In this document: positions 1 to 64,000 of the stretch, one piece after another
Layout: every line of letters starts with the position of its first letter
Position numbering within the stretch: position 1 is the first letter of the stretch
DNA from: an uncultured Bacteroidia bacterium
Lineage (GTDB): Bacteria > Bacteroidota > Bacteroidia > Bacteroidales > UBA932
Length of the DNA: 64,000 bases
Assembly: GCA_902778105.1 (NCBI GenBank)
Contig: CACYWN010000009.1
Location: 43,570-107,569, forward strand
Reading direction: 5' to 3'
Translations under genes and position numbers: made by a program
Notes under the pieces: generated by a model
Databases searched by the model: none
What the model saw: the letters and a program-made list of their open reading frames with translations, nothing else
Told to the model about the DNA's origin: nothing

Positions 1-688
1 TGAACTTCGTGGTCTTCTTCTCGGCCGGGAAGAGGTAGTCGTCGTCCAGGATCTCGTGACCCGCGGGATACTCGGCGTCCTTCTTGGCATAGGCCTGGCC
101 GTCGACCGGATCGAAGGTGTAGGTACCGTCGGAGGCGAAGGTCATCAGATCGTCATAGAGGAAGCCCTTCTTGCCGTTGGGCTCGACCTGCCACCAGCCC
201 TTCGGGTCGCCGACGGGACCGCAGGCGATGTGCCCGGCCTCGGCGCTGTTCCAGATCCAAGTCTGGGAAGCGTTGTTGGAGATGGCCTTGACGTACGGAG
301 CCGGATCGAACGGATCGCGGTAGGTGTTGTCCAGGGTGAAGGTCTTCACCAGGGAGCCCTGGGAAAGGCCGTTGGCGTTGTAGGCCTTCACTTCCACGGT
401 GTATTCACCCGCGTCGCGGAAACGGAGGGACACGTTGTTGTCGGTGTAGGAGTACTTCTTGGAAGCCTTTCCGTCGATCTTCTGGTCGCCGAAGATCCAC
501 ACGGGGACGACGCCCTTGTTGTTCATCACGAAGGTGACGTAGTTGGTCTCCTGGTCCACGCTGATGGTCACGTCCAGGTCGGAGGCCTGGGGCAGGCCGG
601 CCTGGCTGGGGACCGGAAACTCAGGGGTGCAGGCGGCAGCGGAAACAGCCAGCGCCGCGATTGCGAAATATTGCCAGATTGTTTTCAT
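1..688 (-). CDS. PKD-type surface lipoprotein, third gene of a SusC/D operon (3' end outside window)
   Basis: The visible 229 codons begin MKTIWQYFAIAALAVSAAAC, a lipoprotein signal with the lipobox Cys at residue 20, so the product is probably an outer-membrane lipoprotein. Residues about 30-115 form an Ig/PKD-like beta domain (VWIFGDQKIDGK, then FRDAGEYTVEVKAYNANG). After that comes a second domain rich in Trp and Gly (SQTWIWNSAEAGHIACG). The gene starts 12 bases after susD and lies in the SusE/SusF position, so it likely binds glycan at the cell surface. I did not recognise a catalytic motif in the visible part. The C-terminus lies beyond base 1, so an appended enzyme or binding domain cannot be excluded. 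Confidence 0.8.
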   Translation of the reverse strand, partial: MKTIWQYFAIAALAVSAAACTPEFPVPSQAGLPQASDLDVTISVDQETNYVTFVMNNKGVVPVWIFGDQKIDGKASKKYSYTDNNVSLRFRDAGEYTVEVKAYNANGLSQGSLVKTFTLDNTYRDPFDPAPYVKAISNNASQTWIWNSAEAGHIACGPVGDPKGWWQVEPNGKKGFLYDDLMTFASDGTYTFDPVDGQAYAKKDAEYPAGHEILDDDYLFPAEKKTTKF

Positions 689-700
689 GGTTGCCGGGGA

Positions 701-2296
701 TTAATAGTTGTTCTGCTCGAGGCTCGGATCCTTGTCGATCTCGCTCTGCGGGATGGGCCAGTACTTCTTGTTCTCAGTCCAGTCGTTCTGGCGGTACTCG
801 TGGTTGGCCGCCTTGAGGACGGTCGGAGCCAGGCCGCTGCGGACCAGGTCCCAGTAGCGCTTGCCCTCGCCCACGAACTCCTTGTGACGCTCCTGGATGA
901 TATCCTCACGGGATACGCCGGTGTCATGGCAGTGGGCACGGTCGCGGACCTGCTGGAGGTAGGCGCTGCCGTCCTGTCCCAGGAGGACGGAAAGTTCAGC
1001 GGCGTTCAGGAGGGTCTCGGCGTAGCGGTAGATGCGCTCGTTGTTGCCGTAGTTGAGGTTGTCGGAGGCCTTGTAACCGTGGTTGCCGCCTTCCCGGGCG
1101 ATGTACTTGCGGTTCCAGAAGCCGGTATCCTGCCAGCGCTCCACATAGTAGGCGGCACCGGCCTTGTCCAGTTCTTTTTTCTCATCTTCGGTCTTTCCCT
1201 TCTTGATGGCCGTAGGATAGAGATCCATATTCACACCGTTCTTCTCGAAGAGCGTCTTGGCATACGCATCGAAATTCAGGATGCCGCCGTCCCTGCGGAT
1301 ATCGTCATCGTCGTACATGTCGTAGGCGCTCTTGGCGATCGTGCCGAAGCCCCAGCCTTCATGGTAGTCGGGCACGTTCTTCGGGGCGGGGATGCCGGTG
1401 AGGATGGAGTTCACCTGGCCGCCGGTGGCGATGGAGCTGCTCCAGTCGCGGACACCGCCTTCGGAGATGTAGTTGATTTCCCAGATGGACTCGGAGCACC
1501 ACTCGCCGCTCTCCTCCCAGATGCCGGCGAAGTCGGACATGAGGGAATACTGGCCGCTGGAGATGATCTCCTTCATGTAGTTCAGGGCGGTCTGGTAGCG
1601 GGACTGGTCGTTCTGGTACAGGACAGCCTCGGTGTACAGCATGTAGGCCATGGCCTTGGTCACGCGGCCTTCGTCACCGACTTTCGCCTTCATGGGAAGG
1701 ACGTCCATGCCGATCGCATCCTCAAGGAGCTTGATGAAGTTCGCATACACCTCGTCGTGGCCCAGCTGCGGAGCGATGTACGGGGCCTCCAGAAGTTCCT
1801 CCCAGTAAGGGATGTTGCCCCAGAGCTTCCACAGCATGTTGTAGTAGTAGGCCATGAGGACCTTGGCCTCGGCCACGTAGAGCTTCTTGGTCTCTTCGGA
1901 AACACCCTCGGCACCGTCCACGTACTTGATGAGCGTGGCGGCACGGTTGATGCCGGAGTAGTTGACCGTCCAGATCTGGTTGGGCTGATCGGTGGAAGTG
2001 GCCGTGTAGTAGTGTGTCTTCACGATGATCGGCTGGTCGCCTTCGTTGGAGCCGCCGGCGTACACGTCGTCACCCATCACATCGAAGATCAGGTGCAGGT
2101 TGTCATACTGGCCGAACGCATAGTCGTACCACTCGAGGGGGTCGTAGGCGGCCACCAGGCACTGGAACAGGCGTTCCGGCGTATTGAAATACTCGTCCAG
2201 CGGTTCGGAGCTGTTGTGCCGGGGATTGATGAAATCCTTGGAGCAGGCGGTCAGCAGGACGGCGAGGGCACTGAGTGCAAAAACTATCTTTTTCAT
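701..2296 (-). CDS. SusD-family glycan-binding lipoprotein
   Basis: A 531-residue RagB/SusD protein. It starts MKKIVFALSALAVLLTAC with a lipobox Cys at residue 18. The N-terminal SusD-like helices (TPERLFQCLVAAYDPLEWYD) and the TPR-like core (MAYYYNMLWKLWGNIPYWEE) are clear. The C-terminus carries the usual run ERHKEFVGEGKRYWDLVRSG and ends WPIPQSEIDKDPSLEQN, as in most SusD proteins. It caps the SusC barrel and delivers oligosaccharides to it. It lies 12 bases downstream of susC and 12 upstream of the PKD lipoprotein, so the three are one transcript. The substrate cannot be told from sequence because no enzyme gene of this locus is inside the window. Confidence 0.95.
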   Translation of the reverse strand: MKKIVFALSALAVLLTACSKDFINPRHNSSEPLDEYFNTPERLFQCLVAAYDPLEWYDYAFGQYDNLHLIFDVMGDDVYAGGSNEGDQPIIVKTHYYTATSTDQPNQIWTVNYSGINRAATLIKYVDGAEGVSEETKKLYVAEAKVLMAYYYNMLWKLWGNIPYWEELLEAPYIAPQLGHDEVYANFIKLLEDAIGMDVLPMKAKVGDEGRVTKAMAYMLYTEAVLYQNDQSRYQTALNYMKEIISSGQYSLMSDFAGIWEESGEWCSESIWEINYISEGGVRDWSSSIATGGQVNSILTGIPAPKNVPDYHEGWGFGTIAKSAYDMYDDDDIRRDGGILNFDAYAKTLFEKNGVNMDLYPTAIKKGKTEDEKKELDKAGAAYYVERWQDTGFWNRKYIAREGGNHGYKASDNLNYGNNERIYRYAETLLNAAELSVLLGQDGSAYLQQVRDRAHCHDTGVSREDIIQERHKEFVGEGKRYWDLVRSGLAPTVLKAANHEYRQNDWTENKKYWPIPQSEIDKDPSLEQNNY

Positions 2297-2308
2297 TTCC
2301 GTAGTCTG

Positions 2309-5300
2309 TTAGAAAGTTACATTGACACCGAAGGTGACGGTCCTGCTCTGGGGATAGACACCGCGGTCCACGCCGACTTCACGGAAGCCGCCGGACACCT
2401 CCGGATCGCAACCGGAGTACTTGGTGAGCGTGAAAGCGTTCTCCACCTGACCATACACTCTCAGGCGGGAGATGAAGGCCTTCTTGGTGAGGTTCGCAGG
2501 CAGGGTGTAGCCCAGCTGGATATTGCGGGCGCGAAGGAACGAGGCGTCCTCCATCCAGTAGTCGGAAACGCGGTAGTTCTCGTTCGCGGAATCGAAGGCG
2601 AAACGGGGATACTTGTTGGTGGAACCTTCGCCGGTCCAGCGGTTGAGGATGGTCTTGGGAAGGTTGATGTAGTACAGGTCGGTACGGCGGGTGACGTTGA
2701 GCGTCTGGGCGCCGAGCTGGCCCTGGAGGAGCATGCTGAAGTCGAAGCCCTTCCAGTCCATGGTGAGCGTGAGACCGAAGGTCCAGTCCGGAATACCCTT
2801 GCCCAGTTTGGTGCGGTCGTCGTCGTTGATGACCCCGTCCGGAACGCCATCGGGGCCGCTGATGTCCTTCCAGCGGAAGTCGCCGGGCTGCGCGTTGGGC
2901 TGGATCAGGTTGCCCTCCGCATTCACATAGCTGTTGATCTCGTCCCAGTTCTGGAACACGCCGTCGGTCTTCCAGCCCCAGAAGTACGGGAACACTTCGC
3001 CCACTTCGCCGCGGGTCAGGGTTCCGATCTTGTGGCTGGAGGTGGTGATGTAGGAAGCGTCGTCGGCCAGCTTGGTGAGCTTGTTCACGTTATAGGAAGC
3101 GTTGGCCTTGATGCCGTAGTTGAAGTCTCCGATGGCGCTGCGCCAGCCGAGGTCGATCTCGACGCCGGAGTTGCGCATCGTACCCACGTTGCCGGTAGGG
3201 GCGGAATCGCCCGCATAGGTCGGGACCTGCATTTCCATCAGCATGCCGGAGGCATCCTTGATGTAGTAGTCCACGGTGGCGGTGAACCGGTTGCCCCACA
3301 GGCCCAGGTCCACGCCGAAGTCCGTCTGGATGGACTGTTCCCACTTGGCGTTCGGATTCGCGAGGCCGGAGGCCTTCACGCCGATGTTGATGCTCTCGGT
3401 GCCGTTGGCGCCGGAACCGAAGACATAGTTGTTGCCCGACTGGGAATACACGGCATACAGGAAATCGCCCAGGTTGTCCTTACCGTTGATGCCCCAGGAA
3501 GCACGGAGCTTGGCCATGGAGACCACGGGATTGTACTTGAGGAATTCCTCGTTCTTGATGTTCCATCCCAGGGATGCGGACGGGAAGGTACCCCACTTGT
3601 TGTTGGGGCCGAAGTGCGAGGAGGCATCCCGGCGGACGGTCGCCTGCGCGAGGAAACGCTCGTCGTAGTTGTAGGAGACGCGGCCGAAGTAGGAGAGGAT
3701 GCTGTAAGGAATGGAATTCCAGCGGCCCCAGCCGTTGCGGTCGCCGTCCTTCTGCTGGCCGAGGGTGTTGTCCACGCTGATCTTCCAGGGGTCGTCCGGA
3801 TACTGGAGACCCATGGAGGATGCGCCTACATAGGAAGAGGAAGACATGTAGGCGGACTGGCCCAGGACCACGTTCAGGGTATGCTTGCCGAACACCTTGT
3901 CGTACGTCAGGGTGTTCTCCACCTGGTAGCTGTAGTAACGGTTCATGGTCTGGGACGCGGAGGAACCGTAATTGATCTTGGAAACGGTGGATTCATTGCC
4001 GTTCTTGTCATACACCTTGGTTTCCGTGACGGTATCCAGGCTGTAGCTCTTGGAGGTCAGGAAGTACTGGGGCGTATAGCTGTTCCCATAGACGTAGGAC
4101 AGGTCCAGGGTGACGGCGTTGCGGAATTTCAGTCCGTCGATGAGCTGGAGTTCGGTGGTCAGGCCGCCGACGATCTTGTCGGTGCTGCTGTCGCCGTGCG
4201 GACGGTCCAGCATGGCGATCGGGTTCGCCTGCTCGTTATAGGTGCCGCCGTCGGCGATGAAGTAGGCTACGCCTTCGCTGTTCCGGATGATATAGGGATA
4301 GCCGGCGGGATAGAGCGACTGGTAGCGGGCCTCCTCGGCGGCATCGGCATAGATGGGATCCAGCGGGGACATGCCCAGGGCGGACCCCAGCGGGGAGGCA
4401 TACTCGGAGTTGGCCGAAATGCCGGCCGACTTGATATGGGCGAAGGAAACCTGGTTGCTGACGGTGAGCTTGTTGAGCCAGTTGCGGGATGCGGACTCGT
4501 CGAACAGGGTGATGCCCACATTCTCGCGCAGGGTCATCCTGTCATAGAACGACTGGCCGAACCGTCCGCCGATGGTACCTTTCGTGGACAGGTAGCCACC
4601 GGAAACGCTGTAATTGACGCGCTTGCTGCCGCCGGACACATTGATGTCATGCTTGACAACGGGGGCGTTTTTGTCGAAAATGGCGCCCACCCAGTCGGTT
4701 CCTTCTCCCAGGGCATAAGGGTCTTCATAGATGGGGGCGCTGCCGGCATTGAGCATGCCCTCATTCATCATGATGGCATATTCCGTAGCATTGAGCACGG
4801 CCGGCTTGCGCCAGGGATTCTGCATGCCGTAGGAGAAGTTGTAGGTTACGACGGTCTTGCCCTCCGCGCCGGACTTGGTGGTCACGAGGACCACGCCGTC
4901 GGCCGCACGGGCGCCGTACACGGCCGCGGAAGCGGCATCCTTGAGGACATCGATACGCTCGATGTCGTTCGGGTTGATGTAGTCGATGCTGCCGGCCGGC
5001 ATGCCGTCCACGATATACAGCGGGGACGCATGGTTGATGGAGCCGACACCGCGGACGATCACCGTGGAACTGGCCCCCGGGGCACCGGAATTCTGGGTAA
5101 CCTGTACACCGGAAGTCATGCCCTGGAGCATGTTGTCCAGGCGGGTCTGGGACTGGACCTTCAGGTCATCGGACGTCACCGAGGAGATGGAGGCGGTCAC
5201 CACGGACTTTTTCTGTACACCGTAGCCGATGACCACGGTTTCTTCGAGCATCTCGGCGTCGTCTTCCAGGACGACCACCACATTCTGTGCTCCGTTGTTG

Positions 5301-5542
5301 ACGATTACCTGGGACACGTAGCCGATGCAGGAAATCTCCACATTGGCACCGGTCCGGGTGGTAAGGGCGAAATCTCCGTCCACGCCCGTCACGGTACCAT
5401 TGCTGGTACCCTGCTCGACGACGAATGCTCCGACAATCGGCTCTTTGGCATTGTCCAGCACGACACCCTTCAAGGTGACGTTCTGGGCCATTGCCGCCAG
5501 GCTCAATCCCAATGCTAGGATCAGGGAAGCAAATTTTTTCAT
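2309..5542 (-). CDS. SusC/RagA TonB-linked outer-membrane transporter
   Basis: 1077 residues from the ATG at 5542 (MKKFASLILALGLSLAAMAQ, a type I signal peptide). An open frame extends 23 codons further upstream, but those residues lie in the leader after the -7 box and do not look like a signal. Order: carboxypeptidase-regulatory-like domain (about 22-105), plug domain (about 115-225, with LDNMLQGMTSGVQVTQNSG and YIVDGMPAG), then the 22-strand barrel, ending in a terminal Phe (FGVNVTF). It imports oligosaccharides with its SusD partner, powered by TonB-ExbBD. First gene of its operon. The regulator gene at 5748-7397 lies directly upstream. Confidence 0.95.
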   Translation of the reverse strand: MKKFASLILALGLSLAAMAQNVTLKGVVLDNAKEPIVGAFVVEQGTSNGTVTGVDGDFALTTRTGANVEISCIGYVSQVIVNNGAQNVVVVLEDDAEMLEETVVIGYGVQKKSVVTASISSVTSDDLKVQSQTRLDNMLQGMTSGVQVTQNSGAPGASSTVIVRGVGSINHASPLYIVDGMPAGSIDYINPNDIERIDVLKDAASAAVYGARAADGVVLVTTKSGAEGKTVVTYNFSYGMQNPWRKPAVLNATEYAIMMNEGMLNAGSAPIYEDPYALGEGTDWVGAIFDKNAPVVKHDINVSGGSKRVNYSVSGGYLSTKGTIGGRFGQSFYDRMTLRENVGITLFDESASRNWLNKLTVSNQVSFAHIKSAGISANSEYASPLGSALGMSPLDPIYADAAEEARYQSLYPAGYPYIIRNSEGVAYFIADGGTYNEQANPIAMLDRPHGDSSTDKIVGGLTTELQLIDGLKFRNAVTLDLSYVYGNSYTPQYFLTSKSYSLDTVTETKVYDKNGNESTVSKINYGSSASQTMNRYYSYQVENTLTYDKVFGKHTLNVVLGQSAYMSSSSYVGASSMGLQYPDDPWKISVDNTLGQQKDGDRNGWGRWNSIPYSILSYFGRVSYNYDERFLAQATVRRDASSHFGPNNKWGTFPSASLGWNIKNEEFLKYNPVVSMAKLRASWGINGKDNLGDFLYAVYSQSGNNYVFGSGANGTESINIGVKASGLANPNAKWEQSIQTDFGVDLGLWGNRFTATVDYYIKDASGMLMEMQVPTYAGDSAPTGNVGTMRNSGVEIDLGWRSAIGDFNYGIKANASYNVNKLTKLADDASYITTSSHKIGTLTRGEVGEVFPYFWGWKTDGVFQNWDEINSYVNAEGNLIQPNAQPGDFRWKDISGPDGVPDGVINDDDRTKLGKGIPDWTFGLTLTMDWKGFDFSMLLQGQLGAQTLNVTRRTDLYYINLPKTILNRWTGEGSTNKYPRFAFDSANENYRVSDYWMEDASFLRARNIQLGYTLPANLTKKAFISRLRVYGQVENAFTLTKYSGCDPEVSGGFREVGVDRGVYPQSRTVTFGVNVTF

Positions 5543-5608
5543 ACGCGATTGGTTTGGTTGTGCGTTGGTTATTGGTAAATGAGTTGTGTTCTGACTCAAG
5601 GTCCAGCG

Positions 5609-5616
5609 CAAAATTA
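5609..5616 (-). promoter_or_regulatory. -7 box of the first susC promoter (TAATTTTG)
   Basis: On the minus strand TAATTTTG fits the Bacteroidetes -7 consensus TAnnTTTG. Transcription from it would give a leader of about 60 bases before the susC ATG at 5542. No convincing -33 element was found, as expected if an activator is needed. Confidence 0.5.
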
Positions 5617-5713
5617 CACGCCATAACCACGCATCGCGCGAATCATGAAATAAAAGTATTGCAAAGTAGTGGCTATCTTGTTATAAGACAGCTAATTAAA
5701 AGATTTTAATAGG

Positions 5714-5753
5714 TAAAAAAAGTAGTGGAACGAGAACCGTTTGTCCACTACTT
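5714..5753 (-). terminator. Intrinsic terminator of the DUF6377 regulator gene
   Basis: Minus-strand hairpin with a 10-base stem, AAGTAGTGGA (5744-5753 complement) pairing with TCCACTACTT (5720-5729 complement), followed by seven T (complement of 5714-5720). The stem overlaps the stop codon of the regulator at 5748-5750. It separates the regulator transcript from susC. Confidence 0.75.
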
Positions 5754-7397
5754 TCCGATCAATTTTACCCTTTCCTCGAACTTGTCACGGTCTCCGAGGG
5801 CCGCATTCTTGACCGAAACCTTATAGTTATATATGGTACTTACGGAGTAATCCAGCATCGTGGCGATCTTCTTGGAATCGTCCACGCCGAGGCGTATCAG
5901 GGCGAAAATCCGGAGCTCCGTCGTAAGCCGCCCCTGGGGCGGATTCATGCGCGCCCCTTCCTGCAGCAGCGCATTGAACTGCTCCACGAAGTCCGGATAC
6001 AGGGCGAGGAACGTTTCGTCGAACTTCCGGTAGAACTCCTCGCGCGCCTTTTCGGACCGCTCGGAAATGGCCAGTTCCCGGAAAAGCTGGTCCGACTTGC
6101 CCTGCTTCAGCAGATTCCGGAACCGGTTGTCCTGGGAGCGCAACAGGGCCACCTGCTCCGAAAGGCCCTGCAGGAAGTCGACGATATATGCTTCCTTCAC
6201 CTTGTCGGCCTTGGAGATACGGCGGTTCAGGACGCTGAGTTCCTCGTTGGCGGCGGCCAGTTGCACATTGCTGGTTTCCAGGGCCTTCTGCATGCGGGAA
6301 AGCTTCCGGGAACGGACGATCAGGAAATAGGTGATCAGGGAAAGGCCCAGCACCAGGACGGCCAGCAGGATGGCGGAGACCATAGAAGCCTTGTTCTGCC
6401 GGTCCTGGCGGACGGCATAGGCGTCTTCCACTTCCATCAGGAAACGGGAGATCTGCCAGGGACGGAGTTTCGCATTGTACAGCACTGCATCCTCCTGGGC
6501 CACCCGGAGATAGCGGAAAGAGCGGTCCACATCCACGGAAAGGATGTTCTGGGCCACCATCGTCAGGGAAGCATAGTCCTTTACCGCATTGACAATGTCG
6601 CACTCCGCGGAGCGGATGAGCCAGGCCATCCGTTCGGTGGGGTTGCCTTTCAGGTTCTCGATTTCCGACTGGAAGAAGGCATAGATGGCATAATCCCGGT
6701 CCTCCGGCTTCACCGTCGAAAGCAGCAGGCGGCTTACGCTGTCAGCGGAGGCAAGCCGTCCTTTCTCCATGTACTCGTCCCGCAGGACGGAGCGCCAGCG
6801 GCCGGAATCCTTGGGAAGCAGTCCGTACAGACGGGGGCGGAACGAAGAATCCGGCGGGATGGACAGTTGCTCCACCATTCCGGAATTACCCGCCAGGTCC
6901 TTGCTGTAATCATACAGGGCCCAGATATACTCTGCCATCAGGGACTCGGAGAAGGCGGTCGTATCCAGGCCGCCATAAAGGAGCTGGGACGCTTCCAGGT
7001 AGCTGCCAGCCTTGGCATACAGGTGTCCGAGCTGGACGGAGGCCTCATTGTACAGGTCCGGATCCTTCAGGACATCCCGGGCCAGTTCCTGGCAATGCTT
7101 CAGATAGACCTGGGTGGAGTCGAAACTGAAAGCGAAGAACTCGGCGGCGATGTTCATTTCCAGTTCATACCGGCGGAGCGGGTCCGCCGTTGAGCGCGCA
7201 AGCTTGCACAGGGCGTCCATCTGGTCCTTCTTCCGGGCCGTATGGACATCCCGGGCACCCAGATATCCGTCCAACTCCGTCAGGAGACGTCCCGTTTCCC
7301 GGTCCAGCCGGGAAGCAGGACTGCAGGCGGCCACCCCCAGGGTTACCGCAAGCAAAATCCCTATGCGCCAAACATTTCGCACGCCCTGAAGATACAA
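5748..7397 (-). CDS. DUF6377-type membrane regulator (TPR + transmembrane + HTH)
   Basis: 549 residues from a TTG at 7397; a GTG at 7382 (MRNVWRIGILLAVTLGVAAC) is an equally good start, and there is no ATG before the signal sequence. A lipobox-like Cys follows the N-terminal hydrophobic stretch. Residues about 40-330 are TPR-like helices predicted to be periplasmic. One membrane helix spans about 338-361 (ILLAVLVLGLSLITYFLIV), then a coiled coil, then a cytoplasmic end with an HTH-like segment (KKIATMLDYSVSTIYNYKVS). This architecture matches regulators found next to susCD genes in Bacteroidetes, which sense a periplasmic glycan and act on the adjacent promoter; that role is inferred here. 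It follows sufD by 12 bases on the same strand, so it may also be read through from the suf operon. Confidence 0.8.
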   Translation of the reverse strand: MYLQGVRNVWRIGILLAVTLGVAACSPASRLDRETGRLLTELDGYLGARDVHTARKKDQMDALCKLARSTADPLRRYELEMNIAAEFFAFSFDSTQVYLKHCQELARDVLKDPDLYNEASVQLGHLYAKAGSYLEASQLLYGGLDTTAFSESLMAEYIWALYDYSKDLAGNSGMVEQLSIPPDSSFRPRLYGLLPKDSGRWRSVLRDEYMEKGRLASADSVSRLLLSTVKPEDRDYAIYAFFQSEIENLKGNPTERMAWLIRSAECDIVNAVKDYASLTMVAQNILSVDVDRSFRYLRVAQEDAVLYNAKLRPWQISRFLMEVEDAYAVRQDRQNKASMVSAILLAVLVLGLSLITYFLIVRSRKLSRMQKALETSNVQLAAANEELSVLNRRISKADKVKEAYIVDFLQGLSEQVALLRSQDNRFRNLLKQGKSDQLFRELAISERSEKAREEFYRKFDETFLALYPDFVEQFNALLQEGARMNPPQGRLTTELRIFALIRLGVDDSKKIATMLDYSVSTIYNYKVSVKNAALGDRDKFEERVKLIGK

Positions 7398-7409
7398 ACT
7401 TTCTCCGAA

Positions 7410-8045
7410 TTACAAACTACGGATGGCCCTTTCCACTTCCTCCTCCCTTCCCGCGGGAATGACCGGAGAGAGGAAAGACAACATCTGGAGTACGCGGGCC
7501 TCCTGCACCGGGACGCCCCGGGTACGCATGTAGAACAGGGCGTCCTCGTCCAGACGACCGGTCGTGGCCCCGTGGGAACACTTCACGTCATCGGCATAGA
7601 TTTCCAGCTGCGGGGTCGTCTCCACATGGGCCTGGTCCGAGAAAAGGATATTGTGGTTTTCCTGGTAAGCCTCGGTCTGCTGGGCGTCCGGCGCCACGAT
7701 GATCCGGCCGTCGAAGGTCACCCGGGACGAGCCGCCCGCTATGCCGTTGAACAGCTGGTGCGACACGCATCCGCCGGAGCGGTGATGCATCAGGATGCGG
7801 AATCGCACCCGTTCATCGCCACCGCACAGGTACAGCCCCTTCAGGGTCACTTCCGCCCCTTCGCCGACGAGGTCGATGGCCACGTCGATATCCCGGGACT
7901 CTCCCGGCAGGACGACGAAGGTCAGATCCAGCTTTTCCCCTGCCTGGACCGTATAAGATTCCTTCGCTCCGCCCGGAATGACAGACTTGTCATCCTGAGG
8001 AGGGCGCAGCCCGACGAAAGGATCTCTGTAATTACCGTACCCCAT
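7410..8045 (-). CDS. sufD: SufD, short form (Fe-S cluster assembly scaffold component)
   Basis: 211 residues against about 400-450 for typical SufD. What remains is the beta-helix core of the SufB/SufD family (VTFDGRIIVAPDAQQTEAYQ, HVETTPQLEIYADDVKCSHG, GVPVQEARVLQMLSFL) and the C-terminal helix. The usual N-terminal helical domain is missing. SufD forms the SufBC2D scaffold that builds Fe-S clusters in the cytoplasm. It sits 2 bases after sufC. Residues 7-30 are encoded by a 72-base sequence resembling a dispersed intergenic repeat (7956-8027), so the N-terminus looks remodelled by repeat insertion with loss of the first domain. The core motifs are intact, so the protein could still work, but this is not proven. 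Confidence 0.85.
   Translation of the reverse strand: MGYGNYRDPFVGLRPPQDDKSVIPGGAKESYTVQAGEKLDLTFVVLPGESRDIDVAIDLVGEGAEVTLKGLYLCGGDERVRFRILMHHRSGGCVSHQLFNGIAGGSSRVTFDGRIIVAPDAQQTEAYQENHNILFSDQAHVETTPQLEIYADDVKCSHGATTGRLDEDALFYMRTRGVPVQEARVLQMLSFLSPVIPAGREEEVERAIRSL
7956..8027 (-). repeat. Dispersed-repeat-like element read in frame inside sufD
   Basis: The minus strand has two arms, each a sequence type common between genes of gut Bacteroidetes: a GATCCTTTCGTCGGGCTGCG... arm ending CAGGATGACA, and a TGTCATTCCGGGCGGAGCGA arm ending GGAATCT. Together they are exactly 72 bases (24 codons) with no stop. I recognise the pattern from general experience; the copy number in this genome was not checked. 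Confidence 0.6.
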
Positions 8046-8047
8046 CG

Positions 8048-8791
8048 CTAAAACTGGTCAAACCCCGCCTTCTCAATGGCCTCGATGACCTCCCGTCCGC
8101 CCGTATGGACGATGCGGCCGGCCTTGAGGACGTGCACCACGTCCGGCTGCACATACTCGAGAAGTTTCTGGTAATGGGTGATGATGATGGCCGATTTTTC
8201 CGGAGAACGCAGGGCATTCACCCCGTCCGCCACGATCTTCAGGGCATCCACGTCCAGGCCGGAATCCGTCTCGTCCAGGATGGACAGGGTGGGATCCAGC
8301 ATGGCCATCTGGAAAATTTCGTTGCGCTTCTTTTCGCCGCCGGAGAAGCCCACGTTGACCTCCCGCTTGGCGAATTCCGGCTTCATCTGCACGAAGGCCA
8401 TCTTCTCCTTGAGGAGCTTCAGGAACTCGGGGGTCTTCATTTCCGGCAGCCCGGCCGCTTTCCGACGGGCCTGGACGGCAGCCTTCATGAAGGCGGTGAT
8501 GGTCACCCCCGGAATCTCCACCGGGTATTGGAAACTCAGGAAGATGCCGGCCCAGCTGCGCTCTTCGGGCGCCATCGCCAGCAGGTCTTTTCCATCATAC
8601 AGGACGGACCCTTCCGTCACTTCATAATCGGCCCGGCCGGTAAGCACCGCGTTCAGGGTGGACTTTCCGGCGCCGTTCGGGCCCATCACCGCGTGGATCT
8701 CGCCCCGCCTCAAGGTCAGGTCGATGCCCTTCAGGATCTCCTTGTCGCCGATCCGGGCGTGCAGGTTGCGTATTTCGAGTAGTTTATCCAT
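8048..8791 (-). CDS. sufC: SufC, ABC-type ATPase of the SUF system
   Basis: 247 residues, full length for the family. Walker A is GPNGAGKST (about 38-46), the signature is the SufC type FSGGEKKRNEIFQ, and Walker B/D-loop is LSILDETDSGLD. SufC hydrolyses ATP to drive conformational change in SufB-SufD during cluster assembly in the cytoplasm. Its start overlaps the end of pnuC by 8 bases, and sufD begins 2 bases after its stop, so the genes are translationally coupled. Confidence 0.97.
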   Translation of the reverse strand: MDKLLEIRNLHARIGDKEILKGIDLTLRRGEIHAVMGPNGAGKSTLNAVLTGRADYEVTEGSVLYDGKDLLAMAPEERSWAGIFLSFQYPVEIPGVTITAFMKAAVQARRKAAGLPEMKTPEFLKLLKEKMAFVQMKPEFAKREVNVGFSGGEKKRNEIFQMAMLDPTLSILDETDSGLDVDALKIVADGVNALRSPEKSAIIITHYQKLLEYVQPDVVHVLKAGRIVHTGGREVIEAIEKAGFDQF

Positions 8792-9416
8792 TCTTTCTGT
8801 AAAGTTTCATCCAGGAAGCCAGCGACCAGAGGCCGTTCACCAGGTACAGGGCGCAGACGATGGGCATGAACACGTGGCCCACACTGACGTGCAGGATGAT
8901 CTGCGTGACGTTCACGATGAGCCAGGCAATCCAGCAGTCCCACTTCTTGAGGGCCGACAGGAACTGTGCTGTGAGGATGAGCACCGTCACGCAGCAGTCC
9001 AGGTAGGGGGCCGGATTGGCGGGGAAGAGCGATTTCATCACCCAGCCCCAAACCAGGGCGATAACGAGGACCGCCGCCACGGCAAAGCCCCGCTGCCGCC
9101 AGGAGAGCATGCTGACCTTCAGCTTGTTCGCGTCCTCCGTCGAGCGTTCCTCCTCCTTTGGATGCGTCCAGCGCCAATGCCCGTACACATTGATGGCGAG
9201 CGAGATCGGCTGCAACAGCAGGTTCGCGTACAGGTTCCGTGACCAGAACAGGAAAAACAGGGCCGCCGTATACAGGTAACCTACCCAGAAGTTGTACTTC
9301 GAATTCCGGCCGGCGAGGAACACGCAGGTCAGCCCCAGCAGCGAGCTGAGGAAATCCAACAGGAGCACTGGCTTGCCGCCGAGCGTAAACAAAACAATGT
9401 CAGTCCATTCCATCAT
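8784..9416 (-). CDS. pnuC: PnuC-type vitamin (nicotinamide riboside/thiamine-like) transporter
   Basis: 210 residues with about seven hydrophobic helices and the PnuC fold signatures [33 protein letters not shown] and [16 protein letters not shown]. PnuC proteins carry out facilitated diffusion of nicotinamide riboside, and close relatives move other vitamins such as thiamine; I cannot decide the substrate. The gene is wedged inside the suf operon: its ATG overlaps the sufB stop as ATGA and its 3' end overlaps sufC by 8 bases. No NadR-type kinase gene is adjacent. Confidence 0.88.
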
Positions 9417-10861
9417 CCTACCGATCCTTCAAGCGATACCTGTAAGAGTTTCTGTGCCTCCACCGCGAACTCCATCGGGAGGCGGGAGAGGACCTCCCGG
9501 GCATAGCCGTTGACAATCAAGCCCACCGCCTCCTCCGGGCCGATGCCCCGCTGGTTGCAGTAAAAGAGCTGGTCTTCACTGATTTTCGAAGTCGTGGCCT
9601 CATGCTCGACGACGGCCGTGGGATTGTCCGAGCGGATGACCGGGAAGGTATGGGCTCCGCACCTGGAGCCGATCAGGAGGCTGTCGCACTGGGAATAGTT
9701 GCGGGCGTTCTGCGCCCCGGCGTTCATCCGCACGAGGCCACGGTAGCTGTTCTGGCTGCGCCCCGCGGAAATGCCCTTCGACACAATCCGGCTCTTGGTG
9801 TTCCGGCCGATATGGACCATCTTCGTTCCCGTATCGGCCTGCTGGTAGTTGTTCGTGACCGCAACGGAGTAGAACTCGGAGGCGGAATTGTCTCCCTTCA
9901 AAATGGTGGACGGGTACTTCCAGGTGATGGCGGAACCCGTTTCCACCTGCGTCCAGCTCAGATGCGCCCCGCTCCCCTTGCAGATACCGCGCTTGGTGAC
10001 GAGGTTCAGGATGCCGCCCTTGCCGTCGGCATCGCCGGGATACCAGTTCTGGACGGTGGAATACTTGACATCGGCATCCTTCTCCACGATGATTTCCACC
10101 ACGGCGGCGTGAAGCTGCTGCTCATCGCGCATCGGCGCGGTGCAGCCTTCCATATAACTCACGTACGAGCCTTCGTCGGCCACGATAAGCGTACGCTCGA
10201 ACTGGCCGGTCCCGCGCGCATTGATCCGGAAATAGCTCGAAAGGTCCATCGGGCAGCGAACGCCCTTGGGAATATAGCAGAACGAGCCGTCGGAGAATAC
10301 GGCGCTGTTCAGGGCCGCGAAATAGTTGTCGCCGGAAGGGACCACGGTGGCGAGATACTTCCGCACCAGGTCTGGATGCTCCTTCACCGCCTCGGAGAAC
10401 GAGCAGAAGATGATGCCCTTCTCCGCCAGGGTCTTCCGGAAGGTTGTCGTGACTGATACTGAGTCAAATACTGCATCGACGGCCACCACTCCCGCGAGTA
10501 CGTCGCGTTCCTTCAGGGGAATACCCAGCTTTTCGAAAGTTTCCGCCAGTTTCGGGTCGATCTCCTTGGGCCGGTCCTTGTCCTTCTTGGGCGCCGCATA
10601 GTAGATGATGTCCTGGAAATCGATCGCCGGAAGGTCCAGGTGGGGCCACGTGGGCATCTCCATTCCCTGCCACTTCCGGAAGGCGTCCAGCCGGAACTCC
10701 AGCAGCCAGTCCGGTTCCTCCTTGAGGCGGGAAATCGTACGGATGATGTCCTCGTTCAGCCCTTTAGGGACGAACTCCTGCTCCACGTCCGTCACGAACC
10801 CCTCCTTGTATTCTCCGGAGGTGAATTCCTGTATGATGGTATTTTCGTCGTTTCGGTCCAT
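9413..10861 (-). CDS. sufB: SufB, Fe-S cluster scaffold protein
   Basis: 482 residues from the ATG at 10861 ([11 protein letters not shown]). A TTG three codons upstream is less likely because only 6 bases separate the ATG from the -7 box. The beta-helix core shows [19 protein letters not shown] and [20 protein letters not shown], the Cys-bearing segments used for cluster assembly in the SufBC2D complex. First gene of the operon sufB-pnuC-sufC-sufD, with no sufE, sufS or sufU visible in the window. Confidence 0.97.
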
Positions 10862-10867
10862 AGGGTA

Positions 10868-10875
10868 CAAAGATA
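10868..10875 (-). promoter_or_regulatory. -7 box of the suf operon promoter (TATCTTTG)
   Basis: Minus-strand TATCTTTG with a TTG 20 bases upstream (within TTTGGTTG). Only 6 bases lie between it and the sufB ATG, so the transcript is probably leaderless or nearly so. Confidence 0.75.
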
Positions 10876-10908
10876 CGGCATCTTTTTCGGGATTTCAACC
10901 AAAAATCG

Positions 10909-10916
10909 TATCTTTA
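10909..10916 (+). promoter_or_regulatory. -7-like box for the 10925 lipoprotein gene (TATCTTTA)
   Basis: TATCTTTA lies 8 bases before the ATG at 10925 and 20 before the alternative ATG at 10937. It is one base from the consensus and forms a divergent pair with the suf promoter. Confidence 0.5.
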
Positions 10917-10924
10917 CATGCTGA

Positions 10925-13489
10925 ATGACCACACGCATGCACCTGCATCCCATCCATCGGTTCCGGATTGCCCTCTGTCTGTTTTTAGGGCTGGCTTCCT
11001 GTGAGCCTTCTTCCCCGAAACTGGATGAAATCCAGCGCCAGCTGGCGGCCCACGAGCAGGAAATCCAGGCTTTGAAGGCTGCCGTTGCCCGCATCAACCA
11101 GGACATCGCATCCCTCCAGTCCCTCCTGCAGGAAATCCAGGCGGGAGGTTACGTTTCCTCCGTCTCGGCGGAAGGGGAAGGTGACGTGGCGACCGGATAC
11201 ATCCTTTCTTTCAGCAACGGGCACGGAATCCGGCTCAGAACGGCTGCCGCCACGGACGGGACGGCCCCCTCCGTCAGCATCCGGGAAGTGGCCGACGGGC
11301 AGTTTTATTGGACCCTCAACGGAGACTGGCTCCGGGACAAGGACGGATCCAGGGTCCCGGCTAACGGGGAAGAGGGCACCCCGCTCCTGAAAGCCGACGA
11401 TGGCACCTGGTCCGTTTCCCTGGACAGCGGGCGTACATGGGCCCCTGTTCCCGTGTCCTCCGCCGCTGGCATCTCCTTCCGCAGCGTCGACACATCCAAC
11501 CCGGACTATGTCCTCATCACCCTGTCCGACGGAACGGTGCTCCAGCTTCCCACCTGGGCGGCCTTTGTCAGGCTGCGGAACCAGGTCAACCAGCTGAACA
11601 CCAACCTCACCTCCCTCCAGGCCATCGTCCGCGCCCTGCAGGACCAGGACTATCTCCTCTCCTGCAGTCCGTTCATGGAAAACGGGGAGCAGGTGGGCTG
11701 GCTCCTGAGCTTTGCCAAAAGCGGGCTGGTCGTCCTGTACTCCGGAGCCGACGGGGAAGATGGCGTGACACCCCGTTTCAAGATTGAAGACGCCTACTGG
11801 TGGATTTCCTACGATGACGGGCAGACCTGGACCCGGATGGACAAGGCGGTCGGAGAGGACGGGGACCGCTACATCAGCGACATGGATTTATCGGATGAGG
11901 CTTTCCTGACCCTGACCCTCTCCGACGGATCGGTCCTTTCCATCCCCCGTTTCCGTCCTTCCGATCTGGTCCTGGACCTCCCGGAAGGGGATGTCGCCAT
12001 CCAGGCCGGCGAGACCCTTCCCGTCCGTTATACCGTTTCCGGCCCTTCTCCGGAGAGAATCACCGTCACGGCAGCCTCGGACGGCCATTATCTGGCACGG
12101 GTGGAGAAGCAGTCCGATACGGAAGGCTGGATCCTCGTCACGGCACCGAATCCTTTCATGGACGGCTATGTCATCGCCCTGCTGGATGACGGGGACGGCT
12201 ATTCGTCGATGCGCGTCATCCAGTTCTGCCAGCGGGAAATGACCCTTACCGAGGGCCCCGTTTACCGGATGGATGCCGATGGCGGGACCATCACCATCCC
12301 CTGGGCCGGCAACTATGCTTTCACGGCCGACACGGAAGCCCCCTGGATCCACCCGGTCCGGACGCGGGCCGCTTTCAGCGGCGAAATCGTCCTGTCCGTC
12401 GATCCGAATCCCACGGAGGCTCCCCGGACGGGTATCGTCCGGCTCCACCCGGAAGAGAATCCGGCGTACACGGCCCTGGAACTGGTCATCCGGGAAGCCA
12501 CCGCCTCCGTTCAGCCGCTGGAATCCCTGGCGATGACCATGACCGTCCGTCCCTCGTTTGCCAATGACTTTACCGTCGTCCTTCCTTTCCGGGGAGAGGC
12601 CCGCTGTTCCGTCGATTGGGGAGACGGCCATGTCGACCACTTCGATGATGATCTCGGGGAGGCCTGGATCCAGCACGCCTATTCCATTTCCGAGCCGGCG
12701 GACTATGTGGTTTCCGTCTCGGGAACGGCGGAACGGATGGATGCGCGGGAAATCCCGCAGAAAGCCGGTATCGTTTCCGTGGAGCACTGGGGCAATCTCG
12801 GCGTCCAATCCGTAGACCATGCCTTCGCCCAACTCACCAGCCTCCGGTCGGTGTGCGCCGATACGGACGGTTTCTTTTCGCAGATTACCGACTGCGCCAG
12901 CCTGTTTGAAGGATGTGTCTCGCTGGACAACCTGCCCGGCGGCCTCTTCCGGAGCGGAACGGACATCCGGTCCTTCGAGAATGCCTTCTCCGGCTGCAGC
13001 GGACTTACATCCGTATCGGCCGACCTGCTGGAAGGATGCGGAAACGCCACCGAATTCTCCAACATGTTCCTCCGGTGCAGCAACTTAGAGGCGCTGCCGG
13101 AAGGGCTTTTCCGTCCCTGCCCCAAGGCCCGGCGCTTCTTCCAGACATTCCATCTGAGCGGCCTGACGGACATTCCGGAGAACCTCTTCGCCCCGTGCCC
13201 GGACATCGAAGACCTGGAAGCCGCCTTCCGGGAATGCGTCAACCTGACCTCCCTCCCCGCCGGCCTGTTCGACCACAACCGACGCATCCGGATCTTCGCC
13301 CTCACCTTCTGGGGCTGCTGGGATCTCCGCGGAGAATCCCCCTACACGCTTGTGGACGGGCAGAAGGTCCACCTGTATGAGCGTTCCGCCCATCCCGACC
13401 ATTTCGTCGCACCCGTCCGGTACGAGGAGTGTTTCAACATGGAAGGGTTGGAGGACAGCGAGGCCATACGGGAGGCGGGGTGGTGGTAG
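10925..13489 (+). CDS. Surface lipoprotein with coiled coil, BACON/PKD-like and DUF285 (BspA-type) repeats
   Basis: 854 residues; an ATG four codons in (10937) is an alternative start. A signal with lipobox Cys (IALCLFLGLASC) is followed by a coiled coil (LDEIQRQLAAHEQEIQALKA) of the sort found at the N-terminus of DUF4988/PL29-N proteins. A tandem of beta segments comes next (VSLDSGRTWAPVP, WWISYDDGQTWTRMD), then a BACON-like part (about 430-530) and a PKD-like stretch (CSVDWGDGHVDHF). From about residue 620 DUF285 repeats run to the end (FENAFSGCSGLTSVSADLL, FSNMFLRCSNLEALPEGLF). Likely anchored in the outer membrane and used for adhesion or glycan binding; no catalytic residues recognised. 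Confidence 0.75.
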   Translation: MTTRMHLHPIHRFRIALCLFLGLASCEPSSPKLDEIQRQLAAHEQEIQALKAAVARINQDIASLQSLLQEIQAGGYVSSVSAEGEGDVATGYILSFSNGHGIRLRTAAATDGTAPSVSIREVADGQFYWTLNGDWLRDKDGSRVPANGEEGTPLLKADDGTWSVSLDSGRTWAPVPVSSAAGISFRSVDTSNPDYVLITLSDGTVLQLPTWAAFVRLRNQVNQLNTNLTSLQAIVRALQDQDYLLSCSPFMENGEQVGWLLSFAKSGLVVLYSGADGEDGVTPRFKIEDAYWWISYDDGQTWTRMDKAVGEDGDRYISDMDLSDEAFLTLTLSDGSVLSIPRFRPSDLVLDLPEGDVAIQAGETLPVRYTVSGPSPERITVTAASDGHYLARVEKQSDTEGWILVTAPNPFMDGYVIALLDDGDGYSSMRVIQFCQREMTLTEGPVYRMDADGGTITIPWAGNYAFTADTEAPWIHPVRTRAAFSGEIVLSVDPNPTEAPRTGIVRLHPEENPAYTALELVIREATASVQPLESLAMTMTVRPSFANDFTVVLPFRGEARCSVDWGDGHVDHFDDDLGEAWIQHAYSISEPADYVVSVSGTAERMDAREIPQKAGIVSVEHWGNLGVQSVDHAFAQLTSLRSVCADTDGFFSQITDCASLFEGCVSLDNLPGGLFRSGTDIRSFENAFSGCSGLTSVSADLLEGCGNATEFSNMFLRCSNLEALPEGLFRPCPKARRFFQTFHLSGLTDIPENLFAPCPDIEDLEAAFRECVNLTSLPAGLFDHNRRIRIFALTFWGCWDLRGESPYTLVDGQKVHLYERSAHPDHFVAPVRYEECFNMEGLEDSEAIREAGWW

Positions 13490-13508
13490 GAGCGTTTGCC
13501 CGTAGAAT

Positions 13509-13600
13509 GGAAGCGCCTCATCGAATGACAGTTACGCAAAAACGTCCGGGATGTTTCGCCCAGTCGTTTTTGTGTAACTGCCTAATTGTCAGAAGCTTCC
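13509..13600. repeat. 92-base near-palindrome (possible terminator or MITE-like element)
   Basis: Two 36-base arms. GGAAGC (13509-13514) pairs with GCTTCC (13595-13600), and CAGTTACGCAAAAACG (13529-13544) pairs with CGTTTTTGTGTAACTG (13565-13580) with one mismatch; 14 unpaired bases lie between the stems on each side. It begins 20 bases after the stop of the preceding lipoprotein gene and could terminate it, although no clear T-tract follows. The rest of the 256-base gap holds the promoter at 13703 and no further gene. Confidence 0.6.
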
Positions 13601-13702
13601 ATTTCACAGAGCTTTTGTCGCCAGTAGCTTTATCGCAGCCGGATGAAAGGAGTCTTGGCGAAATGAACCTAAATGAACAAAACCCACATCGTTCAGAACC
13701 CG

Positions 13703-13710
13703 TACATTTG
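13703..13710 (+). promoter_or_regulatory. -7 box (TACATTTG) for the TonB-domain gene
   Basis: TACATTTG fits TAnnTTTG and lies 35 bases before the ATG at 13746, giving a leader of about 30 bases. No matching -33 TTG was seen. Confidence 0.5.
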
Positions 13711-13745
13711 ATGACAATGTCCATTTACACGTTCTTACTAAAGAA

Positions 13746-15065
13746 ATGAAAAAGCTTGCTATTTACGCAATCACCTGCCTAATCTGCCTATGCTGTTCCG
13801 TCACGATGCTTTTGGGACAGAATTCGAAACCCCTTCCCGAGTGGCTTGATGGAACATGGCTCGCCGCCGGGGAAGTGTACCAGATTCTGGGTCCGTCTGT
13901 AAGAATCCTGACGGACGAAGGGACTACTGTCACCCGCGGGACCCTTACCATCGATGCAAACTTGCGGCTCATCATTGACGGCAACCGAAGCTCAGTGATG
14001 CTTTTGCCTCAAGAAAAGACTCTTGTCTACTACACCAATCCGAGTTTTCATTTCCCTAAATACGAGGACCTCCAACTGCCAGAAGAGAAGGCCTCTATCA
14101 TAGGGACTTGGGTGTACGATTGGGGCGAAGAAGATTCATACAGTGTCACTTTTACGGACAAGACAATCACCATCAAGGACAACGGCCGGATTGTGAATTC
14201 CGGGAAGTTTTTTCTTGATGGCGTATTCGTCAATGTCTATTGGGATAGACCGAATGACTCTGGACAGGATTCTTTTATGTTCGACGGGAGCCTGTGCATA
14301 GAAGGGGGCGATTGTCTGGTCAAAAAAGAGGAGAGAAAGAGCTTCAACCCAAAAGACTATGATTGGGTAAAAGGGGAATGGTTTGGAAAGGGCGAGCCTT
14401 ACAACTACCTCTATGCCACCCGTGTAATCATTACCGATTTCTACTGGCAAATTGCCAATAATGAGGATGCGGAACCGGCACAGCGGGTTTTACAAACGGA
14501 AAAAAGACCCTACACAATAAAACTCCATCACAGTTCTATGGGCAGCGCTTTTGGACCTGTCATCTGTGATTCCGAGGAGGAAGACATTATCTGGATATCC
14601 GACGACAAACAGACACTCTGGGTCGAAGCCTCCCAATATGAGTCTTATCCATTGCAACGAGTCCAGCAATCCCTGTCACCATCAGTGCACAATGACATGT
14701 CCGACGGAGTTAACGGAGATCTCTCTTTCAGCAGGGATGACGCCCCCGTCCCCTTCCAACTCGCCGAGGTCAAGCCCTCCTTCAACGGCGGTGACGCCAA
14801 TGAATTCTCAAAATGGGTCAACTCCCAACTCATTTATCCCGAAACTGCCAAGAAAAACGGCATCCAGGGGCGGGTGAAAACCCAGTTTATCATTGACAGC
14901 GACGGGAGTGTCATCAATGTCAAGGTTCTTAATGGCGTCGATCCCTCTCTCGACGCAGAAGCCGTCCGGGTCATTTCCGGTTCTCCGAAGTGGAAACCCG
15001 GAGAGGCAGATGGTAAACCCGTGCGCGTTTCTTATACCTTCCCGGTCATATTCCAACTGCGATAA
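13746..15065 (+). CDS. Secreted protein with C-terminal TonB domain
   Basis: 439 residues. The N-terminus (MKKLAIYAITCLICLCCSVT, ending LLGQ) is a signal peptide. Residues about 30-330 are beta-rich, with two similar halves containing GTWLAAGEVY and KGEWFGKGEPYN, suggesting an internal duplication of a lipocalin-like or eight-stranded domain. Residues about 345-439 are a TonB C-terminal domain (GDANEFSKWVNSQLIYPE, GRVKTQFIIDSDGSVINVKV, WKPGEADGKPVRVSYTFPV). Normal TonB spans the inner membrane with a long linker; here the TonB fold sits on an apparently exported protein with no other membrane helix. Lower GC than its neighbours. The peptide gene at 15082 and the fimbrillin at 15247 probably share its transcript. 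Confidence 0.75.
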   Translation: MKKLAIYAITCLICLCCSVTMLLGQNSKPLPEWLDGTWLAAGEVYQILGPSVRILTDEGTTVTRGTLTIDANLRLIIDGNRSSVMLLPQEKTLVYYTNPSFHFPKYEDLQLPEEKASIIGTWVYDWGEEDSYSVTFTDKTITIKDNGRIVNSGKFFLDGVFVNVYWDRPNDSGQDSFMFDGSLCIEGGDCLVKKEERKSFNPKDYDWVKGEWFGKGEPYNYLYATRVIITDFYWQIANNEDAEPAQRVLQTEKRPYTIKLHHSSMGSAFGPVICDSEEEDIIWISDDKQTLWVEASQYESYPLQRVQQSLSPSVHNDMSDGVNGDLSFSRDDAPVPFQLAEVKPSFNGGDANEFSKWVNSQLIYPETAKKNGIQGRVKTQFIIDSDGSVINVKVLNGVDPSLDAEAVRVISGSPKWKPGEADGKPVRVSYTFPVIFQLR

Positions 15066-15081
15066 TTCATTCTCCAACAAC

Positions 15082-15225
15082 ATGGAACAGAATACCCCTA
15101 ACACAGCTACACACGCCTACATGGCACCCGCCTTCCGGATTCTTATCCTCTCTTCCGAGATTAATTTCCTCGCCAGCAACACCGAGCCCATTATCGATGA
15201 CGGAGAAGAGCACGGCTGGGATTAG
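15082..15225 (+). CDS. 47-residue peptide gene ahead of a fimbrillin-like gene
   Basis: ATG at 15082, 17 bases after the TonB-domain gene and 21 bases before the next ATG. The peptide has a central hydrophobic run (APAFRILILSSEINFLAS) and an acidic tail (EPIIDDGEEHGW). From general experience, short proteins with a Y..P, a hydrophobic LSSE/LAS core and an acidic end occur often beside fimbrillin or BspA-type lipoprotein genes in Bacteroidales; their function is unknown to me. No signal peptide and no recognised RiPP modification genes nearby. Real coding status is supported by its position and composition only. Confidence 0.55.
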   Translation: MEQNTPNTATHAYMAPAFRILILSSEINFLASNTEPIIDDGEEHGWD

Positions 15226-15246
15226 TATATCGCAAGAAACCACATA

Positions 15247-18108
15247 ATGACCATGAAACAGATTCTGCTTCGTACCTGCCTGGCAGCCGGACTGGCCAGC
15301 CTGGCCCTTTCCTGTTCCCTGCAGGAATCCGACATCCTGGACGCTTTCTCCCCGGGAGACCGCTTCTACGCCCGGATCGAATCCTCCGACGGACCGGACA
15401 CCAAAGTATATGCCGACGACAAACTCCGGGTCCTCTGGGATGCGGAAGACCATATCTCGATTTTCAACAAATACACATATAACCAGGAATACCGTTTCGC
15501 CGGAAAGACCGGTGACAATTCCGGTGCATTCAAGATCGTCCCCAACGACGACTTCGTCACGGGAAACGAACTGGACCTGGTCTACGCGGTATACCCATAC
15601 CAGGAATCCACCAGCATCGACAATGACGGGGTGCTGACCGTCACCCTGCCGGCCACCCAGGCCTACCGGGAAAATTCATTTGGCCGGGGAGCCAACACGA
15701 TGGTCTCCTGTACGGCGAACAACCAGTTGTTGTTCAAGAATATCGGTGGCTACCTGAGTCTGAAACTGTACGGAGAAAACGTTTCCGTCTCTTCCATTTC
15801 CATCAAAGGCAACAAGGGAGAGCCGCTTGCCGGAGAGGCGGTTGTGGTCTCGACGACGAATGCCGTCCCGACACTCACGATGTCCCCGCAGGCAACGACA
15901 GAGATTACCTTGCGCATGGACGAACCGGTCAAACTCGGGACAACAGCCGAGGACGCAACCGTTTTCTGGCTGGTCATCCCCCCTGTCACCTTTGAAGAAG
16001 GCTTTACGCTGACGGTCGCCAACAGCGCCGGTGACACCTTTGTGAAATCCACGACCAAACCGTTCAGCCTCTCGAGAAACACGCTGTCCAGAATGTCCGC
16101 ATTGAAGGTTGACCTCAAAGACACCGCGGACCCTGTCGAATCCACCTTGGCGGAAATCGCGGATTGTGCCGACGGAACCCTTGTCAAGACCGGCCCTGTC
16201 AAGGTCATGGCCGAGAGCACCTTGGGCGTTATCATTGCCGATGAAACAGGATTGTCCTTCCTCTTCTCCAGAACACCCCTGAACGCATTTGTAGGGGACA
16301 TGATCCGGCTTGTCGCCCATAAGTCAACCTACCGCAGCCTCCCGGAGTTGCAGGAAATCCAATCCCTGGAAGTCCTGTCGACGGGGAATGCCGTTTCCTA
16401 TCCCGCCCCGGAGGATATCTCGTCACGGGCAGACTTCGGTGATCCTTTCTTCACTCAGTTCCGGTATGTTTCGTTTGAAGGCAATCTGCGCTCCTGGCAA
16501 ACCGGGAATTACGGGGTAAGTTATTTCATCCAGCATACGGAGGACCCGTCCCTTCCCGACTTCTATCTGTTCTATCCTTCCGATTATCAGAATCCCGAAG
16601 GCTATTACCAGGGAGACCACGTCCAGGCAACCGGTTATTTCGCCGGTTTCAACGGAGACATCAACAACCTGTGCATCATTATCACGTCCATGACCGTTAC
16701 TCACAAAGACATGGATGAATCCTTGATCCCTCACAACCAGATATGGTATACTACGGACAATGGAAACATCTTCAACAAGAGTGACGATTGTCATTTTTAT
16801 AACAACGACGGAGAGGAATTGAGTTTTACCCAAACATGGGATGGCACAAAATGGATAATGACATTCTCCGACGATATCAGCTATTGGGAAGGAGACTGGT
16901 TCTACGTAACGAGTTCCGATTCCCGCCTCGTGTCCCTGGGCGTCCCTTCAAGTTTGGATCCGGAGAGGATGACAAAAGCCGGATTCTATCAGAAATCATT
17001 TTCCGGAGACTATGTTTCCACCATCGAGCGTTTCTATGGCCAGTATGAAGGAATTGCGGATCAAGGACATCTGTTCTTGACCGGAAAAGACTTGTACATG
17101 CTAAGCGGCATCGCATCTGCTTACGAGGGTACGCTTTCCATTCCTGAAGGTACTACTGAGATTGGAGGCTATGCTTTTGTTGGAAGTAAAGCCAAAATAA
17201 TCATTCTTCCTTCAACAATTAAATTGATCGATGATTTTGCGTTTGAGAACTGCTATGATATAACCGACCTCTATTGTTATGCAGAAATCTGCCCACAGTT
17301 TAACCATAGCAGCAGTATCTGGACATATGTGCAAGGCACATCGGGTGTTTTACACTATCCCGCCGAAAGTGATTACGCTCAATTCCCCGTGCCGTGGGGA
17401 TGGTCAAAAGTGGCAGACTTGCCGAATTGGGACGGCTTCCGGCTGAAGGCCACCTCCGACAACACGGTTTTGGTGCTGACCCATAATTCTTTGGACAAGT
17501 ACCCCGGCAGGGATCTGTTTTACTCCTTCAATACCCTTGATTGGGTGAAGTGGGAATATAACACCGAGGTCACTTTGAATCTGAACCAAAACCTCTACCT
17601 GAAAGGAAACGTGATTTTTGGCGACACCTGCAGAATCGAGGCCAAGAGCGGCACTGCCTATGGTAGCGGATATATCTGTTCCCTGTTTGACAACGGCACT
17701 GACTATGCTTCTACCACCATTCCTGCGCAGGCCCTGCAGGATGTCTTTGTCAAAGATGGCGGAATAACCGGAGAATTAAGGTTCCCGGATGTAGTCAAGG
17801 AAATTGGAACAAAGAGGTTGTATAATTACACATGCCACGGTCCCTGGTGGACCTCGGTCATTCTTCCAAGCGAACTTGAACTCATCGGTGGAACTTGCTT
17901 CGAAGGAAACAGGATGACGGAGATTACCATTCCGAAAACGGTGAAGTACATCGGAGATGCCGCCTACAATGGCTGCCACCTATTGTCTACTGTGTACTTT
18001 ACCGGAACAGTCGCAGAGTGGGAAGCCATTGAAAAGGGTGATTACAGGTGGGAGGATGGGCCTCCTGCGACAACCGTAACCTGTACGGATGGCGAGGCCG
18101 CATTCTAG
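15247..18108 (+). CDS. Fimbrillin-like lipoprotein with OB-like and LRR domains
   Basis: 953 residues; an ATG two codons later (15253) is an alternative start. Lipobox Cys in LAAGLASLALSC. Residues about 35-310 match the fimbrillin family (IESSDGPDTKVYADDKLRVL, LVYAVYPYQEST, NIGGYLSLKLYGENVSVSSI, SRNTLSRMSALKVDL). Then an OB-like segment (LSFLFSRTPLNAFVGDMIRL, about 345-400), a beta-rich middle, and BspA-type LRR units near 645-690 (EGTTEIGGYAFVGSKAKIII) and near the C-terminus (LPSELELIGGTCFEGNRMTE). Probably a surface-anchored adhesin rather than a pilus subunit because of its size. Base composition becomes more AT-rich in its second half. Confidence 0.75.
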   Translation: MTMKQILLRTCLAAGLASLALSCSLQESDILDAFSPGDRFYARIESSDGPDTKVYADDKLRVLWDAEDHISIFNKYTYNQEYRFAGKTGDNSGAFKIVPNDDFVTGNELDLVYAVYPYQESTSIDNDGVLTVTLPATQAYRENSFGRGANTMVSCTANNQLLFKNIGGYLSLKLYGENVSVSSISIKGNKGEPLAGEAVVVSTTNAVPTLTMSPQATTEITLRMDEPVKLGTTAEDATVFWLVIPPVTFEEGFTLTVANSAGDTFVKSTTKPFSLSRNTLSRMSALKVDLKDTADPVESTLAEIADCADGTLVKTGPVKVMAESTLGVIIADETGLSFLFSRTPLNAFVGDMIRLVAHKSTYRSLPELQEIQSLEVLSTGNAVSYPAPEDISSRADFGDPFFTQFRYVSFEGNLRSWQTGNYGVSYFIQHTEDPSLPDFYLFYPSDYQNPEGYYQGDHVQATGYFAGFNGDINNLCIIITSMTVTHKDMDESLIPHNQIWYTTDNGNIFNKSDDCHFYNNDGEELSFTQTWDGTKWIMTFSDDISYWEGDWFYVTSSDSRLVSLGVPSSLDPERMTKAGFYQKSFSGDYVSTIERFYGQYEGIADQGHLFLTGKDLYMLSGIASAYEGTLSIPEGTTEIGGYAFVGSKAKIIILPSTIKLIDDFAFENCYDITDLYCYAEICPQFNHSSSIWTYVQGTSGVLHYPAESDYAQFPVPWGWSKVADLPNWDGFRLKATSDNTVLVLTHNSLDKYPGRDLFYSFNTLDWVKWEYNTEVTLNLNQNLYLKGNVIFGDTCRIEAKSGTAYGSGYICSLFDNGTDYASTTIPAQALQDVFVKDGGITGELRFPDVVKEIGTKRLYNYTCHGPWWTSVILPSELELIGGTCFEGNRMTEITIPKTVKYIGDAAYNGCHLLSTVYFTGTVAEWEAIEKGDYRWEDGPPATTVTCTDGEAAF

Positions 18109-18147
18109 GTTCAAGTCCTCAGTATGGTACATTGAATACAATTACCA

Positions 18148-18189
18148 GGAAGATGTTCCAAAACCCCTCCGGATTTCGGAACATCTTCC
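18148..18189 (+). terminator. Perfect 12-base inverted repeat after the fimbrillin gene
   Basis: GGAAGATGTTCC (18148-18159) pairs perfectly with GGAACATCTTCC (18178-18189), with an 18-base loop. It begins 39 bases after the fimbrillin stop. The following bases are TATCTTTG, so the element abuts the next promoter; it may terminate transcription or act as an operator at that promoter. Confidence 0.55.
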
Positions 18190-18197
18190 TATCTTTG
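18190..18197 (+). promoter_or_regulatory. -7 box (TATCTTTG) for the FN3 lipoprotein gene
   Basis: Perfect TAnnTTTG match, 5 bases before the ATG at 18203, implying a leaderless or near-leaderless transcript. It directly follows the right arm of the inverted repeat at 18148-18189. Confidence 0.75.
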
Positions 18198-18202
18198 CCC
18201 TT

Positions 18203-18577
18203 ATGAAACCTAGACTCCTCCTGATTGTTGCACTGAGCCTGCTTCTCTCCTGCACTCGCACCCCCGCGCCGGAGCCTTTCCTGACGCCGGAATTCGAGCA
18301 GGTGCTTTTGGACGAGCATGTTCCGGGAGAGGTGACCATCACCTGCCGGATGAGCTCGATGGAGCAGATTACCGAGTACGGGATGTATTATACCGCCGAT
18401 TTGGAGCAGCCGGAGGAGAAGTGGCGGGGAGTGTCCGGAACCAGGGTGGGAGAGGATTCCTTCGCTGTTGCACTGAAGGATCTCGCGCCGGGGGCGACCT
18501 ACGCCTACCGGCTGTACATCGGCAACGGACGGACACGGACCTCATCGGCCCGGAATTATTACACGGTACCCGAATAA
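18203..18577 (+). CDS. Small FN3-like lipoprotein
   Basis: 124 residues from the ATG at 18203 (MKPRLLLIVALSLLLSC, a lipoprotein signal); a longer open frame upstream overlaps the previous gene and the promoter and is rejected. The rest is one FN3-like domain (VTITCRMSSMEQITEYGMYY, FAVALKDLAPGATYAYRLYI), common in Bacteroidetes surface lipoproteins. The stop is immediately followed by the ATG of the next gene, so the two are coupled. Confidence 0.75.
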   Translation: MKPRLLLIVALSLLLSCTRTPAPEPFLTPEFEQVLLDEHVPGEVTITCRMSSMEQITEYGMYYTADLEQPEEKWRGVSGTRVGEDSFAVALKDLAPGATYAYRLYIGNGRTRTSSARNYYTVPE

Positions 18578-19153
18578 ATGGAAAACAAGACCATCCCCGA
18601 GCTCCAGAGCCTGCTGGATGCCGTGGAGAAGAAATACGGACGCCCCATCGCGGCCCACAACGATTTCAACACCCTGTCGGTGGTGCTGGACCACGAATGC
18701 CACGAAATCCTTTCCTCCTCCACGCTCAAGCGGCTCTGGGGGTACGTGTCCCTCAGGACGACACCCCGGAAATCCACCCTGGATATCCTGTCCAAATACG
18801 TGGGATACAAGAACTTCAGCGATTTCCGGACCTCCCGTCTCGGAAAGTTGGACGATACCTCCGGATACCTGGAGACCTCTTACCTGCCCGCCGATGAGAT
18901 TCCGGACGGCGGTATCCTCCGCATCGGATGGGAACCTGACCGACTCTTGCTGATCCGGCGGATCGGACCCATCCTATTCGAAGTCGTCGAAAGCCACAAC
19001 TCCAAATTGAAGGTCGGAGACCGCTTCGAAGCCTCCTGCTTTTTCAAAGGCCTGCCGTTGATTCTGCCAACAGTTTACCGGAGCGGAGAAAAACTCCCCT
19101 CCTTCATCGCCGGAAAGGAAAAAGGGTTGAACCTGTTGCAGATTGAGCCTTAG
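18578..19153 (+). CDS. Unknown Bacteroidetes protein with HTH-like N-terminus
   Basis: 191 residues, cytoplasmic (no signal or membrane segment). Residues about 40-85 (SSSTLKRLWGYVSLRTTPRK, then LDILSKYVGYKNFSDF) look like a compact helical DNA-binding domain; the C-terminal half (about 105-185) is a small beta domain. I do not recognise a named family with confidence. The start codon touches the stop of the FN3 lipoprotein gene, and its stop overlaps the stop of the kinase gene on the other strand (19150-19153). The neighbourhood suggests a role in envelope signalling, which is inference only. Confidence 0.6.
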   Translation: MENKTIPELQSLLDAVEKKYGRPIAAHNDFNTLSVVLDHECHEILSSSTLKRLWGYVSLRTTPRKSTLDILSKYVGYKNFSDFRTSRLGKLDDTSGYLETSYLPADEIPDGGILRIGWEPDRLLLIRRIGPILFEVVESHNSKLKVGDRFEASCFFKGLPLILPTVYRSGEKLPSFIAGKEKGLNLLQIEP

Positions 19154-20142
19154 AGCGTCTTCTCGAACAGGTCGGTCGCCTGCTGGAAAATCCGTTCCAG
19201 ATCCTCTTCCTCCCGCTTGGGGGGAGAGGATTTTTCGATGTGTTCCGGCGGCGCTTTCACGGGAGGAGTCTGGATGAAAACCGTGTCCCTGACAGAAGCC
19301 GGAGCAGGAACGGAGACGGGCGCCGGCGCCGAAGGAACCGGACGGAAAAACAGAAACAGGGCGGCAATAGCCAGGATGACAAGCAGGGACGCCAGAATCA
19401 ACCAGACGCCCGTTCTGCGTCGGAGGGATTCCCGCACTTCCCGGGCGGAACGATACCTTTCGGAAGGGTCCCTCCGGAGGCATTTTGCAATGACAGGCCG
19501 ATGCCTTCCTGTCATTTCCCTCAGGACGCACCCCAGGGAATAGAGGTCACTCCGAACATCTCCTGGATGCCCCTCCAATACCTCGGGAGCCACGAAGCGG
19601 CGCGTCCCGGCAGGGACCTTGAGGACCACGGAATCCACACTGTCCGCCAACCCGAAATCAATCAGTTTAAGGTGCATTCCGTCATGGGTAACCATGATGT
19701 TGGAGGGTTTCAGGTCGCGATGGACAATCTGGTGGTGATGGATATATTCCAGGGCCTCACAGAGTTCTCCCGCCCATTGCTGGAAGGTCCGTTCATCCGG
19801 ACGGCCTTTCTTCAGATGCTCCTCCAGGGTCATCCCGTCAATCCACTCCATTTCGATGCACGGTCCCAGATCCGGGAAAACCGTATAGGCATACGTCTCA
19901 CAGACATTCGCATGGCGGAGGGAATACCCGGTTTCGAATTCCTTCCTGAGCATCGTTTCGTGGAGAAGGTTTCCGCGCCACTGGGGTTTCAGACACTTGT
20001 AGACCCGGAAACGCCCGGCCCGCTCACCCCGGTACAACTCGAAAAAGCCATCCTCGGAAGCGCTGAGGAGGGTGAATGTTCCGATATCGGGCTGGCCATA
20101 GCCGGAAACCGGTCCGAAGAAGCCGGAGTTGTTGTCGTCCAT
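19150..20142 (-). CDS. Hanks-type Ser/Thr protein kinase with one membrane helix
   Basis: 330 residues. VYK (Lys49) is the ATP-binding lysine, HRDLKPSN (141-148) the catalytic loop, DFG (162-164) the Mg2+ site and APE (185-187) the end of the activation segment, so the kinase looks active. The glycine-rich loop is degenerate. A membrane helix at about 246-266 follows a basic stretch (RESLRRRTG); the rest is a Pro-rich and acidic tail expected outside the membrane. Such kinases phosphorylate cytoplasmic targets in response to envelope cues. It has its own promoter (20147-20154), divergent from the barrel protein gene and convergent with the HTH-like gene. Confidence 0.92.
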   Translation of the reverse strand: MDDNNSGFFGPVSGYGQPDIGTFTLLSASEDGFFELYRGERAGRFRVYKCLKPQWRGNLLHETMLRKEFETGYSLRHANVCETYAYTVFPDLGPCIEMEWIDGMTLEEHLKKGRPDERTFQQWAGELCEALEYIHHHQIVHRDLKPSNIMVTHDGMHLKLIDFGLADSVDSVVLKVPAGTRRFVAPEVLEGHPGDVRSDLYSLGCVLREMTGRHRPVIAKCLRRDPSERYRSAREVRESLRRRTGVWLILASLLVILAIAALFLFFRPVPSAPAPVSVPAPASVRDTVFIQTPPVKAPPEHIEKSSPPKREEEDLERIFQQATDLFEKTL

Positions 20143-20146
20143 CTTT

Positions 20147-20154
20147 CAAAGATA
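20147..20154 (-). promoter_or_regulatory. -7 box (TATCTTTG) of the kinase gene
   Basis: Minus-strand TATCTTTG ends 4 bases before the ATG at 20142, so the transcript is probably leaderless. It is paired back to back with the TAACTTTG box of the divergent gene. Confidence 0.75.
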
Positions 20155-20166
20155 ACGCCTTTTTCG

Positions 20167-20174
20167 TAACTTTG
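20167..20174 (+). promoter_or_regulatory. -7 box (TAACTTTG) of the outer-membrane barrel gene
   Basis: TAACTTTG lies 7 bases before the ATG at 20182. The upstream promoter elements must overlap the kinase promoter, so the two divergent genes may be co-regulated. Confidence 0.7.
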
Positions 20175-20181
20175 CAATGCG

Positions 20182-21084
20182 ATGAAACGGCTCCTGCGGA
20201 TGGTCCTTACCGGGATTCTGGTCCTGTCGGCACAGGTTTATTCCCGTGCGAAAACCGCCTGCCCCGAGGACGGGACTCCCTGGGAGGACCTCCTGGACCG
20301 CTACGAACTCATCTGCCGCCAATGTCTGGACCTTCAGAAGCGGAAAGACGCCGGGGAGGATATCCCTTCCCGGAAACTCCTTGTCCTAGTGGACGAATTG
20401 GAACAGCTCCGGGAAGAACTCCGGGGCGTAACGGACAAGATGCCGCCCGCCGCCCGGCGGCGATTCGAGGCCATCCGTCGGATGTACGCCTCCGGGAAGT
20501 ATTACAACACACGGCCGCTGGAGGCCGCTTCCATCCCCCTACCGGTAACTTGCTCCGCTCCGTCAACCCCACCGGCCATCCTTCCTCAGAGGCCCGGGAC
20601 GCCGGTCCCGGAAAACCGGTATCCGTCTTTCCTGGCCGTATCGGCATCCGCCGTCGCGCCGGAGTGGGCCTACGGCGCCATGGTTTCCCACTGGAGCCGG
20701 AAATGGGGGTGGTATACTGCCTTCCGCAGCAATTACTCATTTCACAGAACCGCCTATGACGCCCTCTCGGACGGTACGGCTGGAACGACACGTATCTGGG
20801 CCAGCGGCCGTTCCGCCACGGACCGATTGTTCGTTACCGCCGGACCGACCTTTCGGCTGAGGGAACACTGGGGAGTATTCGGCGGATTGGGCTACGGATT
20901 CCGACGGCTCTGCTGGGAAGACTCGGAAAGGAACTGGATGCGGATCGCCGATGCTTCCTCCTCCGGTCTAAGCGTCGAAGCCGGGATTTCCTGGATCCAC
21001 CCTCGCTTCACCCTTTCCGCCGGCTGGATATCCTTGCCGCTATCCTACCACGCGCTTGCGCTTTCCGTCGGATACGCATTCTGA
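20182..21084 (+). CDS. Outer-membrane beta-barrel protein, uncharacterised
   Basis: 300 residues. A signal peptide (MKRLLRMVLTGILVLSAQVY) is followed by a helical, charged part (LLVLVDELEQLREELRGVTD, about 60-100), a Pro-rich linker, and a C-terminal half of alternating hydrophobic strands (GAMVSHWSRKWGWYTAF, LFVTAGPTFRLREHWGVFGG, ALALSVGYAF) typical of an outer-membrane barrel ending in Phe. The last 40 bases overlap the 3' end of the GH89 gene on the other strand. Divergent from the Ser/Thr kinase, which may regulate it or sense the same stress; that link is inferred from position. Confidence 0.65.
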   Translation: MKRLLRMVLTGILVLSAQVYSRAKTACPEDGTPWEDLLDRYELICRQCLDLQKRKDAGEDIPSRKLLVLVDELEQLREELRGVTDKMPPAARRRFEAIRRMYASGKYYNTRPLEAASIPLPVTCSAPSTPPAILPQRPGTPVPENRYPSFLAVSASAVAPEWAYGAMVSHWSRKWGWYTAFRSNYSFHRTAYDALSDGTAGTTRIWASGRSATDRLFVTAGPTFRLREHWGVFGGLGYGFRRLCWEDSERNWMRIADASSSGLSVEAGISWIHPRFTLSAGWISLPLSYHALALSVGYAF

Positions 21085-23195
21085 ACCGGACGTATGACCT
21101 GCTCAAAGACCTCCCGGGCAGCATCAATAGGGTCGGAAAGGGGGTCTGCAGGATAGGGGTCCGTACGGAATGGCCAGGGCTCTTCGACGGCATACCAGTC
21201 GATGGCAGCGCCGGAACCGGGTTGCCGGGCTTCCGCGTCGAAGAAGGCCTTCCAACGGGACCGGTAGAAATCGCGCAACAGACCGTTCCATTCCTTGTAG
21301 GCGTAGTCGTGGAGTTTGCCTCCGTCGGCGCAGGCCCGGTCGCCCCAGGTGGTTATCTGCAGGCGGGCGTTTCGCTCAAAGAGCGTGCGGACATCCGGAT
21401 CTCCCGGAGCCACGGCCTCCGCAAGGGCCAGCGCATCGCCGATCCAGGAACCCAACATCCATTCCCGGCGGCTGCCGAGCAGATGGTCTTGAGCCAGAAG
21501 CGCTTGCATAAAGGCGGAAGTATCACGGGCATACAACAATTCCCGTCCCTTGTCCGCCACCGCCTGGCGTACGACGTCCACCAGGTCATATTCGAAATTG
21601 TCATTCCCCCGGTACCGTTCCGCCACGGACAGCATCATGGCCGCCGCCCGGCGGACATCCTGCACGTCATAATACTGTTCTGCCCGGGAACGGGCATACA
21701 CCTGGAAGACGTCCCAGGCGGGACGGGCGCAGAAAACCGATTCCACGGGCCCCTGCTGATTGTTGGGGCGCCGGGCGTCGTAAATGGACGAAGCCAGAAG
21801 TTCCCATGCATCCTCCAACGCCTTGTCCCTCGTGCCGTAACGGGCGAACACATAATCCCGGACCCAATCCTCCACCGTCAACGAATCCCTCCAGGGAAGT
21901 TCTGACATGAGTTCGTACATCACCGGATTTCCTTCGACGGCCTCCATCGTGAAGCCGACACCCCGTAGGTCTCCGTTTCCGCGGGCGGCCGCATAATTCT
22001 CCACCAGTTCTCCCATCCGGCCATGCAGGCCGACGCGACCGCCGAAGCTCTGCAGCAGGCAGAAAAGCCAGTCGTGGCCCTGGAACCCCTTTTCGTTGTA
22101 CCACAGGGACTCTTTCATCCCCCATTTCGGCCGGCATTCGGAGAAAAGGTCCAGCACCAGCACGTCGCCCTTGGGCAGGGCGGCGAGCATTTCGTCGCGG
22201 GGATTCTCGCTCCATGCCTGCAGGACCCACACCGCATCCGGCGAGGCCTTTTTCATCGCCTCCAGGACAGCCAGTCCGGCCTGGGCGAAATCTACGCCGC
22301 CCGCATTCTTGCTCTCGTGGAAAGGATCCATCGAATAGTACTCTGCCTTGCCGAACAACCGTTCCTGTTCTTCGTAGTACATCGCGGCGATTTCCACAAA
22401 GCGTGCATCGGTCGGACTCAGGATGGAAGGGCACTGGATGTTATTCCAAAGGCCCTGGTCCGGAGCATCCAGTCCCAGATGCTCCGACGCGTCGTGTGGC
22501 ACCATTCCCGAATAGCCGGGCAGGACCGGCCGCATGCCCCATTCCTTCATCCGCTGCAAGATCCGCTTCTGGAGCGCTTCCTGATGCGGGAACCATCCCT
22601 CCGGAAGTGGTCCACCCCATTGTTCGATGTTGTTCATCTCGAACCACGCCAGATAGGCCGGCCCCGCAATGATGTCTGCCGCCTCTTCCGGTGAATATCC
22701 CAACCGGAGAAGGAAATTCCGCCACACACACTCATCCCCGACGGCCGCCAGCGGTAAATCCACCCCGTGAAGGGCCATCCAGTCCAGTTCCCGCTCCCAC
22801 TGCGGCCAGTCCCAGAACGCCATCGAATAGGAATATGTACAGTAATTGAAGTCGTAGAAGTAATCCAGGTCAGCGGTATGCCGCTCCGGGGTTTCCGGCA
22901 TGGGAAGTACGTCCGGCAGCGAGGCTGTCAGGCATTCCCGCGAAAGCTGGATGCCGCAATAATACTTCAGATACCAGTTCAGGCCTACGGCCAGGTGGAC
23001 GTAGCTGTCGGCGCGGACGACGGGTTTTCCACCGTGGGCATCGATCTCGAAAAAGGCCTCCGATGCATCCACAAGCTCGGTTTCAATCCGTTTAGACGCA
23101 CCCGGGTCGATGCGTTCCAGCAGCGCCTCCACCGGAGAGGGGCCCTGGCTGCAGGCCATGACGGCCAGCGCCAGGAGAATCAATATCCTTTTCAT
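21045..23195 (-). CDS. GH89 alpha-N-acetylglucosaminidase (NAGLU family), lipoprotein
   Basis: 716 residues from the ATG at 23195 (MKRILILLALAVMAC, lipobox Cys). This start overlaps the previous stop as ATGA, which decides it over an upstream in-frame start. The GH89 N-terminal, catalytic and C-terminal domains are all present: ELDWMALHGVDLPLAAVG, GPAYLAWFEMNNIEQWGGPL and VLPGYSGMVPHDA align with human NAGLU segments by eye. The enzyme releases terminal alpha-linked GlcNAc, as in heparan sulfate or alpha-GlcNAc-capped mucin O-glycans. Last gene of the PUL operon, probably facing the periplasm or cell surface. Its 3' end overlaps the barrel gene convergently by 40 bases. Confidence 0.93.
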   Translation of the reverse strand: MKRILILLALAVMACSQGPSPVEALLERIDPGASKRIETELVDASEAFFEIDAHGGKPVVRADSYVHLAVGLNWYLKYYCGIQLSRECLTASLPDVLPMPETPERHTADLDYFYDFNYCTYSYSMAFWDWPQWERELDWMALHGVDLPLAAVGDECVWRNFLLRLGYSPEEAADIIAGPAYLAWFEMNNIEQWGGPLPEGWFPHQEALQKRILQRMKEWGMRPVLPGYSGMVPHDASEHLGLDAPDQGLWNNIQCPSILSPTDARFVEIAAMYYEEQERLFGKAEYYSMDPFHESKNAGGVDFAQAGLAVLEAMKKASPDAVWVLQAWSENPRDEMLAALPKGDVLVLDLFSECRPKWGMKESLWYNEKGFQGHDWLFCLLQSFGGRVGLHGRMGELVENYAAARGNGDLRGVGFTMEAVEGNPVMYELMSELPWRDSLTVEDWVRDYVFARYGTRDKALEDAWELLASSIYDARRPNNQQGPVESVFCARPAWDVFQVYARSRAEQYYDVQDVRRAAAMMLSVAERYRGNDNFEYDLVDVVRQAVADKGRELLYARDTSAFMQALLAQDHLLGSRREWMLGSWIGDALALAEAVAPGDPDVRTLFERNARLQITTWGDRACADGGKLHDYAYKEWNGLLRDFYRSRWKAFFDAEARQPGSGAAIDWYAVEEPWPFRTDPYPADPLSDPIDAAREVFEQVIRPVQNAYPTESASAW

Positions 23196-26100
23196 AACAG
23201 TCCTCCTGCGTATTCCCTGAATTGTTTCCAATCATAATACGGGCCTTCGCCCAATGCCGGAATGGAGGTCTCGCGCTCGTTCAGGAGCAGTTTCACCTGC
23301 ACCCCCTTACGCCCCCGGTAGAAGACCATCTGCAGGTTCGCCGCCATCGGCGAAACCTTCCAGCCCTGCCAGGCCTTCGCGTAGTTCCGGATATCCGCCT
23401 CCCGGGCGCTGCACTCCTCCACGCCCAGCAGCGACAGGAGGCGGATCAGGATGGAATCGTGTCCGAACCGGAGCGTTGCGACGGCGGGAGAAGAGCCGGA
23501 AACGGCCACATCGGCCTTTTCCAAAAAATCTTTCAGAAGCGGACGGACACTCTGGGGACCGACCGTTCCGGTCACGTTGACGTAGTACATCCGCGTATCC
23601 ACGCATTGAAGGGCACCATAGAGCTCGTCCGGCGTAAACAGATCGTCAAAACTCACCGCGGAGGAAATATCCTGCATGCCCATGGCGAGATAGTACAAAT
23701 CCGAGACGGCGGCCATCGGGTCCGGCACGCGGGACACATCCTTCAGCAAGGACCGGAGAAGGCGTTGCGGATGGACATGCGATGCCTTGAAATCCTCATA
23801 AACTGTTGTGCGCCAATGGGATGTCTCGCTGTCCAGCGAGTCGATGGCGGGATTCTTCGGGACCAGTATAGCCATCGTTTCCGCATCGCTCCGCCGGGTC
23901 ACCGATAGGCCCGCGCACGCATCCAAAAGGCTGTCACAGAAGGCATCCATGCTCGCCTGGCAACGGCCGGCGGTACTGGAAGACGCCTCGATGACGGCAC
24001 CGGGTGCAAAGAGGGATGGATACCGGCCCATCAATCTCCCTGCAATCTCCTTGTGCTGCCGGACGCCTTGGCCGGACAACTGCCCACCCTTGCCTTCCAC
24101 TTCGGCCCACAAGGTCTCCAGGCGGTGCAGGAAATCTTCGCCCAAGGGTGTCAGATTCCCTTTACCGGCCTGCTCCCGGTAGAATGCCAACGGGCGAGAA
24201 TACCGCTCGTCTTTGGTCAGATACCGCGACCCGTGACGGCCATAGTGACTGATATAGAACGGCTTATACCCCTTCGGCGCCGGTGTTTCGCAAACCGGGT
24301 CCCCCGGATAAGCATAGTAAGTTCCGCCCGCCCGGCCCGGATCCGCCTTGACGGCCAGGTAATCCGGGTCCAGCGATTCAAAGGACCAGTTCACTTCCAG
24401 CGGATTATTCTTCATGCGCCAGACAAGCGGCCGGGAAGGATCGTTCAAGACCCAGATTTCCGCACCTTCGTGGATATCCTGCGCATGCAGGAGCGTCCGG
24501 GAACAGGCAACTTCCAAGCTGTCGAGGAGACGGTATTCCGTTCCGTTGAACAAGGTGCGCCCTTTCTCCCGAAGCGCATAATAATGGGTCCGCGGAAGAA
24601 TCATGAACGTTTCCCCGGCATCCAGGGCCAACCGGCTGCCGTCTTCCGGCATCCGCAGGCTCAGTTTTCCGGCCGATTCCAGCGATTCCGGACCCATCGT
24701 ATAGCTGCCCCGCCAGCCCCGCAAGTTCCGCTCGATTCCCCATTCCACGCACAGGGAGTCGCCGCGGGGAACCACGTCGATGTCAAACCGCCGCCGCTGC
24801 CCGTGCAGGTAACAGGTCACCCGATAGGGTGGATTCTCCAGGAAACTTCCCCGGTCAATCAGATTGCCCGCTTCCAGCGGAGAGGCAAAAGGGACCATCG
24901 TCAACGTCAATGTTCCCCCCTTCATCAAGTCCTGATGGGTGAGGAACAGGGAGTCGAGCAGGATCCCATTCAAGCGGGCCTCTTGAATCCGGCAGCGTTC
25001 CGGAGACAGGCCTTTCGCCTTGACAATAAAGCGGTTCCCATTGGAGAGCCGGATTTCACTCCGCTTGAAAACCGGGGTATGGACCACATAGCGGTCAGTC
25101 CCGGCCACGGGGTAAAGACCCAACTGATGGAAGGCCAGCCAGGCGGACATCGCCCCTGAATCGTCGTTGCCGGGAAGCCCCAGGGGCGTGTCATTGAAAT
25201 GGTCCGCCATGATCTGCAGGACCTGCCGGGAGGTCTTTTCCGGCTTGCCGATCCAATGATAAAGGCAAGGCGTCAGGAAGGAAGGCTCGTTGGCCACGTT
25301 GTAATAGCCGCCCTCGAAAAAGCGGTCCAGACGCTCATCGAAAGCTTCCGCTCCTCCGCAAATCTCCACCAGGCCAGGAACATCCTGCGGTACGCTCAAG
25401 GAATACTCCCAACTCGTTCCCTCGTAGAAAAAGGAACTCCACCACTTCGTGTACCACGGGCCCTCCACCATCGTAGGCGTGTAGCGGTAGCGCGCATCTC
25501 CCCGGTCGGAATAGCCATAGGGAAGGTCGTCCAACCACGTTCCCGACGCATCCCGGGGCATCAGGAATCCGGTCACCCCGTCGTCGGTCACATCATTCCG
25601 CCAAAGGTTTTTCCAATAGCCGCCCATTTGGCGGTACTCTTCTGCAATATCTTCATAACCAAGCCCTTCCGCCACAGTGGCGATGGCGGCATCGCAGGCG
25701 GCGTATTCCACCGTCCGGTTGCCCGCCCGGGGAATTCCCCAAGGGATGTAACCCAGGCTTCGGTATTCATCCAAACCGCCGCGCCCTTCGGCCTCGTCGT
25801 CCACGGGCGGGACCTCGGCATCTTTCAACATAGCCTTCAACGCCTCCTCGTAATCAATGCCTTCCATCCCTTTGACAAAGGCATCGGCAATGACGATCTC
25901 GGCATTGGAACCGCCCTGGGTGCGTCCGTTGGAATTCCCGCTCCGGGCGTCAGGCAGGTAACCGTCGTGGCGGTAGATGGTCAGAAGCGCATTGACGATG
26001 TCCCGTTCCCGGGCCGGGTCCAGGATCGTAATCATCGGCAAGGACGTCCGATAGGTATCCCAAAGGGCATAATAGTCGTCATAATAGACTTCGTCGCCGG

Positions 26101-27022
26101 CAGGAGCCCACTCGCCGGTCCGGTCCACCGGCATAAGCATCGTATGGTACAAGGCGGTATAGAACATCCGCTTGTCGCGGGCGCTTCCGGACACTTTCAC
26201 GCGGTCCAGGAGTTCCTTCCACTGTTCGACGCATTGGACCTTGATCTCCTCGAAACTGCTCCTTTCCACCATTTCCAGATTCTCCCGGGCCTTTTCCGTA
26301 TCCAGGAAAGAGATGCCTACCCGCACCTCCACGTCGTCCCGGTCAAAGGCGACCCGCGCCACATGTCCGTCCAGGGCCGTCTTGCTGAAAGGGGCATCGC
26401 TCCGCAGGTGGAAGAAAACTGTATAAGGGGCTCCGTTGTTCCAGCCGCCCCGGATCGTCTGGCTGCCGGAAATGTTCCGGTCGTCCAGGATGCTGACTTG
26501 AGCGTCCACGAATTCCTGCGCTTCCCGCGCCCCAGGGGTCTCGCTCCGGCCTAGGAAAAAGTCCAAGTCCAGCCGGAGGCATTTCTCCCCGGACGCCGGG
26601 TAATGGAAACGATAGACAGATGCCTTCTGGGCAGCCGTTACCTCTACGCCGATGCCGCTTTTCTCAAAGGACGTCGCGTAATATCCCAGCGAAATGTCCT
26701 CGACCCGACGATAATCGTACGTCTCCGCCGGGTCGAACTCGGCAAAAGGCATCAGGAGGATGTTCCCGTACTTGGGACCGCCCCCCGTACCGCTGACGTG
26801 TACTTGGGAAAAACCGTCCACGCGCTCAGGCACCGGCAGCCAACCGCTGTTCGGCGCCGTCGTGCAGTCGGGAGAAGGCTTGACCATCCCGAACGGGCAG
26901 GATGGGCCGACAAACACCCTTCCCAAGCCCTCGGAACCGATTCGCGGGTCCACATAATCTGTTACCGACCGGGTACAGGAAACCGCGAAAAGCGCTGCTG
27001 CAAGAAGAAACCGGATTTTCAT
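23192..27022 (-). CDS. GH92 alpha-mannosidase fused to a histidine acid phosphatase
   Basis: 1276 residues from the ATG at 27022 (MKIRFLLAAALFAVSC, lipobox Cys); it overlaps the GH28 stop by one base (TGATG). Residues about 20-740 are GH92: VDPRIGSEGLGRVFVGPSCP at the start, GYLPDARSGNSNGRTQGGSN, EGTSWEYSLSVPQD with the Glu that serves as general acid in GH92, and GNDDSGAMSAW holding the base-assisting Asp residues. About 740-915 is a linking region. About 918-1276 is a histidine acid phosphatase (MINPP/phytase-like): YISHYGRHGSRY with the catalytic RHG, and FGHDS with the HD proton donor. Two enzymes on one lipoprotein suggest removal of phosphate and mannose from the same glycan. No stop or frameshift was seen at the join. 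Confidence 0.9.
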   Translation of the reverse strand: MKIRFLLAAALFAVSCTRSVTDYVDPRIGSEGLGRVFVGPSCPFGMVKPSPDCTTAPNSGWLPVPERVDGFSQVHVSGTGGGPKYGNILLMPFAEFDPAETYDYRRVEDISLGYYATSFEKSGIGVEVTAAQKASVYRFHYPASGEKCLRLDLDFFLGRSETPGAREAQEFVDAQVSILDDRNISGSQTIRGGWNNGAPYTVFFHLRSDAPFSKTALDGHVARVAFDRDDVEVRVGISFLDTEKARENLEMVERSSFEEIKVQCVEQWKELLDRVKVSGSARDKRMFYTALYHTMLMPVDRTGEWAPAGDEVYYDDYYALWDTYRTSLPMITILDPARERDIVNALLTIYRHDGYLPDARSGNSNGRTQGGSNAEIVIADAFVKGMEGIDYEEALKAMLKDAEVPPVDDEAEGRGGLDEYRSLGYIPWGIPRAGNRTVEYAACDAAIATVAEGLGYEDIAEEYRQMGGYWKNLWRNDVTDDGVTGFLMPRDASGTWLDDLPYGYSDRGDARYRYTPTMVEGPWYTKWWSSFFYEGTSWEYSLSVPQDVPGLVEICGGAEAFDERLDRFFEGGYYNVANEPSFLTPCLYHWIGKPEKTSRQVLQIMADHFNDTPLGLPGNDDSGAMSAWLAFHQLGLYPVAGTDRYVVHTPVFKRSEIRLSNGNRFIVKAKGLSPERCRIQEARLNGILLDSLFLTHQDLMKGGTLTLTMVPFASPLEAGNLIDRGSFLENPPYRVTCYLHGQRRRFDIDVVPRGDSLCVEWGIERNLRGWRGSYTMGPESLESAGKLSLRMPEDGSRLALDAGETFMILPRTHYYALREKGRTLFNGTEYRLLDSLEVACSRTLLHAQDIHEGAEIWVLNDPSRPLVWRMKNNPLEVNWSFESLDPDYLAVKADPGRAGGTYYAYPGDPVCETPAPKGYKPFYISHYGRHGSRYLTKDERYSRPLAFYREQAGKGNLTPLGEDFLHRLETLWAEVEGKGGQLSGQGVRQHKEIAGRLMGRYPSLFAPGAVIEASSSTAGRCQASMDAFCDSLLDACAGLSVTRRSDAETMAILVPKNPAIDSLDSETSHWRTTVYEDFKASHVHPQRLLRSLLKDVSRVPDPMAAVSDLYYLAMGMQDISSAVSFDDLFTPDELYGALQCVDTRMYYVNVTGTVGPQSVRPLLKDFLEKADVAVSGSSPAVATLRFGHDSILIRLLSLLGVEECSAREADIRNYAKAWQGWKVSPMAANLQMVFYRGRKGVQVKLLLNERETSIPALGEGPYYDWKQFREYAGGLL

Positions 27023-28326
27023 CAACGAACCTTTTTGCCGTCAATCCAGATGTCGGAAGCGACATCGAAACAATAGGGAACCTCGGTCGCAGGGATGAAA
27101 CCCTCACCCTTCCGCGGACGCAGGTCATAGACGGCGGAACGTTCCTCCGCGAGCCGGATGTCCACCCGGTCGAAACGGATTCCATGGACTTTTCCGGGCA
27201 CATCGCCGCCCACGAACACGCCATTGGCGGCATCACATTGGATATCCGTGAAATAGATGTCTGAGACCTCTCCGCAGGCACCCTCAGTAGCCCCCTCCGG
27301 GAATCGCCAGTTGGCGTCCTTGTGATTCACGGAGGCCCGCGGATAACTGGTCACGTAAATGGGCTCCGCCTTTCCCCACCAGACATCGCTCCAGAGGAGA
27401 CTTTCCACGTACATGTTCTGGAAGCGGACGTTTTCCACCGTCCCCTCGTCGCGGTTCTGGATGCCGATTCCCCGGTTCCCCGCCCGGATGATGCAGTTCT
27501 GGAACAGGACATTTCCGATCCGGTCCATGTTCTCCGAACCGATCTTGACGGCGCAGGAGCGGGAGGTCATCACGCAGTTCGTGACGACGACATCCTCGCA
27601 GGGGCCGTACCCGGCGAATTCCCGCCGGTTTTTCAGGCAGATGCAGTCGTCGCCGGACGTAATGTAACAGTCGGAGATCCGCACCTTCCGGCTGTGGTCG
27701 ATATCGATGCCGTCCCCGTTCCGGATCTTGAGGTTGTTCAGGAGGCTCACGCCGCTCACCAGGACGTCGGTACACCCCACCAGATGAACGGTCCAATAAG
27801 CCCCTTCCCGGATGGTTATGTCGCGGATAACCACATGGTTCACGCCCTTGAGGGTAAGCACATGGGGCCGCGGGTCGAAGTCGGTGACCGGCTTGAGGTC
27901 GTAGCTGTCCTCCAGCTCTTCGCCCATGAAGGCGACGCCGTTCCCGTCGATGGTTCCGGCCCCGTCGATGACGATGTCCTCCTCGTCTTCGGCCCAAAGC
28001 CACAGCATCCCCTCTCCCTCGTTCCTGCCGAATGCGCTCAGGTGGTAGATGCTTTCGTCGGGATGGGCCTTCAGGACAGCCCTCGGTTCCAGACGGTATT
28101 CCACCCCTCCCCGCAGACGCACCGGACCGGAAAGGAAGGTTTTCCCGGCCGGAAACACGACGGTTCCGCCGTTTTCGGCCGCCCGGTCCACCGCCTGCTG
28201 GATGGCAGCGGCGTCATCGGTGACGCCGTCGCCTTTCGCCCCGAACCGGGTGACGTCATAAACCGTGCTCCGGGAGCAGGAGAAGGCCGGCAAAAGGGCC
28301 AGGAGAATCATCAGATACTTTTTCAT
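27022..28326 (-). CDS. GH28 polygalacturonase-like glycoside hydrolase
   Basis: 434 residues from the ATG at 28326, chosen because it overlaps the GH92 stop as ATGA; a GTG two codons upstream is less likely. Lipobox Cys in MILLALLPAFSC. The pectate-lyase-like N-terminal segment (FGAKGDGVTDDAAAIQQAVD) and the GH28 catalytic motifs NGDGIDID (Asp) and SGDDCICLK (Asp-Asp) are present. The usual GHG motif is replaced by the SCAVKIGSE segment, as in exo-acting or divergent GH28 members. It would cleave alpha-linked galacturonic acid (or a related uronic acid or rhamnosyl linkage). Middle gene of the PUL. Confidence 0.9.
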   Translation of the reverse strand: MKKYLMILLALLPAFSCSRSTVYDVTRFGAKGDGVTDDAAAIQQAVDRAAENGGTVVFPAGKTFLSGPVRLRGGVEYRLEPRAVLKAHPDESIYHLSAFGRNEGEGMLWLWAEDEEDIVIDGAGTIDGNGVAFMGEELEDSYDLKPVTDFDPRPHVLTLKGVNHVVIRDITIREGAYWTVHLVGCTDVLVSGVSLLNNLKIRNGDGIDIDHSRKVRISDCYITSGDDCICLKNRREFAGYGPCEDVVVTNCVMTSRSCAVKIGSENMDRIGNVLFQNCIIRAGNRGIGIQNRDEGTVENVRFQNMYVESLLWSDVWWGKAEPIYVTSYPRASVNHKDANWRFPEGATEGACGEVSDIYFTDIQCDAANGVFVGGDVPGKVHGIRFDRVDIRLAEERSAVYDLRPRKGEGFIPATEVPYCFDVASDIWIDGKKVR

Positions 28327-30389
28327 AGGCACATTTCATAAGTCAAGGTTCCTCCGCGCAGGAGGGATTCGTGGCTGAGAAAAGGACGGCCGCGCCGATG
28401 GGCGGCGTCCCAGACAAGACGTCCGTTCAAGCGGATGGAACGCACATGGCAGTTTTGCTCCGACAGATTTTCCGCTACGATCCGGAGCGTCCTGCCGTTT
28501 TCCAGCTGGAGAACCGCCTCGGAGAATGCGGGAGCACCCAGGGCATATTCTCCGCTACCGGGACATACCGGGTAAAAGCCCAGCGAGGCAAAGATGTACC
28601 AGGCGCTCATCGCCCCGGCATCGTCATTGCCGCTCAGGCCACCGGGGGTATTGCGGTATTCCGTCCGCAGGATTTCCCGGACGGCGTCCTGCGTTTTCCA
28701 GGGCTGTCCGGTATAGTCATACAGCCAGGCAACCTGGTGGCAGGGCTCGTTGCCGTGCCAGTAACGATGCTCCGAGAACAGGGAATCGAGCCGCGCGACG
28801 AAGGTCTCTTCTCCGCCCATTTCCCGGATCAATCCCTTCACGTCATGAGGAACATACCAGGCATAATGCGAAGGGGTACCCTCCGTAATGAAGGAAGTCT
28901 TTTGCAGATAGTTATCCTCCCGCAGGAAGGTTCCATCGGCGTAACGCCCCTGGGGGTAGTGCGTTTCCGGATCGAAAACGTTCCGCCAGTTTCCGGCCCT
29001 GCGTTTCAAGGCCAGCCAATCCTTCAGATGTCCCCGGCGCAGGGCCATCCGGGACAGGCACCAGTCATCGTAGGCGTACTCCAGGGTGCGGGAAACCTGT
29101 TCCCGGGAATGGTAGGCATAGGGAACCTCGTCTTCCAGCGGGACATAGCCGTATTTCAAATACGAAACCAGCGCCCGCCGTCCCCGGCCGTCGATGTAGT
29201 CCGGCGACGTTTCCCCGGGCGAATCGAAGGCGTTGTGACGCATTGCCCGCCAGGCTTTCCGGACATCGAAGTTCCGGATTCCCTTCTGCCAGGCGTCCAC
29301 GATCATCGAAATGGCGTGGTCCCCGATCATCGCGCTGGTGTAACTGCCCCAGCACGGGAAAATGGGCAGCCACCCGCCCCGGTCGTACTTGCGGAGAAGG
29401 GCCTGGACCATCTCCCCGACCCGCTGCGGCTCCAGGATGGTCAGGAGCGGATGCAGGGCCCGGTAAGTGTCCCAGAGGGAATAATCGTCATAATCAGGTT
29501 CTTCCCCGACATCGCTGACCGTCCGGGGAAGGAGGGAAGCCCGCCAGAGAGAGCCGTAGAAATGGGTTTGGATCCCGGGATCGCCCCCCTCCGTTCCGAT
29601 GAGGGACAAGCGCTCCTCCCAGATCCTTTCCAGCGTATCCCGGACCGCATCGAAATCCCAACCGGGGATCTCGGCCTCCAGGTTCGCACGGGCGGATTCG
29701 ATGCTTCTGAAGGAAGATGCCGCCTTGACCAGGTGCGTTCCCCGGGTCCGGAAACGGAGGAGAACATAGTCGCCCGGCACCGACTCCACCACATCGAAGT
29801 CATCGTCGGTCTGGATGGTAAAATGCCCGCTGAAACCGGCTGGAAGGCCCTTTCCCTGATAAATCCGGTGAACGGGATTGCTCCCCGTCACTTCGCGTGA
29901 GGAGACCGTTAACGACCCCTCGCCTTCGTCGCTGAGAACCGTGATACGGAAAAACTCGCAGTCTGAAAAACGGAAGATGGCGCTGTGCGAACGCCCGGTC
30001 ATTTCCCAGCCGCCCAGGGCATAGTAGGAGGGCGTCGCCACCTCCTTCCGGTGGTCCAACGGCTGCGGGACATCCGCAGGAAGAAGGGCGAAGGAACCAT
30101 AATCCTGGGTGGCGCCGCCGGAGAGCCAATGGGAAGCGCGGAATCCCAGAAACTGTTCATCCTCATAATAGTACGGACTGACACCCTTCCATTCCGTCTG
30201 CCGGGTCTGGGGCGTCCAGAAGGTATGTCCGTGGGGTTCCGTCACGCAAGGGATGGTGTTCCCGTGCACCTCCCCGCCAGAACCGAAGATGCTGGCGGTG
30301 GGAGAATCGCTGGCCGCCGTACCGACACGGGTATCGATTCCGGAAACCGGAAAAACGGCAAGCAGTATGGCGGCGATCAGTCCGTGCAT
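28323..30389 (-). CDS. GH92 family alpha-mannosidase
   Basis: 688 residues from the ATG at 30389 (MHGLIAAILLAVFPVSG, signal peptide). An earlier in-frame ATG would place the start inside the terminator hairpin, so it is rejected. GH92 marks: EVHGNTIPCVTEPHGHTFW near the N-terminus, YDDYSLWDTYRALHPLLTI, FITEGTPSHYAWYVPHD with the catalytic Glu, NEPCHQVAWLYDY and GNDDAGAMSAWYIFASLGFY. It belongs to a different subgroup from the GH92 domain of the fusion protein, so the linkage attacked (alpha-1,2, -1,3, -1,6 or mannosyl-phosphate) probably differs. First enzyme gene after SusD. Confidence 0.93.
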   Translation of the reverse strand: MHGLIAAILLAVFPVSGIDTRVGTAASDSPTASIFGSGGEVHGNTIPCVTEPHGHTFWTPQTRQTEWKGVSPYYYEDEQFLGFRASHWLSGGATQDYGSFALLPADVPQPLDHRKEVATPSYYALGGWEMTGRSHSAIFRFSDCEFFRITVLSDEGEGSLTVSSREVTGSNPVHRIYQGKGLPAGFSGHFTIQTDDDFDVVESVPGDYVLLRFRTRGTHLVKAASSFRSIESARANLEAEIPGWDFDAVRDTLERIWEERLSLIGTEGGDPGIQTHFYGSLWRASLLPRTVSDVGEEPDYDDYSLWDTYRALHPLLTILEPQRVGEMVQALLRKYDRGGWLPIFPCWGSYTSAMIGDHAISMIVDAWQKGIRNFDVRKAWRAMRHNAFDSPGETSPDYIDGRGRRALVSYLKYGYVPLEDEVPYAYHSREQVSRTLEYAYDDWCLSRMALRRGHLKDWLALKRRAGNWRNVFDPETHYPQGRYADGTFLREDNYLQKTSFITEGTPSHYAWYVPHDVKGLIREMGGEETFVARLDSLFSEHRYWHGNEPCHQVAWLYDYTGQPWKTQDAVREILRTEYRNTPGGLSGNDDAGAMSAWYIFASLGFYPVCPGSGEYALGAPAFSEAVLQLENGRTLRIVAENLSEQNCHVRSIRLNGRLVWDAAHRRGRPFLSHESLLRGGTLTYEMCL

Positions 30390-30423
30390 AAAAAATGTGG
30401 GGCAGCTTGGAGGCTGTCCCACA
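30390..30423 (-). terminator. Intrinsic terminator/attenuator between susD and the PUL enzyme genes
   Basis: Minus-strand hairpin, 11-base stem TGTGGGACAGC / GCTGCCCCACA (one G-T wobble) with a 6-base loop at 30396-30423, followed by six T at 30390-30395 that run directly into the GH92 ATG at 30389. It starts 21 bases after the susD stop, so partial termination here would give more SusC/D than enzymes. Confidence 0.8.
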
Positions 30424-30444
30424 AATGTAGCAAATAAATCCCGA

Positions 30445-32100
30445 TTAATAACCCGGATTCTGCTTCCAGTTGGTGTTCTCGTTCAGGACGCCGGTCGGAA
30501 TCGGAAGGATGCGGCGGGTCTTGTCGAAGTTGGCCGTCGGGAAGCCCTTCTTGTGGAAGCCGTACTCGTTCTCGAAATGACCGAAACGGATCATGTCGTT
30601 GCGGCGCCAGTTCTCGTCGAAGAACTCCAGGCAGCGCTCGTTCTCGATGACGGCGAGGTCCACGCTGGACTTGGCGGGCGCCTTGGCATAGGCACGGACC
30701 TGGTTCACCAGCGAGGCGGCGGTGTCGCCGCCGGTGGCGGTTGCACCCCGGACGATGGCCTCGGCCTTCATCAGGAGGACATCGGCATAGCGGAAGATCG
30801 GGAGGTCGTTGGACTGGTTGCGGCCGTTCTTGTAGTCGTCCTGGATGACGAAGTACTTGACGCTCTTGTAGCCCTGGGACCAGCCGACGACATTCTTGCC
30901 CGTGTTCAGGTTCTCGTCGTCCGCGAGGAGCGTGATGGTGCTGGTCAGCACGATTTCCTCACCCTTGTACTGGTACGGCGTGGAAGTCTTCTCCCAGGTG
31001 ACGGGATCGTACATGTAGATCTTGCCGCGGATGACCTGCTCGGCGCGCAGGTCGCCCTCGGCCGCAGCGGCGTCGAAGCGGGCGGCCGCCTCGGGGGTCA
31101 GCGAGAAGTTGCCGCCGCAGGAAGCGCCGATGTCGGTACCGAAGTAGCCCGGACCGTCATTGCCGTCGTTACGGCCCTGGCGCCAGATGCGCGGACGGGC
31201 GTACTGGAAGCCCTGCTGGGTGAGGGCGTCGTACGGCATGGCATAGATGAAGTCCTTGATCTGCGGACCGTTGTTCGGATAGAACTTGGCACGGTACGGG
31301 TTCAGCGGAGTGCCGCCGTTACCCGACTGCTCACCACCGGCCAGGGAGAACTTGCCGGAAGCGATGATGTCGTCGCACAGGGCCACGAGGTCATTCAGTT
31401 TGGCATTGCCCGCAGAAGCCTCATACGCCGTCACGTCGGAAGCCGTGTACACGGCCCAGTTCAGGTAGATCTTCGCCAGCAGGGCCTCGGCCATCCACTT
31501 GGTGGGTTTGCCGTAGGTGGAGGCGTCCACATCCTCGGTCAGCAGCGGAATCACTTCGGTCAGCTCGCTTTCCAGCCACTCGGCCACCTGGGCGCGGGGC
31601 TTGCGCTCGACGACAGCACCTTCCTCCACGGGACCGTCGATGATCGGCACGTCCCCGTAGTTGTCCATCAGCAGGAACAGGTAGAAAGCCCGCATGGTAC
31701 GGGCATAGGCCGATGCCGGAGAGTCATAGCCGCCCAGGTCCAGGATGGCCTGGTTGGCCTTCGTGATACCGGCCGCGATCTCGCCGTACCAGCCCACGGA
31801 AGCGTCGTCCGGGGAATAGTTGTGCAGCGCGGAGTGCGCATAGGTACCGCCGTCGTAGTAGTCACCGTCGAAGGAGATGGCGGTCTGCTCGTCGGAGGAC
31901 AGGGAGGAGGACTCGCCGAAACGGCGGCCCAGGGCGCCGCGGAAGCAGTAGTACACATCGGCCATCTTGGCCTCAAGCGCTACGTCCGTGGTGGGATACT
32001 CGGTATAGAGGGACTTGATGTCCACGTCCAGGTTGGTGCAGCTGACGGCCAGAAGCGCAGCGGCAGCTGCCAGGATGATGATATTCTTTTTCATAGCCAT
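30445..32100 (-). CDS. SusD-family glycan-binding lipoprotein of the GH92/GH28/GH89 PUL
   Basis: 551 residues; MAMKKNIIILAAAAALLAVSC carries the lipobox Cys, and an ATG two codons later is also possible. SusD-type features: the N-terminal helical part (VALEAKMADVYYCFRGALGR), TPR core (AYARTMRAFYLFLLMDNYGD, PTKWMAEALLAKIYLNWAVY) and the C-terminal ERCLEFFDENWRRNDMIRFG with the closing LPIPTGVLNENTNWKQNPGY. Partner of the SusC gene 6 bases upstream. Binds the glycan at the cell surface and closes the SusC barrel. Confidence 0.95.
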   Translation of the reverse strand: MAMKKNIIILAAAAALLAVSCTNLDVDIKSLYTEYPTTDVALEAKMADVYYCFRGALGRRFGESSSLSSDEQTAISFDGDYYDGGTYAHSALHNYSPDDASVGWYGEIAAGITKANQAILDLGGYDSPASAYARTMRAFYLFLLMDNYGDVPIIDGPVEEGAVVERKPRAQVAEWLESELTEVIPLLTEDVDASTYGKPTKWMAEALLAKIYLNWAVYTASDVTAYEASAGNAKLNDLVALCDDIIASGKFSLAGGEQSGNGGTPLNPYRAKFYPNNGPQIKDFIYAMPYDALTQQGFQYARPRIWRQGRNDGNDGPGYFGTDIGASCGGNFSLTPEAAARFDAAAAEGDLRAEQVIRGKIYMYDPVTWEKTSTPYQYKGEEIVLTSTITLLADDENLNTGKNVVGWSQGYKSVKYFVIQDDYKNGRNQSNDLPIFRYADVLLMKAEAIVRGATATGGDTAASLVNQVRAYAKAPAKSSVDLAVIENERCLEFFDENWRRNDMIRFGHFENEYGFHKKGFPTANFDKTRRILPIPTGVLNENTNWKQNPGY

Positions 32101-32106
32101 GTCGGA

Positions 32107-35091
32107 TTAGAAGCTGAGTTTGACCCCGAGCATGAGGGTACGGGTGTGCGGATAGCGGTATTCACGCCAGTCGATGCCCGGGGAGATGCCGCCCAGGTCC
32201 ACTTCCGGATCGAGGCCCTTGTACTTGGAAATCACGAAAACATTGTTGCAGGTACCGTACACGGTGAGATTCTGGAGATAATCCTTGATCTTGCCGAAGT
32301 TGTAGGCAAGGGTGAGGGTGGACAGACGCAGGTAGTTCCCGCTCTCAAGGTAGCGGTCGGACGGAGCCTGGGCGAAGGCGGAATCGCTCCACCGCTGCTC
32401 GGTCGCGACCTCCCTGAGGACGTTCTTTTCCGCGGCGTTCGCGATGGCGCTGTACTGGGCGCGCGGGGCATTGAAGATCTTGCCGCCGAAATTCCCCTGG
32501 AAGAAAGCCGTCAGGGAAAGGTTCCGGTACGCGAGCGTATTGTTCCAGCCCAGGGTCAGGGCCGGCTGGGCATAGCCCGTGACGGCGCGGTCCTTGTCCT
32601 GCGGATCGGTCGTGGTGGTGGACAGGCGTTCGCCGGTCTCGGCGTCATGCTCCCAGTACTGGGAACGGCCGTCGGCGGTATAGCCGGCCCACTCCCAGGT
32701 GTAGAAGGTTCCCAGCGGGTAGCCTTCCATGATGCGCTGCACGTTCGTGGTGGCGAAACCGCCGATGTTCGGGTTGCCCTGGTCGATGTAGTCGACGGAA
32801 TAGGCGCCCTTGGAGATGGCCTTCACCACATTCTTGTTGTGGGAGAGGTTGAGGATCGTGTTCCAGGAGAAGTCCCGGGTCTGGACCGGAACGGCATTGA
32901 TGGACAACTCGATACCCTTGTTGGACATGTCGCCCACATTGGCGGTCATCCAGCCGTAGGGATAGATGTTCGTGGAGACGGCGTAGTCCCAGATGAGGTC
33001 CTTGGTCTCCTTGTCATACACCTCGATGCTACCGCCCAGACGGCCCTTCAGGAGGGAGAAGTCCAGGCCGACGTTCAGCATGGAGGTGGACTCCCACTTG
33101 AGGTCGGGGTTCGCGTTGCGGGTGGCGGCGAGGGTGCGCTTGAGGGTGGTGACCCCGGACTCCGGGTCGGTGTACTCGAACCAGCCGCTGGCGCCGTAGG
33201 TGGCGATGGCGGTGAAGGCGTCGAATCCCAGGGAGTTACCGCTCACGCCGTAGCCGGCGCGGAGTTTGAGCTGCTCGAACGCACCGCCCTTCATGAAGTC
33301 TTCCTCGGCGATGTTCCAGGCGGCGGACACCGACGGGAACGTAGCCCAGCGGTTGTTGGCGCCGAAGGCGGAGGAACCGTCACGACGGAGCGTGGCCTGG
33401 ATGCTGTAGCGGCCCTTGTAGGAATAAGAAGCTCGGCCGTAGAAGGAAATCATGCGGAGGGTGCTCACGGTACCGCTGGTGACATCCGTCATCCCGTCGA
33501 TCTGGGAAGCGTAGGAGAGCTGGTACCACTTCAAGTCATCATTGTAGAAGTCCTTGACGGTGACGCCGAAGCCGTCTCCCTGGTTGGATTCCTCCCAGGA
33601 GTAACCGGCCATGAGGCCCACCTTGTGGTCGTTCGCGAAGGTCTTGTCGTAGTTCAGGTACGTCTCGATGGACTTGCGGTCGCCGAAATAGGTGTTGCGG
33701 TGGGCATGCCCGTTGTCGGCCGGATAGGCGTAAGACTGCGTGCTGTGGTAGTCGCTGTACACCCGCTGGTTGTTCATCAGGGAGGCGTTGGTGTTCCACA
33801 CCAGGCCGTCGGTGATGGTAAGGGCGGCCTTGCCGATGAACTGCATCATCTTGAAGATGGTCTCGGAGGAATCCTCATAGATGAGGGAAACCGGATTGTA
33901 GTTCTGGGAGATGCCGTACTGGTACCAGCTGCCGTCCGCATTCTTCACGGGAGAAGTCGGGGCATAGTAGTACATGGCATCATACACGGAGGCGCCGTCC
34001 CTGGAAGCCCACACGCCCCGGTTCCGGCCCTGGCTGGCGTTGGCGCTCAGGCTCAGGGTCAGGCGGTCCTTGAGGACGGTGGCCTGGACGAAGGAGCGGG
34101 CGTTGATCCGCTGCATGCCGGACCCGACGATGACGCCCTCCCGGTCGATGTAGTTGATGGACGCGCTGTAGCGGGACTTCTGGTTCGCCCCGCTCACGGA
34201 CACGTTGTGGTTCTGGGAGACGCCGGTCCGCTGGACCTCGGAGGCCCAGTTGGTGTCGGCGTGCTGGTCGTTCACCAGGGAGAAGCCGTTGGAGGAGGCG
34301 TAGTCGCGGAGTTCGTCGGCCGACATCATCTCCAGATTCTTGGAGATCTTGTCGAAGGCGACATAGCCGTTGTAATTCACGTTCACACGGCCTTCCTTGC
34401 CCTTCTTGGTGGTGACGATGATGACGCCGTTCGCAGCCTTGGAGCCGTAGATGGCGGTGGCGGAAGCGTCACGAAGGACGTCGATGGACTCGATGTCATC
34501 GGTGGCGACCAGGGAGAGGTCCACGCCCGGGATTCCGTCGACCACATAGTAAGGCGACATGGCTCCGGAACGGAGGGTGGAAGCACCGCGGAGGGTAATG
34601 GAAGGCGTACCGTTCGGGTCACCGGTCTGGGTGACCACCAGGCCCGCCACCTTGCCCTGCAGGAGGGAGGCCGGGTCGGTGTAGACACCGAGGTTCAGGT
34701 CCTCGCTCTTGACGGTGGTGATGGAAGAGGTGACGTCCTTGCGGGTCGTGCTGCCGTAACCGATCACCACGACATCGTCCAGGATGTTCTGGTCCTCCTG
34801 GAGGGTGATGTCCAGGGTACCGGCCTTGGCCGTCACTTCCTTGCTTTCAAAACCGATGAAGGAAACAACGAGCGTGGCTCCTTCCCGGACGGTCAGCTGG
34901 TACTTACCGTCCAGGTCGGTCGTTGTCCCGTTGGTCGTAGCCTTCTCGACTACACCTGCGCCGGCGAGGGCTTCCCCGTTGTTGTCATACACGGTTCCGC
35001 TCATCCGCACACTTTGCGCAAATGCAGTGGAAAGCGTCAGCAGGGCACAGACAGCCACTGCAAACACCTTCATTGCAGATCTGTTTTTCAT
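32107..35091 (-). CDS. SusC-family TonB-linked outer-membrane transporter of the PUL
   Basis: 994 residues. MKNRSAMKVFAVAVCALLTLSTAFAQ-type signal (an internal Met at residue 7 is an alternative start). Carboxypeptidase-regulatory-like domain about 28-105 (VRMSGTVYDNNGEALAGAGV), plug about 112-220 (LLQGKVAGLVVTQTGDPNGT, YYVVDGIPGVDLS), then a barrel ending MLGVKLSF. Imports the oligosaccharide captured by SusD. First gene of the operon SusC-SusD-GH92-GH28-GH92/phosphatase-GH89, transcribed from the box at 35171. No sigma/anti-sigma or hybrid two-component regulator lies beside it in this window. Confidence 0.95.
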   Translation of the reverse strand: MKNRSAMKVFAVAVCALLTLSTAFAQSVRMSGTVYDNNGEALAGAGVVEKATTNGTTTDLDGKYQLTVREGATLVVSFIGFESKEVTAKAGTLDITLQEDQNILDDVVVIGYGSTTRKDVTSSITTVKSEDLNLGVYTDPASLLQGKVAGLVVTQTGDPNGTPSITLRGASTLRSGAMSPYYVVDGIPGVDLSLVATDDIESIDVLRDASATAIYGSKAANGVIIVTTKKGKEGRVNVNYNGYVAFDKISKNLEMMSADELRDYASSNGFSLVNDQHADTNWASEVQRTGVSQNHNVSVSGANQKSRYSASINYIDREGVIVGSGMQRINARSFVQATVLKDRLTLSLSANASQGRNRGVWASRDGASVYDAMYYYAPTSPVKNADGSWYQYGISQNYNPVSLIYEDSSETIFKMMQFIGKAALTITDGLVWNTNASLMNNQRVYSDYHSTQSYAYPADNGHAHRNTYFGDRKSIETYLNYDKTFANDHKVGLMAGYSWEESNQGDGFGVTVKDFYNDDLKWYQLSYASQIDGMTDVTSGTVSTLRMISFYGRASYSYKGRYSIQATLRRDGSSAFGANNRWATFPSVSAAWNIAEEDFMKGGAFEQLKLRAGYGVSGNSLGFDAFTAIATYGASGWFEYTDPESGVTTLKRTLAATRNANPDLKWESTSMLNVGLDFSLLKGRLGGSIEVYDKETKDLIWDYAVSTNIYPYGWMTANVGDMSNKGIELSINAVPVQTRDFSWNTILNLSHNKNVVKAISKGAYSVDYIDQGNPNIGGFATTNVQRIMEGYPLGTFYTWEWAGYTADGRSQYWEHDAETGERLSTTTTDPQDKDRAVTGYAQPALTLGWNNTLAYRNLSLTAFFQGNFGGKIFNAPRAQYSAIANAAEKNVLREVATEQRWSDSAFAQAPSDRYLESGNYLRLSTLTLAYNFGKIKDYLQNLTVYGTCNNVFVISKYKGLDPEVDLGGISPGIDWREYRYPHTRTLMLGVKLSF

Positions 35092-35170
35092 AAATATTAG
35101 GGTTGGATTAAAAATGGTTGGTTGGTTTTTTAGTCAGTTTCAGGTTGATCAGTGGTTGAGTTTTAGCGTG

Positions 35171-35178
35171 CAAAGATA
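35171..35178 (-). promoter_or_regulatory. -7 box (TATCTTTG) of the PUL susC gene
   Basis: Minus-strand TATCTTTG between the NagX stop (35199) and the susC ATG (35091). The implied leader is about 72 bases and rich in A and C, much longer than those of housekeeping genes here, leaving room for post-transcriptional control of the PUL. Confidence 0.7.
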
Positions 35179-35198
35179 GGAAAATCAGCGGAAAACGC

Positions 35199-36308
35199 CT
35201 AAATTTTCAAGAAAATCTTTTGTCTGTACAGGAAGTACAGCAACAGCCAGCACACGGTCATGTATCCGGCAGCGAGCAGCACGGGGCCCCAGCCGCCCGG
35301 GAGCAGGGCAGCCACCCCGCCCAGGAAATACTCCGACACCGCACGGAAAGGGATGATCTCCTGAAGCAGATAGATGGTGATGGAATTCAGGCCGATCACG
35401 CGGAAAGGGAAGGTCCATTTCCCATGCCCCATCACTTCGACGATGTAATAGACCAGCGCATAGACGGCGATGGAAACGCCGCCGACCACCAGCACGAACG
35501 AACTGGTCCAGAGCTTCTTGTTCAAGGGAAGGACGAGGCTCCAAAGGAGACCGGCAGCCAGGAGGACGGCGGCCGCGCCGAGCATCCACAGGGCCTTTTT
35601 ATTCCCATTTATCTTTTCCTCCGGCACGCGGATGAACTCCCCGGTAAACATCCCGAGCATCGCGGTCACGGTGGCCGGAATCACGCCCAGCAGACCCTCC
35701 GGATCGAAGTTCCCGTTATGGAGCCGTCCGGGAAGGAGGTGGCGGTCGATCCATCCGTGCAGGCAGCCGTCCTGGGTCAACGGTCCCGCCCCGGCCGGCG
35801 CGTCGGGGGCTCCCACCAGCGTGATGAGCACGCCGTAACCCACCAGGAGAACGGCGGCGAGGACAATGCGGGGGACGGTCTTGCAATGGACATACAGCAG
35901 GGCCGCAAACATCCAGGCCAGGCCGATCCGGCCCAGGACGCTCGCATACCGCTGCGGGAACTGCAAGGCGAAGAATCCATTATAGACGATGCCCAGCAGG
36001 ATGAGCAGCAGGCAGCGGACGAGGATCTTCCGGTGGATCTGCCAGGTAGTCCGGCCCTTTTCCCGCTGCTTCGCATAGGAAAACGGGAAGGAAAGGCCGG
36101 CGATGAACAGGAACAGCGGAAAGACCATGTCCATGATGGTGAGGCCGTTCCAGTCGGCGTGGTGCATCTGCAGGAGGAGCCAGCAATGGTCCCCGCCGGG
36201 GAACAGTTCACAGGTCCGCGCAATCAGCGGGGCCAGTCCCATGATGAGCAGCATGTCGAGCCCCCGGAGGGTGTCGATGGAGAGCAGGCGTTTGTTGTTT
36301 TCCATCAT
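35199..36308 (-). CDS. nagX: NagX/HGSNAT-like (DUF5009) membrane acetyltransferase
   Basis: 369 residues with about ten membrane helices. N-terminal SIDTLRGLDMLLIMG and the segment HHADWNGLTIMDMVFPLFLF are typical of the DUF5009 family, which includes human heparan-alpha-glucosaminide N-acetyltransferase; the His in HHADWNG corresponds to the proposed acetyl-carrying residue. It may move an acetyl group from cytoplasmic acetyl-CoA to glucosamine in the periplasm. Its ATG overlaps the aroC stop (ATGA), so it is read from the aro operon, yet it lies next to the PUL containing NAGLU, the enzyme that follows HGSNAT in animals. Transport function has also been suggested for NagX proteins. Confidence 0.8.
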   Translation of the reverse strand: MMENNKRLLSIDTLRGLDMLLIMGLAPLIARTCELFPGGDHCWLLLQMHHADWNGLTIMDMVFPLFLFIAGLSFPFSYAKQREKGRTTWQIHRKILVRCLLLILLGIVYNGFFALQFPQRYASVLGRIGLAWMFAALLYVHCKTVPRIVLAAVLLVGYGVLITLVGAPDAPAGAGPLTQDGCLHGWIDRHLLPGRLHNGNFDPEGLLGVIPATVTAMLGMFTGEFIRVPEEKINGNKKALWMLGAAAVLLAAGLLWSLVLPLNKKLWTSSFVLVVGGVSIAVYALVYYIVEVMGHGKWTFPFRVIGLNSITIYLLQEIIPFRAVSEYFLGGVAALLPGGWGPVLLAAGYMTVCWLLLYFLYRQKIFLKI

Positions 36309-37336
36309 GCCCTGTCAATCAGATCCGCAAGAACAATGGCGGCCATGGCCTCCACGATGACGGGGGTGCGCAGGGCGAAGCAGGTGTCGTGCCGGCCGGG
36401 GACCTGCAGTTCGGTCATTTCTCCCTTGTCGAAATCAAAGGTGCGCTGCTTCCTGGCTATGCTTGAAGTGGGCTTGAAAGCCACGCGGAACACCAGCGGG
36501 TTTCCGTTGGTAATGCCGCCGTTGACGCCGCCGGCATGGTTCGTCGCCGGCGTGACAAGGCCTTCATGGCCGTCGATGCCATCCGGCGTGAAGCAGTCGT
36601 TATGCTCGGAGCCCTTCATGCGGGCGGCGGCGAAACCGTCGCCGAATTCCACGCCGCGGACCCCGGGAATGGCGAACATCGCGTGCGCAAGGCACGATTC
36701 GACGCTGTCCCAGAACGGCTCGCCGAGGCCGGCCGGAATGCCGTCCACGACGCATTCCACGACCCCGCCCAGGGAATCGCCTTCCTGCCCGGCCTGCTCC
36801 AAAGCGGCCTCCCACTGCCCTGCATCCGTGATTCCGCCGATTTCGGTGAGCGCGGCATCGCAGCGGAAGCGGACATGACCGTCGGTTTCCTCCTCGATGG
36901 TTTCCGCGAGGACCTTCTTGGCAACGACGCCGGCGGCGACGACCGGAAGCGTCAGGCGGCCGGAAAAGTGTCCGCCGCCGCGCGGATCCTGGAAGCCGCC
37001 GTATTTCACGTTCGCCGTGAAATCGGCATGGCCGGGACGCGGAACATCCATCAGGCGCGCATAATCCTGGCTCCTTGTATTGGTGTTGCGGAAGACGATC
37101 GCGAGCGGGGCGCCGGTCGTATGGCCCTCGAACACGCCGCTGAGGATGTGCGGCTTGTCGGCCTCGACGCGCGGCGTCGTGCCTTTCGCACCGCTCCGCC
37201 GCCGGGCGATGTCCTTCTCGAAGTCCTTTTCGCTCAGCGCGATACCCGGCTCCACACCGTCGATCACCACGCCGATTTCCTCTCCGTGCGACTCGCCGAA
37301 GATGCTCACCCTGAATATGGTTCCAAATGTGTTCAT
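36305..37336 (-). CDS. aroC: Chorismate synthase
   Basis: 343 residues, normal length. Signatures: GTIFRVSIFGESHGEEIGVV at the N-terminus, RRRSGAKGTTPRVEADK, the segment FQDPRGGGHFSGRLT, and GGVNGGITNGNPLVFRVAFK near the FMN site. Converts EPSP to chorismate in the cytoplasm using reduced FMN. Its ATG overlaps the end of aroDA by 4 bases (ATGA), and nagX overlaps its own stop in the same way, so the three are coupled. Confidence 0.98.
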   Translation of the reverse strand: MNTFGTIFRVSIFGESHGEEIGVVIDGVEPGIALSEKDFEKDIARRRSGAKGTTPRVEADKPHILSGVFEGHTTGAPLAIVFRNTNTRSQDYARLMDVPRPGHADFTANVKYGGFQDPRGGGHFSGRLTLPVVAAGVVAKKVLAETIEEETDGHVRFRCDAALTEIGGITDAGQWEAALEQAGQEGDSLGGVVECVVDGIPAGLGEPFWDSVESCLAHAMFAIPGVRGVEFGDGFAAARMKGSEHNDCFTPDGIDGHEGLVTPATNHAGGVNGGITNGNPLVFRVAFKPTSSIARKQRTFDFDKGEMTELQVPGRHDTCFALRTPVIVEAMAAIVLADLIDRA

Positions 37337-39549
37337 AGCTTTTCAAACAGTTCCGGGAAACCCGGGAAGGATTTCGCCACGCAGGCGGTATCGTCGATCT
37401 CCACCGGGGCGTCGGCGCCGAGGGAAGCCACCCGGAGGGCCATCACCATGCGGTGGTCGCCGTGGGAGGTGAACTTGCCGCCCTTGAGCAGGTTGCCGGT
37501 AAGCAGACGCTGCGGGAGCCCCATGCCTTCGATGGTCATCTCGTCCTCTTCGATGCTGGCAGGAACGCCCATCTGCGTAAGCATTTCCACGATGGCCGCA
37601 GCGCGGTCGGTCTCCTTGTGGCGGAGGCGCTCCACGCCGCGGATACGGTTCGTTCCCGGACAGAAGGCGGCCAGAACGGCCACGATCGGAAAGAGGTCCG
37701 GGCAATTGTTGAGGTCGGTCTCGAAAGCATTCAGCGGGGCACGGGTTACGTGGAGCGGTCCCGTCGTGGGCGTATCGCCCTCCAGCTGGGACAGGCTCGC
37801 CCCGGCATCCATCAGGATGTCCATGATGGAAATGTCGGCCTGCAGGGACTGGGTATCCAGCCCGTCCAGTTCCACATCCCCGAAGATGGCGCCGGCCACG
37901 AGGAAGTTCGCCGCGCCGGACCAGTCGCCCTCGATGCGGAAATCCGCCGCATGGTAATGCTGGCGGCCGCGCATCTTAAAGGTGACGCCGGTGCACAGCG
38001 TCCAGTCCTGCGTCTCCAGGAAATCCTCGCCTCCCTCCATCTCGGAACCGATTTCAATCCCGAACTTGCGCAGCACGTCCACCGTGATGAACATGTAAGG
38101 GATGCTGCGGGGATCATGGACATAGACGGTCGACCGGTTTCCCGCCAGCGGCAGCGCCGCCAGCAGACCGGAGATGAGCTGCGAACCTTCCCGGCCGGAA
38201 ACGTCGGCCCGCCCCGGGACCAGCGGGCCTTTCACGGTCAAGGGGATGAAACAGTCGGTCTTGCGGGCGACAATCTCCTTGTCATTTCGACCGAGCGGAG
38301 CGAGTGGAGAAATCTCCGGAATCAGCCGCACACCGAACGAAGCCATGATGTCGTGAGCGCCGGCGAGGGGACGGTTCAGGAGGGTTTTCTCCCCCGTCAC
38401 AAGCACCGGGCCGTCGGCAATGACCGATAGGACCGGGATGAGCATCCGGGTCAGGAAGCCGGATTCACCAACATGCAATTCATTGATGGTCAGGCACTTT
38501 TCAAATGCTCCGATACCCGTGATTTCCAGGGTGGAGCCCTTGACGGTCACCTTGGCGCCCAGTTTCCGGGCCGCCGCGAGGGCCGACTCGTTGTCCCCGC
38601 AAGGCGAATAGCCGGTAAGATGCGAGGTCCCATGGGCCAGGGCAGCGGCGATGATCGCCCGCTGGGCGAAACTCTTGGAGGCGGGCATCTGAAGTGGCCG
38701 GGACTCCTCATCCTCATTTTCGGGCCCATTTGAGGACCAACGGCCGTTTTCCATCGTTTCGTCCTCATAATCGGCCGGATATGAGGATGAATCAATGAAA
38801 CGGAAACCCTGGTAAACGGCCCGGCGCATATCGGCAGTAGTCCATTGGCCCGGCGCCGTGGCCTCCTCGGCCGTGAGGCAGGCATAGGTAAACGGGGCGC
38901 CCAGGCGTAAGGCTTCCAGGCGTGACTCCCGGCCTTCAGGGCCCATGCAGAAGGCCACGAGCGTGCCCGGCTCCGCCTCCCGGTAGAGGGCCAGGACGCG
39001 GTCGGCATCGGCCTTCCCGGTGGCCGTGGTCACGATCTTGACCACCTCGCCGCCGAAACGGCGTCCCTTCTCCAGCAGGGACAGCAGGACGGGTTCCGTC
39101 GGAGTCCTTCCGAAATCGTGGAACGAACGGATGAGCATCGACCCGTGCTGCTGGCAGGCCTGGCGGATCCTGCGGCCCATCATCGGCGGGGCCTCCATCT
39201 CCAGGTCCACATATTTGGCACCGGCCTCGATGGCCTTGAGCAGCTGGTTTTCAGCAAGTTCCTCGGCAGGGTTGCGGCTCTTGCGCGGCTCGGAGAGGTA
39301 GAGGCCGTCCTCGGACAGAACCTTGCCGGCATCGGCCAGCAGGTTCTCTTCCCCCTCCACGCGGCGGGCCATCCCGGCTATCCGGCACGTCGCGATGAGC
39401 GGCACGTCGGAGTCGGAGAACAGCGTCTCGATCTCCTCCTCATCCAGGTCGCAGAGGTCCAGCCGGATCTCCGCCATCTCCACCTCGCCGCTCTCCAGGA
39501 TCGCGAGAATCTCCTCCAGGGTCTTGCCTTGTATGGATGTACAAATCAT
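37333..39549 (-). CDS. aroDA: AroD-AroA fusion: type I dehydroquinate dehydratase + EPSP synthase
   Basis: 738 residues. About 1-215 is a type I 3-dehydroquinate dehydratase: EIRLDLCDL, the His in RSFHDFGRTP and the Schiff-base Lys in VVKIVTTATGKAD. A short acidic linker (DETMENGRWSSNGPENEDEE) joins about 240-738, an EPSP synthase with MPASKSFAQRA (PEP/shikimate Lys-Ser), GESGFLTRML, REGSQLISGLL, GDWSGAANFL, RLRHKETDRA and HGDHRM. It therefore performs steps three and six of the shikimate pathway. aroE, aroK and the DAHP synthase are not in the window. A 37-base repeat-like sequence is read in frame at 38281-38317, adding the loop SPLAPLGRNDK. Separate genes are the norm in Bacteroidetes as far as I know. 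Confidence 0.93.
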   Translation of the reverse strand: MICTSIQGKTLEEILAILESGEVEMAEIRLDLCDLDEEEIETLFSDSDVPLIATCRIAGMARRVEGEENLLADAGKVLSEDGLYLSEPRKSRNPAEELAENQLLKAIEAGAKYVDLEMEAPPMMGRRIRQACQQHGSMLIRSFHDFGRTPTEPVLLSLLEKGRRFGGEVVKIVTTATGKADADRVLALYREAEPGTLVAFCMGPEGRESRLEALRLGAPFTYACLTAEEATAPGQWTTADMRRAVYQGFRFIDSSSYPADYEDETMENGRWSSNGPENEDEESRPLQMPASKSFAQRAIIAAALAHGTSHLTGYSPCGDNESALAAARKLGAKVTVKGSTLEITGIGAFEKCLTINELHVGESGFLTRMLIPVLSVIADGPVLVTGEKTLLNRPLAGAHDIMASFGVRLIPEISPLAPLGRNDKEIVARKTDCFIPLTVKGPLVPGRADVSGREGSQLISGLLAALPLAGNRSTVYVHDPRSIPYMFITVDVLRKFGIEIGSEMEGGEDFLETQDWTLCTGVTFKMRGRQHYHAADFRIEGDWSGAANFLVAGAIFGDVELDGLDTQSLQADISIMDILMDAGASLSQLEGDTPTTGPLHVTRAPLNAFETDLNNCPDLFPIVAVLAAFCPGTNRIRGVERLRHKETDRAAAIVEMLTQMGVPASIEEDEMTIEGMGLPQRLLTGNLLKGGKFTSHGDHRMVMALRVASLGADAPVEIDDTACVAKSFPGFPELFEKL
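38281..38317 (-). repeat. Dispersed-repeat-like element read in frame inside aroDA
   Basis: On the plus strand it begins GTCATTTCGACCGAGCGGAG and ends GCGAGTGGAGAAATCTC, a sequence type seen between genes in many gut Bacteroidetes. On the minus strand it encodes EISPLAPLGRND inside the EPSP synthase part, between SFGVRLIP and the strand DCFIPLTVKG, where other EPSP synthases have a shorter loop. Confidence 0.6.
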
Positions 39550-39557
39550 ATTTCATT

Positions 39558-39620
39558 GGCGGTTAACCGCCTGTTTATCAATCGTTTCAACAGTGTTCCC
39601 CTGTGCATTTCATCACAGGG
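39558..39620 (-). promoter_or_regulatory. Two small hairpins between aroB and aroDA
   Basis: The 84-base gap contains a perfect palindrome GGCGGTTAACCGCC (39558-39571) and a second stem CCCTGTG (39599-39605) / CACAGGG (39614-39620). There is no T-tract and no clear TAnnTTTG box, so they may be operator or RNA-processing sites within the aro operon. Confidence 0.35.
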
Positions 39621-39633
39621 CACAACCCCTTAT

Positions 39634-40683
39634 CTAGTTAGTAATCAGCGCATTGAGTGCCACCGCAACGGAGAGGTCGCGGATGACGACCGAGCCGATG
39701 CGCTCCGGCAGGACGAAGTGTACAAGACCGCCTTCGGCCTTCTTGTCCTTGTCCATCGCTTCGGCGAGCGTTTCCATCGGATAGGGGCATTGCGTGGGCA
39801 GGCCTGCCGTCGTAAAATCTTGCGTCAAAGAAGCTTCCAGGCCGGACGAAACGCCCAGCGCGTCGGCGACCCGCGCCGCAAGGACCATGCCCATCGCCAC
39901 GGCCTCACCGTGGGTGACATCCTCCCCCCGCAACCGGGCCTCGTGCTCGATGGCATGGGCAAAGGTGTGGCCGAGGTTCAATTTCCGCCGCTCCCCGGCT
40001 TCGAACGGGTCGCGCGAGACGACGCCGGCCTTGACCGCGGCCGCCGCGAGGATCAGTTCCTGTCCGTCCGTGCTGCCGGAAGAGATCCACGCCAGTGCGC
40101 GGGCATAGTGATCGTCCTCATTCTCAATGACGAAGGTTTTGAGCATTTCCGCCGCCCCGGACAGGAAGTCGCGGCGCGGCAGGGTCTGCAGCACTTCGGC
40201 GCAGATGAAGGTGAACACCGGCTGGACGATGACGCCCAGCATATTCTTGTAACTGTCGAAATTGACCCCCGTCTTGCCGCCGATGGCTGCATCGACCTGG
40301 GCCAGCAGGGTCGTCGGAACATTGGCATACCGGATGCCGCGCTTGTAGATGGACGCGACAAAACCCGCCAGGTCGGTGGTGATTCCCCCGCCGACGGCCA
40401 GCACCAGCGCCTTCCGGGACGCTCCCGCCTCCAGCAGCGAACGGGCGATGAGGAGCACCGTCTCCATCGACTTTCCCTCCTCCGTCGCCTCGATGGCAAT
40501 GCTGCCCCGGACGCCGGGAACGGCAGCCATCACTTCTCCTGCCACCCAGGAGACTTGTTCATCGTACACGACGAACACTTCCGGCTCCCCGGAGAGCAAA
40601 GGCGCGATTTCGGCAATCCGGCTTCCCCCGACCACGCGGCCGGCCGCCGTTCCGCCGATGGTGATGGTAATCTCCTTGTGCAT
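39634..40683 (-). CDS. aroB: 3-dehydroquinate synthase
   Basis: 349 residues. NAD-binding and catalytic motifs include LVLAVGGGITTDLAGFVAS, the YANVPTTLLAQVDAAIGGKT segment, EMLKTFVI, and the metal ligands in LNLGHTFAHAIEHEA. Converts DAHP to 3-dehydroquinate in the cytoplasm, the second shikimate step. First gene of aroB-aroDA-aroC-nagX. The ATG is 6 bases after a perfect TATCTTTG box. Confidence 0.98.
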   Translation of the reverse strand: MHKEITITIGGTAAGRVVGGSRIAEIAPLLSGEPEVFVVYDEQVSWVAGEVMAAVPGVRGSIAIEATEEGKSMETVLLIARSLLEAGASRKALVLAVGGGITTDLAGFVASIYKRGIRYANVPTTLLAQVDAAIGGKTGVNFDSYKNMLGVIVQPVFTFICAEVLQTLPRRDFLSGAAEMLKTFVIENEDDHYARALAWISSGSTDGQELILAAAAVKAGVVSRDPFEAGERRKLNLGHTFAHAIEHEARLRGEDVTHGEAVAMGMVLAARVADALGVSSGLEASLTQDFTTAGLPTQCPYPMETLAEAMDKDKKAEGGLVHFVLPERIGSVVIRDLSVAVALNALITN

Positions 40684-40689
40684 AGATTA

Positions 40690-40697
40690 CAAAGATA
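40690..40697 (-). promoter_or_regulatory. -7 box (TATCTTTG) of the aroB operon
   Basis: Minus-strand TATCTTTG 6 bases before the aroB ATG, predicting a leaderless transcript. It is divergent from the tRNA-Leu promoter at 40708-40738. Confidence 0.75.
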
Positions 40698-40707
40698 CGG
40701 GATTTAT

Positions 40708-40738
40708 TTTGCAAATCTCAGAAAATGCGGTAAATTTG
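40708..40738 (+). promoter_or_regulatory. Promoter of tRNA-Leu (TTTG-N19-TAAATTTG)
   Basis: -33 TTTG at 40708-40711 and -7 TAAATTTG at 40731-40738, separated by 19 bases, the canonical Bacteroidetes arrangement. It lies 28 bases before the tRNA. Confidence 0.8.
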
Positions 40739-40766
40739 CAATCCGTCTCCCCCGAGACCGTCCCAT

Positions 40767-40851
40767 GCCCGAATGGCGGAATTGGTAGACGCGCTGGACT
40801 CAAAATCCAGTGTCCCTTAAAGACGTGCCGGTTCGAGCCCGGCTTTGGGCA
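40767..40851 (+). tRNA. tRNA-Leu (anticodon CAA)
   Basis: 85 bases. The acceptor arms GCCCGAA and TTTGGGC pair. The D-arm has GGTAGAC, the anticodon stem CTGGA/TCCAG encloses CTCAAAA (anticodon CAA), a long variable arm of class II type follows, and the T-arm contains GGTTCGAGCC. No CCA is encoded. Followed by a terminator at 40859. Confidence 0.97.
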
Positions 40852-40858
40852 CGCAAAT

Positions 40859-40883
40859 AAGACCGCTTTCGGCGGTCTTTTTT
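40859..40883 (+). terminator. Intrinsic terminator of tRNA-Leu
   Basis: Stem GACCGC (40861-40866) / GCGGTC (40872-40877), extended by AA on the left pairing with TT, followed by a run of six T. Confidence 0.9.
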
Positions 40884-41326
40884 GGTGCCCAATGGGCCCT
40901 ATCACCCCCCGCCGCTGACGCGGCTGCCCCCGAGGGGGCTGCCGGGGGAAGACCCCCGGACCTCCTCCCTGTTTATCGACCGTCTATCGACCTTCGAGCA
41001 TGCGTTCTCGCGCCCACGGGCGCCTCTACCTCCCGAAGCACCGGAACATTGGCGCAGGTCGATGGGGATCCCGGCACAGGTCCCTCTGGTTTTTGGCGCA
41101 GATGTGCTTTTACAGTGGGAACTACCATCTTTTCCCCACCTGCGCCGGCAACCATCCCCTCCTACACCAACAACGGCCCCACCTGCACCAAAGAGCAAGA
41201 ACTCAACGCCAGCAACAATGGCGTGCGCATCTCCGAAAATCTTTCCCTGGAAATACGAATTCGATGCAGGGTCCTTCTGGGGATGGGACATCTTTGGATG
41301 CCTGATTATGACCGGGCCGTTTATCG
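40884..41326 (+). other. 443-base gap without a supported gene; possible decayed membrane-protein gene
   Basis: All three plus frames are open for long distances because of high GC, and none has a convincing start. In the frame that ends at 41382 there is a Pro-rich stretch (RRQPSPPTPTTAPPAPKSKN) followed by a plausible membrane helix (FWGWDIFGCLIMTGPFIAIF), an arrangement like small zinc-ribbon/TM proteins, but I see no zinc-ribbon Cys pairs in frame. It could be the 3' part of a degraded gene convergent with preA. No hairpin or promoter of note was found. Confidence 0.3.
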
Positions 41327-42775
41327 CTATTTTCGCTTGGACACCCGTTTGGAAAGGCCGATGGCGCCGGTGGGACAGATGAGGTGGCACAGGTGGCAGC
41401 CGACGCACTTGGTCCCTATGATACGGGGCTGACGGTCCTCGCCGAAAGTGATGGCCTGGTGTCCGCCGTCCCGGCAGGAGATGTAGCAGCGGCCGCAGCC
41501 GATGCAGGTATTCCGGTCGATGACCGGGTAAACGACCGTCGTGCGGTCCAGGTCCGACGCGCGGACAAAGCCGGGAAGCGCCTCACCCACCAGTTCCTCC
41601 ACATGGGAAACACCCCGGGAGGCCATGTAGTTCTGCAATCCGTCGATGAGGTCGTCAATGATCCGGTAACCATACTGCATGACGGCTGTGCATACCTGGA
41701 CGTTCCGGCAACCCAACCGGATGAAATCCAGCGCGTCATGCCAGGTGGTGATGCCGCCGATGCCGGACAGCTGGAGCCCCGGCATGACCGGGTTCTTCGC
41801 CATCTCCAGGATGAAGCGGAGGGCGATGGGGCGGACCGCCGAGCCTGAATAACCGGAGACGATCCGCTGGCCGTTCACGTCGGCCCCCATCGTCACGGAC
41901 TTGATCGTGTTGATGGCGGAGATGCCGTCGGCTCCGGCGAAATGGGCGGACAGGGCGACCTGGGTCATGGACCCCACATTCGGTGTCATCTTGGGAATGA
42001 CGGGAATCCGGACGGACCGCTTGACATAGGCGGTATAGAAGGTGACGAGTTCGGGATTCTGTCCCACATCGCTGCCCATGCCTGCGAGGCGCATCTGCGG
42101 ACAGGAGAAGTTCAGTTCCACGGCATCGACCCCGGCCTGCTCGGCCATCTTGGCCAGCTCGATCCACTGCTCCTCCGTCTGCCCCATGATGGAAGCTACG
42201 ATGATCTTGGAGGGATAGTTCTGCTTGAGCCGACGGAGGATGTCGAAGTCCATCTCCACCGGATTCTCCGAAAGCTGCTCCATGTTACGGAAGCCGGAGA
42301 AACTGCCGTCGGCCCTTTTCATGGCGTCGAAGCGGGGAGAGACCTCCTGGATGTCCTGCAGGCAGATGGTCTTGTAGAACACGCCCGCCCAGCCCGCTTC
42401 CAGGGCAGCAGCCACCATCTCATAGTTCGTGCAGATGGCGGAAGAAGCCAGGAAGAAGGGATTCTCACAGGGCAGGCCACAGAAGTCGATCCCCAGGGAA
42501 GGCAACTCCGCTTCCGGAGCGGGAGCCGGCAGCGACCGGGCGATTTCCCGTAGGCGGACGGGACGGTCGTAGTGGATGCAGGCCTTCTCGGCCGCCTCCA
42601 GGTCCGCTTCGCTGCAGGCCGCGAACAGGCGGGCTCCCAGGGTCAGGTTGTCAAATCGGACGGCCCGGACGGCACGGGCGGGATCCCCCTGGCTGCTGGC
42701 GGCGGTACAAGGGGCGTTTTCGCAAAGCAGACACCGGACGGCCTCCTGCTTGAGATGGAGCTGGTTCATAGGCAT
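41327..42775 (-). CDS. preA: Dihydropyrimidine dehydrogenase subunit PreA (FMN + 2x[4Fe-4S])
   Basis: 482 residues from the ATG at 42775 (MPMNQLHLKQ); an open frame reaching 42829 overlaps the -7 box and is rejected. Residues about 105-400 are a dihydroorotate-dehydrogenase-like FMN barrel (GLPCENPFFLASSAICTNYE, VELNFSCPQMR). The C-terminus has two ferredoxin motifs, CIGCGRCYISC and CVGCHLCHLICP. Reduces uracil/thymine to the dihydro forms with NADH-derived electrons. The first 80 residues (CLLCENAPCTAAS, FAACSEADLEAAEKAC) resemble the N-terminal cluster domain of PreT, the usual partner, but no preT gene is adjacent, so electron entry is unclear. Confidence 0.92.
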   Translation of the reverse strand: MPMNQLHLKQEAVRCLLCENAPCTAASSQGDPARAVRAVRFDNLTLGARLFAACSEADLEAAEKACIHYDRPVRLREIARSLPAPAPEAELPSLGIDFCGLPCENPFFLASSAICTNYEMVAAALEAGWAGVFYKTICLQDIQEVSPRFDAMKRADGSFSGFRNMEQLSENPVEMDFDILRRLKQNYPSKIIVASIMGQTEEQWIELAKMAEQAGVDAVELNFSCPQMRLAGMGSDVGQNPELVTFYTAYVKRSVRIPVIPKMTPNVGSMTQVALSAHFAGADGISAINTIKSVTMGADVNGQRIVSGYSGSAVRPIALRFILEMAKNPVMPGLQLSGIGGITTWHDALDFIRLGCRNVQVCTAVMQYGYRIIDDLIDGLQNYMASRGVSHVEELVGEALPGFVRASDLDRTTVVYPVIDRNTCIGCGRCYISCRDGGHQAITFGEDRQPRIIGTKCVGCHLCHLICPTGAIGLSKRVSKRK

Positions 42776-42795
42776 GCGTGTATCTAAGGTTCTAA

Positions 42796-42803
42796 CAAAG
42801 ATA
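42796..42803 (-). promoter_or_regulatory. -7 box (TATCTTTG) of preA
   Basis: Minus-strand TATCTTTG 20 bases before the ATG at 42775, supporting that start and a short leader. Confidence 0.7.
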
Positions 42804-42862
42804 CACATAATATCCAGGAATTCAACCATTATTAAATCAGACGAACCGTTTCTCCGCTGTTT

Positions 42863-42893
42863 TTTGCTATTTCCATCCCTTTCATTATCTTCG
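42863..42893 (+). promoter_or_regulatory. Promoter-like element upstream of the fimbrillin remnant
   Basis: TTTG at 42863-42866 and TATCTTCG at 42886-42893, spaced by 19 bases; the -7 box differs from consensus at one position. An ATG follows at 42915 but in a different frame from the fimbrillin fragment, which suggests a broken gene that kept its promoter. Confidence 0.45.
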
Positions 42894-42942
42894 CTCCAGA
42901 ATAGCTACAACCTTATGGAAATCAACGCAAAAAGCCCGCGCC

Positions 42943-43237
42943 GGGTCCTTCGGGAAAGGCATGAACCTTTCCGTCGCCCATTCGACCACGTCCACCCTCC
43001 AGTTCTATAACGTGGGCGGCGGCGTCCGTTTCACCCTGTCCCAGGACGGGATTACGAAAGTGGTTTTCAAAGGACTGAACGAGGAAATCCTCGCCGGAAA
43101 GGTGAAGGTCGGCTTCCAGGACGGCGTTCCGACGATCCTGGACGTTGCGGAAGGAAAGACTTCGGTCACGTTGACCCCGCCCGAGGGGGAAACGTTCAAG
43201 AAAGATGCCTGGTATTACACCGCTGAAACTGTATTAT
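42943..43237 (+). pseudogene. Fragment of a fimbrillin-like gene
   Basis: The frame reads SFGKGMNLSVAHSTTS, then LQFYNVGGGVRFTLSQDG, ITKVVFKGLNEEILAGKVKV and LTPPEGETFKKDAWYY, which is the central part of a fimbrillin (compare the matching region of the intact gene at 15247, FGRGANTMVSC and NIGGYLSLKLYG). It has neither a signal peptide nor a C-terminal half, and it runs into the convergent uxuB gene. Probably a remnant left after deletion rather than a working gene. Confidence 0.6.
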
Positions 43238-43250
43238 TAGATACCGGCCG

Positions 43251-44837
43251 TCACCGCGCCACCACGTATTTGTGCAGGGTGGCGCGGACGGCGCCGGGAG
43301 CGGCGTACAGTTCCTTCACCATCCCCTCGATGCGTTCGCCCAGGCCAGCCTCATAGAGGTCCACGGCGAACACATCCGTACGGCTGTATAGCCGCTTCAG
43401 GCAGGACCAGTCCTGGTCCGGCCTGCCCACTTCCAGGGGCGCCACGATTTCCATCAGCTCCTCCAGCAGCGGATCCGGAGAGGGAACGAACGGGGTTCCG
43501 TCGTCACGGATGCCCTTCAGATACCGCGCATAACCCGCCAGGGTGAGCGGGATCAGCACCAGGTTGTCCATGTCCAGCCCGCGGCCGATGTACTTCCTGA
43601 TGGTTTCTCCGAAGCGGATGGGCAGTTTCTGGCTGGTATCCATCGCGATGCGCTGCGGTGCGTCGGGCATGAACGGATTCGGCAGGCGGCGGTTGATGAC
43701 GGTGCCGATGAACTCGTACGGATTCAGCACGCCCGGGTCCGTCACCACCGGCATCGCCTCGATATAACCGAGTTTCTGGATGAAAAGACGGATGTCCGGG
43801 TCGGCCATCTCGGCGCTGATGAGAGTGTAGCCCAGCAGGCAGCCGTACAGGGCCATCGCCGTGTGCAGCGGGTTCAGGCACGTGGTGACTTTCATCGTCT
43901 CCACCTTATCCACGGTTTCCCGCGTCGTGAAGAGCGCGCCGCCGAGTTCCAGCGGCGGGCGGCCGGAGGCGTAATTGTCCTCAATGACAAGATATTGCAC
44001 CTCTTCCGAATTGACGAACGGGGCCGTGAAGGTATGCTTTTCCGTCTCGATGTACTCGTTGTCCTCGAAGCCGTCGGCGGCCAGCATCGCCTTCACTTTC
44101 TCGTGCGGGCGCGGGGTGATCTTGTCAATCATCGACCACGGGAAGGTAACCTTCTTCTCATCCTTCAGGTAGTCCAGGAAGGCCGCGGGAGCCAGCGCGT
44201 CCGCAACCCAGCGCTCCGCATAGGCGAAGACACCGGCCTTCACCTTGTCGCCGTTGTGGGAGCAGTTGTCCATCGACTGGACCGTCAGCGGCAGGGCGCC
44301 GGCACGGAACCGCTCCAGGAGCAGCGCCGTGACCTTCCCCATCGCCAGGACGGGCGTCAGGCCCCGGTCCAGGTCGGCGGAAGACACGGAATAACCCTTT
44401 TCCGTAATGGTGAAGGAGATCATCTGCAGGGAGGGATTCCGGAAGATATCCACCAGCCGCTGCCAGTCGGAAAAGGCATAGTCGGCCTTGAGGGCCTCCG
44501 TCACGGAGGCGATGACCGTCTTTTCGATGGCGCCGGAGGACTGGAGGCTCACGGACAGGGATAGGTTCCCGTAGGGAGCATAGGCCTTGTCAATAACCTC
44601 GTAATCAAAGGCTTCCGCCACGATGACACCCCGGTCGTACCGGCCCGTGTCCAGGACCTCGTTCAGGATGGCGGCCGGGAAAGCCCGGAAAATGTTGCCA
44701 CCGCCGAAGTGTACCCAGGTGGGCTGGGCGAAGGTTTTCTCGCGGACGGCCGCGATATCGAATTTCGGGAGCCGGTAGCCCTTGGACTCCCACTCCGCGG
44801 CGTTGTAACTGCCGCTCAGGATATCGGTCAGTTTCAT
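43251..44837 (-). CDS. uxuB: Mannitol-dehydrogenase-family oxidoreductase, likely fructuronate reductase (UxuB)
   Basis: 528 residues. Rossmann N-terminal part (WVHFGGGNIFRAFPAAILNE) and the family's C-terminal domain with Lys-containing TTCLNPLHTAMALYGCLLGY. With uxuA only 3 bases upstream in transcription order, the likely reaction is D-fructuronate + NADH to D-mannonate. Mannitol or tagaturonate activity remains possible from sequence alone. The 3' end is convergent with the fimbrillin remnant. Confidence 0.88.
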   Translation of the reverse strand: MKLTDILSGSYNAAEWESKGYRLPKFDIAAVREKTFAQPTWVHFGGGNIFRAFPAAILNEVLDTGRYDRGVIVAEAFDYEVIDKAYAPYGNLSLSVSLQSSGAIEKTVIASVTEALKADYAFSDWQRLVDIFRNPSLQMISFTITEKGYSVSSADLDRGLTPVLAMGKVTALLLERFRAGALPLTVQSMDNCSHNGDKVKAGVFAYAERWVADALAPAAFLDYLKDEKKVTFPWSMIDKITPRPHEKVKAMLAADGFEDNEYIETEKHTFTAPFVNSEEVQYLVIEDNYASGRPPLELGGALFTTRETVDKVETMKVTTCLNPLHTAMALYGCLLGYTLISAEMADPDIRLFIQKLGYIEAMPVVTDPGVLNPYEFIGTVINRRLPNPFMPDAPQRIAMDTSQKLPIRFGETIRKYIGRGLDMDNLVLIPLTLAGYARYLKGIRDDGTPFVPSPDPLLEELMEIVAPLEVGRPDQDWSCLKRLYSRTDVFAVDLYEAGLGERIEGMVKELYAAPGAVRATLHKYVVAR

Positions 44838-44840
44838 GGT

Positions 44841-46094
44841 CTAGTCAAAGAATCCGGGTTGCTTGTATTCGAGGCCCAGTTCGCGGTCCACCGTGGCGAT
44901 GATGCCCTGGACCTGACCCATCGCAAACATCCGCCCGAGGAGGGTATAGCCCGCATTGTGGCCATGGGCCGATTCGTCCATGATGCCGCCCGGGGCGTCG
45001 GTGAAGGTCATGCCGTGGTCCACGCGCATCGGCAGGGCGGGATTCTCCTTTTCGAAGATGCGGACGAGTTCGATGAGGTCCGCCCGGCCGCCGAGGTGCG
45101 AAGCTTCGGTGAAGTCGCCGTTCGGGAAGATATGGCAGGAGCGCAGGTGCACGAAATGGGTGCGGGAGGCGAACTTCCGGGCCAGGGCCACGACATCGTT
45201 ATAGGCGCCGGCGGAAAGGCTTCCTGCGCAGAAAGTCAAACCGTTATGCTTGTCGGGAACGGCGCTGAGGAGCCACTCGATGTCCTCCTCCGTCCGGACG
45301 ATACGCGGCAGGCCCAGGATCTCGATGGGCGGGTCGTCCGGATGCACGCACATGTTCATCCCGCACTCCCCGCACACGGGCATGATGGCCTCCAGAAAGT
45401 ATTTCATGTTGGCCCGGAGGGTCGCCTTATCGATGCCCTTGTACAGGTCCAGGAACTCCCGGAACTTCTGCACGGGTGCCGCGTCGTTCTCGCTGAAATT
45501 GCCGGAAACGAAGCCCTGTGTCTTGATGACGATGTTCTCCACCAGCTTGTGGTCCTTCTCCGGGGTCATCGTCTTCGCGAGCGCGTCGGCCTCGGCGAGG
45601 ACGTCCCGTCCCTCGCCTACTCCGGCCGGGAAACGGAACTTCGCCCACTCCTCCCGCGCGCCGGGGCGCTTGAGAATATAGATGTCGAAATAGGCGAACT
45701 CGGCGTAGTTGAAATACAGGTTCGTCGCGCCGTTCGGGTTCTCATGGAAGAGGTCCGTCCGGGCCCAGTCCAGCACCGGCATGAAGTTGTAGCAGATGCA
45801 GTGGATGCCCTCGGCGGAGAGGTTCCGCAGCGACTGCTTGTACACCTCGATCTGCTCGTCCCGGTCGGGGCCGCCGTACTTGATGGTCTCCACGACAGGA
45901 AGCGACTCCACGACGCTCCAACGCATGCCGTAACGCTCAATGTATTCGCGCAGTTCGCGGATTTTCTCCCGCGGCCACACCTGTCCCAGCGGGACGTCGT
46001 GCAGGGCCGTGACAATGCCTTCCACGCCGATCTGCCGCAGCATCGCCAGCGTGATCTTGTCCTTTTTACCGAACCATCTCCAGGTTTTTTCCAT
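44841..46094 (-). CDS. uxuA: Mannonate dehydratase
   Basis: 417 residues from the ATG at 46094 (MEKTWRWFG); a TTG two codons upstream is unlikely. TIM-barrel enzyme with MEKTWRWFGKKDKITL, CICYNFMPVLDWARTDL, MNMCVHPDDPP (metal-binding His/Asp) and RVDHGMTF. Dehydrates D-mannonate to 2-keto-3-deoxygluconate in the cytoplasm, following UxuB. The kinase and aldolase (KdgK/KdgA) and the isomerase UxaC are not in the window. Fits use of glucuronic acid from host or plant glycans. Confidence 0.97.
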   Translation of the reverse strand: MEKTWRWFGKKDKITLAMLRQIGVEGIVTALHDVPLGQVWPREKIRELREYIERYGMRWSVVESLPVVETIKYGGPDRDEQIEVYKQSLRNLSAEGIHCICYNFMPVLDWARTDLFHENPNGATNLYFNYAEFAYFDIYILKRPGAREEWAKFRFPAGVGEGRDVLAEADALAKTMTPEKDHKLVENIVIKTQGFVSGNFSENDAAPVQKFREFLDLYKGIDKATLRANMKYFLEAIMPVCGECGMNMCVHPDDPPIEILGLPRIVRTEEDIEWLLSAVPDKHNGLTFCAGSLSAGAYNDVVALARKFASRTHFVHLRSCHIFPNGDFTEASHLGGRADLIELVRIFEKENPALPMRVDHGMTFTDAPGGIMDESAHGHNAGYTLLGRMFAMGQVQGIIATVDRELGLEYKQPGFFD

Positions 46095-46183
46095 ATTCAA
46101 GCAGGTTTATCCTGTAAAAATATGGAATAATCCGGGGATTCGCAAATTCCGCCCCCGCCCGGAAGGGATTGCGCCTTTTTCAT

Positions 46184-46191
46184 TACCTTTG
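46184..46191 (+). promoter_or_regulatory. -7 box (TACCTTTG) of the GH29 gene
   Basis: TACCTTTG; its last G is the first base of an in-frame GTG at 46191, so the GTG cannot be the start and the ATG at 46215 is preferred. Leader about 17 bases. Confidence 0.65.
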
Positions 46192-46214
46192 TGACAGAAA
46201 AACACGACAGCAGC

Positions 46215-47564
46215 ATGAAAAAACGGATTCTCCTGACCCTCCTGCTCCTCGGTGCCGGCACGGCCGGACTCCGCGGGCAATCCGACGGATATGAATGGCC
46301 CACGGACCCCCAGGTCCTGGAAAAGCTGGACCGGTGGCAGGACCTCAAGTTCGGCGTCCTGATGCACTGGGGCCTGTACAGCGTCCCCGGCATCGTGGAA
46401 TCCTGGAACCTGTGCAACGAGGACTGGATCGTCCGCCCGGAAGGGTCGACTTACGAGGGCTACAAGCAGTGGTACTGGGGCCTCTCCAAGGTATTCAACC
46501 CGGTGGATTTCAACCCGGAACAATGGGCTTCCGTATTCGGTGATGCGGGCATGAAGTACATGATTTTCACGACCAAGCACCACGACGGATTCTGCCTGTT
46601 CGACTCGCAGTACACGGATTTCTCCGTAGCCAAGGCCGGACCCTTCGCCGCGGATCCCCGGCGGGACATCGCCCGCCATGTCTTCGACGCCTTCCGGGCG
46701 AAGGATTTCATGGTCGGGGCCTATTTCTCCAAGCCCGACTGGCACTGCGAGTGGTTCTGGAATCCTTATTACGCCACCCCGGGCCGCGGCATCAACTACA
46801 AGGTGGAGCAGCACCCCGGCTGGTGGGACAAATACGTGACCTACACCAGGAACCAGCTCGGGGAAATCACCGGCGGCCGGTACGGGGCGCTGGACATCCT
46901 CTGGCTGGACGGCGGCTGGATCACGGGGGACGAAGTGGGCCTGAACGAAATCCTTCCGGAGGCCCGGCGCGTGAGCCCCGGCCTCATCTGCGTGGACCGC
47001 ACCATCCAGGGGCCGAACGAAAACTACCAGACCCCCGAGCAGACCGTTCCCCAGACGCAGTTGACCCACCCCTGGGAGTCCTGCATGACCCTCGGCAACG
47101 ACTGGGGCTGGACCCCGGACCCGCATTACAAAAGTGCCAGGAAGGTCATCGGCACCCTTGCTGAAATCACGGCGAAAGGCGGTGCGCTCGCACTCGGCGT
47201 CGGTCCCACTCCGGCCGGGCTCATCGAGGATGAGGCGGTCCTCATCCTCCGGGAAATCGGCCGCTGGCTGCGACGCTGCGGCGAAGCCATCTACGGCACC
47301 CGCATCACGGAACGCTATAACGACGGAAACGTCTGGTTCACAGCCTCCAAGGATGGCAAGACCCTCTACGCCGTCTACGCCCTTCCCGAAGGGGAGAACC
47401 TGCCCCGGGAGATTTCCTGGACCGGCAACGTCCCGAAGGGTAAGGTGACCGTCCTCAACAACGGGAAAAAGGTCAAGGCCTCCGTGGGCAAGGACGGCAC
47501 GGTCACCGTCTATCTCCCCAGAGGCCTTGCAGAAGAGCCCGTTGCGCTGAAATTCAGCCGCTAA
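46215..47564 (+). CDS. GH29 alpha-L-fucosidase
   Basis: 449 residues from the ATG at 46215, with a signal peptide (MKKRILLTLLLLGAGTAGLR). Family marks: LKFGVLMHWGLYSVPG, TTKHHDGFCLFDS, and ALDILWLDGGW holding the nucleophile Asp. A C-terminal beta domain (about 375-449) follows. Removes alpha-L-fucose from glycans in the periplasm or at the surface. Divergent from uxuA and ending 2 bases from the cydB stop on the other strand. Confidence 0.95.
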   Translation: MKKRILLTLLLLGAGTAGLRGQSDGYEWPTDPQVLEKLDRWQDLKFGVLMHWGLYSVPGIVESWNLCNEDWIVRPEGSTYEGYKQWYWGLSKVFNPVDFNPEQWASVFGDAGMKYMIFTTKHHDGFCLFDSQYTDFSVAKAGPFAADPRRDIARHVFDAFRAKDFMVGAYFSKPDWHCEWFWNPYYATPGRGINYKVEQHPGWWDKYVTYTRNQLGEITGGRYGALDILWLDGGWITGDEVGLNEILPEARRVSPGLICVDRTIQGPNENYQTPEQTVPQTQLTHPWESCMTLGNDWGWTPDPHYKSARKVIGTLAEITAKGGALALGVGPTPAGLIEDEAVLILREIGRWLRRCGEAIYGTRITERYNDGNVWFTASKDGKTLYAVYALPEGENLPREISWTGNVPKGKVTVLNNGKKVKASVGKDGTVTVYLPRGLAEEPVALKFSR

Positions 47565-47566
47565 GG

Positions 47567-48706
47567 TCAGTACTTGTTCCCCGGTCCCTCGATTTCGTCC
47601 ATCGAAATCTTCTTGCGGTCCATCGCATGCCAGGCATAGGCGATGTAGGCGACCACGAAGGGGATCAGGAGCGATACCCACGACATCACCTGCAGCGTAA
47701 AGTAGCTGGAGGAGCTGTTGCGAATGGTCAGGGAACTCTGCAGGTCGGCAGTGGACGGATAGTATGCCGTGTTGTTGAACCCGGCGAGGAAGAATACCGC
47801 CATCACCACGAATACGGTGCCGCCGGCTGCCGGCCAGAAGCCCCGGTGGGACTCGATCTGCGCACCCTGCACAAGGCCCCAGATGATGAGGCCCACTCCC
47901 ACGACAAGCATCGCCAGCACGGCCGGCATCTGCAGGAGATTGTCCAGGTACTTGTACTGCTGCACAACCACCGTCCCGTCCGCGTCCACGGCATAGCCGT
48001 TCCGCAGAATCAGGAGGACGAGCCATGCCACGAAAACGATTACGAAGGGAATGGAGAAACGGTTGATGCTCTCATGCATCCGCTTCCGAATGCCGCCATT
48101 GTCCACATACTGCAGCACATACAGGGCACCGAGGAGGAAGGTCAGTCCCACGAGTGACAATCCCAGCAGCACCGCATGGGGCTGGGCGAGCGCCTCGAGG
48201 CCGTGCCAGCCGCTGCCCCAGACGCTGATAACCGGGGAGGACGGGTCGGCGATCGCCGCCTTGTCCACGGTGAAATCAGAACCGGTAAAGAAGGTACCCA
48301 CGGCCGTTCCCACCAGAAACGGTGCCAGGAAGCCATTGACCATCAGTGCAATACGAAATCCCTTCGCGCCCAGCAGATTGCCTTTCTTGTGCTGGAACTC
48401 ATAGGATACCGCCTGGAAGACGAAGGTCACCAGCAACAGCACCCACACCCAGTAGGCACCGCCGAAACTGGTGCTGTAAAACAGAGGGAAAGAGGCGAAG
48501 AAAGCGCCGCCGAAAGTCACGAGGGTCGTGAAGGTCAGTTCCCATTTGCGGCCTGTAGCATTAAGGAGCAGGCGCTTCTGGTCCTTGTCCAGCTTCTTGT
48601 TTCCCAGGTGCAGGTTGGCGCCCTGGACGAACATCAGGGCCACCAGGAGGCCACCCAGCAGGGAGACCAGGACCCACCAATAGTTTTGCAGGAAAGTATA
48701 GGTCAT
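47567..48706 (-). CDS. cydB: Cytochrome bd oxidase subunit II
   Basis: 379 residues with eight or nine membrane helices. N-terminal FLQNYWWVLVSLLGGLLVAL and the conserved region GNKKLDKDQKRLLLNATGRK, WELTFTTLVTFGGAFFASFP. With CydA it reduces O2 to water using menaquinol at the inner membrane, with high oxygen affinity, allowing an anaerobe to scavenge oxygen. Starts 3 bases after cydA. Convergent with the GH29 gene with only 2 bases between stops. Confidence 0.96.
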   Translation of the reverse strand: MTYTFLQNYWWVLVSLLGGLLVALMFVQGANLHLGNKKLDKDQKRLLLNATGRKWELTFTTLVTFGGAFFASFPLFYSTSFGGAYWVWVLLLVTFVFQAVSYEFQHKKGNLLGAKGFRIALMVNGFLAPFLVGTAVGTFFTGSDFTVDKAAIADPSSPVISVWGSGWHGLEALAQPHAVLLGLSLVGLTFLLGALYVLQYVDNGGIRKRMHESINRFSIPFVIVFVAWLVLLILRNGYAVDADGTVVVQQYKYLDNLLQMPAVLAMLVVGVGLIIWGLVQGAQIESHRGFWPAAGGTVFVVMAVFFLAGFNNTAYYPSTADLQSSLTIRNSSSSYFTLQVMSWVSLLIPFVVAYIAYAWHAMDRKKISMDEIEGPGNKY

Positions 48707-48709
48707 GGC

Positions 48710-50197
48710 TTAATCCTCCGTAATTTGCGGTCCTTTCCTGATCGCACCCAGCATGATGCGGATCTCGATGAAGAGGAACAGGGCGAAAATGGCAAGGAAC
48801 AGGAAGAACGTGGTCTTCACCGCTCCTGCGCTAAGGCTGGAGATGGCGACGTTGACCGGCAATAAGCCCTGGATGGTCCAGGGCTGGCGGCCCACCTCGG
48901 CGACGATCCAGCCGCACTGCCCGCAGATATACACGAGCGGAATGCAGCAGAGGGCCGCGATGAAGAACCACCGCTTGTTCTCCAACTTGTCCTTCCAGAC
49001 GAACCAGAGGGCGAGGAGGAGCATCAGTGCCATCAGCATCCCGAGGCCGATCATGAACCGGAAAGACCAGAACACGACACCCACCGGCGGCACCACATCC
49101 TCCGGCTTTTCCAGATGGCCGTAGCCCATGTACTGGACGTTCTCGTCCAGGATGGCCCGCGCCACGGCGGCGGAATCGGGATCGGATTCGCGCAATTCAC
49201 GGTACACGGCCAGGGCGTCCAGCGCCTTGCGGCCCTTTTCCATCTTCTCCGCGACGGAAGGGATCACATTCCCGTCATTGTCGGTATAACCGTTCAGGAT
49301 GTCGTTGATGCCCGGAACGAAGCCGTCCAGGTCGTGGGTGGCGAGGATGGACAGCATCCCCGGGATCTTTACGCCCGGGACGATGGAGAAAGGAGCCCGC
49401 CGGCCACCATTTTCCAGGCCCTCGGCAGCAGCCAGTTTCATCGGCTGGAACTCAGCCGCATGGACACCGGAGGAATCGCCGGAAAGCATGACGGCGGCGG
49501 AGCCAACAAGGCCCACGATGGCGCCGATGAGCATGCTCTTTTTCGCGAACTGCGTCTCCCGGCCCTTCAGGAGGTACCAGCCGCTCACCGCGACGACGAA
49601 AACGCCGCCGGTGACCCAGCCGCTGGTGACGCTGTGGAAGAACTTCGAGACGGCGACCGGATTGGAGATGACTTCCCAGAAGGCCAGGGCCGATGCCATC
49701 TCGCTGCGGACGGTGTCCGGATTGAAAGTCGTCCCCACCGGATTCTGCATCCAGCCGTTGGCGACGAGGATCCAGTAGGCGGAGATGGTGGCGCCGATGC
49801 CGGTAAGCCAGGTCGAGGCCAGATGGAACCGCTTGGAAACCTTGTCCCAGCCGAAGAACATCACGGCGAAGAAGGTGGCCTCCATGAAGAAAGCCAGGAT
49901 GCCTTCGATGGCGAGGGGTGCGCCGAACATGTCGCCGACGAACCATGAATAGTTGCTCCAGTTCGTGCCGAACTCGAACTCGAGGATGATGCCGGTGGCG
50001 ATGCCCACGGCGAAGTTGATGGCGAAGACCTTCATCCAGAACTGGGCGGTCTTGCGCCAGAAGTCGTCTTTCTTGACGACGTAGAGCGTCTCCATGACGG
50101 CCATCACCAGCGCCAGGCCCAACGTCAGGGGGACGAAGAGCCAGTGATAGGCAGCGGTCATCGCAAACTGGAGGCGTGACCAGATTACTACATCCAT
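48710..50197 (-). CDS. cydA: Cytochrome bd oxidase subunit I
   Basis: 495 residues. Haem ligands are visible: His in [14 protein letters not shown] (b595), His in [15 protein letters not shown] (b558) and Met in [13 protein letters not shown] (b558). The quinol-binding side keeps [16 protein letters not shown]. The Q-loop region (about 255-345) is a Bacteroidetes-type variant. Forms CydAB with the next gene; the gene at 50202 precedes it by 4 bases. Confidence 0.97.
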
Positions 50198-50201
50198 AGT
50201 G

Positions 50202-50453
50202 TTAGTCTTTCAAGTTATAGGTTCCTGTGTTATTGTGGTCCATGTGGTGGTTGCGGGTCAGGGTTTCGCCGACGGCCTCGCTCTTCTCGGCGTCCGTCAT
50301 GCCGGCAAGCGCCGGCCGGAAGAAGAAGACCCGGAGGATGGCGAAAAGGATGAAGAACTTCAGGACGACGAGCCAGATAAGCGGGCGTCCCCAGGTCTGG
50401 TTCTTAAAGCCATCCCGGTAAAAGCGTCCTATGTTTTTCAACAAACCGGCCAT
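50202..50453 (-). CDS. DUF4492 small membrane protein of the cyd operon
   Basis: 83 residues with one membrane helix ([20 protein letters not shown]) after an amphipathic start ([17 protein letters not shown]). DUF4492 proteins sit directly ahead of cydA in many Bacteroidetes; by analogy with CydX in Enterobacteria they may stabilise the oxidase, but this is not shown. First gene of the operon, with a TATATTTG box at 50473. Confidence 0.85.
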
Positions 50454-50472
50454 CGGTGCCCTTCATTTGAAA

Positions 50473-50480
50473 CAAATATA
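50473..50480 (-). promoter_or_regulatory. -7 box (TATATTTG) of the DUF4492-cydAB operon
   Basis: Minus-strand TATATTTG 19 bases before the ATG at 50453. A T-rich segment (GTTTTCTGTG) sits near the -33 position. Confidence 0.65.
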
Positions 50481-50556
50481 AGAATTCCGGCACAGAAAAC
50501 CCCGTTTTTCGGATTTTTTTGTTATCTTGCCCATTGGACTGAAATTGATAACCGCT

Positions 50557-51174
50557 ATGAAGAAGACATTCCTCAGCCGCCTGAGCGACCTCACCAAGGT
50601 CAAGGACCGCGCCAACTTCGCCGACATGGAGCAGAAGATCAAGAAGCACAAATACGGCTCCGATGCATTCATGAACATCCTGGAAAGCCGGTATTCCTGC
50701 CATGCCTTCAACCATTACCCCGTATCGGCATCCAAGCTGGAAATGATCCTGGAGGCCGGCCGGATGGCCCCCTCGGCCAAGAACATGCAGCCGGTCCGCA
50801 TCTGGGTGGTCAAGAGCGAAGAGGCGCTCGCCAAGCTGCACCAGGTGCATCCCTGCTACGGAGCACCGGTCGTCCTGATCGTCGGCTGCCGCAACGAGGA
50901 AGCCTGGGTGCGCCCGTACGACGGGATCAATGCGGCCAAGACCGACGCCGCCATCGTCCTCACCCACCTGATGCTCACCGCCACGGACGCGGGGCTCGCG
51001 AACATGTGGATCTGGGACTTCGACCCCGGCAAGATCCGGGAGGTTCTTCCCCAGACGCGGGACCACGGCATCTACGGCATGCTGGCCATCGGCCATCCGG
51101 CCGCCGGCGAAGGCAAGCCCACGGAACTGCACGACCAGCGGAAGCCCCTCGAGGAGCTGGTCATCGAACTGTGA
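50557..51174 (+). CDS. Nitroreductase-family FMN oxidoreductase
   Basis: 205 residues from the ATG at 50557; an upstream open frame of 10 codons lacks support. Typical sequence: [20 protein letters not shown] and [20 protein letters not shown] near the FMN site, [20 protein letters not shown] in the middle and [20 protein letters not shown] near the end. Substrate unknown; such enzymes reduce nitro groups, quinones or flavins with NAD(P)H. The stop overlaps the GTG start of dtd (GTGA), so the two are coupled. Confidence 0.9.
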
Positions 51175-51623
51175 GAGTCGTCATCCAACGCGTTTTGCAG
51201 GCTTCCGTGTCCATTTCCGGCACGGTAACGGCCGCCATCGGTCCCGGCCTGCTGGTGCTGCTGGGCATCGGCGAGGAGGACGGAGCCGAGGATATCGATT
51301 GGCTCGTCCGGAAAGTCGCCGGCCTCCGCATCTTTGACGATGCGGATGGCGTGATGAACGTGGACGTGCGCGATGCCGGCGGCGACATCCTGGTAGTCAG
51401 CCAGTTCACCCTCCTGGCATCGACCAGGAAAGGCAACCGCCCCGCCTATATCCGCGCCGCCCGCCCGGAGACTGCAATTCCGCTTTACGAGCGGTTCTGC
51501 GCCGCCCTGTCGGCTGCCCTGGGCAAGAGCGTCCCGACCGGCACCTTCGGGGCCGACATGCAGGTCGCCCTCGTCAACGACGGTCCCGTCACGATCATCA
51601 TCGACACGAAGAACCGGGAATAG
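51171..51623 (+). CDS. dtd: D-aminoacyl-tRNA deacylase
   Basis: 150 residues from the GTG at 51171 ([17 protein letters not shown]), the normal Dtd start region. Catalytic motifs SQFTLLAS and NDGPVTI are present. Hydrolyses D-amino acids (and Gly mischarged to tRNA-Ala) from tRNA in the cytoplasm. An upstream extension of the open frame exists but overlaps the nitroreductase gene and is rejected. Confidence 0.96.
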
Positions 51624-51627
51624 ACGA

Positions 51628-51644
51628 ATGCAACCCGGTTGCAT
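51628..51644 (+). promoter_or_regulatory. 17-base perfect palindrome, likely operator of the metal P-ATPase gene
   Basis: ATGCAACC-C-GGTTGCAT (51628-51644), symmetrical about one central base, located 5 bases after the dtd stop and 12 bases upstream of the -7 box. The geometry (around -20 to -40) fits a repressor or activator site for a metal sensor. No regulator gene is adjacent. Confidence 0.6.
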
Positions 51645-51655
51645 GAGGGTCTCCG

Positions 51656-51663
51656 TACCTTTG
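51656..51663 (+). promoter_or_regulatory. -7 box (TACCTTTG) of the P-type ATPase gene
   Basis: TACCTTTG 22 bases before the ATG at 51686. The palindrome at 51628-51644 covers the expected -33 region. Confidence 0.7.
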
Positions 51664-51685
51664 CATCGAGAAAAGATGCCATACC

Positions 51686-53591
51686 ATGATACAAGGAGAC
51701 CATCATCATCACGGAAAGCGTCATCAAGATCGCCCTGGCGGCGGTCCTGCTCATTGCAGCCGTCATCATCGAGAAGAAGACCGACTGGCCTGTCTGGGCC
51801 TACCTGCTCATTTATCTGATCCCTTATCTGATTGTCGGTTGGGAGACCCTGACGGAGGCGGCGGAGTCCCTCGTGCACGGCGAGGCGCTGGATGAGGACT
51901 TCCTGATGAGCGTAGCCACCCTCGGCGCGCTGGCCATCGGCTTCCTGCCGGGGGCCGGGACGCAATTCCCGGAGGCGGTGTTCGTCATGCTGTTCTTCCA
52001 GGTGGGCGAACTGTTCGAGGGTATCGCGGAAGGACGGAGCCGCAAGTCCATCTCCCACCTGATGGATATCCGGCCGGATACGGCCCATGTCGAACGAAAC
52101 GGCAAACTCCTGACCGTCAAGCCCGAATCCGTGCAGACGGGAGAGATTATCGTCATCCAGCCCGGTGAGAAGGTGCCCATGGACGGTATCGTCCTGGAAG
52201 GGGACTCCTCCCTGGATACCGTGGCGCTCACGGGTGAAAGCGTCCCCCGCAGCATCGGAAAGGACGACGAGGTCCTCTCCGGCTGCGTGAACCTGTCCGG
52301 CGTCCTCCGCGTCCGCACGACCAAGTCCTTCGGCGAATCGACCGCCGCGAAAATCCTGGACCTCGTGGAAAACGCGGCGGAGCACAAGTCCAGGAGCGAG
52401 CGCTTCATCACCAAGTTTGCCAAGGTCTATACCCCCATCGTCGTGGGGCTTGCCGTCGCGCTTGCCCTTATCCCGTCCCTGATTACGGGCGAATGGGCGA
52501 CCTGGATCTACCGGGCACTGATGTTCCTGGTGGTATCCTGCCCCTGCGCCCTTGTGATCTCCGTTCCGCTCACGTTCTTCGGCGGCATCGGCGGGGCCTC
52601 CCGCAAGGGCATCCTCGTGAAGGGAGCCAATTTCCTGGACACGCTCAGCCGCGTCCGCACCGTGGTCTTCGACAAGACCGGAACCCTCACGGAAGGCGTG
52701 TTCGAAGTGACGGCCGTGCATCCGGAACTTATTGATGAAAAAGAACTTCTGCATCTGGCAGCCCATGTGGAGCGCCATTCCACCCACCCCATCGCCACCG
52801 CGTTGAGGAATGCCTATCCTGACGAGCAGGACGATTGTTCCGTGGAAAACGTCCGGGAAACCGCCGGGCACGGGGTCATCGCGACGGTCAATGGCCGCCG
52901 CATCGCCGTGGGCAACGAGAAGCTGATGGGCCTCGAGGGAGCCGACTTCCATTCCTGCGAACTCAAGGGCACGATCGTCCATGTTTCCATCGACGGCGTG
53001 TACGCCGGGCACATCGTCATCTCCGACCGTGTGAAGGCCGATGCCGCCGACGCCATCGCCGCCCTTCACAAGGCCGGCATCCGGGAAACCGTCATGCTTA
53101 CGGGCGACCAGGCCGCCATCGCCGCCTCCGTCGCTGCCGCCGTGGGTGTGGACGCCTTCCACGCCGAGCTTCTGCCCGCAGACAAAGTCGCCTGTGTAGA
53201 AGCGTTGCTGGCGGACCGGTCCCTGAGCTTGCCGAAGGGCCGGCCGGCCCGGGAAGCCCTCGCTTTCGTGGGCGACGGAATCAACGACGCTCCCGTCCTT
53301 GCGCGGGCCGACCTGGGCATCGCGATGGGCGCCCTCGGCTCCGATGCGGCCATCGAGGCCGCCGACGTCGTCCTGATGGACGACAAGCCTTCGAAGGTCG
53401 CCGAGGCGGTCCGCATCGCCCGCCGCACGCTCCGTATCGCCCGCGAAAACATGGTTTTCGCCATCGTGATCAAGGTGGCGGTCCTCCTCCTCGCCGCCTT
53501 CGGCCTGGCCTCGCTCTGGATGGCCGTCTTCGCCGACGTGGGCGTCACCGTCCTCGCCGTCCTGAATGCGATGCGTGCGCTGCGGGTGTAG
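51686..53591 (+). CDS. Heavy-metal P-type ATPase (Zn/Cd/Co type), with apparent frameshift near the start
   Basis: The main frame (51711-53591) has six or more membrane helices, TGES, the CPC motif (VVSCPCALVIS), DKTGTLTE and GDGINDAPVLARADLG, ending SLWMAVFADVGVTVLAVLNA, the pattern of ZntA/CadA (P1B-2) exporters. It has no ATG, GTG or TTG before the GTG at 51873, which would cut off the first membrane helices (IALAAVLLIAAVII and LLIYLIPYLIVGW). The ATG at 51686, right after the promoter, opens another frame with a His-rich start (MIQGDHHHHGK) typical of this family. One extra base around 51713-51720 would explain this. It is either a sequencing or assembly error, a real mutation, or a programmed shift. 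Confidence 0.85.
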
Positions 53592-53639
53592 GATTTCTCG
53601 CAGGGAATGGCTAACTTGCAGGGACAAAAAAGCAAAGCC

Positions 53640-54335
53640 ATGCGTAAATCCGTCCTGTGGTGCATTCCCTGCGCCTTCTTTCTTGTCGCCTGCGTCCTGA
53701 ACCTCATCGGATGCGTTCAGGGAACGGCCCTTTCCAGTACCGTGAAACCCGCACTGCTGCCGCTGCTGGCGGCAACGACGCTTGCCTATCTGCTGGGGAG
53801 AGACGTTCCGGACCTCCGGCCCGTCGACCTGCTCCTGACGGCCCAGCTGCTCGGTTGTACGGGGGACGTGCTGCTCATTCCGGAAGGCTTCCTCTTTTTT
53901 GCGGGAGGCATGGTTGCATTCCTCCTCGGCCATATCTGCTATATGGCCCTGTTCGGCGGACAATCGTGGAGGGGCCTGTCGATCTGGATCTGGCTCATAG
54001 CCGTGGCCGTAATGGCCGTCGTCGTTTACTTCCTGGTGAAAGCCATCGGTATCAGCGGTAAGCTGCTGGTCCCGATGACGGTCTACGGATTCGGCCTGAT
54101 GATGCTCATTTTCAGCGCATTGGCGGGCGTGCTCCGGATGCCGGCCGGGCGGCGCAACACGTGGTGGATCCTGCTCCTGGGTGCCGTCCTGTTCACCTTT
54201 TCCGACGCCTGTATCGCCATGGGCACTTTCGGAGTCATGACGTTCGCCCTTCGTCACTTCGTGGTGATGCTCACCTACCTGGCTGCCCAGTCCCTCCTCG
54301 CCATCGGAGGCATCCGGCTGATCCTCGGAAAATAG
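53640..54335 (+). CDS. YhhN/TMEM86-family membrane protein (lysoplasmalogenase-like)
   Basis: 231 residues from the ATG at 53640 (MRKSVLWCIPCAFFLVACVL); the open frame upstream from 53607 includes a -7-like TAACTTGC at 53612 and is rejected. About eight membrane helices, with the family's conserved STVKPALLPLLAATTLAYLL, QLLGCTGDVLL and LFTFSDACIAM. Human TMEM86B cleaves the vinyl-ether bond of lysoplasmalogens; whether this bacterial member does so is not known. Confidence 0.85.
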   Translation: MRKSVLWCIPCAFFLVACVLNLIGCVQGTALSSTVKPALLPLLAATTLAYLLGRDVPDLRPVDLLLTAQLLGCTGDVLLIPEGFLFFAGGMVAFLLGHICYMALFGGQSWRGLSIWIWLIAVAVMAVVVYFLVKAIGISGKLLVPMTVYGFGLMMLIFSALAGVLRMPAGRRNTWWILLLGAVLFTFSDACIAMGTFGVMTFALRHFVVMLTYLAAQSLLAIGGIRLILGK

Positions 54336-54381
54336 TGTCCGGCCCGCGTGGACGTGCAAGATTCCGGAACGGGCGGATTTC

Positions 54382-54966
54382 ATGGGCATGAAAAGGATTC
54401 TCCTCTCCCTGGGGCTGCTGCTCGCTGCCGGAGCGCTGCACGCACAGGCTCCGCATGAATTGCATTTCGGCTTTTCGGGACCGGCCGCCGGATACGTGCA
54501 CGCCGGTGATTTCGGCCCCCTGTACCATTGGGGCTCGGACCTGTACTCCCTCTACGAAGGGTGCGAACAGGTCGATGCCGGCCCTGTATTCAGCATCGGT
54601 TACACCTACACGCTCCGCGGCTGGCTGAAACCCGGCGCGGAGGTCTCCTGGGGCTGCTCGTGGATCAACCGGACGCAGCCCCGCGCGACACAGGACAAGA
54701 CGGTCCAGCACCTGATGCAGAACTACCTGACAGTCATGCCCCTTGTCAGCCTGTTCGCCGTGAACCGGCCCCATTTCAAGTTGTACGGGAAAGTGGCGGC
54801 AGGAGGCCAGCTGTCCGTCGGAGATTATGAAGGGACACGCTTCCGTCCGGCCTGGCAGCTGGTTCCGCTCGGCCTCCAATGGGGTGGTGAAAAGCTTTTC
54901 GGTTTTGCCGAAGGCGGTTACGGGAATGTTTATCTGGTCCGGATGGGCCTGGGAATCAGATGGTAA
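54382..54966 (+). CDS. Outer-membrane beta-barrel-like protein
   Basis: 194 residues (an ATG two codons later, 54388, is equally likely). Signal peptide MKRILLSLGLLLAAGALHAQ. The mature part shows alternating strands (FSIGYTYTLRGWLKPGAEVS, HFKLYGKVAAGGQLSVGD, LFGFAEGGYGNVYLVRMGLG) ending in IRW, consistent with a small barrel. No closer family recognised. Its last codons overlap the open frame of the next gene, whose likely ATG is 6 bases after this stop. Confidence 0.65.
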   Translation: MGMKRILLSLGLLLAAGALHAQAPHELHFGFSGPAAGYVHAGDFGPLYHWGSDLYSLYEGCEQVDAGPVFSIGYTYTLRGWLKPGAEVSWGCSWINRTQPRATQDKTVQHLMQNYLTVMPLVSLFAVNRPHFKLYGKVAAGGQLSVGDYEGTRFRPAWQLVPLGLQWGGEKLFGFAEGGYGNVYLVRMGLGIRW

Positions 54967-54971
54967 GACCT

Positions 54972-55616
54972 ATGAGAAGATGGTATTTCCTCGCAGGCAT
55001 CGCCCTGCTCATCCTGTCCGCCTGCAGCAAGGCCGATTCCGACGCCTTTGGCGGCAATGAAGACCGGACCGGCAACCCCGTCCAGACCTATATGCTGGCC
55101 CTGACCGACGAACTGGCAGCATCGGCCCTGGAGGAACTGGAAACGGCCCTGCGGGCCGATCCCAACGCCCTTTCCTCCCAGGCTTTCTACCTTATGCAAG
55201 GCAACCTGTCCCAGACCGGGAGCACCTGGGTGCTTCAACGGGAATGCCGACTGAAAGGTCTCGTTATCAACAAGTTGGACGGAGAAGTCTGGAAACTGGA
55301 TTACGACGGCGACCTGTCCCTCCAGGACGATAGTTATCCGACCCGTTTCACGATTCGGGCCGTACGCATGGACCCGCAAAGCAGCCATGCCGACTGGACC
55401 ATCACCCTGGAAGGCTCGCGTACCGAACGGGAAGGCTACGCGTGCACCTTCGAGAGTGACGGCTCCATCCGCTACGAAGCCCTTTCCGAAGACCGCCTGT
55501 GGTACGCCTACGGCGTGCTCCAGATGAACGTCACCCGGAACGGAACGCTGGTGGACCAGGCCATCCTCTCCCTCAACGGTCCCCGGAATGCCTCCGGATT
55601 CGTCCACAAGCTTTAG
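54972..55616 (+). CDS. Uncharacterised lipoprotein
   Basis: 214 residues from the ATG at 54972 (MRRWYFLAGIALLILSAC, lipobox Cys). An ATG four codons earlier overlaps the previous stop and is possible. The mature protein has a helical start (MLALTDELAASALEELETAL) and then beta strands (LDYDGDLSLQDDSYPTRFTI, GYACTFESDGSIRYEALSED). No family recognised. Coupled to the barrel gene upstream, so the two may act together in the outer membrane. Confidence 0.65.
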   Translation: MRRWYFLAGIALLILSACSKADSDAFGGNEDRTGNPVQTYMLALTDELAASALEELETALRADPNALSSQAFYLMQGNLSQTGSTWVLQRECRLKGLVINKLDGEVWKLDYDGDLSLQDDSYPTRFTIRAVRMDPQSSHADWTITLEGSRTEREGYACTFESDGSIRYEALSEDRLWYAYGVLQMNVTRNGTLVDQAILSLNGPRNASGFVHKL

Positions 55617-55719
55617 GGCGGCGCTGGAAGCATTCGAATCGCGTCGAGGGCGTGTCGATGGTTGCCGAGGCTGCTCCCATCGGCCTCAAAAAAGTGTCTT
55701 TTTGCGTCCGCAGCGGGAC

Positions 55720-55778
55720 GATAGTCTCTCGCCGAATGCATTTTTATGGACATTCGTCACCGGCGCAAGACTACTATC
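55720..55778. repeat. REP-like imperfect palindrome with bulges
   Basis: GATAGT (55720-55725) pairs with ACTATC (55773-55778), GCCG (55731-55734) with CGGC (55761-55764) and AATG (55735-55738) with CATT (55751-55754), leaving bulges on the right arm and a 12-base loop. The bulged-hairpin form is like REP elements that are substrates of REP-associated transposases, and such a gene ends 40 bases away. The rest of the gap (55617-55719, 55779-55818) holds nothing recognised. Confidence 0.5.
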
Positions 55779-55818
55779 ATAAAGAAGGGCAAATTGACGC
55801 GGCGGCGAACCGAATAAA

Positions 55819-56739
55819 TCATCGTTTCGGGCGTTGCCGAGCGGCATAGAGTGCCTGGGCAATGACACGCTCGGGCACCTTGAGTGCACAAGCAAGCTGG
55901 TGGGCATTCAACTGATACTGCTGATGCATCTGAACGGCAAAGTTGCATCTCATTTCGTGGTTCAAGCTTTCAAGGGACAGATTGGCCCGGTTCAATGCCA
56001 GCCGGACTATATCCAAAGCCTCTTCCAGGGAGAACACGAGCTCCTCTCCCACCTGCGCGGCAATCCGGGTATAGGCTTCGTAATCCTTCACCAACTTGAT
56101 CAAGAATTTCCGGGCTGTAGGGAACATTCTGTAAAACACATCGGTATCCACGAAACTCTGCGGCAGCACCATTCCGAGGGCCGGTTGGATCAAGCGCTCC
56201 GGCGGAATCTCCAGATGCGTGCCGAGTATTCTCTCAAGTTTCCGACCGGACAGGTCGCCGGCACGTACGGTTTCGAACAGGCGTGGCAGATCGGAATAAA
56301 ACATCATGGCCGATCCCCACAGATACCCGGTCGGCAGGATTTCCATTACCTTTGGCGCATTCATGGCGATATACACCAGGTTATCCCGCATCTGTTCCTC
56401 ATTCTCAATGGGAATCAGCCGGAAATCGTAGTCCGGAGGAAGCGGCGGCCTTCCGTCCGCACGAAGCCTCCGGCCGATACGTATCTTGAGATAATCGAAT
56501 GAATCCACGCAGTGGGTTCCCCTGCCGGACAGGATCAGATGCAGATGTCCACGCATCACTTCATAATAATGCACCTTGACGGGGTACTTCAGATCCAACA
56601 AGGAAATGGAATTCACCGCGTTCACATACTCTCCTTCATCATGGAACAACAAGCCGTCCTTCCATCCGTCCGTACACAGATGGTAATACCCTTTCTTCCA
56701 GGTACGGTACTCTTTCCTTCGTTTCATCCTTTCATCCAT
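55819..56739 (-). CDS. REP-associated (Y1/HUH) transposase-like protein
   Basis: 306 residues. EYRTWKKGYYHLCTDGWKDG is the usual N-terminal beta segment, GHLHLILSG holds the HUH metal-binding pair (His-x-His), and the helix VDSFDYLKIRIGRRL carries a candidate catalytic Tyr. NLVYIAMNAPKVMEILPTGY matches the C-terminal part of Y1 transposases. An added C-terminal helical domain (YQLNAHQLACALKVPERVIA) looks like an HTH. Such proteins are usually single-copy, do not form ordinary insertion sequences, and are linked to REP palindromes. A candidate palindrome lies at 55720-55778. Which Tyr is catalytic, and whether it is active, cannot be told here. Confidence 0.8.
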   Translation of the reverse strand: MDERMKRRKEYRTWKKGYYHLCTDGWKDGLLFHDEGEYVNAVNSISLLDLKYPVKVHYYEVMRGHLHLILSGRGTHCVDSFDYLKIRIGRRLRADGRPPLPPDYDFRLIPIENEEQMRDNLVYIAMNAPKVMEILPTGYLWGSAMMFYSDLPRLFETVRAGDLSGRKLERILGTHLEIPPERLIQPALGMVLPQSFVDTDVFYRMFPTARKFLIKLVKDYEAYTRIAAQVGEELVFSLEEALDIVRLALNRANLSLESLNHEMRCNFAVQMHQQYQLNAHQLACALKVPERVIAQALYAARQRPKR

Positions 56740-56938
56740 AAGTCTGTTTCTTGGTTTCCGTGTTGGTTTCTTGGTTGGTTCCCCACAGGGGACGGTTGTA
56801 TTCTGTCATGCGGCCGGCAAGGGACGTCTGTTTCGCCATGGTGACATTCTAAGAGGTTTTTGCGGCCAACGAGAGACTTCGGTCTTGCGCCGGGGGCATT
56901 TGGGCCTATATTTGTAACCGGCGAGTATCTCGTTCTGC

Positions 56939-57796
56939 TCATGGGCCGGCAGAGGGGGAGTTCTCGGCACCGGAAAGGGTCCCCTCGACAACAGCGAGGG
57001 TGGCGATGGAAATGCGGGCCGAGGTGTGAGGGCGCAGGGCGGCGTAGCAGGCATATAACGTTGCCCCGGTCGTGAACGTGTCGTCCACAAGAAGGATGTG
57101 GCGGGCCGATGCGAGGGCCTTCGCGCCGGAAGGCTCCGGCACCCGGAAGGCCGAGGCCACGTTCCGCGCCTTCTCTTCCACGGAGAGCCGTGTCTGGGTG
57201 CGCGTGCGGCGCGCCCGGACGAGGAGGTCCGTCCGGACCTCGGGAAAATTCCGGGGCTGGCCCGGAATGACAGAGGACGTCATGCCCGGAAGGCCAGAGG
57301 ACGTTCCGCCCGGAACGACGGGGAATGACATCGCTTTGCAAATGGCACGCGCGAGGATTTCCGCCTGGTTGTAGCCGCGGGACCATCGGCGGGTCCAATG
57401 CAAGGGAACGGGAATGACCAGGTCGACATCGGCGAACTGCGGGGCGGCGGCGAGGCGCTGGCCAAGGAGCATTCCATAGTATCGGCCCGCAGAAAGGTCG
57501 TCGCGGTATTTCAAGGCACGGGGTATGCTGCGGTACGGACCTTTGTAGTACATCAGGGCGGCAGCGTAGGCATAGGCCATCCGCTCCGTGCCGCGGTGAC
57601 GCTCCAGGACGGCATTGAACCGGTCGGCCATCGGGTTATGGGGCTGACGCCAGAAATGGGTATAGGGCACATCGGCCGCACAGGAGAGGCACAGGTGCCG
57701 TTCGTGGATGCCCAGGCGGGATCCGCACACGAGGCACACCCTGGGAAAAAACAGGTCCGCCAGGGCGCGGAGACAGTCTTGCAAGCGTTCCATCAT
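56939..57796 (-). CDS. comF: ComF-family phosphoribosyltransferase-like protein
   Basis: 285 residues from the ATG at 57796 (MMERLQDCLRALADLFFPRV). An N-terminal zinc-ribbon-like part (CLVCGSRLGIHERHLCLSC) precedes the PRT domain (VIPVPLHWTRRWSRGYNQAE, and the PRPP loop HILLVDDTFTTGATLYACY). Linked to DNA uptake in Bacillus, but in Bacteroidetes its role is unknown. Between AMSFPV and TDLLVRARR, where other ComF proteins have a short loop, about 30 residues are encoded by repeat-like DNA (57241-57330). Own promoter at 57825; the upstream nhaA is cut off by a terminator. Confidence 0.9.
   Translation of the reverse strand: MMERLQDCLRALADLFFPRVCLVCGSRLGIHERHLCLSCAADVPYTHFWRQPHNPMADRFNAVLERHRGTERMAYAYAAALMYYKGPYRSIPRALKYRDDLSAGRYYGMLLGQRLAAAPQFADVDLVIPVPLHWTRRWSRGYNQAEILARAICKAMSFPVVPGGTSSGLPGMTSSVIPGQPRNFPEVRTDLLVRARRTRTQTRLSVEEKARNVASAFRVPEPSGAKALASARHILLVDDTFTTGATLYACYAALRPHTSARISIATLAVVEGTLSGAENSPSAGP
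57241..57330 (-). repeat. Tandem 24-base repeat-like insertion read in frame inside comF
   Basis: 90 bases (30 codons) without a stop. On the minus strand three units of 24 bases (57248-57319) each begin G-x-C-x-TTCCGGGC; the first two end in ACGTCCTCT. They encode VVPGGTSS, GLPGMTSS and VIPGQPRN. The flanks carry TGTCATTCC and ATTCCGGGCC...CCCGGAAT, the latter a palindrome of the type seen in dispersed intergenic repeats. Confidence 0.6.
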
Positions 57797-57824
57797 CAAA
57801 GGCCCCCGGGTGGGTGGGGTGCCC

Positions 57825-57832
57825 CAAAGGTA
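57825..57832 (-). promoter_or_regulatory. -7 box (TACCTTTG) of comF
   Basis: Minus-strand TACCTTTG with a TTG 18 bases upstream. Leader about 20 bases to the ATG at 57796. Confidence 0.7.
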
Positions 57833-57844
57833 GCCTACAACGAC

Positions 57845-57881
57845 AAAAAACAACACAAGCGGTTGATAACTTGTGTTGTTT
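57845..57881 (-). terminator. Intrinsic terminator of nhaA
   Basis: Perfect 12-base stem AAACAACACAAG (minus 57881-57870) / CTTGTGTTGTTT (minus 57859-57848), 10-base loop, followed by T residues. It lies 45 bases after the nhaA stop and just upstream of the comF promoter. Confidence 0.85.
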
Positions 57882-57925
57882 CAGGGGGTAAATTAACGTT
57901 TCCCGCTATTGTAAAGAAACGTTTC

Positions 57926-59347
57926 TTACGCTTTTTCGCAAGACTGCCGCTTGTGCACGAGGGTGATCAGGACAGAGCCCAGGATGCCGGCGCAGAGGGA
58001 GCCCATGAGGACGGCGATCTTGCCGGCGTCGCGGAGGTGCTGGGTGACCTCGGCGGGAATGTCGGGACCGGCGAAGCTCAGGGTATCGACAAAGATGGAC
58101 ATCGTAAAGCCGATACCGCCCAGGCAGGCGACGGCGAAAAGCATGGGCCAGGTGGACTTGGCGGGCATTTCGCCCACCTTGCACTTGATGGCGATCCAGG
58201 AGGCAAGGGTGATGCCGAGGGGCTTGCCCAGCAGCAGCCCCAGGAAGATGCCCATGCCGACCCCGCCCAGGGTCGCGTCATACGCGAACACGTTGAAGTA
58301 CGACAGGTCGGTAATCTCCACGCCAGCATTCGCCAGGGCGAAGATGGGCATGATCAGGAAGTTCACCCACGGGTTGAGGATGTGCTCCAGCCGGTAGGAC
58401 GGCGGAATGGTGCGTTTGGTCAGGCCGGACAGGCGGCGCAGATAGTAGCGCTGGGGCCCGTTCGGGAAGGTTTCGTTCGCTGAAAGGGCTTCGGATTCCA
58501 CCAGGCCGGTGTACAGGATACGGGCACGGCGGTGGAATTTGGCCTTGTTGTAGCGGGCGTCCATCGGGATGAGGAAGGCGAGCACGACTCCGGACATCGT
58601 GGCGTGGATGCCGCTGTAGTAGAACAGGAACCACACGATGACGGCCGGAACGAAGTAGAACGCCATCCGCTTCTCGCCCAGGCGCTTCATCACAAACACG
58701 AAAGCGATCACCACGAGGGCGATGCCCAGCAGGAGCAGGTTGATGCTGCCCCCGTAGAAGAGGGCGACCACCAGGATGGCGATGAGGTCGTCGGCGATGG
58801 CAAGGGCCGTCAGGAACACCTTCAGCGAAACGGGAACCCTGTCGCCCAGGATGGACAGGATACCCACGGCGAAGGCGATGTCGGTCGCCGTCGGGATGCC
58901 CCATCCGCTGCCGGCAAGCGTGCCGTGGTTCACCAGCGTGAAGATAAGCGCCGGGGCCACCACGCCGCCGAAGGCCGCGATGATCGGGAGGATCGCCTTC
59001 TTGAAGGAAGAAAGTTCACCACAGACGACTTCCCGCTTGATTTCCAGGCCCACGGTGAAGAAGAAGATCACCATGAGGATGTCGTTGATGAACTTCTCCA
59101 CCGTCATGTCCTTGGGGAAGATCCAGTCGATGGACCCGTCCGGACTCAGGATATGGGCCGACAGCCGGGTCTCCAGCACGGCGTGGTAGAGATGCTTCGT
59201 AAAAGGCAGGTTCGCCAGGAGCATGGCCACCAGTACACAGACCAGGAGGACGACCCCCTGGGCCCACGGCTGCTTGGAGAACTTGTCCTGGGAGATGCGG
59301 AAGTTATGGACTTCCTTGTTCCACCAATAGATCGGAATGAGTGCCAT
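57926..59347 (-). CDS. nhaA: Na+/H+ antiporter NhaA
   Basis: 473 residues with about twelve membrane helices. Family marks: FFFTVGLEIKREVVCGELSS, GWGIPTATDIAFAVGILSIL (the TDIAF segment near the ion site), ALAIADDLIAILVVALFYGG with the Asp pair of the ion-binding site, and GIGFTMSIFVDTLSF. Exchanges Na+ for H+ across the inner membrane to control pH and sodium. Its ATG overlaps the ahcY stop by one base (TAATG), so the two are one transcript, an unusual pairing. Confidence 0.97.
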   Translation of the reverse strand: MALIPIYWWNKEVHNFRISQDKFSKQPWAQGVVLLVCVLVAMLLANLPFTKHLYHAVLETRLSAHILSPDGSIDWIFPKDMTVEKFINDILMVIFFFTVGLEIKREVVCGELSSFKKAILPIIAAFGGVVAPALIFTLVNHGTLAGSGWGIPTATDIAFAVGILSILGDRVPVSLKVFLTALAIADDLIAILVVALFYGGSINLLLLGIALVVIAFVFVMKRLGEKRMAFYFVPAVIVWFLFYYSGIHATMSGVVLAFLIPMDARYNKAKFHRRARILYTGLVESEALSANETFPNGPQRYYLRRLSGLTKRTIPPSYRLEHILNPWVNFLIMPIFALANAGVEITDLSYFNVFAYDATLGGVGMGIFLGLLLGKPLGITLASWIAIKCKVGEMPAKSTWPMLFAVACLGGIGFTMSIFVDTLSFAGPDIPAEVTQHLRDAGKIAVLMGSLCAGILGSVLITLVHKRQSCEKA

Positions 59348-60594
59348 TATTCGCCGTAGATATAAAGATGCTGTTCTGGGGTGAGGGTATCGATGGAGAC
59401 GCCCCAGGAGGCCAGTTTCCGCCGGGCGACATCCTGGTCGATTTCCGCCGGGACGTTGTGCAGCCGGCCGACCAGGTCGCTGCGGTGCTCCACCAGGTAA
59501 CGGGCGCTGAGCGCCTGGATGGCGAAGGACATGTCCATGATCTCCGCCGGATGGCCGTCGCCTGCGGCGAGGTTCACCAGGCGGCCTTCGCCCAGGATGT
59601 ACACCGTACGGCCGTTCTCCAGCTTATACGCCTCGATGTTCTGCCGGGCCTCGCCGTGGGAAACGGCGTGGGATCGCAGCCAGGCCACGTCCACCTCCAC
59701 ATCGAAGTGGCCGGCATTGCAGCAGATGGCGCCGTCCTTCATGGACAGGAGCTCGCGCGAAGTGATGACATCCTTGCAGCCGGTGGCCGTCACGAACAGG
59801 TCGCCGAGCGGGGCCGCATCGGCCATCTTCATCACCCGGAAGCCGTCCATCGCGGCCTCAAGGGCCTTGACCGGATCCACCTCCGTGACGATGACCCGGG
59901 CGCCGAGGCCCTTGGCCCGCATGGCGATACCCTTGCCGCAGAGGCCGTAGCCCGCCACGACGACATCCTTCCCCGCGACGATGAGGTTCGTCGTCCGGTT
60001 GATGCCGTTCCACACGCTCTGTCCCGTACCGTAGCGGTTGTCGAACAGATGCTTGCAGTCGGCGTCGTTCACGAGCATCATCGGAAACTGCAGGGTACCC
60101 GCGCGGTCCATCGCCTTGAGACGGAGGATACCGGTCGTCGTCTCCTCGCAACCGCCGATCACATTCGGAATCAGGTGCGGGAACTCCTTGTGCATCAAGG
60201 TCACCAGGTCGCCGCCATCATCGATGATGATGTTCGGGCCTACCTCCAGCACGCGCCGGAGGTCGTCCTCGTACTCCTCCATCGTCGCCCCGTGGACGGC
60301 GAATACGTTGAGTCCCTCGTGGACAAGGGCCGCCGCCACGTCATCCTGGGTGGACAACGGATTGCAGCCGGTGGCGTACATTTCGGCCCCGCCGGCGGCG
60401 AGGCACAGGCACAGGCGCGCCGTCTTCGCTTCCATGTGGACGCTCAGGGCTACCTTGAGCCCGGCAAAAGGCTGCGTGGCAATGAAATCTTTCTCGATGC
60501 CGTCAAGCAGCGGCATATGGTCACGGACCCACTGGATCTTCAGTGCGCCGCTTTCCCATTGGTTGATGTCTCGGATGTGGCTGGACATGGTCAT
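59347..60594 (-). CDS. ahcY: S-adenosylhomocysteinase
   Basis: 415 residues from the ATG at 60594; a second ATG two codons on is possible. NAD-binding GYGLCGKGIAMRAKGLGARV, substrate region SVHMEAKTARLCL and MLVNDADCKHLFDNRYGTGQ with the Asp/Lys/Asp environment, and the C-terminal NLAAGDGHPAEIMDMSFAIQ. Splits S-adenosylhomocysteine to adenosine and homocysteine to keep methylation running. Promoter at 60610-60617. Confidence 0.97.
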   Translation of the reverse strand: MTMSSHIRDINQWESGALKIQWVRDHMPLLDGIEKDFIATQPFAGLKVALSVHMEAKTARLCLCLAAGGAEMYATGCNPLSTQDDVAAALVHEGLNVFAVHGATMEEYEDDLRRVLEVGPNIIIDDGGDLVTLMHKEFPHLIPNVIGGCEETTTGILRLKAMDRAGTLQFPMMLVNDADCKHLFDNRYGTGQSVWNGINRTTNLIVAGKDVVVAGYGLCGKGIAMRAKGLGARVIVTEVDPVKALEAAMDGFRVMKMADAAPLGDLFVTATGCKDVITSRELLSMKDGAICCNAGHFDVEVDVAWLRSHAVSHGEARQNIEAYKLENGRTVYILGEGRLVNLAAGDGHPAEIMDMSFAIQALSARYLVEHRSDLVGRLHNVPAEIDQDVARRKLASWGVSIDTLTPEQHLYIYGE

Positions 60595-60609
60595 ATCATT
60601 TAAGGAGTG

Positions 60610-60617
60610 CAAAGTTA
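60610..60617 (-). promoter_or_regulatory. -7 box (TAACTTTG) of ahcY-nhaA
   Basis: Minus-strand TAACTTTG 15 bases before the ATG at 60594. The structured region at 60683-60830 lies upstream of it and would not be in this transcript. Confidence 0.7.
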
Positions 60618-60682
60618 GCAAAAGATTCGGAGATAACCGCGAGGACACCTCCCGCGGCCTTTATCTGGGCACCCGGGGAAGC

Positions 60683-60830
60683 GGCCCGCCACACAGGCGC
60701 ACCGTCACCCCGGCCTGGACGGTCTCAAACGGCGTCCGGTGTGCACCGAGTGCCCAATTTGGCCCTTGCGCACCGGAGCCATCGTCAGATTGCTCCCAAG
60801 GCCCATCCCCGTGCGCCTGTTTGGCGGACC
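60683..60830. ncRNA. Nested inverted repeats, candidate structured RNA (strand uncertain)
   Basis: Outer arms of 20 bases, GGCCCGCCACACAGGCGCAC (60683-60702) and GTGCGCCTGTTTGGCGGACC (60811-60830), pair at 18 of 20 positions. Inside lie a 6-base stem ACCGTC/GACGGT (60700-60722 region) and a 10-base stem CCGGTGTGCA (60736-60745) / TGCGCACCGG (60767-60776). A closing stem, internal bubble and terminal hairpin over 148 bases resembles 6S-like RNA architecture. No good TAnnTTTG box was found on either side, so it may also be a non-transcribed element. Confidence 0.4.
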
Positions 60831-60860
60831 AAGACCGGTGACAAGGCTGAAAGAAACCGC

Positions 60861-60888
60861 AAAAGGAGCGGCCCGGGCGGGTCGCTCC
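60861..60888 (-). terminator. Intrinsic terminator of the large LRR gene
   Basis: Stem GGAGCGGCCC (60865-60874) / GGGTCGCTCC (60879-60888) with one wobble and a 4-base loop; on the minus strand it is followed by TTTT. It lies 37 bases after the stop at 60925. Confidence 0.75.
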
Positions 60889-60924
60889 TTCGAATAAGTA
60901 AACAGAACCGTTGTTCAGAACCGA

Positions 60925-63900
60925 TTACAGAGACAAAATGTAATTCCCTGTTCCGAAAGTATACTGCACGCCCTGTGAGAAATCGGAAGAAATTACAACC
61001 GGAACAGATATTGTCTTGAATTGGAAGAAGGCATTCGTTTCAGAAAGGTTATAATTGAATGCGTTGTAGATGTCCCAATTATAACTGCTTCCGGTATTGT
61101 CCCAGTTGTCATACCACTTCCTGCCGCGCAGATAGAGGGAGAGCTTGTTCGTATTCCTCAGTGAGGCATCGTCATCGTAGAAAACTTCATTCCCGAATTT
61201 TTCCAGATTCTCTCCCAGATCCAGCGTCGTCAGGCCGCGCGTATAAGCAAAGGCCTTATCGCCAATGATTTCAACGGCAGGAAGATTCAAGGTCGCCAAC
61301 TTCGTACATTTATAGAAAGCATTCGCCTGAACAAGGGTCGCTTTCGAAGCGATGACGGTCGTCAGTTTATTATCGTTAAGGAAGCAATTCGTGCTTAACG
61401 CCGTTGCCTTCGGAACCTCTATACGCCAAAGATTCGGACAATTCGCAAAAGCGGACGCACCTATCTGCTGAGCTTGCCCAGCTTCCACCCGTTCAACACC
61501 CGAATTAGCAAAAGCACTGGTCCCGATACTTGTCACATTACCGATATAGACATAGTCCCCCAATGTCGGAGAGTTGACTTTTTTCAGAGCCGGACAATTA
61601 TAGAACGCATTCTGACCGATGGAAGTCAAGTCATAAAGGAGGACATTGACGCGCTCCAATGATAAGCAATTGTTGAAAGCATACTCCGGAATAGAGGTGA
61701 CACGACCCAACGTAACGGATTTGATGGACGAGCATCCATCAAAAGCCTGCGGGAAAACATAGGTCACCCCCGGAAGATTGACACTTTCGCTGGTCGTATT
61801 GGCCCGGCTGTCGATCCGCTTCAGTTTCGGACAATTCGCAAAGGCAGCAATATCGACATCCTCGATGCAGTTGACGGCATTGGCGCTGTTTGCAGCATCC
61901 GTAATCCAGACACTCTCCAGATTCTCGCAGCCCGAGAATGAATAATTCGGGAAGCAGGTAATCTGGCCCAAAACGATAGTCCCCAGCTTTTTGCAGGAGT
62001 TGAAGGCGCTCGTTCCGAGCGTCGTGACATTTCCCAGATTGAGCACGCCGGTCGTAGTCCCTGCATCCATCTTCTCACACCCCTGGAAAGCCGCTGTACC
62101 GATGGACGTCAGGAACATCTCGGGTGCAACGACAGGGAATCTCAGCAATGAACCGCAACCGCTGAAAGCGCGGTCCCCGATCCGGGTCACGCCGTTGCCG
62201 ATGGAGATGTAGTCCAGATTGTTATTCCCCATGAAAGCTTCCGCCGGTATGGACTGGACCGGCTGGTCGAACTTCCAGATGGCAACATACGAGTAGTCCT
62301 CCTCCGGGAAAGGGATACACGGTAACGGCGTGCCGAAATTGCTCGTGTAGAATACGAAGCCGTTGTACTCCGTGTCCACGTGGGCAGGCAGGTCATCCGA
62401 ACCGAAATCCAGCGAAGTGGACAATCCGGGGACGGTCGCCGTATTTACATGGAACCAAATCTCATCCGAATCCTGATACGGCAGGACCCGTTTGTTTAAC
62501 AGGTAAGCGCTCCAGGGATTGCCATCGAGTTTATCGTCCAGCGTCGCCGTACCGGTGATCTGGAGCGGATACGTTTCCGTATCTCCGAAAGCATTCTGCC
62601 CAAGGACAGGAAGCACGTCTCCGGAAAAGAGAATACCGTTGTCGCTGCTGGTAAATGTAAAGCCATCGAAAGCGAACTGCCCGATATAATTCACGTTTTC
62701 CGGCACGAAGAACGAGCCGTATTCTGTCTGCGTATAATTACAGAAAGCCAAATCCTCAATTCTTTTCAGGGAAGCGGCAATGAGTTCCAGTTTACCGGAC
62801 TTTCCTCTGCAGAATGCTTCCATTCCGATTGTCTCAACGCCATCCGGGATCCGGCAAAGCTCATTTTCAAAACCGCCGATGGCTCCGCTGAACAGGAACT
62901 TCCCATCGGCGGAAAGCAAGAACTTATGGTCTTCGGAAATCCTGTAATAAGTGTTTCCGCTGCCATAGAACCCGGTAAGGCTGATGCAGCCCGCAAATGG
63001 ATTGAAAGCATGTTCATTGACAACATTATTGCTATTATCGATCCCGACACCGATTCCTGTCAGCGATCCGGGCAAGGTAACCGTCTGCAAAGACTCGCAG
63101 TTCTTGAACGCCTCGCTACCCAGGTAACGAAGGCCCTCCGGCAAATTTATGTCAGTAAGTGCCTCGCATGCCTCGAATGCATTGTTCCTGATTATTTGCG
63201 TTGATGTCTCCAGCCGAACGGAGGTAAGGTTGCTGCATCCGGAAAAGGCGGATTCACCTATTACCTGCACGTAATCAGGAAGGACAACCGTTTTCAGCGT
63301 AGTCGCTCCTGCGAATGTCTGAGCCTTGATATCACTGACCGTAGCGGGGCTTCCGGCCGACGATTTGAAACGGATGATTCCCTTCCCATCGCTGTAGGAA
63401 TTCTCGATTGTCCACGCAGAAGGGTAGCCCTTGGCAATGAAATCGATATCGACCGGCTGCCCATTCGTCGTCGTGTACCAGATTTCGTTGGAAGGAACCG
63501 CGACGTGGTACGGGAATACATAATAGCAGTCCAACCCGGTCGGGAATTCACCGCCTGCCTGCTGGCAAGCCTCGGCAAATTCCAGATAAGTCATCCCGTA
63601 GCAGAAATAGAGCCGACTGTCAACAGCTTCGGTGGCTTCTACGGGGATGGTCGTTTGCCAAGTCTCTCCCACCTGCACCCACTCGGGCGCCCACTCCCCG
63701 GGAAGACGGAGCCCTTTGATCAGGCCCGCATCCGAGCCGGATAAAGACTCGCCCCAGAGGAAGAACTTGGCCGGATCGAAGGTATAATAATCATCGCCCG
63801 AGACCGTGACCTTGATTTCCCGTTCTTCACCCAGGGCAAACATCCCGGATGCAGGATCTGTCACGATCATGGACGGGCCGGGCCGGGCAGTCCATTCCTG

Positions 63901-64000
63901 GACCTGAACCGAGCCCACGGATTTCTGCTTGTTCCGCTCAAAGACCTTTGCGCCCGACGTGCTGAACACACCTCGCTGCGTCGATGTCAGATACGTCACC
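60925..64000 (-). CDS. Large BspA-type leucine-rich-repeat surface protein (5' end outside window)
   Basis: At least 1024 residues; the frame is open to the window edge, so the true start and signal are missing. The first about 200 residues are beta-rich (GEEREIKVTVSGDDYYTFDP, ETWQTTIPVEATEAVDS). Then come many BspA/TpLRR units such as VIGESAFSGCSNLTSVRLE, YLGSEAFKNCESLQTVTLP, RIGDRAFSGCGSLLRFP and IGTSAFANSGVERVEAG, running nearly to the end. Such proteins are surface adhesins in Bacteroidales. GC is visibly lower than in the neighbouring ahcY, suggesting separate ancestry. Terminator at 60861. Confidence 0.85.
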   Translation of the reverse strand, partial: VTYLTSTQRGVFSTSGAKVFERNKQKSVGSVQVQEWTARPGPSMIVTDPASGMFALGEEREIKVTVSGDDYYTFDPAKFFLWGESLSGSDAGLIKGLRLPGEWAPEWVQVGETWQTTIPVEATEAVDSRLYFCYGMTYLEFAEACQQAGGEFPTGLDCYYVFPYHVAVPSNEIWYTTTNGQPVDIDFIAKGYPSAWTIENSYSDGKGIIRFKSSAGSPATVSDIKAQTFAGATTLKTVVLPDYVQVIGESAFSGCSNLTSVRLETSTQIIRNNAFEACEALTDINLPEGLRYLGSEAFKNCESLQTVTLPGSLTGIGVGIDNSNNVVNEHAFNPFAGCISLTGFYGSGNTYYRISEDHKFLLSADGKFLFSGAIGGFENELCRIPDGVETIGMEAFCRGKSGKLELIAASLKRIEDLAFCNYTQTEYGSFFVPENVNYIGQFAFDGFTFTSSDNGILFSGDVLPVLGQNAFGDTETYPLQITGTATLDDKLDGNPWSAYLLNKRVLPYQDSDEIWFHVNTATVPGLSTSLDFGSDDLPAHVDTEYNGFVFYTSNFGTPLPCIPFPEEDYSYVAIWKFDQPVQSIPAEAFMGNNNLDYISIGNGVTRIGDRAFSGCGSLLRFPVVAPEMFLTSIGTAAFQGCEKMDAGTTTGVLNLGNVTTLGTSAFNSCKKLGTIVLGQITCFPNYSFSGCENLESVWITDAANSANAVNCIEDVDIAAFANCPKLKRIDSRANTTSESVNLPGVTYVFPQAFDGCSSIKSVTLGRVTSIPEYAFNNCLSLERVNVLLYDLTSIGQNAFYNCPALKKVNSPTLGDYVYIGNVTSIGTSAFANSGVERVEAGQAQQIGASAFANCPNLWRIEVPKATALSTNCFLNDNKLTTVIASKATLVQANAFYKCTKLATLNLPAVEIIGDKAFAYTRGLTTLDLGENLEKFGNEVFYDDDASLRNTNKLSLYLRGRKWYDNWDNTGSSYNWDIYNAFNYNLSETNAFFQFKTISVPVVISSDFSQGVQYTFGTGNYILSL

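Follow-up and report, generated by a model that had tools for sequence, protein, structure and literature searches.

A GH92 mannosidase–phosphatase fusion in a Sus-type locus, with plant glycosyl-inositol-phosphate headgroups as candidate substrate

A 64,000-nucleotide stretch of DNA from an uncultured Bacteroidia bacterium (contig CACYWN010000009.1; hereafter the window) encodes a single, real polypeptide that joins a GH92 mannosidase to a histidine phosphatase. Judging from gene content and similarity to known families, the surrounding polysaccharide utilization locus (PUL) may target glycosyl-inositol-phosphate headgroups, those of plant GIPCs (GlcNAc, GlcN or Man on GlcA-inositol-1-P-ceramide) being the likeliest, with the fusion as one of its enzymes, a reading that we regard as close to an even call. 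A GIPC-headgroup degradation system is a category proposed here and corresponds to no established family.

The fusion protein and its domains

The fusion gene occupies positions 23192..27022 on the minus strand. In the list of open reading frames it appears as 23192-27025 (minus), with a TTG start and 1277 residues; the next codon is ATG 27022, which yields 1276 residues and, as read by eye, a lipoprotein signal peptide (...LFAVSC). Numbered in the 1277-residue frame, the GH92 N-terminal beta-sandwich spans residues 24-218 (26372..26956, minus; PF17678, Glyco_hydro_92N, 147.8 bits, cut-off 34.5) and the catalytic domain, of a clade termed GH92a, residues 245-711 (24893..26293, minus; PF07971, Glyco_hydro_92, 461.9 bits, cut-off 24.6), which places the protein in GH92 by both Pfam models. 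The general-acid glutamate of EGTSWEY (motif start at residue 535) and the GNDD region are both kept. Pfam, PDB matches and motifs identify residues 889-1277 (23195..24361, minus) as a MINPP-like branch-2 histidine phosphatase (HP), with His_Phos_2 (PF00328) at residues 930-1249 (48.3 bits, cut-off 23.6) and the RHGxR and HD signatures of that branch in the form of RHGSRY and FGHD. The sequence-only reading of this gene as a lipoprotein of 1276 residues with complete GH92 and phosphatase motifs is thereby borne out.

Between the two enzymes lies a conserved domain of about 150 residues (residues about 740-885; 24371..24808, minus), which the sequence-only reading did not mention. It is predicted to be beta-rich and bears a weak likeness to lipocalin/LolA-type lipid-binding folds (best E 0.008, TM 0.30), with no structural match at E<=0.001; membership in a known family was rejected, as there was no Pfam match up to E=1. 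In several relatives the domain forms a small secreted protein of its own, 184 residues long in P. plebeius. A search of 393 genomes matched 10 of them, five strongly (E<=5.5e-20) and five weakly (E 1.6e-7 to 1.4e-5), the weak matches being four proteins of 194-211 aa and one region of a 338-aa protein (L045), all in unrelated contexts. The domain was not found in genomes G008, G126, G224, G750 and G688; the first three, which are of the same genus or family as the window's genome, also gave no GH92a-type match.

The same full-length frame is open in a second MAG, from goat reticulum (L016, JAFSJK010000011.1), with 99.5% identity over 1277 aligned residues. The 29 nucleotide differences comprise 23 synonymous and 6 nonsynonymous changes (dN/dS 0.08), only one of them in the phosphatase part, too few to judge selection there alone. 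Two signs of an artefact had been named beforehand. One of them, separate mannosidase and phosphatase genes in relatives, is indeed seen (G739, G293); the other, a missed stop codon at the junction, is very unlikely because the second MAG carries the fusion with its frame intact. The source is a gut bacterium, and its near-twin comes from a goat forestomach.

Among GH92 enzymes of known structure, the best match is 6f8z, and structures 6f8z-6f92 are presumably those of BT3130 and BT3965. These are GH92 alpha-mannosidases of Bacteroides (PMC5930347, also the source for the acid/base role in this family), with which the fusion shares the fold, both Pfam domains, the general-acid glutamate and the GNDD region, and from which it differs by the attached phosphatase. 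The histidine of the HGNEP motif is absent in the eight GH92a sequences listed and present in 6/8 of the other GH92s listed; because it is missing, the +1 partner of GH92a is likely to differ from that of other GH92s.

The closest solved relative of the phosphatase part is 7r5y ('histidine acid phosphatase'; E 7.2e-59), followed by MINPPs; the match to 4fdt, which we take to be the MINPP of B. thetaiotaomicron, has E 1.8e-43. The RHG and HD motifs and near full-length similarity are shared with these branch-2 enzymes. The fused phosphatase differs from MINPPs in its position C-terminal to a glycosidase, and its predicted substrate is inositol phosphate.

Gene neighborhood and related loci

The fusion is flanked, on the same minus strand, by genes for a GH89 alpha-N-acetylglucosaminidase (21045..23195), whose likely ATG, chosen by eye, overlaps the fusion stop (ATGA), and for a GH28-family protein (27022..28326; start by eye), whose stop overlaps the fusion ATG (TGATG). 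Further minus-strand genes encode a second GH92 of the GH92b clade (28323..30389; start by eye), a SusD-like lipoprotein (30445..32100), a SusC-like TonB-dependent transporter (32107..35091) and, 107 bp upstream of susC, a NagX/HGSNAT-like transmembrane glucosamine N-acetyltransferase (35199..36308), for which PF07786 was barely above cut-off and NCBIfam NagX scored 286.6 bits, below its cut-off of 480. Adjacent SusC and SusD genes with glycosidases on one strand mark this as a Sus-type PUL. The locus has the SusC/SusD pair, exo-enzymes and tight gene overlaps in common with such PULs of Bacteroidota and differs from them in that its predicted substrate is a glycolipid headgroup rather than a polysaccharide. 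From a PUL for mannan or N-glycans one would expect GH76, GH99, GH125, GH38, PNGase or GH18/GH85, none of which was found by Pfam among the ten window proteins scanned.

A whole, unfused operon is present in G739, comprising SusC, SusD, GH89, GH92, a middle-domain protein, an HGSNAT/NagX-like acetyltransferase, GH28 and a phosphatase. A second, independent fusion is present in G698, where the phosphatase is N-terminal to a GH92 of the same clade as the window's GH92b and the gene adjoins SusC/SusD. In Phocaeicola plebeius DSM 17135 (L017), a GDPD phosphodiesterase is fused to the orthologous GH92; GH89, HGSNAT and GH28 were not found within the stretches examined for this locus and for L018. 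The same functions are thus joined as GH92a-HP (window), HP-GH92b (G698), GDPD-GH92a (P. plebeius) and HP-GDPD (window's genome). GH89 adjoins an HGSNAT-like gene in G165, G257 and G698 and shares a locus with one in the window, G293 and G739; at L108 (G698), GH89 and HGSNAT occur with no GH92a nearby.

Eleven GH92a loci were compared with 37 control loci holding other GH92s. GH89 was found at 6/11 against 0/37 loci (with G358, whose GH89 lies just beyond the stretch used, scored absent), HGSNAT at 5/11 against 0/37, and any of HP, GDPD or MPE at 7/11 against 2/37; Fisher p values on these counts overstate the contrast, because the loci are in part related to one another (G358/G393; L017/L018), a few of the control stretches overlap or contain several GH92 genes, and several consist of short contig ends. 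The neighbor-gene models, built partly from GH92a loci, are biased toward those loci. The presence pattern was unchanged after one model iteration; of the 10 GH89 genes that Pfam's own model gave across ten genomes, 7 have a GH92a no more than 13 kb away. GH89, GH92, GH28 and HP occur together at three of the 11 loci (window, G739, G293), with an incomplete set at the other eight; no phosphoesterase was found at four, and the sparse loci L025 and L043 hold only SusD and only the middle domain, respectively.

All controls and nine of the GH92a loci came from the same ten genomes, the remaining two being those of P. plebeius (L017) and an uncultured Bacteroides (L018). The G739 and G698 loci entered through the middle-domain search, the other GH92a loci through similarity to the fusion. 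Both groups exclude L012 (the GH92a of G164, on a 3-kb contig), L020 (a fragment), L016 (the window's species), L026 and L027 (outside the GH92a clade) and L019 and L021 (unannotated). The controls also omit one full-length GH92 (G165:C4:44295-45668), five fragments and the GH92s inside GH92a loci. Window-type GH89 alone was rejected as a locus marker, since it is non-specific (matches at E<=1e-60 in 34/295 genomes); around six of the closest GH89s (L098-L103), no match was found for GH92a/b, HGSNAT, GH28 or HP.

A GH28 of the window's type also lies inside a myo-inositol catabolism (iol) operon in G110, a link seen in one genome only, with no second case in 198 relatives of G110; G257 and G358 carry GH28s of a different type. 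Canonical IolD was above cut-off in two of 12 genomes checked (G294, G110) and not in the window's genome, which therefore has no obvious route for released inositol.

Candidate substrate and alternatives

In lysosomes, NAGLU and HGSNAT act as a pair on the GlcN(a1-4)GlcA of heparan. The window locus shares GH89 and HGSNAT-like genes with this system (for HGSNAT, see PMC9007349) and differs from it in carrying a mannosidase, GH28 and phosphatase instead. No sulfatase, heparin lyase (PL) or GH88 was found among the ten window proteins scanned, and with neither sulfatase nor lyase a heparan-degrading PUL was rejected. The heparan disaccharide GlcNAc(a1-4)GlcA also occurs within GIPC (PMC8099651), whose head is GlcNAc(a1-4)GlcA(a1-2)inositol-1-O-phosphorylceramide, with GlcN and Man variants (PMC8099651; PMC9113257). 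A glycosyl-inositol phosphate is proposed as substrate because the recurring neighbors point there and the solved relatives of the phosphatase include MINPPs; the sequence-only reading, which had offered the release of inositol phosphates linked to mannose as one option, came close to this proposal.

On a GIPC headgroup, SusC and SusD would import the head or the lipid, the NagX/HGSNAT-like protein would acetylate terminal alpha-GlcN, and, going by family activities, GH89 would remove alpha-GlcNAc and GH92a would remove alpha-Man from heads bearing Man instead. The fused MINPP-like phosphatase would remove the inositol phosphate after the lipid is cut off (no ceramide-cleaving enzyme was found among the ten window proteins scanned), and GH28 would split the remaining uronosyl-inositol; activity on alpha-GlcA-inositol would, to our knowledge, be new for GH28. 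The fusion would combine mannose trimming at one end and phosphate removal at the other, at a 1:1 ratio, in one anchored polypeptide, and the middle domain may either grip the lipid end or simply space the two enzymes.

The same enzymes would suit the GlcN, Man and inositol phosphate of a GPI-anchor glycan (Man3-GlcN-inositol-phosphate; plants, protozoa, fungi), with the GH92s acting on mannose, NagX and GH89 on GlcN, and the phosphatase on the ethanolamine-side or inositol phosphate. We consider this unlikely: GPI has no uronic acid, which leaves GH28 unexplained, and its core has three mannose linkages, yet G739, G293 and G165 have one GH92 per same-strand gene run (a second GH92 in G739 lies just downstream on the opposite strand). 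On the other side, the window has two GH92s, and GH92 alpha-1,4-mannosidases linked to GPI cores exist (PMC5930347).

Decidedly unlikely is that the phosphatase is a general phytase or phosphomonoesterase for scavenging phosphate, with the fusion merely tying its expression to a plant-glycan PUL and no substrate shared. Three more HP genes elsewhere in the window's genome and an HP-GH2 fusion in a different locus of G739 are consistent with scavenging; against it, HP-GH92 fusions arose twice independently, each in a SusC/SusD locus, and orthologous GH92a loci contain phosphoesterases from three Pfam families (HP, MPE and, once, GDPD). Another phosphorylated glycan with alpha-GlcN and mannose is improbable, for we know of no bacterial capsule, mycobacterial-type inositol mannoside or Bacteroidota inositol lipid that, like GIPC, unites GlcN, Man, uronic acid and inositol phosphate in a single head. 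In its favor, Bacteroidetes make inositol lipids and place some inositol in capsule (PMC9246714).

The first proposal for this gene, that the fusion acts on phosphomannosyl glycans (yeast mannan, mannose-6-phosphate N-glycans) by removing phosphate and trimming the sugar, fares worst and is very improbable, as it leaves GH89, the HGSNAT/NagX-like acetyltransferase and the inositol-operon-type GH28 unexplained, mannan and N-glycan endo-enzymes are absent among the ten proteins scanned, and the phosphatase is nearest to 7r5y and MINPPs. The general-acid glutamate, replaced in CcMan5, is retained in the fusion. CcMan5, with which the fusion would share GH92 action next to phosphate, acts on Man-phosphate-Man and makes GH92 and phosphomannose a known pair (PMC5930347).

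GIPCs are described as the most abundant plant sphingolipids (PMC8099651), and rumen and gut microbes therefore meet them daily. If the GIPC assignment is correct, the locus is a defined, testable enzyme set that would provide plant biologists with tools for remodelling GIPC heads and would show where dietary inositol, phosphate and GlcN end up; should only the weaker reading prove right, mannosidases have repeatedly been fused to phosphoesterases around one kind of PUL. Among the literature matches listed, judged on titles and abstract openings, none described bacterial GIPC breakdown, and none of the papers searched contains GH89, GH92, GH28 and 'polysaccharide utilization' jointly. By these searches the locus is possibly, though on balance not probably, the first bacterial GIPC-headgroup pathway, in which a Sus-type PUL would import and dismantle GlcN/GlcNAc/Man-GlcA-inositol-phosphate by means of a uronosyl-inositol hydrolase activity new to GH28, a fusion trimming both ends and a new lipid-binding-like domain family. 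Among the papers searched, one, on Aspergillus, contains GH92 together with 'histidine phosphatase'.

The fusion gene and its unfused relatives

By eye, the minus-strand frame at 23192–27022 opens with a lipoprotein signal peptide; it then encodes GH92N and GH92 domains, a middle stretch without annotation and a histidine phosphatase of branch 2. The sequence-only reading had placed a GH92 enzyme and a histidine phosphatase in one protein, and this is borne out: the known domains all exceed Pfam cut-offs, and the entire protein is present, 99.5% identical, in a second MAG from goat reticulum (locus L016). Because this second copy is whole and differs at 29 nucleotides, 23 of them synonymous (dN/dS 0.08), a missed stop codon or misassembly is very unlikely; only one of the differences falls in the phosphatase part, too few for a verdict on selection there by itself. 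The gene is tightly packed in its operon, its ATG overlapping the GH28 stop by 1 base and its stop overlapping the likely GH89 ATG by 4 bases. Searches of 295 genomes from the window's order (E ≤ 1e-100) and 395 from its class (E ≤ 1e-150), two samples that overlap, gave a full-length match in the window's genome alone; other matches end at GH92 or past the middle domain. A scan of genome contigs returned six loci, with the full fusion in one (L016).

Relatives show the source of the fusion's parts. Genome G739 (locus L042) encodes, all in one direction, SusC, SusD, GH89, GH92a (the clade of the fusion's GH92), a middle-domain protein, an HGSNAT-like acetyltransferase, GH28 and a phosphatase; here the phosphatase is separate and the middle domain is a separate 185-residue protein. 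In G293 (L022), GH92 and the middle domain form one protein, accompanied by GH89, HGSNAT, GH28 and a stand-alone phosphatase, with no SusC/SusD match in the stretch examined. The window's phosphatase is nearest by tree path to the operon phosphatases of these two genomes, without strong support. G165 has GH92a, the middle domain, GH89, HGSNAT, SusC, SusD and GH28, and a phosphoesterase search of this locus gave no match; G257 has SusC, SusD, HGSNAT, GH89 and GH92a, along with a different type of GH28 and another HGSNAT copy. In G358 and G393, from another family of the same class, GH89, SusC, SusD, a further GH92, GH92a and a middle-domain protein are accompanied by a calcineurin-like phosphoesterase that replaces the histidine phosphatase. 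Between GH89 and SusC, G358 (L105, 1808–3736) also encodes a 642-residue fusion of a glucosamine-6-phosphate isomerase-type domain with a PIG-L de-N-acetylase. The P. plebeius locus holds SusC/SusD, a calcineurin-like phosphoesterase, GH92a with a glycerophosphodiester phosphodiesterase (GDPD) fused in front, and then a middle-domain protein; GH89, HGSNAT and GH28 were not found in the stretch examined.

Gene set and fusions around GH92a

Recurrence of the gene set around GH92a exceeds chance. When 11 GH92a-clade loci (support 99/99) were compared with 37 other GH92 loci, with p values that are optimistic because the models lean towards GH92a loci and some loci are related, the nearby genes included GH89 (6/11 versus 0/37, p 3.8e-5), HGSNAT (5/11 versus 0/37, p 2.7e-4), GH28 of any type (5/11 versus 2/37, p 0.004), the middle domain (9/11 versus 0/37, p 3e-8, two of these loci having been found through it) and any of three phosphoesterases (7/11 versus 2/37, p 1.3e-4), namely histidine phosphatase (3/11 versus 1/37, p 0.03), calcineurin-like phosphoesterase (4/11 versus 1/37, p 0.007) and GDPD (1/11 versus 0/37, p 0.23). 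The pattern was unchanged after one round of model iteration. The independent Pfam NAGLU model agrees with the GH89 association: it found 10 GH89 genes across ten genomes, eight of which had at least one, and 7 of the 10 genes lie within 13 kb of GH92a. GH89, GH28 and histidine phosphatase occur together at only 3 of the 11 loci, no phosphoesterase was found at 4, and L025 and L043 have almost none of the set.

Recurrent fusions point the same way. G698 encodes a 1115-residue phosphatase–GH92 protein, reversed in order relative to the window fusion, which adjoins SusC/SusD and is divergent from them. Its GH92 groups with the second GH92 of the window in clade GH92b (support 100/100), and since the two fused GH92s fall in different clades, the fusions are independent events. 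The window's genome also encodes, in one frame (L052 on contig C21, 8695–10713), a 672-residue histidine phosphatase–GDPD fusion, predicted to combine diester and monoester cleavage in one polypeptide. Apart from these, a third glycosidase–phosphatase fusion lies at a different locus in G739 (L050 on contig C31, 6469–10380): a 1303-residue GH2–histidine phosphatase beside GH115, a GH28 of another type and a SASA esterase.

Candidate substrates

Plant GIPC, the main plant sphingolipid, carries GlcNAc(α1-4)GlcA(α1-2)inositol-1-O-phosphorylceramide, with variants in which GlcN occurs or Man replaces GlcNAc, as described in two papers (PMC8099651, PMC9113257). We tentatively place its headgroup first among substrates of the locus because it fits the enzyme list. 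GH92a would take mannose from one end, the fused phosphatase would take phosphate from the inositol end, and the resulting GlcA–inositol would be the substrate of GH28. A GPI glycan, placed second and rather unlikely, is compatible with every enzyme step except that of the uronic acid, which it leaves unexplained.

Several enzymes bear on the choice of substrate. GH92a retains the acid Glu and the GNDD region, without the His of HGNEP, and the structures closest to the fused phosphatase are 7r5y and MINPP. GH89 enzymes remove α-GlcNAc. NagX proteins are proposed to acetylate periplasmic glucosamine from cytoplasmic acetyl-CoA, as HGSNAT does on heparan (PMC9007349); the histidine of H-x-x-W-N-G, conserved in 6/6 aligned NagX/HGSNAT-like copies, is probably the catalytic residue. 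The NagX/HGSNAT and GH89 pair would suit α-GlcN at a non-reducing end. No ceramide-cutting enzyme was found among the ten window proteins scanned.

The GH28 of this locus forms a clade with those of G293, G739, G165 and G110 (support 98/99). A search of 295 genomes at E ≤ 1e-60 found this type in five, of which the last, G064, has a copy only 36% identical. In G110 (L096 on contig C25, 466–13203), this gene, with no signal peptide evident by eye, adjoins IolG inside a myo-inositol catabolism operon that includes two SSS transporters; IolB, IolC, IolD, MMSDH and IolG exceed NCBIfam cut-offs and IolE falls below. This link was seen in G110 only, with no second case among 198 of its relatives, and canonical IolD passes its threshold in just two of 12 genomes (G294 and G110), and not in the window's, which is 84% complete. 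We know of no case of GH28 acting on uronosyl-inositol.

Middle domain and flanking features

The middle domain is confidently predicted to fold mainly into beta strands (pLDDT 87.3, pTM 0.82, 8 sequences). Foldseek gave no match at E ≤ 0.001; the best matches, at E 0.008 to 0.2 and with query TM 0.17–0.45 among the 50 listed, include lipocalin C8gamma, GID4, VioE, LprG, LolA/LolB, RseB and fatty-acid-binding proteins. Several of these bind lipids, a weak resemblance of the predicted fold that may hint at an amphiphilic substrate. Distant relatives (L044–L048, E 1e-7 to 1e-5) in unrelated contexts are an undescribed family; four are proteins of 194–211 residues in which a signal peptide can be recognised by eye, and the fifth is a segment of a 338-residue protein.

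Between susD and the second GH92 of the window, a hairpin at 30390–30423 (10/11 pairs, then six T), seen by eye and not listed by a simple scan, is likely a terminator or attenuator. At 35199–40683, NagX overlaps aroC, which is preceded on the same strand by a 3-dehydroquinase/EPSP-synthase fusion and aroB, placing NagX last in a shikimate gene cluster and 107 bp ahead of susC.
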